Virus record (IMG/VR): IMGVR_UViG_3300028840_001943
Span: 1 to 31,463 of that record
Reading direction: 5' to 3' (one strand)
Origin: a virus
DNA: 31,463 nt
A model generated the notes under the pieces. The model was not told where the DNA came from. It searched no databases and saw only the letters and a program-made list of their open reading frames with translations. The translations under genes and the position numbers were made by a program. How positions within the stretch are numbered: position 1 is the stretch's first letter; every line of letters starts with the position of its first letter. Shown here piece by piece: positions 1-31,463 of this stretch.

Positions 1-25
1 CAAACAAATGGTACTGGGCTTGATC

Positions 26-48
26 TCAAGTCTGTTAACCGGACTTGA
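26..48. promoter_or_regulatory. Operator-like palindrome at the left end
   Basis: Perfect 7-bp arms TCAAGTC (26-32) and GACTTGA (42-48) flank a 9-base centre that contains GTTAACC. A second GTTAAC lies at 70-75, just before the first rightward ORF. The same GTTAACCGG string recurs at 31316-31324 in the right-end control region. Size and symmetry fit a binding site for a dimeric repressor or activator, which is inference. I could not pick a convincing -35/-10 pair in 1-79, so no promoter is called here. Confidence 0.45.
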
Positions 49-79
49 AAAATAATTGGCCTAAAAATGGTTAACAGCG

Positions 80-208
80 ATGCTAATGAAAGCAAGTAAT
101 TACAAACATGGTGAGAGTAAAGTTGAATACAAATTTTGGGAAGGCGTGAAAGCTGGATATAAAAATGGCGAACAAGACGGATACGAACACGGATCCAGGA
201 TCTGGTAA
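80..208 (+). CDS. Small ORF, 42 aa, unknown
   Basis: A 42-residue ORF starting MLMKASNYKHGESK and ending GYEHGSRIW. Its TAA stop shares one base with the helicase ATG at 208 (TAATG), the same junction type used several times elsewhere in this window. That junction is the main reason to think it is translated. The protein is rich in Lys, Gly, Tyr and Glu and has a repeating G-Y/D-G spacing near its end. It has no signal peptide or membrane segment. The start could also be the in-frame ATG at 86, and neither start has a good ribosome binding site. I do not recognise a family. Confidence 0.5.
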   Translation: MLMKASNYKHGESKVEYKFWEGVKAGYKNGEQDGYEHGSRIW

Positions 209-1719
209 TGCCCCTTCGCCCCTACCAAGAAAAGCTTTTCCTGGACGTCCGAGCCGCGTTCAAAGGCCGGCGGTCTGTACTTATGCAGTTGGCCACCGGC
301 GGCGGTAAAACCTGGATTTTCTCGGAGATGTCCAAGAGCGCCCAGAAATACGGCCAGACGGTCTGGATTTTGGTACCGCGCAATGAACTGCTATCACAGG
401 CTAGCGAGCATCTCGCGGCCGCTGGAGTGTCACACGGGCGGATTGACGCCAAACACCAGGAGTCAACGGCGTTTAGTGTCCAAGTCGTATCAAAAGACAC
501 CCTGATCCGCCGATACGACAAGATCAAGAAAAAACCCACATTCATCATTGTCGACGAGGCCCATCTTGCCCTTGATCGGTACATCGAGATCTCGAAACGG
601 TTTCCAGATGCCAAGATCCTCGGAGTCACCGCCACACCGGAGCGCCTTGACGGACGCGGACTTTCCGATCTGTACGAAACCATGGTTATGGGCCCGTCTA
701 TCCGGGAACTCGTAGAGCTCGGGTTTCTGTCCGATGTGGAGTACTACGCCCCGCCGATCCAGGGAATCGAGAAACTTCACAGGATCGGAACAGACTACAA
801 GGCCGATGAGCTCGAGGCGTTGCTTGAAACACGCAAGATCTACGGTGAATCAATTAGGCACTACCGAAAACACGCGGACGGGAAACCGTGCCTTATATAC
901 TGCCGATCGGTCAAGGCGGCGGAGGAAACAGCGGACAGATTCACGGCCGGCGGATATCGGTTTTTGTCGATTGACGGAAAAATGACACCAAAGGAGCGAA
1001 AAAAAAGACTGGATGCACTTCGGACAGGACAGATTCACGGATTGACAAGCTGTGAACTCGTTACTTATGGCCTGGACGTGCCAGCGGTCAAGGCAATCAT
1101 CATGCTACGCCCGACGCTCTCCAGGGCCCTGTATTCCCAGATGATAGGGCGCGGATTGAGGCCGACTGACGACGGATCGAAATGTGTGATCATCGATCAT
1201 GTGGCGAACTATCAAGAGCATAATCACCCATTGGCAGATTACGACTGGCAATTCTACGGACGCGAGAAACGAAAACCGCGCAAGGAAAAAGACGAGTTGA
1301 TCGCCAGGCTATGCCCAGAACTGGATTTCATGTATTGTCACAAGGCGAGTTGCATCGGTTGCGAACACAATCCAAACGGCAGGAAAAGCCGTCGGGAAGA
1401 AATGATAGATCTGGATCTGATCAAGGTGAAACCGATCGCGTTGAAAGACCGGCCGATAGAGGAGAAAAAAGAAATCGTCGACCGGATCAACCTTGCGATC
1501 ATTGAATTCGAAAAAACGGGGCTTGCCCCTGGACCAGTCGGGGAACTGCTTGCGGTTGCCAAGGAATTGAGATACTCTGACATGTGGGTATATCGAAAAT
1601 TGACACGGGGAAAATACCTGGTGAACCGGTCGTTGCTACACGAGATCGGACGCCAGCGAGGACACAAGAAAGGCTGGGCGTGGTTCCAGGCGAAACGAAT
1701 ACGGGAGGAAAATGGATGA
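208..1719 (+). CDS. DEAD/DEAH-box (SF2) helicase
   Basis: A superfamily 2 DNA helicase or translocase of the SSL2/ComFA-like type common in phages. Visible motifs are Walker A ATGGGKT (residues 29-35), DEAH (116-119), motif III TAT within GVTATPERLDG (139-149), and motif VI QMIGRGLRPT (311-320). Four cysteines at 369, 377, 382 and 385 form a likely Zn-binding knuckle after the second RecA-like lobe. The basic C-terminal tail (about 440-503) has no fold I recognise. At 503 residues it holds a complete two-lobe core without large additions. AGGA at 197-200 serves as a ribosome binding site for the ATG at 208. It opens a tightly packed operon with the DUF4326 and HD genes, which suggests a role in phage DNA replication, recombination or repair. 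The exact substrate is not shown by the sequence. Confidence 0.9.
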   Translation: MPLRPYQEKLFLDVRAAFKGRRSVLMQLATGGGKTWIFSEMSKSAQKYGQTVWILVPRNELLSQASEHLAAAGVSHGRIDAKHQESTAFSVQVVSKDTLIRRYDKIKKKPTFIIVDEAHLALDRYIEISKRFPDAKILGVTATPERLDGRGLSDLYETMVMGPSIRELVELGFLSDVEYYAPPIQGIEKLHRIGTDYKADELEALLETRKIYGESIRHYRKHADGKPCLIYCRSVKAAEETADRFTAGGYRFLSIDGKMTPKERKKRLDALRTGQIHGLTSCELVTYGLDVPAVKAIIMLRPTLSRALYSQMIGRGLRPTDDGSKCVIIDHVANYQEHNHPLADYDWQFYGREKRKPRKEKDELIARLCPELDFMYCHKASCIGCEHNPNGRKSRREEMIDLDLIKVKPIALKDRPIEEKKEIVDRINLAIIEFEKTGLAPGPVGELLAVAKELRYSDMWVYRKLTRGKYLVNRSLLHEIGRQRGHKKGWAWFQAKRIREENG

Positions 1720-2024
1720 TAACAGTCGTGAACAGACGAACATACAAAGGGCCAGGTGAATGGATTTGCCGTGGAAAATCTCCACTTGGGAATCCGTTTA
1801 AAATGAAAAATGAAAACGATCGTCAGAAAGTGATCGAAGAATATAAAAAATGGATTTCAAATCAACTCAAGCACGGTAATGCTTTTATAAGCACCGAATA
1901 TCTTAGGTTGCTTGAAATGGCAAGCAAAGGCAATTTAGTGTTGATTTGCTGGTGTGCCCCAAAGGCATGCCACGGCGATGTGCTGAAGGAAATGATTGAA
2001 AAGGACCTAGAGGAAAAATCATGA
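1716..2024 (+). CDS. DUF4326 family protein
   Basis: A 102-residue protein with the conserved DUF4326 pattern: an N-terminal VVNRR, then GKSPLGNPF, and near the C-terminus LICWCAPKACHGDVL. The CWCxPxxCHGD signature is characteristic, and the Cys/His cluster suggests metal binding. The family is frequent in phages and plasmids and has no established biochemical function. The frame is open further upstream to 1584, but the ATG at 1716 is preferred. It overlaps the helicase stop by four bases (ATGA), sits downstream of GGGAGGAA (1703-1710), and begins exactly at the conserved N-terminus. It is co-translated between the helicase and HD phosphohydrolase, so a role in nucleic acid or nucleotide metabolism is plausible but inferred. 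Confidence 0.8.
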   Translation: MITVVNRRTYKGPGEWICRGKSPLGNPFKMKNENDRQKVIEEYKKWISNQLKHGNAFISTEYLRLLEMASKGNLVLICWCAPKACHGDVLKEMIEKDLEEKS

Positions 2025-2521
2025 AAAACCGAGGACCATGGACGCTAACAAGAAACAAGGTGAAGTTCTACCTTTTGGACCCAAGACCAGAGGAGATTTA
2101 TTTCGATGATATCTCCTATTCACTGGCTCACACGTTCCGATTCAATGGACACACCGATTATTCAAACGCGTATCATTCGATCAGGGTTTCATCGATATGC
2201 GGCTCGTTCGCACTCGAAGGACTGATGCACGACGCGGCGGAACCATATACCGGGGATATTATACGGCCGTTCCAGGAGGCAATGGGGCCAGAATTCAAGG
2301 CAATATACAAAAAAATCGAATCCGACATCATGAAAGTAATCGCTGAGAAATTCGGGTTTCGGCATCCGATGCCACTGGCTGTGAAACACGCGGACAATGC
2401 GATCCTCAGAAACGAACTGATGGAATACGAGGCAGATCTACTCCCGAAAATGTCGCCAGACCTGGCACAGCATCTATTTGATGAAAAATTTTGCAAACTG
2501 TCGGAGGAACGGAAATGCTAA
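2021..2521 (+). CDS. HD-domain phosphohydrolase (YfbR-like)
   Basis: A 166-residue HD-superfamily metal-dependent phosphohydrolase. The four metal ligands are visible: His52 (YHSIRVS), His70-Asp71 (LMHDAAEPYTGD) and Asp125 (KHADNAILRNE). The short single-domain form with HDAAExYxGD matches the YfbR/phage HD hydrolases. Several of these act on (deoxy)nucleoside phosphates, including dATP-specific forms in some phages. Substrate cannot be read from the sequence. No adenylosuccinate-synthetase-like gene is present, so a link to modified-base (Z) DNA has no support here. Start and stop overlap both neighbours by a few bases. It probably adjusts nucleotide pools during infection. Confidence 0.85.
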   Translation: MKNRGPWTLTRNKVKFYLLDPRPEEIYFDDISYSLAHTFRFNGHTDYSNAYHSIRVSSICGSFALEGLMHDAAEPYTGDIIRPFQEAMGPEFKAIYKKIESDIMKVIAEKFGFRHPMPLAVKHADNAILRNELMEYEADLLPKMSPDLAQHLFDEKFCKLSEERKC

Positions 2522-3366
2522 GAAAAACACACCCATATCAACGCGGGCCGGCCGTGAAACGCATCCAGGAACAACTTGAGGCATGCGGCTACATGGTAGA
2601 CACTGACGGCATATTCGGAGAACAGACTGATCGTATCGTCCGCCAATTTCAGGAGGAATACCACCTTGAGGTAGACGGGATCGTTGGGATGTCAACGCGG
2701 CGGATGTTGCGGGATATTCTGAATGGAGCATGGTTTCAACGGACATGGTTTCAACGGATTGGGCCTCCTGGTCAAATCCTACATACCGGCAGCTCTGTTC
2801 TACCACGTCTTTATTATGGCCAGAGAAAATGGAGCAAGATCGAAGGAGTTGTGTTACATCAAACAGGATGCGCAATGCCCCTCCGCCCATATGGTTGGAA
2901 AAATCTAAACGCCCACATTGGCGTCACCTCCGTAGGAATCGTGGTAATCGCAAATCGGCCTGAATGCAAAATCTGGCACGCCCAAAAACTGTCCCATACG
3001 ACGATCGGAATCGAGATCGCCGGGAACTTCCACGGCGTCGAAGGCCGTGAAAACACCTTATGGAAAGGCGGAGGTCCGGCGGCTACACTTAATCAAGACC
3101 AACTAGATGGATGCAACGCGGCGATGAACCTGGTTCGCCAGTGGTTCGAGGAAGCCGGCCAGGAGTGGAAGTACATCTACGCCCATCGGCAATCGAGTAA
3201 GAACCGCGCTGGAGATCCAGGATCGGCAATCTGGCAACAGGTAGCGATTCCATGGATGGAGAAAACAGGCGCCACGGATGGAGGCGAATATTTCAAAACC
3301 GGTTCCGGCCGGCCGATTCCAAAAGAATGGAATAAAAAGTACGAAAATAATCGATACTGGGGTTGA
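2515..3366 (+). CDS. Endolysin: peptidoglycan-binding domain plus N-acetylmuramoyl-L-alanine amidase
   Basis: A two-domain cell-wall hydrolase of 283 residues. Residues 6-65 form a PG_binding_1 fold (HPYQRGPAVKRIQEQL, then DGIFGEQT and DGIVGMST). Residues about 108-250 are an Amidase_2/AmpD-like domain with candidate Zn ligands His115 (VVLHQTG), His224 (IYAHRQS) and Asp234 (RAGDPG), and Glu167 in IGIEIAG. It would cut the amide bond between MurNAc and L-Ala at lysis. There is no signal peptide, so export would need a holin or another route. The ATG at 2515 is preferred over an upstream in-frame ATG at 2491: it follows GGAGGAAC (2503-2510) and overlaps the HD gene stop. The linker carries a perfect 15-bp tandem duplication. 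The gene is on the strand opposite the virion operon. Confidence 0.88.
   Translation: MLRKTHPYQRGPAVKRIQEQLEACGYMVDTDGIFGEQTDRIVRQFQEEYHLEVDGIVGMSTRRMLRDILNGAWFQRTWFQRIGPPGQILHTGSSVLPRLYYGQRKWSKIEGVVLHQTGCAMPLRPYGWKNLNAHIGVTSVGIVVIANRPECKIWHAQKLSHTTIGIEIAGNFHGVEGRENTLWKGGGPAATLNQDQLDGCNAAMNLVRQWFEEAGQEWKYIYAHRQSSKNRAGDPGSAIWQQVAIPWMEKTGATDGGEYFKTGSGRPIPKEWNKKYENNRYWG
2729..2758 (+). repeat. 15-bp perfect tandem duplication in the endolysin linker
   Basis: The unit CATGGTTTCAACGGA occurs twice in a row (2729-2743 and 2744-2758). It encodes a WFQR-x-WFQR pair between the peptidoglycan-binding and amidase domains. Being in frame and perfect, it looks like a recent slippage duplication that lengthened the interdomain linker. 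Confidence 0.85.
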
Positions 3367-3391
3367 CGAATAGGGAAAGTACGGTTATATT
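3363..3391 (+). promoter_or_regulatory. Sigma70-type promoter before the lipoprotein unit
   Basis: TTGACG (3363-3368), a 17-base spacer and TATATT (3386-3391) give a near-consensus vegetative promoter. The -35 box overlaps the TGA stop of the endolysin. Transcription should start near 3398, about 35 bases before the ATG at 3432. It would drive the 56-residue ORF and the lipoprotein independently of the upstream operon. Confidence 0.7.
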
Positions 3392-3431
3392 ATTAAAAGA
3401 GGCAAGGGAATAACGAAAAAGGAGCCCCAAA

Positions 3432-3602
3432 ATGAAAACCAGATGGCAAGGAAAAGGATTGTACGACGTGTTTTTCCAAGGAGTCGATGAACAGGGGAAT
3501 ATTCGCTATACATACCAATGGACGCGCAGGTATGAAAAGCGATCCGAATTCATGGCGACCCACATTTACATCAAAACAAAGAAATACGTGACGGGGGTAT
3601 GA
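3432..3602 (+). CDS. Small basic protein, 56 aa, unknown
   Basis: Begins MKTRWQGKGLYDVFFQGVDE and ends TKKYVTGV. It has a good ribosome binding site (AAGGAG, 3418-3423), and its stop overlaps the next gene's start by four bases (ATGA at 3599-3602). The protein is basic, rich in Tyr, Trp and Lys, has no membrane segment, and looks like a small single beta-sheet domain. No family is recognised. It is the first gene after the promoter at 3363-3391, so it is likely expressed together with the lipoprotein. Confidence 0.65.
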   Translation: MKTRWQGKGLYDVFFQGVDEQGNIRYTYQWTRRYEKRSEFMATHIYIKTKKYVTGV

Positions 3603-4360
3603 TGATGAAATCCATCCTGATGCTGGCATTCCTGGCCATGGCATGCACTGACATCGACTACAGCTACGATCTGGACGAATACGAACTCGACGTTCCGGAC
3701 TGTGGCGTTTTTCTCACGGTAGACGGCGAGCCGTGGCGCGGGGAATACGATTACACAAACCAGCCACAGGATGGATATTGTGGCCCGGTTGCGTTTAAAA
3801 ATATCATGTGGTGGCACGATTCCGATGTGCCTTGGAATATTGCAGCGATCGAGCTCAAGACTGACGACTGGGATCCTGGATTTAAACTTTGGAAATACTG
3901 CGCGGCTGCCTGTCACGGAGAAATCGCCATCTGTGCCAATATTTGCTACGAAGCCGTGAGAAAACAGGTCAAGGGTACATCGACGAAAAACATTGTGAAG
4001 GCACTCACGAAAAACGCCCCGGATGGATACAGTCTTGAATTCACAGCTAAGGATCCCTCGGCAATAGACGACATCATTGAACAGATTGGCAATGGGAACC
4101 CTGTGATTGTAATCGAGACCATTAACGATGGGAAATTACACGCATCTGTTCTGACTGGATTTACATGGATTGACGGCGAGATCTGGACTGTAACTGCGAA
4201 CAGTTACGATCGAACTATTGACGATTTTATGCGCGGCTGGTCTACCATCGACAGTGGGAGCAAGATTAAACGTAAGGCAATGTATGATTTCGGAGTTCGG
4301 CCGTTTATTGCTATGTGGTATTCTCGTGACTCTCCACCCGATCCGGATAGTGAACTCTGA
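3599..4360 (+). CDS. Lipoprotein with C39-like cysteine peptidase fold
   Basis: A 253-residue predicted lipoprotein. The N-terminus MMMKSILMLAFLAMAC is a short type II signal with lipobox LAMAC, giving lipidated Cys16 on the outside of the inner membrane or at the outer membrane. The mature part has the pattern of the peptidase C39-like/papain-like family: oxyanion Gln and nucleophile in NQPQDGYCGPVAF (Cys61), then catalytic-type His181 in GKLHASVLTGF after the family-typical GNPVIVI strand, and Asn201 or Asp204 in TANSYDRT. Four further cysteines (101, 105, 112, 116) could form disulfides. Lipoproteins are not virion parts, so expression on the host envelope is likely, for example for superinfection exclusion or lysogenic conversion (inference). 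It has its own upstream promoter, and its 3' end overlaps the opposing nuclease gene by 50 bases. Confidence 0.75.
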   Translation: MMMKSILMLAFLAMACTDIDYSYDLDEYELDVPDCGVFLTVDGEPWRGEYDYTNQPQDGYCGPVAFKNIMWWHDSDVPWNIAAIELKTDDWDPGFKLWKYCAAACHGEIAICANICYEAVRKQVKGTSTKNIVKALTKNAPDGYSLEFTAKDPSAIDDIIEQIGNGNPVIVIETINDGKLHASVLTGFTWIDGEIWTVTANSYDRTIDDFMRGWSTIDSGSKIKRKAMYDFGVRPFIAMWYSRDSPPDPDSEL

Positions 4361-4688
4361 AAATTCCGCCCATCCTGGTCAGTACATCACGAAATTTTCT
4401 CTGTTCTTTTGACAGATCACCTGTCATTTTCACTTCTTCAAAAATAAACACGGCGATTTTTTTACCGACCATATCTTGGGTAACTTCCACGGTTTCCCAA
4501 CCGCAGAGATCTGGCCAGCCATCCGGTCCGGCCTGGAGAGGACGCGGTTTTTTGAGAATCAACGTGTCACCGATCCTTTTTTTTATATTGCTGACCCATC
4601 CAATGCCAGAATTGATTCGAAACAGCCTTTTCCCTTGAGGTAGACCGGAAAGAATCTCCTTAATCCGTTTTCCTTCGCGATCGCTCAT
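4311..4688 (-). CDS. VRR-NUC-type nuclease
   Basis: A 125-residue protein that fits the VRR-NUC branch of the PD-(D/E)xK nucleases. Visible pattern: GPDGWPDLCGW supplies the catalytic Asp, VFIFEEVKM supplies ExK, then the family-typical GDLSKEQRKF helix and MGGIFRV strand. Stand-alone phage members are thought to act on branched DNA as Holliday-junction or debranching nucleases. It is the last gene of the minus-strand unit and its start overlaps the membrane protein gene by four bases. It may resolve DNA before packaging or work with the helicase encoded on the other strand; both are inference. Its 3' end runs 50 bases into the convergent lipoprotein gene. Confidence 0.75.
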   Translation of the reverse strand: MSDREGKRIKEILSGLPQGKRLFRINSGIGWVSNIKKRIGDTLILKKPRPLQAGPDGWPDLCGWETVEVTQDMVGKKIAVFIFEEVKMTGDLSKEQRKFRDVLTRMGGIFRVHYPDRVESHENTT

Positions 4689-4924
4689 TGGAAAAATTGC
4701 AACAGTGCAGTTACGCCAGCGCCACCGCCGGCCAGCGCAGCAATGGAAAGGATCACGTATCCGATTCCTTTCCCGGCTTTTGTCCAGTCTATGTTTTTGG
4801 CCCAGTTTTTCTTTTTCTCGAGTTTTTCGATTTTCTCTTTCACATGGGCCATATCTGATTTTAGTTCTCCGACATCGCTGGATATGTCAGTAACTATCTC
4901 AAAAATCTTTTCACCATAACTCAT
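4685..4924 (-). CDS. XhlA-like membrane protein, possible holin
   Basis: A 79-residue protein. The N-terminal half is a charged heptad-rich coiled coil (about 15-40, ending in EKIEKLEKKKNW). A single hydrophobic, Gly/Ala-rich segment follows at about 52-78 (YVILSIAALAGGGAGVTALL). This layout resembles the haemolysin XhlA family and related small phage proteins that sit in the inner membrane and assist lysis. With the endolysin carrying no signal peptide, a holin or holin-helper role is reasonable. No second transmembrane holin is seen nearby. The start overlaps the preceding gene by four bases (ATGA). Confidence 0.6.
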   Translation of the reverse strand: MSYGEKIFEIVTDISSDVGELKSDMAHVKEKIEKLEKKKNWAKNIDWTKAGKGIGYVILSIAALAGGGAGVTALLQFFQ

Positions 4925-5700
4925 TTGTACCTCAATTCTAAACGCTCTGTTTCAGCCTTGTGCCATTCGCGAGATTTCTCCAACGCTTGATCGTCGCCTT
5001 CGACCTCGAGCCTGGATTTCATGAACGCAGCGCGATCAAGCGCGATATTTTTTTCTTTCTCGAGCTCTTTTTGTTTTTCGTCATCAGACAGACCGCGGAT
5101 TCGTTCAGTGTGCAGTTGTTCGATTATTTCATGTTTTGTTTCGTCTGGCATTGTCTCGGCCGTCTTGTATCCGCATGGAAATTCCTCGCCGAGTTTTTCA
5201 ATCACGCCGTGTTCCCATTTTCCGTCTTTTTTGATCCAATATCTTTGACCGCGGAGATCGGGTATTAATCCGTGTCCTCCGTGGAAACAAACCTGTTGGT
5301 TTTTTCTCTCCTGGAGTAGTGCCAAATATTTCTGCCAGATCTCGTCCGTGACGATAAACTCGCCGGGTTTCGGCTGAAAATATTCGATATTCTTTTTGTA
5401 AAGCTCGGTACATTTCTCGTTTAGCTTTTTTCGATCGGCCTGTATCTCCAGAATCGTGTTTTGAAACTGCTCCCAGAGAGTTTGTGCACGGGCAGCCCGA
5501 GATCGTTTTTTATTGGCCCGGTAAAATTCTTTCAACTTCAAATTCGCGGCCTGAGTTTTTTTGTGGAATTCAAGCATATCAGGATCGTTATTCATAAGCT
5601 TGTCCACTTTCAACCGGGTTGCCACCGCATCAATTACCGGATCGCCTACACCGGTTACGATCGTGTAACCGTCGATTTCTTGTGTGATGACTGTTTTCAT
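4921..5700 (-). CDS. Coiled-coil protein downstream of the tail fibre, unknown
   Basis: A 259-residue, highly charged protein. After a short N-terminal domain (MKTVITQEIDGYTIVTGVGD) come long helical, Lys/Glu-rich stretches (about 50-110 and 185-255). Between them is a small central segment with Cys and His (QQVCFHGGHGLIPDLRG). No enzyme motif is evident. Its place immediately after the fibre gene is where phages often keep fibre assembly chaperones, but the sequence does not match a family I know. Its ribosome binding site lies inside a hairpin that is repeated before the tail assembly chaperone gene, pointing to shared translational control. Confidence 0.6.
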   Translation of the reverse strand: MKTVITQEIDGYTIVTGVGDPVIDAVATRLKVDKLMNNDPDMLEFHKKTQAANLKLKEFYRANKKRSRAARAQTLWEQFQNTILEIQADRKKLNEKCTELYKKNIEYFQPKPGEFIVTDEIWQKYLALLQERKNQQVCFHGGHGLIPDLRGQRYWIKKDGKWEHGVIEKLGEEFPCGYKTAETMPDETKHEIIEQLHTERIRGLSDDEKQKELEKEKNIALDRAAFMKSRLEVEGDDQALEKSREWHKAETERLELRYK

Positions 5701-5701
5701 A

Positions 5702-5724
5702 TTTCCTCTCCCGTGGAAATTAGT
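5702..5724 (-). promoter_or_regulatory. Shine-Dalgarno hairpin, copy 1
   Basis: On the minus strand the spacer between the fibre stop and the next start reads TTTCCACGGGAGAGGAAA. The arms TTTCC and GGAAA (six pairs here, ATTTCC/GGAAAT) enclose an 8-base loop with GGGAGA. The ribosome binding site is split between loop and 3' arm. An identical 23-base string sits at 15110-15132 before another gene, so this is probably a functional RNA element and not chance. Confidence 0.6.
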
Positions 5725-6529
5725 ACCTGATACACCAGCGACCGGTTACGTTTACCGGGCGTGACTCGCTGGAATTTTTATTTATCGCTGAAACTGATAA
5801 TCCGCTATTATCAAGCAACGCACTTCCGCTTTGCGCATATGCCTTCCCGAGACCTCCCCCACCTTGGTTGTCTATCATTTCAGCCGTGCCTGAGCCTGGG
5901 GTTATGTTGAAATTTTGGTAAAAACCATCTCCTGATGCCCCTACATAATAAATAGTATGCCTATGGTCGAAAACCGCCCAGTCCTGATTGTTGCCAATAT
6001 CCCTTGATGCTCCGTCTGGATCCACGGTTCCGCTTGTGTCCAATCCGCGGGCAAAAACTCCGCGCATGTCTGGTAGGACAAAATAAGGACCAGCAACATT
6101 CCTTATTGTACCAGGAGTATCACTGGTTTTGTAATACGCCGATGCTGTCGGATTGTCTGAATCTCCCACATAAGTTGACGCCACTAGTTCAGAATACGAT
6201 GCTATGGTTATCGTCTGCCCGTTCAACGGTAACAACCGAATGCCTAGAGAGCTTGGATCTGCATTGTCACCCATCCAGAACACAACCTCGCCAGGGTACC
6301 CTGCGATCCTACGAACGGCTTCGAGTCTTTGACTGGCCGCAGAAGACTCCGTAACCGCGTCAGGAGTCAACGAAGCTGCGTTCATCAGTGCCTGTGAAAA
6401 ACCCCAAAGATCATCGATTACAGACTTGATATATGGCGTTCCGTCAAGATTGCCAGGACCTGTTGAATTCAAACCAACTACGGCAGGAAAAGCCCCGGAA
6501 GTGTTTGCTATTGTTGCATAATCAATCAT
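5720..6529 (-). CDS. Tail fibre protein with collar domain
   Basis: A 269-residue receptor-binding fibre protein. Residues about 75-175 carry the phage tail collar pattern: GEVVFWMGDN, then LLPLNGQTI, and FVLPDMRGVFARGLD. These are followed by the DHRHT (HxH) motif and a Gly/Ser-rich stretch. It ends SESRPVNVTGRWCIRY, the usual C-terminal signature of these fibres (RPxNVxxxxCIRY). The N-terminal 70 residues should attach to the baseplate. It is short for a long fibre, so a short collar-type fibre or tip is likely. The start has AGGAG about eight bases upstream. It directly follows the gp48-like gene, as in Mu and P2. Confidence 0.85.
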   Translation of the reverse strand: MIDYATIANTSGAFPAVVGLNSTGPGNLDGTPYIKSVIDDLWGFSQALMNAASLTPDAVTESSAASQRLEAVRRIAGYPGEVVFWMGDNADPSSLGIRLLPLNGQTITIASYSELVASTYVGDSDNPTASAYYKTSDTPGTIRNVAGPYFVLPDMRGVFARGLDTSGTVDPDGASRDIGNNQDWAVFDHRHTIYYVGASGDGFYQNFNITPGSGTAEMIDNQGGGGLGKAYAQSGSALLDNSGLSVSAINKNSSESRPVNVTGRWCIRY

Positions 6530-6538
6530 TTTTTTCTC

Positions 6539-7756
6539 CTATACGTAGTCTACTAACAGACCGGCCCATGTGCCCAGTGGTTTGTAGGTTAGAATTAATC
6601 GTTTAAATTCGCCTTCACGCTCGGCGGGAACTTCTGCGCGTTGTATATCCGATGTTTCAATTAATATCTCGTCAAAATATGCTATTTTAGGAAGAGTAGA
6701 AGGAGCAGAATTATCCCTTATTGCTAGCCGAATTCCTGTTATTCCAAATGGTGGAGACGTAAATGCAGCCAGATAATTTGATTGACCAGCCGGAATAACA
6801 GCACCTGTTCCCCAAGCACCACTTAAAGCATCCTTGATTATAATACTAGCCTCTGTGTTAGGTGTAGCATTTGTCCATACTCTTACACTTATATCACATT
6901 CTTGGAGTATTGGATTTTGAAAAATTTGCTCAACATAACAATTCGAATATGTAGGAGGAACAAGCGTTCCTGATTCTACTTTTATCGATCTTAAACCGTT
7001 ATTTATATAAGTTGCATCGGTGTTTTTAGAAGCTTTCGCCTGGCCGTTTTCTTTCCATTTCGTAATCGTAGCATATTCCATATTCCAATCATTCAACCAG
7101 CCCCACTCCTGTCCAGTGATAAAAAATATATTCTGCCACGTATCGGACGAAACAGGGATCGAATACGTAACAGGTGTATACGCTACTTCCTCGAAATATC
7201 CGGCAACGGCCTCCGGTTCACCTGCGAATGTTTCTGCACCGTTTGCCTGAGATTCGTAATCCAAAGATGTTTGAACAATCGGGCCATTAACCAGCAGTTC
7301 ACCGCCGCCTAATCCAGCTATTGCGTTAGGCTCACCTGCGAAAGCATCCACCTCGCCAGCCTCGAGTAGAAATTCAGTGCTTAAATAGTCGTCAGGATCG
7401 ATCGGCGGGTGATTCCTGCGGACATACACATCAAAACCGGCGTTTCTCAAAATCGTTTGCAAATCCGTATCACTGGCCGTCCCTGGTTTCGCGTATTTTA
7501 CAGCGAACAATTTCTGACGCCGCGTGGTATCGTCAAGTCGATCGTCGGGTAACAACCCGTATTCTTTTTCAAGATCAGATAGGATTGGAGTTTTCCGAGG
7601 GTTCCGGATGTCACCCAGCGCAAAAAGGCGTTCGTAGATCTCGTTTGCATTCAGGCCCAACGCGGTCAAAAACTGATCGAAGCCAGCACGAGGAGCCGGT
7701 TTCCATAATTCCCCAGGAGGTAAAAGCGCCTCAAAAACTGCTTTCATGTCAAGCAT
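6539..7756 (-). CDS. Baseplate wedge / tail protein I (Mu gp48-like) with inserted domain
   Basis: Residues 1-215 match the Mu gp48/YmfQ-like (DUF2313) baseplate protein, with LLPPGELWK near the N-terminus and a wedge-type helical core. The C-terminus AEVPAEREGEFKRLILTYKPLGTW is the family's ending. Typical members are about 180-200 residues; this one is 405. The extra length is roughly residues 218-370, a beta-rich segment that looks like a carbohydrate-binding-type sandwich, preceded by two copies of an AFAGEPxAxAG motif (138-147 and 177-186). DNA for the insert (about 6650-7110) is visibly AT-richer than the surroundings, which suggests recent acquisition. It overlaps the gp47-like gene by eight bases. 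Confidence 0.8.
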   Translation of the reverse strand: MLDMKAVFEALLPPGELWKPAPRAGFDQFLTALGLNANEIYERLFALGDIRNPRKTPILSDLEKEYGLLPDDRLDDTTRRQKLFAVKYAKPGTASDTDLQTILRNAGFDVYVRRNHPPIDPDDYLSTEFLLEAGEVDAFAGEPNAIAGLGGGELLVNGPIVQTSLDYESQANGAETFAGEPEAVAGYFEEVAYTPVTYSIPVSSDTWQNIFFITGQEWGWLNDWNMEYATITKWKENGQAKASKNTDATYINNGLRSIKVESGTLVPPTYSNCYVEQIFQNPILQECDISVRVWTNATPNTEASIIIKDALSGAWGTGAVIPAGQSNYLAAFTSPPFGITGIRLAIRDNSAPSTLPKIAYFDEILIETSDIQRAEVPAEREGEFKRLILTYKPLGTWAGLLVDYV

Positions 7757-8954
7757 ATGCTATTCCCCCAGTTTCAAGCTTTGCCAGTTCGCCAGCGAAT
7801 AGTGTATACTGCGAAATGAACACGCCGACCTCTAAGCCAAACCCAACTCCATCGGCAGTGGCTCCATATGGCGACATTGCATCTTGAACAACCGTTGATA
7901 CACTGAGATCGGTTATTATGTCGTTTTTCTCAGATAGAGGATCCAGCCCCTCGATCCACATGAAAATTGCCCTGAAATACTCATCAAGTGACGTTTGAAT
8001 GTTTGTTTTTGCCGCGTCTTTCACTGTTGGATCCGCGCTGAAATTCCGGATCTCAACAAAAAACGGAACACGTGTAATCGACTCGACATACAAGCTGGAG
8101 TCAGTGGTTCCAAGCGCTGGGTTTGCTGTTCCATCCGTTTGGTTGTAATTGATATTGTCCCGTGCGGAATCAAGAACGGCCTGGCCAATGGTTCCAGTTG
8201 CCTCACCGTCGGGATTAATACTCGAATCCACCTCGATATACACAGTCCTGTCGCCCGGGATAGACGTTCCAGACGGCCGGCCAGAATACGGGAACGCACG
8301 AAAAACACCATCTCCTAACTCTGCCCATGTTCGATAATCAACCGCGTTGGATCCGCCTCCTACTGTTCTGGCTTCGTTTAACAGCCGACGCCGCCAGGCT
8401 TCGATCCCTTCCTGGTCTGTACCAAACGTATTCGGATCGCCCTGGACGGTTGCGGAATTCGTGGCTCCAGCGATCGGTGAATCCATGGTCATGGTGTCGC
8501 CGTCGTTGAGATTCCCTGCGGTTCCGACATCTTTGGCGGTGACTGTCATCAACGCACCGTCTCCAAGTGTCGGATCTGTGGCTGCTACCGTTGTCGAGTC
8601 GTTTGTATACCGGACGTTGTTCGAATCACCGACAAATTCTTTTCCGGCTGGAATCGATGTTCCAACAGTCGCCGGGAGAAATATAGTGTGATTCGTAGCC
8701 GTACCGGCTTTCCTTGGAACGTTATACTCGTTTCCAAAAACCGTCAACCCGGATTCACTGGCCGTTATTATCAGATTTTCCCTGGCCCGGTCTACCGCCA
8801 GACGAGAGAGCTCTGTTTGCGCTTGTGCCTCGTTGGCAGACTGGACACGTAAAAACGCCTTATCTACCAACGGAGATGTTTGATTCAACTCGGATTCGTA
8901 GTTTGACAGGTTCCGTTCGTAGTTTTCTTGTGTTGTCGGAATTCTGTAAGCCAT
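7749..8954 (-). CDS. Baseplate J-like protein (Mu gp47-like)
   Basis: A 401-residue baseplate wedge component of the gpJ/gp47 family. The N-terminal helical part (RIPTTQENYERNLSNYES) is followed by the conserved central signature. This includes the LxxxAxxxGL region, GTATNHTIFLPATVGTSIPAG, the ALMTVTAKDVGTAGN strand, and DQEGIEAWRRRLLNEARTVGGGSNAVDYRTW. The last segment is typical of the family. It builds the wedge ring around the hub with the gp46- and gp48-like neighbours. Length and order are as in Mu-type tails. The start has AAGGTG as ribosome binding site and is separated from the upstream gene by one base. Confidence 0.9.
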   Translation of the reverse strand: MAYRIPTTQENYERNLSNYESELNQTSPLVDKAFLRVQSANEAQAQTELSRLAVDRARENLIITASESGLTVFGNEYNVPRKAGTATNHTIFLPATVGTSIPAGKEFVGDSNNVRYTNDSTTVAATDPTLGDGALMTVTAKDVGTAGNLNDGDTMTMDSPIAGATNSATVQGDPNTFGTDQEGIEAWRRRLLNEARTVGGGSNAVDYRTWAELGDGVFRAFPYSGRPSGTSIPGDRTVYIEVDSSINPDGEATGTIGQAVLDSARDNINYNQTDGTANPALGTTDSSLYVESITRVPFFVEIRNFSADPTVKDAAKTNIQTSLDEYFRAIFMWIEGLDPLSEKNDIITDLSVSTVVQDAMSPYGATADGVGFGLEVGVFISQYTLFAGELAKLETGGIAYA

Positions 8955-8955
8955 T

Positions 8956-9405
8956 CTACACCTTTAAATTAGCAGGATCGATTTTTTGAATGATCCAGTT
9001 TTGTGCGTTTTTCAATGCCAGGAATGCCTCGAGATCTTTACCAGGGTATTCCACAAGAACTACAGCCTGGATTCGATTCGTGCTCGGATTAGACACCGCC
9101 GCTGTAACCCTGGACGCTAGGCCAGAATCAACCATCCATTTCAGCGCGAGCTCTGCCGCGTCTCTGATTTCGTTCAGTGCTGACACTGTGATCGGCTGAT
9201 TCAACGCGTTTTCAAAATTGCTTCCTACTTGCTGATTCGGACCCTCGATCAGAAAATTTCCGCTCCAGCCAGGACGCGTAAACAGCGAAATAAAGATCGC
9301 GTTTTCAATCCCGCCATCCATGATCGGTTGGCCACCTACGAACGTTAACGCCGATCCATCCTCATTGAGAGTCATTTTCGGATCGCCCTGGAAACGGTCG
9401 GTCAT
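8956..9405 (-). CDS. Baseplate wedge protein (Mu gp46-like, gp25/gpW role)
   Basis: A 149-residue member of the phage GP46 family, the Mu counterpart of T4 gp25/P2 gpW. Typical features are the early DRFQGDPKM, the GGIENAIFISLFTRPGW segment, and the later ALNEIRDAAELALKWMVDSGLA helix. It should form the wedge contact between the hub/spike and the gp47-like protein. The start overlaps the spike gene stop by four bases. Its position between spike and J-like genes is the conserved Mu order, which strengthens the assignment. Confidence 0.85.
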   Translation of the reverse strand: MTDRFQGDPKMTLNEDGSALTFVGGQPIMDGGIENAIFISLFTRPGWSGNFLIEGPNQQVGSNFENALNQPITVSALNEIRDAAELALKWMVDSGLASRVTAAVSNPSTNRIQAVVLVEYPGKDLEAFLALKNAQNWIIQKIDPANLKV

Positions 9406-9992
9406 GGAACTTTTACCTCGTTAATTTTTGATGGGTCAATATCGGCCGTGGAAGGGGAACCGTCAGAAACGGTAAATGCAACAGGCGCTGGTGGAGTTCC
9501 TAGCAATGTCGGGCCGCCTGGAACATATGCGTTGAAAAACGATCTCAATACTGCATTTATTCCATTTACAATTTCAACCAAGTCGTCATGTTCTGACTGT
9601 AACTGATCAAACGCCTCTTTCAATTCTGAAAACCGAACCGCGTTGTCTGAATCGCCGTTCAGTTCAACGTTCCCCTGGTTGTCACATTTTACCCTGGCGG
9701 ATTTACTGGAGCCATCCTCGACGGTTGAATACATTTCGATCTCGCCGCGGGCCGCCTCCGGTTCAATCCCGTCGTCGAATCCTACAACTGTTTTATAAGA
9801 TTCGCCAACACCGTCCACCAGTGCTGTGGCGTCATTAGAAGGGTTGTAATCAATACCACCATGAAAAAAATTTTCCACAGTTTGAAGATCGTCCGCGTCA
9901 GTGACTTCGACCGTGACCAGCAAGACATCATTATCCCCCTCGGTGTTCACTGCTTTTTCGGTCCCAACGATTTTTCCCATAAAAACAGGCAT
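9402..9992 (-). CDS. Baseplate spike protein (Mu gp45 / P2 gpV-like)
   Basis: A 196-residue central spike protein. The first 130 residues look like an OB-fold domain as in Mu gp45 (MPVFMGKIVGTE, with later strands GEIEMYSTVEDG and ARVKCDNQGNVELNGD). A helix (VRFSELKEAFDQLQSEHDDLVEIVNGIN) and a Pro-rich tail follow. It would trimerise at the centre of the baseplate and puncture the host envelope. The frame opens at a GTG at 10007. The ATG at 9992 is chosen because GGAGGG lies seven bases before it and it shares a base with the hub gene's stop (TGATG). Confidence 0.75.
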   Translation of the reverse strand: MPVFMGKIVGTEKAVNTEGDNDVLLVTVEVTDADDLQTVENFFHGGIDYNPSNDATALVDGVGESYKTVVGFDDGIEPEAARGEIEMYSTVEDGSSKSARVKCDNQGNVELNGDSDNAVRFSELKEAFDQLQSEHDDLVEIVNGINAVLRSFFNAYVPGGPTLLGTPPAPVAFTVSDGSPSTADIDPSKINEVKVP

Positions 9993-11257
9993 CAACCCTC
10001 CAGCCACGGTTCAACCAGTGGTTCCCCAGTATATACCTGTGGTGGCACAATTTGCAACGTTGAGGCTGTGCCTTTATCGTCAAGCGAAAATTCGACCGAT
10101 TTTATCAAAAAATCGAACCCGTTCGGAATGAAATTCGTTTCAGAAATAACCGTGACAATCGTGTTCTCTCGCCACAGTTCGCCGTTCGGTGCGTACCAAC
10201 CTTTGACGTCAAGCGGGATTTCCAACGCCTCCGCAACCTGCTTTGACCGCCGCCAATCGGCAGCCGTCTGGATATTGCCAGCCGTCGATTCGTTGGCTGT
10301 GAACGTCAGAAACCTTGATCGTGGTACCGCGTCGTCTTTTGCCACTGCTGTTTTTTTCTTTTTCTTGCGTGTTTGGGCGATAGCCTTGTAAACATTGAAC
10401 CTTTTACGACCGTCGAACATCGAAGACATTCCGAGAAATGGCGGAACTCCCTCCTGGAGAGTTCCAACCGATTTCTGTCCGGTTTCGGTTCGATAGAAAA
10501 TCACCTGGCCCTTTGGAGTACTAGACATCAAGATCCCGCGCTGGGAAGACAACCTCAACAGATGCGCTGAAATTCCATCCTGTGGATTCGCCGTTACGCG
10601 TTCAAATTGTTCATCCTCGCCAGCCTCATACAAAACCTGTATACCAAGAGGTTCAACTAGTTCCATGGCCCGTTGTTGGAGAGATACTTTTTTCTGCTCG
10701 TATGGTGGTTTTACAGTAGAATCGATTACGTCAGCAGTGTAACTCCATCCGACCAAATCCAAAACCCTGGAGTCAGCAGTGATCGACGGTGAAACCGTGT
10801 ACAGATATCCAGATACCATCAAAACACCACCTAGATACACATTCGCGACAGGGTACCGATACGGCCTCAAGTATTGCTGTAACCTGGAGTCACCGGAACC
10901 AAATGACATCGTGGCGCTCCAACCGTCAGCAACTGTATCCATCGTTCGAGTCAGCCGTCCGGCAGTGATCGGAACTTCGATCCCTTCAATTTCAAGCGTA
11001 AACTCGTCTTTACCCTTGCCGGATAGTGCGACGTCTCGAAGATCCTGTTTTAGCGTTTTTTCGAGCGGATCGCCTGGTATTGTGATGACTTCCCCGGGGA
11101 ATATCAGATTCGGATCTCCGGAGCGCAACCGTGTTTGATTCGCTCTCCAGATCAATTTCCATTTCGATCCGTCCCCATATGCAGATTTTGCGATCAGGGT
11201 TAAATTGTCACCCTCGACAACTGTATATTGTTCACCCTGTACCGCACGCCTACTCAT
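9992..11257 (-). CDS. Baseplate hub protein (Mu gp44 / P2 gpD-like) with N-terminal LysM
   Basis: A 421-residue protein in two parts. Residues about 10-62 form a LysM domain (YTVVEGDNLTLIAKSAYGD, with NLIFPGEVITIP closing it), a fold that contacts peptidoglycan or acts as a tail-assembly module. Residues 75-410 match the late control D/gp44 hub family, with ITAGRLTRTMDTVADGWSA and SQRGILMSSTPKGQVIFYR. A lysine-rich patch (TRKKKKKT, about 297-304) lies in the middle. In many myoviruses the LysM unit is a separate protein (P2 gpX-like); here it is fused to the hub. The gene lies between the gp43-like and spike genes, the Mu order. Confidence 0.82.
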   Translation of the reverse strand: MSRRAVQGEQYTVVEGDNLTLIAKSAYGDGSKWKLIWRANQTRLRSGDPNLIFPGEVITIPGDPLEKTLKQDLRDVALSGKGKDEFTLEIEGIEVPITAGRLTRTMDTVADGWSATMSFGSGDSRLQQYLRPYRYPVANVYLGGVLMVSGYLYTVSPSITADSRVLDLVGWSYTADVIDSTVKPPYEQKKVSLQQRAMELVEPLGIQVLYEAGEDEQFERVTANPQDGISAHLLRLSSQRGILMSSTPKGQVIFYRTETGQKSVGTLQEGVPPFLGMSSMFDGRKRFNVYKAIAQTRKKKKKTAVAKDDAVPRSRFLTFTANESTAGNIQTAADWRRSKQVAEALEIPLDVKGWYAPNGELWRENTIVTVISETNFIPNGFDFLIKSVEFSLDDKGTASTLQIVPPQVYTGEPLVEPWLEG

Positions 11258-12560
11258 AGATCACAACCTCAGTTCCGGCAGGCAGCCAAAGGATATCATT
11301 CCCGTGCAAGTCGTTGGATTCTATGAACAGATCGAAATTCGAATCATTCTCTCCGAATCCACCATATTCATTCGCGGCGATCTGGATCGGTGCGTCCGGT
11401 TCCTCTAGGACGAAACGCCGTTCAACCTTGAGATCGTATGCGGAAATAAACAGATACCGGATCGCCTGTGAGATTATGATCGACGATTCCGAGATCGACT
11501 CGGTAAGCGCCCAATATTGGTTATCGATATCCTGTGTTGAGAAAATTTCCTGAACCACTTCAAGAGCCGCCAAAGATTTGTCAAACACAGCAGACAGAGC
11601 CAACGCCGCGTTCACAGATTGTGTTCTGGTCTGGAGCGTTCCAGTGGTAACCGTCTGTGCCAGCGCAACTAGCAGCCCGGCCAGGGACAGCTCAAGACTT
11701 AATGCCTTGTTTTTGGAAACCTGTGTCGATGTCAACGGGAGCTCTGCGATGTATCCGTCTGCCAACGTGTCGTAATAATCGAGGCGTGCAATCACATCGT
11801 TTGTACCCAGGAGTGGAAGTTGAATCAATTGTTGAACCTGCCCGGCAAGCGCCTCCGCCTGGAGAACGGTTGCGTTTAAGGTATCCTGTATTCCGTTCTG
11901 AACTGCCAACACCGCGTTATTCAACGCGTCGGTTGAAGAAAACAGCGGATCCAATACGAACGCCGTGAGATTCGAAATACCCGTGACAGTCGTGTTTATC
12001 GTATCGCGCAGTTTCTCCGTGGATTCATTCAGTTGATTCGCGAACTGTTGCGCGGCCGATACGTTCAGGGTATTGCTCTGACCGTCGATGATTCCGGCCA
12101 GTTCCCGGGCCGTCAAAAGCGTGTTTTCGTCGATCGGCTCGATCCATTCGGTATTGATTTCAGTGATACCGCCGTTTTCGATCGGATCGTTGTTTTTCGT
12201 CACAGAGATCAACTGGAGCTCTAATTCGCCCTCCATTGGATGCAATAGAGTCCATAGCCCGTTTTGACCACAGGAGCGGTAAAAATTCCGCGCAAGAATA
12301 TCGTTGTCAGCACCATCGAAATAGAACGTAATCGAAAACCGATCGCTGTTTATATCAAGATCCTGAACTATGTTTCCTTTGATTTTTGGGTGGAAAAAAA
12401 TTCCAAGCTTTTTGTCTTTAGTCTGGGAATCGCCGCGCCATTTGGCTGTATATTCGTCTCCGTCCGGACTGGTCATAACCAAAGACGTTCCGAGGCGTTC
12501 CTCCCAATTTTTCGGGCCACCCCGGATGATCTCTTTGATTTTCTCGAATGATAGAGCCAT
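11250..12560 (-). CDS. DNA circularisation/tail protein (Mu gp43, N-like)
   Basis: A 436-residue protein. The N-terminal 90 residues fit the DNA_circ_N family: ERLGTSLVMTSPDGDEYTAKW, followed by GIFFHPKIKGNIVQDLDI and the FYFDGADNDILARNFYR segment. The middle is long, Ala/Leu/Gln-rich and helical. Members in Mu-like phages are tail/baseplate proteins needed for assembly, and some are injected with DNA. Its place between the tape measure and the hub is the conserved Mu position. The ATG shares one base with the tape measure stop (TAATG). The overlap with the hub is eight bases. Confidence 0.82.
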   Translation of the reverse strand: MALSFEKIKEIIRGGPKNWEERLGTSLVMTSPDGDEYTAKWRGDSQTKDKKLGIFFHPKIKGNIVQDLDINSDRFSITFYFDGADNDILARNFYRSCGQNGLWTLLHPMEGELELQLISVTKNNDPIENGGITEINTEWIEPIDENTLLTARELAGIIDGQSNTLNVSAAQQFANQLNESTEKLRDTINTTVTGISNLTAFVLDPLFSSTDALNNAVLAVQNGIQDTLNATVLQAEALAGQVQQLIQLPLLGTNDVIARLDYYDTLADGYIAELPLTSTQVSKNKALSLELSLAGLLVALAQTVTTGTLQTRTQSVNAALALSAVFDKSLAALEVVQEIFSTQDIDNQYWALTESISESSIIISQAIRYLFISAYDLKVERRFVLEEPDAPIQIAANEYGGFGENDSNFDLFIESNDLHGNDILWLPAGTEVVIYE

Positions 12561-14500
12561 TAGTTTTGTCCCGCCAAATCCATGATAATCGGAGGGGCCC
12601 CGCGAGTTTCGGATTCCACCTTGGCCCCGGCCGGCGCGTTCTCAAACATCATTTTCCCCATGAAATCGATCTGTGATTTACTTGCCACCTGTTTTTCATT
12701 GGGGGCCCGACGGGTTTTTGCATCGGCCGCCTGTTTGTCGTCGCCTCCTAATCCCAATTTTTCGGCCGCAAATGCAAGCCCCTTTTTCATCCATTCGAAT
12801 CCAGGTTTTAGAAAATTGAAAAAGTCTGTGAACCACGATTTGACCGTATCCCAATTTCTTATGATCATCATAGGAATTTCCAGAAGCGGGTTGAACAGTC
12901 TTATGATTCCCCTGAAAAATGGGTTGTCAAGTAGCTTTTTAAATCCATCCCAAAGGTTTTGGAATATGATTTTTATCTCATGCCACATGCCTTTTGCGAC
13001 TTCGGTGACTGTATCCCAATTCTGAACAAGCAACGTAATCAGGGTGATCAGTAATCCAATCGCTACGGCAATCGCCCCTATCGGATTCGCGGCCATGATT
13101 ACATTTAGCGATCCCATTGCAGCCCCAGCCGCCCAGAGCATCTGAACAAATTTAAAAATCATGATCGCCTTGACAATCGCGTGATATGCCGTGAGACCTC
13201 CAACTACGCCTAAAATTATCGGAGCCAAGTCGATCGCCAGCTGTTTTGTGTTTTTCAGAAACAGGATGAACTTATGAATTCCCTGTAATACCGCCTTAAC
13301 ATCGAAATTCCGGATCGCGGCCGTGGCCGACTCGATCGCCCCTGGGATCTTGTCCTCGAACGCGTCGATGAACTTGAAACCGACTTCGATCGCGGCGGAT
13401 TGCAGCGCCTTGAGGCGATTGCCGAGCCCTTTGTTCATGTCGGCGGCTACTTCTTTCGCAGTTTTTCCGACACGGATCTGTTCTTCGCGGTAATCTTTTA
13501 GAGAATCTTTGCCCCTATCAAGCAATGCCTTGACTCCAGATATTGCCCGTTTCCCAAAAATAGTTTTGATAGCCGCGACTCTCTGGATTTCCCCCATGTC
13601 TTTGGTTGCTTCGTTGAAATCTCCAAGGATATCAAAAATATCGTTGAAATTTCCTGTCCCGTCGTCTACCTCTATTCCTAGTTCTTTGATCAATTTGCTA
13701 GCCTCGCCGGCTGGCTTGGCTAGATTGGTAAACATTGTCCTCATGGTTGTTCCAGCCATCGAGCTTTTGATCATTTTGTCGCCCATGGCACCGGCAAGAG
13801 CAGCAACGGTTTCCAAGTCCTGGCCGGCGGCAGCCGCCGCAGGGCCTCCGAATTTAACAGTCTCGAACAACATTTCCATATCTGTGTTGGCTGAATTCAC
13901 AGTTCTGGAAAGAACATTGTTGACACGTGTCATGTTCTCAGTAAGTTTATTCCCATCTTCAACTTTGAGATTAAATGCGCTCAATACGTCGGACGCTATA
14001 TCTGTACTTCGAGCTAGATCCATGTTTCCGGCCGCCGCCAATTCCGCCGCCGGCCCTATAGCCGCTATTGCCTGTTCTGCGGTAAACCCGGCCATTGCCA
14101 GGAAATCCAATCCACCGGCGGCCTCGGCAGCCGTGAATTTCGTGGCCGCTCCTACTTCGCGAGCTGCCTTTTTCAACCTTGCGAATTCTGCCGTGCCTCG
14201 TTTTATACCCTCCGGGAATTTCGCAGCCGCGTTTGTTGCGGCCTGGTCAAACTCTATGAATTCACTGGTAACCGCAGCAGCCCCCATTTGTAACCGCATC
14301 ATTCCCGAGGAAATGACATTGGCACCCAAAATCCCACCTAGAATAGTGCGGAATTTAATCGCTGACTTGCTGGCTTTTTTGAAAGACTTGTCTGTGACAT
14401 TGCCGAATTTCCTCGACTTGGAGGCCATTTTATCAAGGGGTTTGGATACCTGATCCAGCCCCTTGAATTTCGTCAGAACGGCAAAATTCGAAATGGCCAT
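12560..14500 (-). CDS. Tail tape measure protein (TP901 family)
   Basis: A 646-residue tape measure protein that sets tail length. The N-terminal basic region (MASKSRKFGNVTDKSFKKASK) is followed by the TP901 core at about 110-320, with ATKFTAAEAAGGLDFLAMAG and MLFETVKFGGPAAAAAGQ as typical motifs. Several hydrophobic segments occur between 415 and 490 (APIILGVVGGLTAYHAIV, IGAIAVAIGLLITLITLL), as expected for a protein that enters the host membrane. It is short compared with many tape measures, pointing to a fairly short contractile tail. It follows the frameshifted chaperone pair directly and shares a base with its stop. Confidence 0.92.
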   Translation of the reverse strand: MAISNFAVLTKFKGLDQVSKPLDKMASKSRKFGNVTDKSFKKASKSAIKFRTILGGILGANVISSGMMRLQMGAAAVTSEFIEFDQAATNAAAKFPEGIKRGTAEFARLKKAAREVGAATKFTAAEAAGGLDFLAMAGFTAEQAIAAIGPAAELAAAGNMDLARSTDIASDVLSAFNLKVEDGNKLTENMTRVNNVLSRTVNSANTDMEMLFETVKFGGPAAAAAGQDLETVAALAGAMGDKMIKSSMAGTTMRTMFTNLAKPAGEASKLIKELGIEVDDGTGNFNDIFDILGDFNEATKDMGEIQRVAAIKTIFGKRAISGVKALLDRGKDSLKDYREEQIRVGKTAKEVAADMNKGLGNRLKALQSAAIEVGFKFIDAFEDKIPGAIESATAAIRNFDVKAVLQGIHKFILFLKNTKQLAIDLAPIILGVVGGLTAYHAIVKAIMIFKFVQMLWAAGAAMGSLNVIMAANPIGAIAVAIGLLITLITLLVQNWDTVTEVAKGMWHEIKIIFQNLWDGFKKLLDNPFFRGIIRLFNPLLEIPMMIIRNWDTVKSWFTDFFNFLKPGFEWMKKGLAFAAEKLGLGGDDKQAADAKTRRAPNEKQVASKSQIDFMGKMMFENAPAGAKVESETRGAPPIIMDLAGQN

Positions 14501-14673
14501 TATTTACCGTCCTTTATCCTGCGTGCTTCTCTTTCGTATTGATCCTGAAAAACATCATGCCAACCGCTCCAGTATTTCAGTTCGTGGTATGACATGTTTT
14601 TTATCTCCGTGGTTGAGACCTTTTCAAAAAACGCGTTTCCAACGAACTGATCGAGCCGCTGGATCACACCGCC
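14500..14673 (-). CDS. Frameshift extension of the tail assembly chaperone (GT/E'-like)
   Basis: This frame continues the chaperone after a -1 slip at 14673-14679. It reads GGVIQRLDQFVG and ends at RRIKDGK, adding 57 residues for a fusion of about 202. The open frame extends back to 14754, but there it only shadows the chaperone gene and offers no convincing start. Its position, between tube and tape measure and reached by -1 slippage, is that of the lambda GT and P2 E' extensions, which recruit the tape measure during tail assembly. The family relation rests on position and architecture, because these proteins diverge strongly. Confidence 0.75.
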   Translation of the reverse strand, partial: GGVIQRLDQFVGNAFFEKVSTTEIKNMSYHELKYWSGWHDVFQDQYEREARRIKDGK

Positions 14674-15107
14674 AAAAAAAGTCCACCGATAGTTTCCATG
14701 GTTGAAAGATCGACACCGGAAAACAGCAACATTGTGGAGTCTGATTCGCCGCACAATCCACCCATGAGGGAATAGACTTTTCCGTAATTGTCATTTTCAT
14801 CACGATCTTTCATGCGCACACGGGCCAGGCCGGTCAGTTCTTTGTACGTAACAGTGGTCAAATTCTTCACAGGCTTTTTCAGCGTTTGGTGAATCAACAA
14901 CGAATCGTTTTCAATCTTGATTTCAACCCTAGCTTTCATCACGTATCGTTTCAACTTGTTCAACATCTGCGCAACGGCTTTTTTTGCATCCTCATTTTCA
15001 ATGTCATCCGGTTCGATTTCGTAATACGATGAAAACAGATCCACCTGCTTTTGTGCGTTTTCTTCTGAGATTCCCTGTGTAAGATCAATTACTTGTGTGT
15101 CTTCCAT
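14664..15107 (-). CDS. Tail assembly chaperone (G/E/Mu gp41-like)
   Basis: A 147-residue acidic, helical protein beginning MEDTQVIDLTQGISEENAQK. It sits between the tail tube and the tape measure, where tailed phages encode the assembly chaperone that coats the tape measure. The reading frame ends just past a run of seven T residues (minus strand) that allows a -1 shift into the downstream frame. Most translation should yield the short form. The ATG lies just after the repeated Shine-Dalgarno hairpin at 15110-15132, so its translation may be controlled together with the gene starting at 5700. Confidence 0.78.
   Translation of the reverse strand: MEDTQVIDLTQGISEENAQKQVDLFSSYYEIEPDDIENEDAKKAVAQMLNKLKRYVMKARVEIKIENDSLLIHQTLKKPVKNLTTVTYKELTGLARVRMKDRDENDNYGKVYSLMGGLCGESDSTMLLFSGVDLSTMETIGGLFLAV
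14673..14681 (-). other. -1 programmed ribosomal frameshift site
   Basis: On the minus strand the zero frame reads GGA CTT TTT TTG GCG GTG TGA. T TTT TTG is a standard X XXY YYZ slippery heptamer. Slipping back one base puts the ribosome in the downstream frame at GGC GGT GTG ATC, just before the zero-frame stop at 14664-14666. Location between tube and tape measure matches the conserved tail-chaperone frameshift of many phages. Confidence 0.8.
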
Positions 15108-15109
15108 TG

Positions 15110-15132
15110 TTTCCTCTCCCGTGGAAATTAGT
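15110..15132 (-). promoter_or_regulatory. Shine-Dalgarno hairpin, copy 2
   Basis: Identical over 23 bases to 5702-5724. It occupies the spacer between the tail tube stop (15128-15130) and the chaperone start at 15107. Arms TTTCC and GGAAA flank the loop ACGGGAGA, so pairing would partly mask the ribosome binding site. See copy 1. Confidence 0.6.
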
Positions 15133-15511
15133 TATTAATGAATGCCGTCCAGGTATTGACAGGCATCAGTTTGCACGTGGTTCGATTCCCCTCGGTTTCG
15201 TTATTTTCGATCTCGAGAGCTCCCCGGCACTGATACGAATCGCCGGCGGAATTGGTGTATTCCAACTTCAACGGCGCTTTAGTATCCGAAAAAGCAACTA
15301 GGCTTTCTCGTTCGGAGGCGTTCGTTGCCAACACCAAACCCTCGCGCATGGCGTTTCGTTTGGTGAATTTGATCATTCCGTCGCCGCTTGTTTCGATCAC
15401 TTCTTTCTCGAATTGCGTGAAAGTCTCCGTTACATTCGCGTCGGCCATGACACGAAACGGAACGCCTTCCACCGAAAAACTTCTTAGGGATCCTGAAATA
15501 TCTTTTCCCAT
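15128..15511 (-). CDS. Tail tube protein (Mu gpM-like)
   Basis: A 127-residue tube protein that stacks in hexamer rings inside the sheath. It starts GKDISGSLRSFSVEGVPFRV and has the alternating beta pattern of the Mu/GemA-type tube family, with VTETFTQFEKEVIETSGDG and SYQCRGALEIENNETEGNRT. The start is preceded by AGGAGG. It lies directly after the sheath gene, the fixed order in Mu- and P2-like tails. Length matches Mu gpM (about 118). Confidence 0.85.
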   Translation of the reverse strand: MGKDISGSLRSFSVEGVPFRVMADANVTETFTQFEKEVIETSGDGMIKFTKRNAMREGLVLATNASERESLVAFSDTKAPLKLEYTNSAGDSYQCRGALEIENNETEGNRTTCKLMPVNTWTAFINN

Positions 15512-15521
15512 GGTTTACCTC

Positions 15522-17084
15522 CTAGCTCAAGAAAACGGCCAGGCTTGCATCAACCTGGAGAACGTTGTCAAAAATTCCGCCTTCTCCGGATACTACCAGC
15601 GGCAGGAACACGTTAAACCCATCCCCTCCGACTCTGATAGTAACCAGCGAAGGATCGGACTTTAGTTTGTCGATCGTGAAACTAGCACTATAAATCCATG
15701 CATGAGCCTCGAAAGACTCTGTGAGCTCCAGCAGGTCTCCCAGGACAGCCTTTCTGTCACGTGCTTTTTGACGGTCGATCGCGTTTGTAACCTTCGTAAC
15801 ATCCGCAACGATTATAATACCTTGCCAGCGCTCGTTTTCGAAATTCTGTCGAATGTTAAACAACTCGTTTTGCATAATCGAGATATTTCGTTGAGATTTC
15901 CAGTAATTCGAACTCTGTGCAACCCCTGCCGGATGATAGAACGTGTACACAAATTGCATCACAACCGCGTTGTTTTTCACTGCCGTTGGAGAGATTCCGG
16001 ACAACATAGCGCTGTTTCTGTTGTCATAATCGTCAGTCCAGCGATCGCCTGTCCCGTCTGTCATCCCAGGGATGATCCCCGGGATGACCTTCCCAACGTA
16101 AGTTTCAGCCGCCCTGTTTTGGTTCGTTTTTGCCATGACTCCCATGGCAGCCGCTGCGATTTCTGACGGATGATTAGGGGATCCAGGAACGCAAATGATT
16201 CCGTTTGTTCTGTCCAGCTTGTTTCCGTCTCCGATGGCTTTTACAGCCGTGAGACCTGCGGATCCAACCACCGTATCACCGTCGAGAACCCTAAACGGGC
16301 GTCCGATTGTCTTAGTGTACAACCCTACGAAATCGTTTCCGATTCCGTTATAAGTTGATAGTTTAGTGATCGTGCTGGAATCTTGCCCATAGGTATGAAC
16401 AACATCAGTGAAATTCGCTTCATTTGCAGCGTCACCGGTTCCGAGCCCGTCCAGGGCGTCATTGATATCCGGAACACCAGCGCCACCGGTCTGCTGTACG
16501 AATACGATCGCAACGCCAGCCGGGAGAGCTTGATTGAGTCCCAAATTCAACGACATATTTACCCCATCTCCGTATGTGGAAGTGTCTTTTGCCGTGGTAG
16601 TCACAACGCCCAACGCGGCCGATGCGGTGATCGGCAAATCGTCGTCCGCGTTAATCGCCGCGGCGATCGCAGTCGCGATTACAGAGTCAGTATCTGCATT
16701 GGCCACCGTCACTGTCACCAAATCGCCAGCCACATACAGGTAAATCGTTCCTGCTTCTGTCGCTGGTCCGGTTACCGTGATCGATCCAGCTGCCTGTGAG
16801 CCAGCAACCTCGGATTGTGGCTGTACCCAACATTCAATTCCACCGGAGCCAGCAAACGCCTTGATCGCCATTCGATGAACTGGGAACCCGAACCCAAATT
16901 TGTCTCCTGCGTCAGCAGGCGACAGTATCTGTACTGGAACCTCATCTACAACTCCGGTTTTCAGCGGATCGTAAGTTCCAATTATGAGAATTTTTCTCGG
17001 TACGTTTTCAGCGGTCGGCTGGAACGTAACATTTTCAGCGGTCGCCCCAACTGCCGGGGCGATCGAAGTAGCATCCAAAGGCAT
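15522..17084 (-). CDS. Contractile tail sheath protein (Mu gpL-like)
   Basis: A 520-residue sheath subunit, which makes this a contractile (myovirus-type) tail. N-terminal features are VPRKILIIGTYDP and LSPADAGDKFGFGFPVHRMA, as in Mu gpL (about 495 residues). The middle carries GTIYLYVAGDLVTVTV and ADTDSVIATAIAAAINAD, repeats common in these sheaths. The C-terminal part (RWQGIIIVADVTKVTNAIDR onward) forms the conserved core that interlocks with neighbouring subunits. GGAGG lies eight bases before the ATG, which shares a base with the upstream stop (TAATG). Confidence 0.92.
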   Translation of the reverse strand: MPLDATSIAPAVGATAENVTFQPTAENVPRKILIIGTYDPLKTGVVDEVPVQILSPADAGDKFGFGFPVHRMAIKAFAGSGGIECWVQPQSEVAGSQAAGSITVTGPATEAGTIYLYVAGDLVTVTVANADTDSVIATAIAAAINADDDLPITASAALGVVTTTAKDTSTYGDGVNMSLNLGLNQALPAGVAIVFVQQTGGAGVPDINDALDGLGTGDAANEANFTDVVHTYGQDSSTITKLSTYNGIGNDFVGLYTKTIGRPFRVLDGDTVVGSAGLTAVKAIGDGNKLDRTNGIICVPGSPNHPSEIAAAAMGVMAKTNQNRAAETYVGKVIPGIIPGMTDGTGDRWTDDYDNRNSAMLSGISPTAVKNNAVVMQFVYTFYHPAGVAQSSNYWKSQRNISIMQNELFNIRQNFENERWQGIIIVADVTKVTNAIDRQKARDRKAVLGDLLELTESFEAHAWIYSASFTIDKLKSDPSLVTIRVGGDGFNVFLPLVVSGEGGIFDNVLQVDASLAVFLS

Positions 17085-17731
17085 TATGGACCTCCTACCA
17101 GGACACCGGCCGGACCCGGATCGGCGTCACCGTCTTGATTTTCGTTTTGTATTTCTGTGTCAACGGCGGATCCGGCTGTCCCGGAATCGCCAGTTACTGT
17201 TTCGCTACACGCACATGTGAACTGCATCGATCCTGTGATGACTACAAATTCACCGCGTTGCATCGGTTGATCCTTTTGGACGTTATCAACCCATCGGTTT
17301 GAAACGTCTCCGATATCCAGCCCAATATCAATGTTTTCGGCATCCATCAAAACCTGATAGATTATATCGATCAACTCGTCTAGTGAATTGTCTGCCAGTT
17401 GCTGGCCCTCTTGCATCGCGTTGATCGCGGCTGCGACCTGTGGCAACGTGGACGCTGGATTGTTGATTACCGACAAATCCGCCTTCGCTGGCATTGCAAC
17501 GGTCATTTGTACCGCAAACGTGATCCCATGCATCACAGGGCCGTTCCTGGATCCTGCGGATTCCGGAAACTCGCCCTGGTTGTAGAACACCTGCACAGAT
17601 CTGTTATTGCCTGTGTTTTCAGATCCAGCCTGTCCCTGGCGTTGGTAGCCGATCGTTCTGTATCGGCCGGCCTCCGCGTTCGCCAATATGCTTATCAACG
17701 ACGCCTTGATTGTGCGGAAATTCATTGTCAT
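17084..17731 (-). CDS. Probable tail terminator/completion protein (Mu gp37-like)
   Basis: A 215-residue protein immediately before the sheath. The N-terminal helix (NFRTIKASLISILANAEAGRY), a conserved-looking central region (VMHGITFAVQMTVAMPAKAD) and the strand EFVVITGSMQFTCACSE recall the tail terminator fold that caps the tube at the neck. The Gly/Asp-rich tail is low complexity. Sequence similarity is not decisive by eye; the call rests mostly on position, where Mu-like phages encode gp37/gp38. The start overlaps the previous gene by four bases. Confidence 0.5.
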   Translation of the reverse strand: MTMNFRTIKASLISILANAEAGRYRTIGYQRQGQAGSENTGNNRSVQVFYNQGEFPESAGSRNGPVMHGITFAVQMTVAMPAKADLSVINNPASTLPQVAAAINAMQEGQQLADNSLDELIDIIYQVLMDAENIDIGLDIGDVSNRWVDNVQKDQPMQRGEFVVITGSMQFTCACSETVTGDSGTAGSAVDTEIQNENQDGDADPGPAGVLVGGP

Positions 17732-18096
17732 GACTGTTCGATCCTGGTCAGATACAGCCGGATAAATCCAATCGCTCCGCCTTCCTCAGACGGCCGTTCG
17801 ATTGCAAAGTCAACCTTCGGCGCCGTGAGGGATGGAGTCAGTGGAATTTTCACAATCCATTTTTCGTTTGGCAATGGAATACGAACTAGAGACGAACGGC
17901 GCAAGGTGACAACCGGTTTATGGACTACCACCTCTGCGCCTGTCTCTGGGTTTTCTGTGAGCGTATCATAAAGGATCTGGCCGTAATAATCCTGAGAGTC
18001 CCCAAGGTCATCAACCAAAGTGACAGGCAGGCCGAAATCATCTGGATCCTCCAGAGTATCGGCCAGGTCTGCCTCTATTTGCTCGCGTAAATTCAC
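17728..18096 (-). CDS. Probable head-tail joining protein (lambda FII-like role)
   Basis: A 122-residue, mainly beta protein beginning NLREQIEADLADTLEDPDDFG. Its position and size, after the capsid gene and before the tail terminator and sheath, match lambda FII and other neck proteins that connect portal and tail. The pattern VTLRRSSLVRIPLPNEKWIVKIP also resembles phage head-tail attachment proteins. It starts with GTG (18096) after AAGGAT. Function is inferred from place more than from motif. Confidence 0.5.
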   Translation of the reverse strand: MNLREQIEADLADTLEDPDDFGLPVTLVDDLGDSQDYYGQILYDTLTENPETGAEVVVHKPVVTLRRSSLVRIPLPNEKWIVKIPLTPSLTAPKVDFAIERPSEEGGAIGFIRLYLTRIEQS

Positions 18097-18098
18097 CG

Positions 18099-18263
18099 TT
18101 ACTTATCCTTTTTGATCTCTTTTTTTGGCGATTCGGGTTTCGACTTCTTTTTCAACTTCAGCTTTTCTTCAGTCAACCCGTGTTTTTCCGCCAGGTCATC
18201 AGGGATTTCGCCGGTGAATTTCTTGCGTCCGATATGGACCGATTGTCCCTTGTTCAGTTTCAT
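18099..18263 (-). CDS. Small Lys-rich protein, 54 aa
   Basis: Starts MKLNKGQSVHIGRKKFTGEI and ends with a lysine-rich tail (KKKSKPESPKKEIKKDK). The ATG overlaps the preceding stop by four bases (ATGA), and the next gene starts three bases after its stop, so it fits the operon exactly. The first 35 residues could form a small domain that binds a neck or head component; the rest is likely disordered. No family recognised. Confidence 0.7.
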   Translation of the reverse strand: MKLNKGQSVHIGRKKFTGEIPDDLAEKHGLTEEKLKLKKKSKPESPKKEIKKDK

Positions 18264-18568
18264 TTTTCAACGTCCTTGGCCTTTTTGAGGAACTTTTTGA
18301 GTTTCTTGACCTCTGCCTTGAGCTCTTCGTTCTCTTCGGTCAGTTTTTCAACCTCTGCTTTGAGCTCTTTGTTTGCAGCTCCGAGAGCCTCTAGTTTGGC
18401 GTCAAGGTGTTTTGATGGGTCATATTTCTCAGGGATAACCCCGATGTTTCCAGCCTTCTGCTCGCGCTCGAGCGTTTTCGAAGGAAGTTGATCCACCGGG
18501 AGTTTTTCCCCGTATTTGTAATACTTACCACCGATTTTAATGCTTCCGCTTCCTATCCATTGCATCAT
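18260..18568 (-). CDS. Small head-associated coiled-coil protein
   Basis: A 102-residue protein with a short N-terminal beta segment (GSGSIKIGGKYYKYGEKLPVD) and a strong C-terminal coiled coil with heptads of Leu/Glu/Lys (about 58-100). It lies directly after the capsid gene and overlaps it by four bases, the place of lambda FI, a packaging helper. The sequence does not prove that relationship. Two ATGs are adjacent; the first (18568) is used here, with GGGAG upstream. Confidence 0.6.
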   Translation of the reverse strand: MMQWIGSGSIKIGGKYYKYGEKLPVDQLPSKTLEREQKAGNIGVIPEKYDPSKHLDAKLEALGAANKELKAEVEKLTEENEELKAEVKKLKKFLKKAKDVEK

Positions 18569-19782
18569 GCAGCTCCCTTGTAGGTGACAAATGCGTCGGT
18601 TTGAGTTGTCGCGAAAATCGGGGCAGACTGCGTGCGCAGTGTTACCCGTTTCCAGTCATTCGATGCATACGCATCAAAATACAACATTCCAGCGTTCAGA
18701 GCATGCGCCTGTGCCTTGACCTTCGGAGGCATCGGCGGGGCAGACATGTTAAAACCAAACATTTGCTGGTAGAACTGTTGACGGAGAGGGATCATCGGAA
18801 GGTTTTCGGCCGGTCCGAAATACCGATCGCAACGTGCATCCGAAGCGCCAAACAAAACGTATCCGTCGGGCATCAGTTTTACAGCGGTTCCGGCTGCATT
18901 GTCGTAGATGTCAGAGTAGGTGAATTGCCAGAATTCATGCCCGCCTGGAGTCCGGAGCCGTCCGCGTGCGGTCATTCCAGCTTCTACGAGAAACCTGTAT
19001 TTCTCTGGAACCGGCAAACCCTGATTTACCAGGATCAACTCGAAGCGCCTGTTGTCGGCTTTTTCCACAACGTCAGCATGGGCCAGGAAAGCGGTGTATG
19101 CATCCTCTGCGTAAACCACATAATCCAGATTCGTCCGGCCGTTCGTTCGTCCGAGATACCAAGCGTCGTCATGATCTTTCAATGGATCAGAGCTTGCGTT
19201 CGTCCAGGCGAGTGCCAATGTGGAAATATGGGCCGCGTTCCGTCTCCAGTTGTACTGAAGATCCGGATCGGAAGTTCCGATGATCGCCGGCATTATTCCC
19301 TCAAGAACAGATTGCTGGGCCAGGTATTCCCAGGTTCGGATCGTCCTGCGGACGTGTTCCTTATGGATGATATTGGCGTGCTCGCGAAGCCTGGCCAATT
19401 TCTCCTTGTTCTGGTAGGGATTCTCACCAGCCATGCGATTTAGGATCACATTGCTGTCGATGTCGCCCTCTTCCTCGGAGAGTGGAAACGTCCTAGAAAA
19501 CGTAGAATACCGCTGCGACAGGGTATTTTTCTGGGTTGCTCCGAGCTTCCTCGAAACGGTTCCACGGGGTACCATGGCGGCGATCTTTTCGTTGGCTCGA
19601 ATGATATCAATGTCAACGTCCAGAGAGTTGGGGGAATACCGCGTCAGAGCTCCGGTTTCAGGCCGCCCAAAAATCGACAGCCACCCGGTGGGATTCCAGA
19701 TTTGATCTTTTTCATCGAACTTAGTCGCCATATAGCGACTGTATTGATCGACGGTGTTTGGAGTGGTCAAATAATCAGCCAT
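18565..19782 (-). CDS. Major capsid protein (lambda gpE-like)
   Basis: A 405-residue shell protein of the lambda gpE family, which adopts the HK97 fold. Typical features include the N-terminal YLTTPNTVDQYSRYMATKF region, the extended arm NEKIAAMVPRGTVSRKLG, and the C-terminal domain with RFLVEAGMTARGRLRTPGG, VKLMPDGYVLFGASDARCD and AQAHALNAGMLYFDAYAS. It is somewhat longer than lambda gpE (341). The neighbouring D-like decoration gene upstream supports the assignment. AGGAG precedes the ATG. Confidence 0.9.
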   Translation of the reverse strand: MADYLTTPNTVDQYSRYMATKFDEKDQIWNPTGWLSIFGRPETGALTRYSPNSLDVDIDIIRANEKIAAMVPRGTVSRKLGATQKNTLSQRYSTFSRTFPLSEEEGDIDSNVILNRMAGENPYQNKEKLARLREHANIIHKEHVRRTIRTWEYLAQQSVLEGIMPAIIGTSDPDLQYNWRRNAAHISTLALAWTNASSDPLKDHDDAWYLGRTNGRTNLDYVVYAEDAYTAFLAHADVVEKADNRRFELILVNQGLPVPEKYRFLVEAGMTARGRLRTPGGHEFWQFTYSDIYDNAAGTAVKLMPDGYVLFGASDARCDRYFGPAENLPMIPLRQQFYQQMFGFNMSAPPMPPKVKAQAHALNAGMLYFDAYASNDWKRVTLRTQSAPIFATTQTDAFVTYKGAA

Positions 19783-19791
19783 TGCTATCTC

Positions 19792-20229
19792 CTAGTTTTC
19801 GAATTCGTCAATCGACATGGAATCTTCCGGACACATACCGCGAGTATGCAGCCACTGACGAACTGTCAAGTTCAACGTGCTGATTACCGTGTCAAGGGTT
19901 TTTGAGTTTTCAATAACGAGTTGATTCTCGTCAAACGTGAACGTTCCACCGGTCAGGATCGGAACGTCGCTTACATCGCCGGCGACGATTTCGGCAGCGG
20001 AGAGCTCAGCAGTGATAATTCCCAATGGGAATTCCTGGCCGTTTGTCAAGGTTTCATCCGTGAATGGAACCCACTTCCTAGTCGCTGGAATCTGTGCCAT
20101 GAGGGTGTATTTTGCCAGAACAGTCGCCCTTCCGGCATCCTGTGCGACAACCTCAGCCTCCGAAACAAACGATTCTCCGCTTGTAACGAATGGATAATTG
20201 GTAATATTTGCGCTGGTCTGTACACCCAT
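19792..20229 (-). CDS. Head decoration protein (lambda gpD-like)
   Basis: A 145-residue protein of the head decoration family, which binds as trimers at the capsid threefold sites and stabilises the expanded shell. Visible pattern: a disordered N-terminus, QDAGRATVLAKYTLMAQ, LGIITAELSAAEIVAGDVSD and FTFDENQLVIE. Longer than lambda gpD (110) but within the family range. It lies between the protease/scaffold and the capsid protein, exactly as in lambda. Its start shares the junction base with the protease stop. Confidence 0.85.
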   Translation of the reverse strand: MGVQTSANITNYPFVTSGESFVSEAEVVAQDAGRATVLAKYTLMAQIPATRKWVPFTDETLTNGQEFPLGIITAELSAAEIVAGDVSDVPILTGGTFTFDENQLVIENSKTLDTVISTLNLTVRQWLHTRGMCPEDSMSIDEFEN

Positions 20230-20639
20230 TACGCACCTGCCTTTTCAGCCTCGATCAATGCGTCGAGATCTTCGTTGCTTTCGCAAACACCGGTTTCCAG
20301 AACGGTCGGTTCAACCTTCGGGGGAATAACCTCAGTTTTGGTCTCGCCGGCTTCTTCCTGGTCTTCATGTGCTTTCGCCTGGGTTTCCTCGGTGGCAGTC
20401 ATATCCATGACAACCGCCGCGCCTTCGAGCGCCTCGATCTTGGATTCGCCCTTTAGCACATTACATGCCAACGCGACGAATTTTGAATTTCCCATGTAAC
20501 CTTCGGTCTCGAGAAATCCAGCGATCTTCGTTGTCTTTCTGCCTTCGGTCTCGAGTGCAGCTTTTACCGCCTCGTCAACCTGCCCCTGAACCTCTGTTCT
20601 CAGTTCAGGATGTTTGGCGTAAATTTCGTCCAATTTCAT
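20229..20639 (-). CDS. Nested scaffold protein (lambda Nu3-like)
   Basis: An in-frame internal ATG (20639) inside the protease gene starts MKLDEIYAKHPELRTEVQ and gives a 136-residue acidic, helical protein. AAGGAT lies about nine bases upstream, and the start falls exactly at the end of the low-complexity linker, where the scaffold domain begins. The same gene-within-gene arrangement is established for lambda C/Nu3 and related phages. It would guide shell assembly and then be digested by the protease. Confidence 0.72.
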   Translation of the reverse strand: MKLDEIYAKHPELRTEVQGQVDEAVKAALETEGRKTTKIAGFLETEGYMGNSKFVALACNVLKGESKIEALEGAAVVMDMTATEETQAKAHEDQEEAGETKTEVIPPKVEPTVLETGVCESNEDLDALIEAEKAGA

Positions 20640-21506
20640 TATTTCATCCTTTTGTGATTGGCAATCACCGTTTGCCGGTTCAGTTGCCGATTGTACTCCG
20701 ACTCCCGAAGCACTCGCACTTTTACGTGTACATCGGGATTCTGTTTTTGTCAACGAATCTATTAATCCCACCGAAATCGCGTCCGGTTTTGATTTATCTG
20801 GATCTTCTGCTACCAGGACTCCGCCGCGTCCGAATTTCGTCCGGACTGTTTCCTCTGATACCCCACGGCCCTCCGCAACCCGAGAGATGAATATCCGCTC
20901 GAGTGCGTCAGCCCTGTCCTGGATTACCTTGCGGCCGGCTTTGGTGCTAGCGTCTGTATCTTTGTTCGGGGCGTTGCTTGAAACAACTTTGATTTTGTTT
21001 TTCGAGTCCATCTGTGTAATTATCACACCGATCGACCCGGTGGAAGCCGTGGGAGACGTTGCAACGATTTCGTCGGCCGCGCTGGCCAGCCAATACGCCG
21101 CGCTGGCCATGATGCCATGGTTTTCAGCGATCACTTTCTTTTTCGCGCTGAGATTCATCAGGGCGGTCCACGTCTCGTCTACACCTGCGATGTCCCCACC
21201 TGGGGAATTCACGATCAGCCGCACGGTTTCAATGTCTTCGTCTTCTGCCGCTTCATTCGCCGCCTGAATGATCGATCGGTACGACGTTCCGGCGATTCCC
21301 AAGAATTTCAGGAATCCAGACGGTCCGTTCATCGACAGGGGCCCGGCGATCTGAATCGTGGCGTTTCCGTTTGCGCCCACGCTGAGAACGTTCTCCGTGG
21401 ATTTGTCTCGCGCCTCCAGTTTTTCCAGATCTGGGATATCGTGGATCGACATCTGATCCGCCAGGGATTCGAAAAATGCTTGTTCCATTGCGAGGATTGT
21501 GTTCAT
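20229..21506 (-). CDS. Prohead protease (S49/SppA family, lambda gpC-like)
   Basis: A 425-residue head maturation protease. The S49 core spans about 45-250: TIQIAGPLSMNGPSG, TVRLIVNSPGGDIAG and the nucleophile motif GIMASAAYWLAS with Ser135, followed by STGSIGVI. The general-base Lys probably lies in the 170-195 region but cannot be fixed by eye. A Ser/Gly-rich linker (about 255-285) leads to a C-terminal acidic, helical scaffold region. It should cut scaffold and capsid proteins after prohead assembly. The C-terminal 136 residues can also be made separately from an internal start at 20639. Confidence 0.88.
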   Translation of the reverse strand: MNTILAMEQAFFESLADQMSIHDIPDLEKLEARDKSTENVLSVGANGNATIQIAGPLSMNGPSGFLKFLGIAGTSYRSIIQAANEAAEDEDIETVRLIVNSPGGDIAGVDETWTALMNLSAKKKVIAENHGIMASAAYWLASAADEIVATSPTASTGSIGVIITQMDSKNKIKVVSSNAPNKDTDASTKAGRKVIQDRADALERIFISRVAEGRGVSEETVRTKFGRGGVLVAEDPDKSKPDAISVGLIDSLTKTESRCTRKSASASGVGVQSATEPANGDCQSQKDEIMKLDEIYAKHPELRTEVQGQVDEAVKAALETEGRKTTKIAGFLETEGYMGNSKFVALACNVLKGESKIEALEGAAVVMDMTATEETQAKAHEDQEEAGETKTEVIPPKVEPTVLETGVCESNEDLDALIEAEKAGA

Positions 21507-22846
21507 TAAATCACTCCCTGGTATTTCACGATCGAGCAGTCGCCGTTTTTGGCTGCGTATGCTACTTTGTCGCCGGCGCCGAGGTCGAGGACTAAGTATT
21601 TTGATTCGGTGTGGGTGTTATCTGTGACTGGGTTTGTGCCGGATCCTCCAGATACATCAACTAATAAATCATTTAGATATACCGTAAATTCGCCATCACT
21701 GGATCTGGTAGCTTTAAATTTATTCCAATCACCTAAATTTACAAACGCTGTCGGGGTGAAAAACAGCGAGGATAATGTGACTCCGTTGACTTCTATAAGT
21801 TGAACTCGACGGCTTCCAGATATTGTGAGACTGTAACCATTGGAACCGGCGTCCGCTATCACAGTTGGTGCGCTGTCGATGAATATAGAATGAGTATCCC
21901 TTGAGTTGGTCGCTTTGTTTATCCACCATTCAAACGTCCCATAAGCCGCCTGGGTATCATTCCCATGGAAATACGCCGTCGGAACGTGGCACACCCCGGC
22001 CGTCACACACTCAATCACCTTCGCACTGCAACCGTTGATAGTATCGTTTGAAATATGAAACGAACCGGACTCAACGCGAAAGGGGGAGTTTGACAGTTCC
22101 CCGGATGTGTCTGGTGTGACTGTCTCGGTCACGCCGTAGTCAGTCTTGAAATTTATCGCGCTCGCACCGGCATTGTATTCGGCTTCGATTTCGGCTTGGG
22201 TTAGGGCTCGGTTGAATATTTTGACGTTTGATATGTTGCACGGGGTCGCACTAGTCCCCCCTGTTCGGGATCCCAAGTGTAGATTACCAGCAAAACTACT
22301 CCACGGGTTAGACGCAGAAGTTCCGGAGCCTACAAGTTCACTGTCGATATATAGTTTGTTTTCAAGTGAGTCCAGTTGCGCAACCACAAAGTGTGCCATG
22401 TCTGTTTTGACTTCTGTACTATACAGAACAGCACCGGCATCGTCTATATCATCATAGATCTGTATCCCTGCATACCCGGCGGCTCCCACAACTGCACGTA
22501 ATCCCCATGCATTATTTGTGCCAAAATAATAATTAAAAAACCATTCGGATGCTGACATCGTGCGCGGCCATATCCACATGCAGACACTAACATCCGTTAG
22601 TGATTGGAACCCAGCCCCGCAATCTATATTATCATCAACCCCATCGAACTTCATCGACGGCCCGATCTCGGTGAACTCAAATCCCGGGCCGTTTATCGTC
22701 CCGTGGTTCCCATTCCCGCTGAGATCTTCAATAGTCCCGTCGGCTCGTGGTACCATATTGTACCCGGCGACTAGGCCGGATTGGCTGCAATCGATTCCGA
22801 GTTGACCCATGTTCCGGCCCCATGTTTTGCTTGGCCATATTGTCAT
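21506..22846 (-). CDS. Two-domain LamG/concanavalin-like lectin-fold protein
   Basis: A 446-residue protein with two predicted concanavalin-like beta sandwiches. The first (about 26-225) has the LamG_3 pattern: GLVAGYNM, DLSGNGNHGT, MKFDGVDDNIDCG, VCMWIWPRTM, then HFVVAQLDSLENKLYIDSEL and FNRALTQAEIEAEYNAG. The second (about 240-446) has GTFEWWINKATNSRD and DWNKFKATRSSDGEFTVYLN. Such folds bind sugars or other surfaces. It lies between portal and protease, so it may be a head-surface or head-fibre protein and not a tail adhesin (inference). The preceding gene carries a related single domain. No signal peptide. Confidence 0.75.
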   Translation of the reverse strand: MTIWPSKTWGRNMGQLGIDCSQSGLVAGYNMVPRADGTIEDLSGNGNHGTINGPGFEFTEIGPSMKFDGVDDNIDCGAGFQSLTDVSVCMWIWPRTMSASEWFFNYYFGTNNAWGLRAVVGAAGYAGIQIYDDIDDAGAVLYSTEVKTDMAHFVVAQLDSLENKLYIDSELVGSGTSASNPWSSFAGNLHLGSRTGGTSATPCNISNVKIFNRALTQAEIEAEYNAGASAINFKTDYGVTETVTPDTSGELSNSPFRVESGSFHISNDTINGCSAKVIECVTAGVCHVPTAYFHGNDTQAAYGTFEWWINKATNSRDTHSIFIDSAPTVIADAGSNGYSLTISGSRRVQLIEVNGVTLSSLFFTPTAFVNLGDWNKFKATRSSDGEFTVYLNDLLVDVSGGSGTNPVTDNTHTESKYLVLDLGAGDKVAYAAKNGDCSIVKYQGVI

Positions 22847-23475
22847 CGTGATAAATCCTTGTAAACTTGGTAGTGTTCTTCGGCCGTGAGGGCTCGGCTG
22901 GTTGCTAGGACGGCGCCGATTGTGGTTGGTATTTGACGGAACCCACCGGACGTATGTCCTATGTAAACCGTCCTCGACGTAGCAACGCCCGCAGGTACTA
23001 CGGTGGCCCCCGGTTCGGCTTTCACGGCATCATAGAAAAAATCCGGCGCGCCCCCAGGAATCCAAGAAACACCCAAATATTTTTTACCCCGAAACGGGTC
23101 GGCATTAAATGAAGTAGAAGACCCTACTTGAAAATACGCCCGTTTATCGGTGCACATTAAATTAACGCCCCCAGTGGCGCCCGCTGATGTGAAAGGATAA
23201 TTTATGCCGGCGGGATTTTCAAAAAACGAATCGGAAAAAAAAACTATGATACTAGCGGACGCACCACTTAAATCCAAACTAACATCCGCCGCCACGGCCA
23301 GCCGCCCAGTCAAATTCAACCGCATCCCCGCGCCGTTCAATTCGGTCGGCGCAGTCGGGATCCCATCATTCCCATTCCCAGACCAGTCCAGGAACGTGCC
23401 GCTCCGATAGTCGTGATACAGCACGACCACGCCTTCGTTTATTAATCGTTGGATCGCTCCTGAAATGCAAGTCAT
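22843..23475 (-). CDS. Single LamG-like domain structural protein
   Basis: A 210-residue protein that looks like a divergent paralogue of the first domain in the following gene. Shared marks are VVVLYHDYRSG, DWSGNGNDGI against DLSGNGNHGT, and the closing ATSRALTAEEHYQVYKDL against FNRALTQAEIEAEYNAG. It has one concanavalin-like sandwich and no catalytic signature. The start and stop overlap both neighbours by four bases. It is probably a virion surface protein of the accessory cassette. A tandem duplication origin is likely. Confidence 0.65.
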   Translation of the reverse strand: MTCISGAIQRLINEGVVVLYHDYRSGTFLDWSGNGNDGIPTAPTELNGAGMRLNLTGRLAVAADVSLDLSGASASIIVFFSDSFFENPAGINYPFTSAGATGGVNLMCTDKRAYFQVGSSTSFNADPFRGKKYLGVSWIPGGAPDFFYDAVKAEPGATVVPAGVATSRTVYIGHTSGGFRQIPTTIGAVLATSRALTAEEHYQVYKDLSR

Positions 23476-24281
23476 GCGTTTCGCTCTTTTCCTATTTCAG
23501 TTAACGTAAACGTTGTCTCAATGGAAACCGATGTGTCATTCGTGTCCATGGATATTCTCGGGATGAAATCTGCCCTTGGGCTGAGTGTTGCTTTGTTCGT
23601 CTTGATCTCATACTCAATGCTGGTGCCATCTGAGGATATGGACCCAGTATCCACAACTTGGGGGTGTAAACCATAGGGTCTCACATATACCTCTAGCGCA
23701 GCTTTCGCGGCAATCTTCGTATCCAGTGAGAATCTAATAGTATCCACACTAGCCGTATATCCTGCCGGGCATGTCCAAAAAGATTGCAGTGTGCGATTGT
23801 ATCCATTCTGGATAAACGTTTTTGTGTCGCTCGGAGTAGTTGGCACGCCACCTGATACAGCCGCGGTATCTGCATAGAAATGAATATTTCCCGCAAACCC
23901 GTTGCCAATTATCGGGCTAGTCACAGGATCCATATTGTACGCCGTAAAGCATCTCCAGAGGGAATTGCCAATGTCCACGGGTGTCTGCCCGGTAAGGGTA
24001 AATGTGTCCTCGACCCAGTTTCCGTCTATGTCGAGTCCGAAATATTTCACTAGTTGAGTGTCACCGACCACGCTTGAACTGGCACGGTTTATTGGCGCCG
24101 TCCCATCCAGTGGGTACACATAGTTTACGTTTCCTAGGTCATCAGACCCATACTGCCAAACATCATGAAAGGCAGCGTCAGAGTCGGCCCGAACCTTTCC
24201 GAATTTCGTCCACTCCCAGGTACCGTCTACGAGACCGCGGCGGACGCGCTCCCTGTAAGGTAGTTGTATGTAAGATTTCAT
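23472..24281 (-). CDS. Beta-rich structural protein, unknown (269 aa)
   Basis: A 269-residue protein with alternating polar/hydrophobic beta segments and many Thr, Ser, Asp and Gly. Recognisable landmarks are RVRRGLVDGTWEWTKFG near the N-terminus and SIEYEIKTNKATLSPRADFI near the C-terminus. No domain is recognised. It overlaps the flanking genes by four bases each and belongs to the block between portal and protease. A virion surface or decoration role is inferred from composition and context. Confidence 0.6.
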   Translation of the reverse strand: MKSYIQLPYRERVRRGLVDGTWEWTKFGKVRADSDAAFHDVWQYGSDDLGNVNYVYPLDGTAPINRASSSVVGDTQLVKYFGLDIDGNWVEDTFTLTGQTPVDIGNSLWRCFTAYNMDPVTSPIIGNGFAGNIHFYADTAAVSGGVPTTPSDTKTFIQNGYNRTLQSFWTCPAGYTASVDTIRFSLDTKIAAKAALEVYVRPYGLHPQVVDTGSISSDGTSIEYEIKTNKATLSPRADFIPRISMDTNDTSVSIETTFTLTEIGKERNA

Positions 24282-24835
24282 GTCGCGAACTCCAGAGTCG
24301 ATCCGTTGACAAACGCCACTCGGAAATTAATCAGCATCGTAAAGTCAAGTGTCGTGTTTGTGGTTAAGTGTAATCTAATGTAATTATCAACGCCGGGCTT
24401 TGCAACGAGCGAGAAGGGGCGTCCTAAAACATCATCGTCTCTATTCTCGTAGACTCGAGCCTGGTCAGCGGCTATGGTTGAGAATACTTCAGTACATATC
24501 TGATCTTTGAACAGCACCGTGTTCACAACACACCCAGACAGGTCGGCTCCGTCGGCTGTCAGTATATCCGAGTTGGTGCCGTCCCAGACATCCGCATAAA
24601 CGTTTGTACAATTCGTCAGCGCTGGAGCGTCTGTGATCGCGGCCCATTGGTTAATAATGGTTATGATCCCAGTGTATTTAAAAATGTTGATTGTCTTGCT
24701 TTCGTTGTTGGCTGTGACGTGAATCGATTTTGCAAGTCTGTGGCCCCACGTTTGAAGACATGCATCTCCGAATACATTCTGTGTCATGTATCTACAATCA
24801 ACTGGTGTTCGTAATGTCAAGGGCGGTAACTTCAT
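24278..24835 (-). CDS. Beta-rich structural protein, unknown (185 aa)
   Basis: A 185-residue protein starting MKLPPLTLRTPVDCRYMTQN. It contains several cysteines (14, 26, 80, 101, 113) and a Thr/Asn-rich C-terminal half with VDNYIRLHLTTNTTLDFTM. No catalytic or binding motif is seen. The stop overlaps the next start by four bases; the upstream gap is only 20 bases. Co-translated with the lectin-fold genes, it is likely another virion accessory protein. Confidence 0.6.
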   Translation of the reverse strand: MKLPPLTLRTPVDCRYMTQNVFGDACLQTWGHRLAKSIHVTANNESKTINIFKYTGIITIINQWAAITDAPALTNCTNVYADVWDGTNSDILTADGADLSGCVVNTVLFKDQICTEVFSTIAADQARVYENRDDDVLGRPFSLVAKPGVDNYIRLHLTTNTTLDFTMLINFRVAFVNGSTLEFAT

Positions 24836-24855
24836 CCTTTTCCCCCAATCAGTTT

Positions 24856-25350
24856 TTATATTGGTGTCCTGTGCAGCATCAATTCATTCGTGTTCGTCGT
24901 GTCATTCACGGCCAGTTTGAACCTGAAAAACATATTGTTCGTGTCGTCGAATTGCCAATTGAACAAAGTGCCTGGGGTTGTAGCGGACGATATGCTCCCA
25001 ACCGCCGTGCCAGTTACAGTTTCGACACCAACGGTAACCGGGATCCACGTGCCGTTTTCATGATTCCGCATTTCGCAGGTGAGAACGTTCGCGGTCCCGC
25101 CGCCGTCGACCAGCGCGCCGCTCAACGACATTGACTTAAACCCGAGCATACTTAGGCCGTCAGCGCTTGGAAAATACGTATCCGCAGTGAGATTCGCCGC
25201 AGGGGAGATGTCCTCTGGTACCTGCCCGAACCGTGCAGGATCGGTTTCAGTAACATTCAACGATCCAGTGGTAGAATTTACAGATCCACCCAATGCGCCG
25301 ACGGATCCGCCGTTTCCAATTATCTGCTTGCTTATTCGTGTTGCGCTCAC
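24856..25350 (-). CDS. Beta-rich structural protein, unknown (164 aa)
   Basis: A 164-residue Gly/Thr/Ser-rich protein with segments such as GNGGSVGALGGSVNSTTGS and GSISSATTPGTLFNWQFDD. It resembles phage surface or trimeric proteins by composition only. The GTG at 25350 is preferred over one at 25356, because AGAGG lies seven bases before it and it overlaps the preceding stop by four bases (GTGA). It continues the accessory cassette downstream of the portal. Confidence 0.55.
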   Translation of the reverse strand: MSATRISKQIIGNGGSVGALGGSVNSTTGSLNVTETDPARFGQVPEDISPAANLTADTYFPSADGLSMLGFKSMSLSGALVDGGGTANVLTCEMRNHENGTWIPVTVGVETVTGTAVGSISSATTPGTLFNWQFDDTNNMFFRFKLAVNDTTNTNELMLHRTPI

Positions 25351-25610
25351 AGCCACACCTCTACTTCCCCATCGTTTTCAGTCGGATATACGTACACATC
25401 AACTGATGAACTATGATCGATCTCGATCTCTGGCCCGGAAAATGAAACTCCGTCGTCTCGAACTGTCGGAGCCGCTCCGCCTGTCTCGCGGTATGTCCAG
25501 AGGTACATTCGCGGTGAATTGTCAGTTATCACAATGTTGCCGTAATTTACAGCGGTTGCGATTTTTGTCCACGTGTCTTTGGTGCACGCCACCGGGAGAG
25601 GATTCGCCAT
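25347..25610 (-). CDS. Small beta protein after the portal (87 aa), unknown
   Basis: An 87-residue protein, ANPLPVACTKDTWTKIATA through DVYVYPTENDGEVEVWL. The pattern of short beta strands and a DTWTKIATA start resembles small phage head proteins that carry a sandwich-like fold, but no family is certain. Its ATG shares a base with the portal stop (TAATG), so it is translationally coupled to the portal. Confidence 0.6.
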   Translation of the reverse strand: MANPLPVACTKDTWTKIATAVNYGNIVITDNSPRMYLWTYRETGGAAPTVRDDGVSFSGPEIEIDHSSSVDVYVYPTENDGEVEVWL

Positions 25611-27295
25611 TATTTATCATCCTTATCGTTGCCCCGATCGTCATCAGGGTTCTTTTCTTCGCCTTCGCCACCGTCCTGTATCGCCTGTTTTCCAAATGGA
25701 GACTGTGGCAACATTTCGTATTCTTTTGTCAGGGCGGCCATGTTTGCCTTGGCTTCGGAGCCGTTCAACTCGCGGGCTACCCTGTTTATCGTCGTCGCGC
25801 CCATTTCGAGATATTCTTTGTCGGCCTTCGCGGTCCGCATCGGATCAATATTCGGCATTGCATCGCCGATCCAATTATTTTTTAACCACGCCTGGCGTAA
25901 TCTTGGGTTGCTCCACCCTGGAGCTCTCACGCGTCCGGCGGCGATCTCGCCTTCCAAATACGCCTCATACGACGGATCCAAATAATCAGTCGCCAGCTCT
26001 TCGCGCTCCATTTCCACAATTCGCCAGTACATAACCAACAACGCACGGGAAGCCGAATAACTCTGGCCGAATTTCATCAACAAAACTTCGCCTGGCATTC
26101 CCATCGACGCGGACAGATGAGACACAAACGCCTCGGTAAAGTCACGATATGAATCCACCGGAGACGACTGGTTCAATACCTTGAGATCTTCGCCACCCTG
26201 GAGATTCCACACACCGACGGCCCCGGGAGTCATCATAGTGGTCTCATTCATCGGATGATATGACAACTGTTCGACGGATCCGTCTGATCCTGGGGTCGGA
26301 GCTATGCTCGCATCACGCGGGCCGGCAGGGGCGCCTGTCTGTATATCAAACGGATTCGCCGCTGGATCTTCTTTGTTCGGCTTGACGTACATCGAAATGG
26401 ACGCCTGGATCGCCGCCTGTTTAATATGCGCCGTCGTAAAATCGGTGTGTTGCTCGAATTCCTGGATCGCGTGACTCAGATCAGAATATCCACGGCCCTG
26501 GCCTGCATACTCCGACTGATATGAATGGATCATCTGTGTCAGCCCGGATCTTGGCCCACGGGTCGGGACGGTTACCGCAACATATGCCTTTTTCTCTTTG
26601 TCGTATTGGTATATCTTGTATGCGATCTCGCGGCCTGATTTGTCGCGCTCGATACCATCGTATTCGTTAACCGGGAACCCGTAGGTGTTTGTAAACGCCG
26701 CGCCTCTGATCTGGCTCGGATCGATGAATTGCAGTTGCAACGGATTCAGTAGATCGCTGCGGCGACTCCGATAGAATCTCGTGAAAAACTCTCCGTCCCG
26801 CTTTTTCTGGATCATCGCAAGTTTCTGTTGCTGATAGAAATTATCCGTCTCGCTACGAATGGATTTTTTCGACTTCGCCCAGCAATGGAATCCGGCAGAT
26901 ACTTTTCTGCTCCATTCCTCCGCCTGCTCTGGCGTAATCCCCAAAACATCGAAATCAGGCGTCGGTTCGACTTTCAAGCCCTTGCCTACCACCGTTTGAG
27001 CCCATCTGGTGACAACGCCGTGAGCAGCTACACTGTCATGATATGCCGATCTTGCGTTTTGCCTGAGATATTGGTGATCCAAAACCGGCGATTGCCCTGT
27101 GCTGGCAAGCCCCTGGAACCATTTTGACCCGTCGGATCCGGTCCCGCCATAGGGAATCGTCCCATATCCGCCACCGCCATACCCGAAAAAACCACCTGGT
27201 TGATCGTATGTCGGGCCGATATTATCACCGACGATATCATCCTCGGAGACAGTTTGGCCCTTCCAAAACATTAATTTGTCTAGAAAACTCCCCAT
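25610..27295 (-). CDS. Portal protein (lambda gpB family)
   Basis: A 561-residue portal of the lambda family, forming the dodecameric ring through which DNA enters the head. Typical features are ARSAYHDSVAAHGVVTRWAQ, GLKVEPTPDF, DGEFFTRFYRSR, LQLQFIDPSQIRG, VNEYDGIERDKSGREIAYKI, HSYQSEYAGQGRGYSDLSHA and the C-terminal GEVLLMKFGQSYSASRALL. Length is close to lambda gpB (533). The frame is open up to 27361. The ATG at 27295 is chosen: it forms TAATG with the previous stop, has GGGAGA upstream, and avoids a 66-base overlap. Confidence 0.9.
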   Translation of the reverse strand: MGSFLDKLMFWKGQTVSEDDIVGDNIGPTYDQPGGFFGYGGGGYGTIPYGGTGSDGSKWFQGLASTGQSPVLDHQYLRQNARSAYHDSVAAHGVVTRWAQTVVGKGLKVEPTPDFDVLGITPEQAEEWSRKVSAGFHCWAKSKKSIRSETDNFYQQQKLAMIQKKRDGEFFTRFYRSRRSDLLNPLQLQFIDPSQIRGAAFTNTYGFPVNEYDGIERDKSGREIAYKIYQYDKEKKAYVAVTVPTRGPRSGLTQMIHSYQSEYAGQGRGYSDLSHAIQEFEQHTDFTTAHIKQAAIQASISMYVKPNKEDPAANPFDIQTGAPAGPRDASIAPTPGSDGSVEQLSYHPMNETTMMTPGAVGVWNLQGGEDLKVLNQSSPVDSYRDFTEAFVSHLSASMGMPGEVLLMKFGQSYSASRALLVMYWRIVEMEREELATDYLDPSYEAYLEGEIAAGRVRAPGWSNPRLRQAWLKNNWIGDAMPNIDPMRTAKADKEYLEMGATTINRVARELNGSEAKANMAALTKEYEMLPQSPFGKQAIQDGGEGEEKNPDDDRGNDKDDK

Positions 27296-27597
27296 TAATA
27301 TCGCCGTCTCCCGTAAAATCCGTATTTCCTGCGGATCGTCATATTCGAAACTCCGCCACAATTCAGCTTCCGGTAAAGGAGGTTAATTTCCGCCTCTAAT
27401 TCTCCAATCAACTCCCTGTATTCTTTGAGCTTTCTAAATTTAGCCTGCTGAGATCCTTCATTGGAATCAAACTTGTACGACTCTTTAGTTTTAGGAATCA
27501 ACGATAACAGCGCATCATTTGCGGCGTCTAGAAGTTCTTTTTTTGTTTCGATTTCCGCTAAGATTAACGCACGTTGTTCCGCTGATAGACAAGCCAT
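27295..27597 (-). CDS. Small head-tail connector-like protein (DUF6148/gpW-like)
   Basis: A 100-residue protein: an N-terminal helical hairpin (ACLSAEQRALILAEIETKKE), a central SYKFDSNEGSQQAKFRKLKE, then LIGELEAEINLLYRKLNCGG and a basic tail. This fits the small phage DUF6148-type proteins that precede the portal gene, comparable in position to lambda gpW. It likely aids completion of the head or neck. GGAGG precedes the ATG. A strong promoter lies just upstream. Confidence 0.6.
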   Translation of the reverse strand: MACLSAEQRALILAEIETKKELLDAANDALLSLIPKTKESYKFDSNEGSQQAKFRKLKEYRELIGELEAEINLLYRKLNCGGVSNMTIRRKYGFYGRRRY

Positions 27598-27616
27598 AGT
27601 TCGACCTCCGCTAGGA

Positions 27617-27645
27617 ATCTTACATAATCACGCGGGGATTGTCAA
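27617..27645 (-). promoter_or_regulatory. Sigma70-type promoter before the portal genes
   Basis: On the minus strand TTGACA (27645-27640), a 17-base spacer and TAAGAT (27622-27617) form a near-consensus promoter in one of the few gaps in the late operon. The -35 box overlaps the TGA stop of the gene before it (27642-27644), as at 3363. Transcripts would start near 27610 and cover portal and capsid genes. Confidence 0.65.
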
Positions 27646-28034
27646 CACGGGGGATTATTCGGCCGGGTTTTGAGTATAGATAAATTTAGAAGATCTGTAT
27701 TTCTTCTAATATACCCATCGATGATCATTTTTAAAGCGTTAGGGCTTTGAACACTGAAATGAACTGTTTCATCGCATCCATTGTTATACATGGGTTTATT
27801 CCTTTCGTACTGCACATTTAATATTCCAGAGTGATACCATTTTCTCAAAGTGCTTACAGCCTCTGGTATCCTTGCGCCTGGCATGCCTATCCTTGTATCT
27901 ATCATACATTCATCGCGCAAAACAGATCTAATATCTTCCTGTAATATCTTCATTAAATCGACTTCTGATATGCTTTCATTTTTAAGACTTGACAATCTGT
28001 TCGCTATTAAAAAATCTAATTCAACTCGCATCAT
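27642..28034 (-). CDS. Unknown AT-rich gene between terminase and portal (130 aa)
   Basis: A 130-residue protein of mixed helix and strand. The segment IPEAVSTLRKWYHSGILNVQYE has the look of a winged-helix recognition helix and wing, but this is weak. Its DNA is visibly AT-richer than the terminase and portal genes, a sign of separate origin. It overlaps the terminase large subunit by 14 bases and is followed by an independent promoter, so it may be a late insertion in the operon. No family recognised. Confidence 0.6.
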   Translation of the reverse strand: MMRVELDFLIANRLSSLKNESISEVDLMKILQEDIRSVLRDECMIDTRIGMPGARIPEAVSTLRKWYHSGILNVQYERNKPMYNNGCDETVHFSVQSPNALKMIIDGYIRRNTDLLNLSILKTRPNNPPC

Positions 28035-30000
28035 TCCCCATCTTCCTGGCGGTCTGCCGCTCCATATACGCCAGAACGCTCACATGGTTTATGTTCTCGA
28101 GCTCCACCGGGCTGGCACCTCGGTGTCGGGCCCAGGCTTTTGCGTCTTTCACCTTGGCATCAAGGTACACATCACACGCCGCGAGATTGTACACCCGACA
28201 GTCAAGCGCTTCGTTCGCCCGTCCTCGCGCGTGAAAACTTCCGTCTCGTAATTTCTCCTCCGCCGTGAGCATATCGAAGTATTTCGACGTGTAATCTTTT
28301 GGGAACGCGCAGAATCCAGGCCGCTGCGGCCCTTCGTCGGCTTTCTCGATTTTCAGATTGTTGTAAATATGGTTTTTGTAATAATTCGTAGAGATCGTGT
28401 ACAGCGTGACATCCTCCGACATCGCGGACGCCCTGTATCGTTTGAAATTCCCGGGATCGATCTCATCGCCCTTCTCTTTTTTGTTCTTTTTCAGCGCCTG
28501 GAACCCCTTCGAGGGATAAGTGTTCACCCAACCCTCGCAGAATCGGTATACCACGTCTGTCTTCTGTCCCTGGCCAGAGTCGACGAATATCAACACCGGG
28601 GAGAACTCCATACCGTCGGATCGTCGGAACGTCAGTTTCCCGGATCTCTGGAGTTCGGTCAGGGAGGCCCATGCTCCGTCGCTTGGATCGTCTACATCGC
28701 CCAAGACCGTTTGATACGTGATACTCCAGGTTCGGAATTTCGACCCGTGGCCGCATATCTCGAACTCCAGCCGGGGCGGTTTGTTAGGGTCGGTTTTCGA
28801 TCCCTCCTGTACGTCGATCGCCATGGTCAAAAACAAAACACCGTCGGGAACTGTACCCTCGGAATACCCAGATCGGAGCTCGATTACCTTTTCGACTTTC
28901 GGCCGGCCGCCGATCTCCTTGTATGGTTTTCCAAGCGCCAGGTTTACCCAGGATCGCATTCCGTCGGGAGTCTCGCGGGCCTCCAGATATTCTTGGACCA
29001 TGTCGTGCCAACTGTACATACCGACCGGAGAATACAGCGACGAAATATGATAGCTTCGATACACCCGGGAGTACGATTCCGCCGTGGGCTCCCATCGACC
29101 TTGTTTCAAAAATGTCGTCTTGTGATGATTTCGAAATATGTCGTGGCAATGGTCACAGACATAATAGACCTCTGCCAGGCGCCCGGCTTTGGTTTCGTAA
29201 TGCAATCCGTGTTGACGCTGGGATGTACCAAAAACTAATTCCTGGAATTTTCCGCAAATCGGACACGGAACAAGAAATTTTCTCTGATCTCCGAGTTCAT
29301 ACTGTTCCTGGATCGGAGATTCGCCGTCGATCTGGGGGGTTGACAGATCCATTACTTTTTTCCGCTGTCCGAATGCCTTTGTTCTTGCTAGTGATACCTT
29401 AATCCAGCTCCCTTCCCCGCTTGTCAGCAATTTGGGGGCACCGTCGATCTCATCCCTGATTAGAACCCGCTTGGAATCGGATCTCATACTCGCCGGCGAC
29501 TGCGCGGAACTCATGTCTAGAGCTCCGCCCGGGAACTCTTTGGAAAACATTGTATCCCCGGACCGTTTGTTTTTTCCAATTTTCAGTGTTTGAGCCTCGA
29601 TTTTGATGCCACAAGACTCGATCAGCGGTTCGAGCCGCTTACCAACCCATTTCCTCAGCAATGGCTCTGTAGCCGACATATACAGGATCTCCGCCGGGTT
29701 TTCATCCATCCAATATGCAATTATGTTTTCAGCGGCCGCGCTAGCGCCGATCTGCGCAGCCTTCATAATCGCCTGATGTTGCACGTAACTAGCCGGGCTC
29801 ATGTTATCCATGATTTCTACAAGGTATGGTGTGCGATCGTTCCGCCAGAATCCAGGAAACGGAGTATTTAGTGGCAACAGTCGTTTCCGTGCGATATACT
29901 CCGAGATCAGTGGTTCGGGCTGTTTTGTGGGCTTCAGATCGTTCAGCTCGATGAAGAAATCAAGATCGGAATTCAGATACTGTTCGGAGACTGTTAGCAT
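28021..30000 (-). CDS. terL: Terminase large subunit (lambda GpA-like)
   Basis: A 659-residue packaging motor of the GpA family (lambda gpA 641). The ATPase has a lambda-type deviant Walker A, KAAQIGAS, with the lysine at residue 80 ahead of the loop, and Walker B RVLIRDEIDG (178-187). Cysteines 246, 249, 282 and 285 form a Zn knuckle (CPICG and CDHC). The C-terminal nuclease has acidic residues in TMAIDVQEG (Asp396) and VLIFVDSGQGQ. It cuts concatemers and pumps DNA into the prohead. GpA relatives usually cut at specific cos sites, so cos-type ends are likely but no cos site is proven. No clear ribosome binding site is seen at the ATG. Confidence 0.93.
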   Translation of the reverse strand: MLTVSEQYLNSDLDFFIELNDLKPTKQPEPLISEYIARKRLLPLNTPFPGFWRNDRTPYLVEIMDNMSPASYVQHQAIMKAAQIGASAAAENIIAYWMDENPAEILYMSATEPLLRKWVGKRLEPLIESCGIKIEAQTLKIGKNKRSGDTMFSKEFPGGALDMSSAQSPASMRSDSKRVLIRDEIDGAPKLLTSGEGSWIKVSLARTKAFGQRKKVMDLSTPQIDGESPIQEQYELGDQRKFLVPCPICGKFQELVFGTSQRQHGLHYETKAGRLAEVYYVCDHCHDIFRNHHKTTFLKQGRWEPTAESYSRVYRSYHISSLYSPVGMYSWHDMVQEYLEARETPDGMRSWVNLALGKPYKEIGGRPKVEKVIELRSGYSEGTVPDGVLFLTMAIDVQEGSKTDPNKPPRLEFEICGHGSKFRTWSITYQTVLGDVDDPSDGAWASLTELQRSGKLTFRRSDGMEFSPVLIFVDSGQGQKTDVVYRFCEGWVNTYPSKGFQALKKNKKEKGDEIDPGNFKRYRASAMSEDVTLYTISTNYYKNHIYNNLKIEKADEGPQRPGFCAFPKDYTSKYFDMLTAEEKLRDGSFHARGRANEALDCRVYNLAACDVYLDAKVKDAKAWARHRGASPVELENINHVSVLAYMERQTARKMGNDAS

Positions 30001-30348
30001 TTAGGCGGCAGCCCACCTTCCTTTTTCGTCTTTCACCTCGACTTTTACGTTTTTCATCTCCATTTCTACCTTTTTTTCTACTTCTGCAATTTGCCCGGTT
30101 GCTCGGCACGCTTCCATTTTGAGCCATTTCTGAAATTTCTCAGATTCTACCATCCGCCTGAACGCCATTTTTGTGTTTTGCGCCTTGCTTCTTTGGTCTT
30201 GGCAAACGCCCATAGCTCCACTGTCCGGATGCTTGCAACGACATGAATTTTGATGCTTGTTTCTGTGTTGCCCTCCGCCGCCGGTTCCGGAGAAGTATTC
30301 CAACACTAAATCTTTTTTCGTGACTGAAAACAACAATTCACATTTCAT
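30001..30348 (-). CDS. RF-1 domain (GGQ) protein, peptidyl-tRNA hydrolase-like
   Basis: A 115-residue protein carrying the class I release-factor catalytic domain. FSGTGGGGQHRNKHQNS (19-35) contains GGQ at 25-27, and GVCQDQRSKAQNTKMAFRRM (47-66) matches the family's strand and helix (typically CQDERSQxxNKxxALxRL). The loop before GGQ is two residues longer than in standard SGPGGQ factors. There is no codon-recognition domain, so it resembles stand-alone hydrolases like ArfB/YaeJ or the small phage 'peptide chain release factor' proteins. The C-terminus is basic and helical, as in factors that insert in the ribosomal mRNA channel. AGGAA lies upstream of the ATG. Its place among terminase genes implies late expression. 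Confidence 0.8.
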   Translation of the reverse strand: MKCELLFSVTKKDLVLEYFSGTGGGGQHRNKHQNSCRCKHPDSGAMGVCQDQRSKAQNTKMAFRRMVESEKFQKWLKMEACRATGQIAEVEKKVEMEMKNVKVEVKDEKGRWAAA

Positions 30349-30357
30349 TCTATTTCC

Positions 30358-30663
30358 TCACTTTTTCAATATACCCTGGAGCTCTTTGATTTCAGTAAGC
30401 CATTCTTCCACCGGATCCAATCTGTCGGCATCCAAATATCTCACGATCGCCTGTTTCAATTCGTCGATTCGTTGCTCTATCCAGATGAACTTTGGGATTA
30501 TTCCAATTGGTGGTTTTGGGATTGTTTTTCTCATTTTTGGATTGTCCATGCACGAACAATAAATGGGTTTTTCTCCGCAGAATTCACACCTGTTTGGGTT
30601 ATACATCGCTGAATACTCCTTTTCTATCTTTTCTATATTCCTTCCGAAATCAAATACGCTCAT
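30358..30663 (-). CDS. Small Cys-motif (Zn-ribbon-like) protein
   Basis: A 101-residue protein. Cysteines 26, 29, 36 and 38 (CEFCGEKPIYCSC) probably bind one zinc ion. The following region has a Pro/Ile segment (KTIPKPPIGIIPKFIW) and a C-terminal helix pair. The start overlaps the terminase small subunit stop by four bases, so it is co-translated with it. Function unknown; a protein or DNA contact in packaging is possible but not shown. Confidence 0.65.
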   Translation of the reverse strand: MSVFDFGRNIEKIEKEYSAMYNPNRCEFCGEKPIYCSCMDNPKMRKTIPKPPIGIIPKFIWIEQRIDELKQAIVRYLDADRLDPVEEWLTEIKELQGILKK

Positions 30664-31307
30664 TCCTCTATCTCCTCCGCCTTGATCATTTTCAGACCGT
30701 CGTTTATTCGCCTCTTGATATGAGCCAGGGTTTTGTAAATTTCCTTCTCGATCCGCTCGTTGATCTGGTGTTTGATTTCGTCGTCATCAACTCCGCAGAT
30801 CGCGGCGATTTCTGGCGCCAGGGTGTCCCCGAGAGGTTTGAGCTCGCCAGTGTCGATCTTGTAGAGCATATTCATGATCCTAGATACCGTTTTCCGGTCT
30901 ACCAGTTCGCCCCGCATCTGTTCCCGCTTGATCTGCATTGCCCGGGCCTGCTCGATAATTTTCAGCCGCTCGGCCGTGGCCCGGTCGATCATCTGGTTTC
31001 CGTTCAGATCGTACGACTCTGATATCTCGATTTGGTCACCAACGGCGAAATTTTCCAGTTCCTCGATGGAAATCGCTTTACTGGACGCCGGTGGGAGTTT
31101 TTTCGGCTTCTTCTGTGACTTTTTGTCCTGCCTAGACTTTTGACGCGCTACATTTTGGCTTTTGAGATACTGATCATTTGTCGGATGCTCGGTATCGATT
31201 CCTAGCTTGTCAACTTTAACCACCCTGCCAAGGCGAACCGCCTTTGTTATCGCTGGTTTAGAAACGCCGGCGAGTCTTGCAAATTCTGTTTGGTTAACCC
31301 AGGCCAT
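30660..31307 (-). CDS. terS: Terminase small subunit (Nu1-like)
   Basis: A 215-residue DNA-recognition subunit. The N-terminus AWVNQTEFARLAGVSKPAITKAVRLGRV is a winged/HTH DNA-binding motif typical of Nu1-like subunits. A Lys-rich linker (about 57-75) follows, then a helical oligomerisation region with RATAERLKIIEQARAMQIKR and a motif common to phage small terminases (RGELVDRKTVSRIMN). It would mark the packaging start on DNA and load the large subunit. A GTG at 31313 could be used, but the ATG at 31307 is preferred. No ribosome binding site is present, and a promoter sits so close that the mRNA may begin at this ATG. Confidence 0.82.
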   Translation of the reverse strand: MAWVNQTEFARLAGVSKPAITKAVRLGRVVKVDKLGIDTEHPTNDQYLKSQNVARQKSRQDKKSQKKPKKLPPASSKAISIEELENFAVGDQIEISESYDLNGNQMIDRATAERLKIIEQARAMQIKREQMRGELVDRKTVSRIMNMLYKIDTGELKPLGDTLAPEIAAICGVDDDEIKHQINERIEKEIYKTLAHIKRRINDGLKMIKAEEIEE

Positions 31308-31313
31308 ACCCAC

Positions 31314-31342
31314 AGGTTAACCGGTTAACGGTTTTCTGTCAA
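31314..31342 (-). promoter_or_regulatory. Possible promoter of the late operon, covered by GTTAAC operators
   Basis: On the minus strand TTGACA (31342-31337), a 17-base spacer and TAACCT (31319-31314) precede the terminase ATG at 31307 by six bases, which predicts a leaderless mRNA. The -35 is perfect; the -10 is weak (three of six). The perfect 14-bp palindrome GTTAACCGGTTAAC (31316-31329) covers the spacer and -10, so a bound protein would block it. Confidence 0.45.
31316..31329. promoter_or_regulatory. GTTAACCGGTTAAC palindrome
   Basis: A perfect 14-bp palindrome built from two GTTAAC units. Further GTTAAC copies occur at 31293-31298, 31419-31424, 34-39 and 70-75. Six copies fall in about 250 bases at the window ends, against few found by eye elsewhere. 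A repressor operator or terminase-binding sites are the likeliest readings. Confidence 0.5.
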
Positions 31343-31380
31343 ATTGCCAGCTTTATGATCTAGATCGTACGTTGTAAGAT

Positions 31381-31416
31381 TTATGCAAATATGCAAAATT
31401 ATTGCATAAAACTCAA
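31381..31416 (-). promoter_or_regulatory. TGCA-rich inverted repeats with a second promoter-like pair
   Basis: TATGCAA (31390-31396) and TTGCATA (31402-31408) form a 7-bp inverted repeat with a 5-base centre. TTATGCAA (31381-31388) is a further copy of the left arm, and ATGCAT-like motifs continue to 31446. On the minus strand TTGAGT (31416-31411), 17 bases and CATATT (31393-31388) resemble a sigma70 promoter. This is an operator-like AT-rich region, distinct in sequence from the GTTAAC sites. Confidence 0.4.
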
Positions 31417-31463
31417 AAGTTAACCTGTTTCAAAATGCATAAAAATGCGACCAAGTGGGACCC

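Follow-up and report, generated by a model that had tools for sequence, protein, structure and literature searches.

In lambda-type heads the portal and prohead protease genes adjoin each other, as the preliminary description of the locus considered here had stated and as is seen in the six named phages of cultured hosts in which our own profiles detected both genes (L004-L009; gap of -47 to +16 nt), whereas in an uncultured phage with a contractile tail, represented by IMG/VR record IMGVR_UViG_3300028840_001943 (the whole stretch of 31,463 nt that was analyzed is called the window), the same two genes are separated by 4103 nt. This raises the question of what the genes filling such an interval might be for, and whether their products would be carried on the head, on the tail, or not on the virion at all. 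The description in question had proposed a lectin-fold array on the head surface and had overlooked two constant elements of the cassette, which are what is new here: a conserved small protein, P1, predicted to be a jelly-roll, and a short peptide, [IV]G[NP], usually present at the start of the gene that follows it.

The insert and its six proteins

Portal (PF05136), protease (PF01343) and major capsid protein (PF03864) genes follow one another in the order of a lambda-type head module in the window (Table 1), and the six genes that had been described between the lambda-family portal and the S49 protease, P1-P6 (21506-25610, minus strand), are indeed there. A further small gene, located between the protease and capsid genes, occupies the place where relatives have their head decoration gene; family profile searches (Pfam, PHROGs) gave it no match of its own. 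The cassette genes are tightly packed, with junctions of -1 nt (portal/P1, a one-base overlap), -10 nt (P1/P2), +20 nt (P2/P3), -4 nt (P3/P4, P4/P5 and P5/P6) and -1 nt (P6/protease), which makes the four-base overlap a feature of three of the seven junctions, not of most of them as initially thought. Promoter-like sites (15 observed against 10.7 after shuffling, sd 3.3) and terminator-like sites (8 against 8.7) occur at near-chance frequency. An insertion at the DNA level only was considered and rejected, as the G+C content of the cassette (49.6%) is about that of the window (49.1%), so that composition carries no sign of recent foreign DNA.

Table 1. Coordinates of the head, cassette and tail features of the window and the evidence on which their assignment is based.
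Feature	Position	Strand	Evidence
Terminase large subunit	28021..30000	-	phrog_15 1.5e-162
Portal protein, lambda family	25610..27361	-	PF05136 E 2.2e-60; phrog_21 4.9e-69
P1, 87 aa, first cassette gene, predicted jelly-roll, proposed anchor	25347..25610	-	conservation and model
P2, 166 aa, starts with GTG, bears the tag, immediately follows P1	24856..25356	-	N-terminus VAVSATRISKQIIGNGG
IGNG peptide codons in P2, residues 13-16, proposed docking plug	25309..25320	-	sequence and motif statistics
P3, 185 aa	24278..24835	-	
P4, 269 aa, phrog_8198 relative	23472..24281	-	phrog_8198 E 1.9e-6
P5, 210 aa, weak LamG candidate	22843..23475	-	hhalign 53%, P 1.4e-4
P6, 446 aa, LamG at residues 82-220	21506..22846	-	Laminin_G_3 67.8 bits
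S49-type prohead protease	20229..21506	-	PF01343 5e-17; phrog_53 head maturation protease 2.4e-55
Small gene, protease-capsid gene interval	19792..20229	-	position and conservation
Major capsid protein E (cap_E)	18565..19782	-	PF03864 2.6e-16
Tail sheath (contractile tail)	15522..17084	-	phrog_165 4e-62
Baseplate and fibre genes	5720-8954		
Fibre-type gene at the tail end of the window	5720-6529		

Three LamG domains in two genes, as previously counted, are not confirmed, because one of them is firm, one weak and one unsupported. The firm one makes P6 a member of Laminin_G_3 (PF13385), as the whole protein clears the gathering cut-off of 27.6 bits, its best stretch is the one given in Table 1, and its N-terminal half by itself scores 54.8 bits; such membership denotes a fold family only and is silent on virion place or ligand. 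A second LamG stretch is counted in P6 by the whole-protein scan, despite the C-terminal half by itself having no LamG match at E up to 1 and reaching a probability of 2.5% in hhalign, and phmmer found no relative of P6 among the sequences of solved structures. P5 had no LamG match in the Pfam scan, and its alignment to 11 LamG rows by hhalign covers 84 columns in the right order.

Gly+Thr content is 17-25% across the cassette proteins and highest in P2, for which tblastn against the phage collection gave no match at E up to 1; P3 had neither a family match over the cut-off (Pfam, PHROGs) nor a tblastn match in phages. Relatives of P4 are found in five other loci (L061, L083, L087, L105, L003), its profile matched none of the sequences of solved structures, and its model (pLDDT 60.5), which has many unspecific structural matches, aligns with XepA at Z 8.7, with the podophage tail proteins SU10 and Pa223 at about 8 and with CBM61 at 7.6, so the C-terminal domain may, with low confidence, be jelly-roll or galactose-binding-like. 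A Pfam scan of P1-P6 at E up to 1 matched no Ig family, though Ig folds can escape a profile search.

A variable slot between portal and protease

Comparison of the interval across relatives, a check that the preliminary description had suggested, showed it to be variable: 54 of the 60 loci left after deduplication carry genes in it, with a gap of -50 to 6678 nt (median 1959 nt), and 127 of the 217 slot proteins have no relative in any other slot. The nearest neighbours, L116 and L117, were inspected and left out of these counts; the gene preceding the protease is annotated as hypothetical in the former, and 57 nt lie between portal and protease in the latter. Adhesin-type proteins are present in the interval, as the idea of a lectin-fold array implied, but LamG represents one of many types of body, being found in 6 of the 60 slots (window included, by a profile grown from P6). 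Two relatives' slot proteins match PHROGs of the class "head and packaging, virion structural protein", and the slot protein of L052 offers the closest tie to a known virion protein, residues 14-442 of its 443 matching phrog_1645, a T4-like cyanophage virion structural protein (139 records matched); that slot, however, contains neither P1 nor the peptide. Weak calls below the cut-off include BclA_C in L015 and a beta-helix in L054.

Besides LamG and fibre-like bodies, the slots of relatives contain lysis enzymes, holin-like proteins and homing-endonuclease motifs, which indicates that the site takes unrelated cargo. The gap could accordingly be viewed as a generic cargo, or moron, site tolerating insertions whose products serve the cell (lysis, particle release, cell-surface lectins, exclusion) and not the virion, a reading that endolysin-type families in several slots (M15_4 in L016, Amidase_3 in L018, M15_2 in L026, lysozyme in L030, and further members) and a hydrophobic N-terminus in 52 of 186 slot proteins not adjoining P1 would fit. 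Such an N-terminus is, however, seen in only 1 of 34 tagged genes after P1 and in none of P1-P6, and the association between P1 and the peptide differs from what random cargo would give, which leaves this explanation rather unlikely.

P1 and the peptide behind it

Relatives of P1 were found in 60 loci, duplicate contigs counted. The AlphaFold2 model, built from 6 sequences, has a pLDDT of 88.4, and its best viral fold matches (TM 0.73) are small phage proteins without a name; Foldseek gave no match to solved structures under E 0.001, the best VIA-align Z of 7.3 (PirA) is inside the range that the tool terms unspecific, with PDB matches being weak and generic, and the sequence profile found nothing under E 0.65 among the sequences of solved structures. 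No significant relative was found by tblastn with three different P1 queries in 50,697 phage records (best E 0.3). The profile matched none of 395 genomes of one phylum, a search run without a known positive, which makes its empty answer uninformative, and one of 132 genomes of another, this being a MAG already in the P1 set.

The tag, defined as [IV]G[NP] in the first 25 residues of the gene after P1, occurs in 27 of 42 such genes of a first set, as opposed to 4 of 343 control ORFs (mechanical tilings with some non-genes among them, start codons being those of the longest ORF), and in 27 of 38 in a second set found by P1 alone, the 11 misses of which are five proteases, two second copies of P1, one loose form only and three others. 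With the eight rows in which protease or P1 is the next gene dropped, both sets combined give 54 of 72, although kin are counted repeatedly in this figure (L122/L123 and L140/L141/L162 of the second set share a next gene, as do L094 and L097 of the first), and Fisher P values are too small because the sequences are related and partly redundant; the safer figure is the family-collapsed one, in which the bodies behind the tag position form 30 sequence families and 25 of these have a tagged member. The same motif is found farther in at 5 of 72 (residues 26-50), 0 of 70 (51-75) and 1 of 69 (76-100).

Two trivial origins of the motif were rejected. An ordinary low-complexity N-terminus does not account for the count of 54, as 1000 composition-shuffle rounds yield a mean of 6.2 of 72 (maximum 14). 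Nor does an artefact of the ATGA overlap, which favours Ile or an A-codon at residue 2, because Gly and then Asn or Pro come next, and in 22 of 34 cases the tag begins no earlier than residue 5; with the variable fourth residue counted, the 34 four-codon tag strings comprise 33 distinct ones.

The peptide goes together with P1: it is present in 25 of 37 P1-bearing slots and in none of 17 P1-less ones. Three beta-protein families span both kinds of loci, and their four members from P1-less loci (two in L092, one each in L087 and L003) are untagged while most of their relatives beside P1 carry the peptide. Other families spanning both kinds of loci, of lysis or membrane type or small and BppU-like, were excluded from this argument; they are mostly without the peptide in either kind, the loose motif occurring by chance in three of their proteins, one of them from P1-less L098. 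The association is not obligatory in the other direction, as P1 is followed directly by the protease in six loci (L130, L151, L152, L155, L164 and, by eye, L010), which means that P1 can occur with no tagged gene behind it, and tagged genes precede P1 in L130. The window itself has the tag in P2, P3-P6 being without it, the LamG protein P6 included, whereas a LamG protein of L042 bears it. P1 is fused to a tagged-type protein in L103, where VGNG comes after the last strand of P1; in L014/L038 (one contig), P1 has a signal-peptide-like N-terminus, which is a misfit with cytoplasmic assembly.

A putative display cassette and its probable place on the particle

The reading that we prefer, at about even odds (probability of roughly 0.5), takes the interval between portal and protease for an exchangeable display cassette with P1 as anchor, the peptide as plug and swapped adhesins as bodies, mounted probably on the head or neck. 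P1 would be the constant adaptor on the virion, most likely at the capsid or the portal/neck vertex; we infer that the product of the gene behind it, P2 in this record, docks on it via a brief N-terminal peptide whose core is [IV]G[NP](G), the body beyond that peptide being the part exchanged between phages, while untagged neighbours such as P3-P6 may either join the same assembly or be extra cargo. Through the array the particle might first attach reversibly to polysaccharide of the host or the environment, final binding presumably being left to the baseplate and fibre genes of the window. What the computation itself establishes is the slot and its variability, the conservation and predicted fold of P1, and the peptide, linked to P1 and found with it beside a second portal family; binding of the peptide to P1, presence in the virion, a seat on head or neck, and the ligands are inferred.

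To our knowledge, few phages have adhesins mounted on the head or neck, and receptor-binding proteins with a conserved N-terminal anchor domain and swapped bodies are encoded by tail genes. The constant anchor and exchangeable adhesive body are what the proposed cassette shares with the latter, yet there the anchors are domains of tail proteins, whereas the cassette lies in the head module and has a 3-4-residue core peptide together with a partner gene whose product is a predicted jelly-roll. Agrobacterium phage 7-7-1 is, according to PMC12796354, a contractile phage whose flexible adhesive head fibres, one per capsid vertex and made of proteins still described there as unknown, touch the host before the tail binds; the likeness lies in a contractile phage with proposed head adhesins. 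T4 Hoc, located on the head, and the Ig-like or BACON adhesins of gut phages are presented in PMC13370021 as modular accessory proteins binding carbohydrate or mucus; these have Ig-like domains, and Hoc its own capsid-binding domain, whereas the cassette pairs LamG and further body types with a small adaptor from a gene of its own and a brief peptide at the N-terminus. Among titles and abstract beginnings, no paper was found on a lectin cassette between portal and protease or on the [IV]G[NP] peptide.

More tentatively, P1 and [IV]G[NP](G) could be a general plug-and-socket for surface display, with unrelated adhesins exchanged across portal and tail types and mounted on the head or neck instead of the tail. 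If true, a constant socket and a short plug on dozens of unrelated bodies would explain surface-protein swapping in environmental phages, adhesins in metagenomes would be findable from the N-terminus and neighbour gene alone, and a small peptide tag for protein display on phage particles would be at hand.

The slot proteins could instead be tail-side adhesins encoded out of place, i.e., receptor-binding proteins or side fibres docking on the neck, collar or baseplate, as fibre-like bodies (GP4 fibre I, PF23140 4.2e-41; DUF2793; BppU_N; and a 654-aa protein of L028 that is fibre-like by eye and has no Pfam match) and the resemblance of the low-confidence P4 model to podophage tail proteins suggest. 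The cassette, however, lies between portal and protease and not in a tail or baseplate module, where a tail fibre with a conserved N-terminal anchor would be expected; a separate fibre-type gene is present at the tail end of the window; and none of 162 post-sheath ORFs carries the strict tag, [IV]G[NP]G, within its first 45 residues. The P1-peptide pair is found in records both with and without a detected sheath, and of the 14 records tested, 6 in which P1 occurs have no detected sheath, four of the six also being without a detected tape measure, although three of these four are short fragments and two profiles served to assign tail type, in records that may themselves be incomplete. Two other profiles added nothing: PF04984 matched 0 of 15 records for the sheath, which is uninformative because records later matching phrog_165 were among the negatives, and PF12236 had no match in any record scanned. 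A tail-side origin is therefore regarded as unlikely, and the earlier preference for the head surface over tail adhesins holds to the extent that the head or neck is favoured, since the genes adjoin portal, protease or terminase across backbones and P1 occurs in records with no detected sheath.

T4 internal proteins carry a capsid targeting sequence, and the peptide might similarly send proteins into the prohead to be trimmed by the protease and later ejected into the host. A short N-terminal peptide on unrelated proteins near a prohead protease gene would be in keeping with this, but the peptide goes together with P1, the bodies identified so far are of adhesin or fibre types, and P1 and a tagged gene also lie between terminase and portal in records with Phage_portal_3 (E about 1e-98), which makes such targeting improbable. 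Occurrence beside this second portal family counts in favour of the display reading, and in L168 P1 and the tagged gene occur twice in tandem.

A highly variable interval between portal and protease

Genes for terminase, portal, protease, capsid, sheath, tape measure, baseplate and fibres in this 31.5-kb virus record mark it as a contractile-tailed phage. Six open reading frames (P1–P6) do lie between its portal and S49 protease genes, just as the preliminary description had it; the 4-base overlaps said to join most of them are seen at three of the seven junctions, and, of the three LamG domains proposed, one (P6 residues 82–220) is secure, the one in P5 is no more than a weak candidate, and LamG is not supported for P6's C-terminal half. 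The adjacency of portal and protease elsewhere is borne out by the six named phages in which our profiles detected both genes (L004–L009; L-numbers denote compared loci of other phages or contigs), where the two abut with a gap of −47 to +16 nt.

Viral contigs were scanned with terminase, with sheath and with a portal alignment, which gave 4, 19 and 80 loci, respectively, some on the same contig; scanning cellular genomes for the portal added four MAG contigs, and all loci were mapped with profiles grown from the window's proteins. Setting aside duplicate contigs, four near-duplicates and reference phages left 60 loci (window included) with both portal and protease, a few close relatives (e.g., L094 and L097) still among them. 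Compared across related phages, as the preliminary description had proposed, the interval is a slot that varies strongly within this lineage: genes fill it in 54 of the 60 loci, its length ranges from −50 to 6678 nt with a median of 1959 nt, and for 127 of the 217 slot proteins (stand-alone P1 left out) phmmer at E 1e-4 gives no relative in any other slot. A second variable interval, from the terminase to the small gene before the portal, reaches 5142 nt (L011, L041, L088, L107). Homing-endonuclease motifs (NUMOD3 in two slot proteins, GIY-YIG in one) are a possible means of exchange.

A Pfam scan of the 181 slot proteins of at least 90 aa found Laminin_G_3 in seven (5/88 and 2/93), enzymes (amidase, M15, M23, lysozyme, GH19, peptidase C39), and holin, homing-endonuclease, GP4 fibre I, BppU_N and sialidase-N families. 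A LamG profile grown from P6 matched six of the 60 slots (window, L016, L042 with two proteins, L060, L080, L109) and, in addition, a gene immediately before the portal of L014/L038, a gene in L170 (from the later P1 set) and, in the distant phage L002, a protein following its decoration-like gene. The L052 slot protein matches phrog_1645 (1e-46), which is a virion structural protein in T4-like cyanophages and is matched in 139 records, and a LamG protein of L042 matches another virion structural family (phrog_8510, 9.1e-32). In L003, a spring-water myovirus record, a P4 relative lies between the terminase and the next head gene.

As side observations, endolysin-type enzymes (M15, amidase, lysozyme) stand between portal and protease in L016, L018/L089, L026 and L030/L075, accompanied in some of them by genes that look holin-like or lipoprotein-like by eye, and BppU_N-like proteins of about 100–120 aa, again by eye, recur in several slots at their protease end or close to it.

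P1 and the N-terminal peptide of its neighbours

P1 is conserved, with relatives in 60 loci when duplicate contigs are included (37 of the 60 mapped loci), and mostly 85–105 aa long, and in this lineage its gene usually follows the portal gene immediately; in six loci the protease follows it with no gene between. It is predicted to be a small jelly-roll (pLDDT 88.4); its nearest folds are nameless small phage proteins (TM 0.73; E 3.9e-4 and 6.3e-4), and solved structures gave no significant match.

Starts such as MIGNG and MIGPG on unrelated slot proteins were first seen during clustering. Within the first 45 residues, 20 of the 217 slot proteins (from 18 loci) have the strict form [IV]G[NP]G. 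None of the 280 ORFs that follow the capsid gene has it, nor any of 63 in terminase–portal intervals (second variable interval included) or of 162 that follow the sheath. In the gene next to P1, [IV]G[NP] stands among the first 25 residues in 27/42 cases against 4/343 control ORFs, and a loose form (S, D, G also allowed) in 34/42 against 29/343, the 42 leaving out 11 P1 rows without an ORF within 60 nt and the fused P1 of L103 and L038. Searching viral contigs with P1 alone gave 55 loci, 16 already among those collected above and 39 new. In this second set, [IV]G[NP] is present in 27 of the 38 genes next to P1 and the loose form in 28, the ten with neither being five proteases, two second P1 copies and three others. 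Combined, with eight rows dropped because the next gene encodes the protease (recognised by eye in L010) or a further P1, the figures are 54/72 and 62/72, while shuffled first residues gave means of 6.2 and 16.9 and maxima of 14 and 28 in 1000 rounds. These 72 genes fall into 30 body families, 25 of which have a member with [IV]G[NP].

The peptide is linked with P1: an [IV]G[NP] protein (first 25 residues) is present in 25 of 37 P1-bearing slots versus 0 of 17 P1-less ones, although P1 could be overlooked where a contig, such as that of L016, starts within the region. Both kinds of locus are represented in three beta-protein families, whose P1-less members (two proteins of L092, one of L087 and, for the P4 family, L003) lack the peptide. 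P4 relatives adjoining P1 carry it in L083 and L105 and, when read from an inner start, in L061; in the window it is P2, not P4, that carries it. In other spanning families (lysis- or membrane-type, small BppU-like), it is mostly absent with or without P1, the loose motif in three of their proteins being chance. The L103 locus encodes P1 fused with a tagged-type protein in a single polypeptide, VGNG coming after the last P1 strand. Cassettes of L054, L083, L105 and L123 hold two or three loose-form proteins each, and tagged genes may also lie upstream of P1 (L130, L160).

Other portals, tail types and the proposed role

In L126, L128 and L146, the pair of P1 and tagged gene comes ahead of a portal that belongs to Phage_portal_3 (E about 1e-98), and in L144 (72.7 kb) it lies between two genes read by eye only as terminase and portal; the order in L168 is terminase, P1, tagged gene, P1, tagged gene, two small genes, portal. 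Among second-set loci with enough upstream DNA, 20 of 34 have a window-family portal directly upstream of P1. Sheath was detected in eight of 14 records tested (window included) and not in L126, L128, L144, L146, L154 and L168; tape measure was matched in L146 and L168 and not in L126, L128, L144 and L154, three of which are fragments of 10–16 kb. If these absences hold, P1 would serve contractile and long non-contractile tails, and perhaps short ones, the common element being the head and its portal vertex.

Computation shows the slot, P1 and the peptide, and how these are linked. A constant small jelly-roll, together with exchangeable bodies that bear a short peptide at their N-terminus, all in the head module, is best explained as socket and plug for head or neck surface display; peptide docking, the place on the virion and the ligand are what we infer. 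Rival readings are fibres on the tail side, cargo not made for the virion, and a peptide that targets the capsid. First contact through capsid fibres is shown for one contractile phage, 7-7-1 (PMC12796354), which makes such a role plausible for the cassette; that paper offers no sequence link.

Coordinates of individual features in the compared loci
Feature	Locus	Coordinates	Remark
P1 fused to a longer protein	L038 (contig shared with L014)	10660-11760	signal-peptide-like N-terminus ahead
Tandem P1–tagged gene pairs	L168	3325-4860	between terminase and portal
Peptide three times in gene after P1	L139		first 60 residues: SLIGPG, ALIGPD, SLIGPG
IIGNG string inside P4	window	23472-24281 (whole P4)	away from N-terminus; probably chance
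Small BppU_N-like protein	L068	10854-11189	by eye
Small BppU_N-like protein	L089	8160-8495	by eye
Small BppU_N-like proteins	L094, L097, L033; L054, L080, L096		by eye
Two consecutive tail sheath matches	L034 record	G012:C1:30303-33275, minus	one 1050-aa open frame
Protease and capsid-type sequence	L002	5284-7314	appears as one 676-aa frame, by eye

The long frame in the L034 record is probably a duplicated or fused sheath protein.
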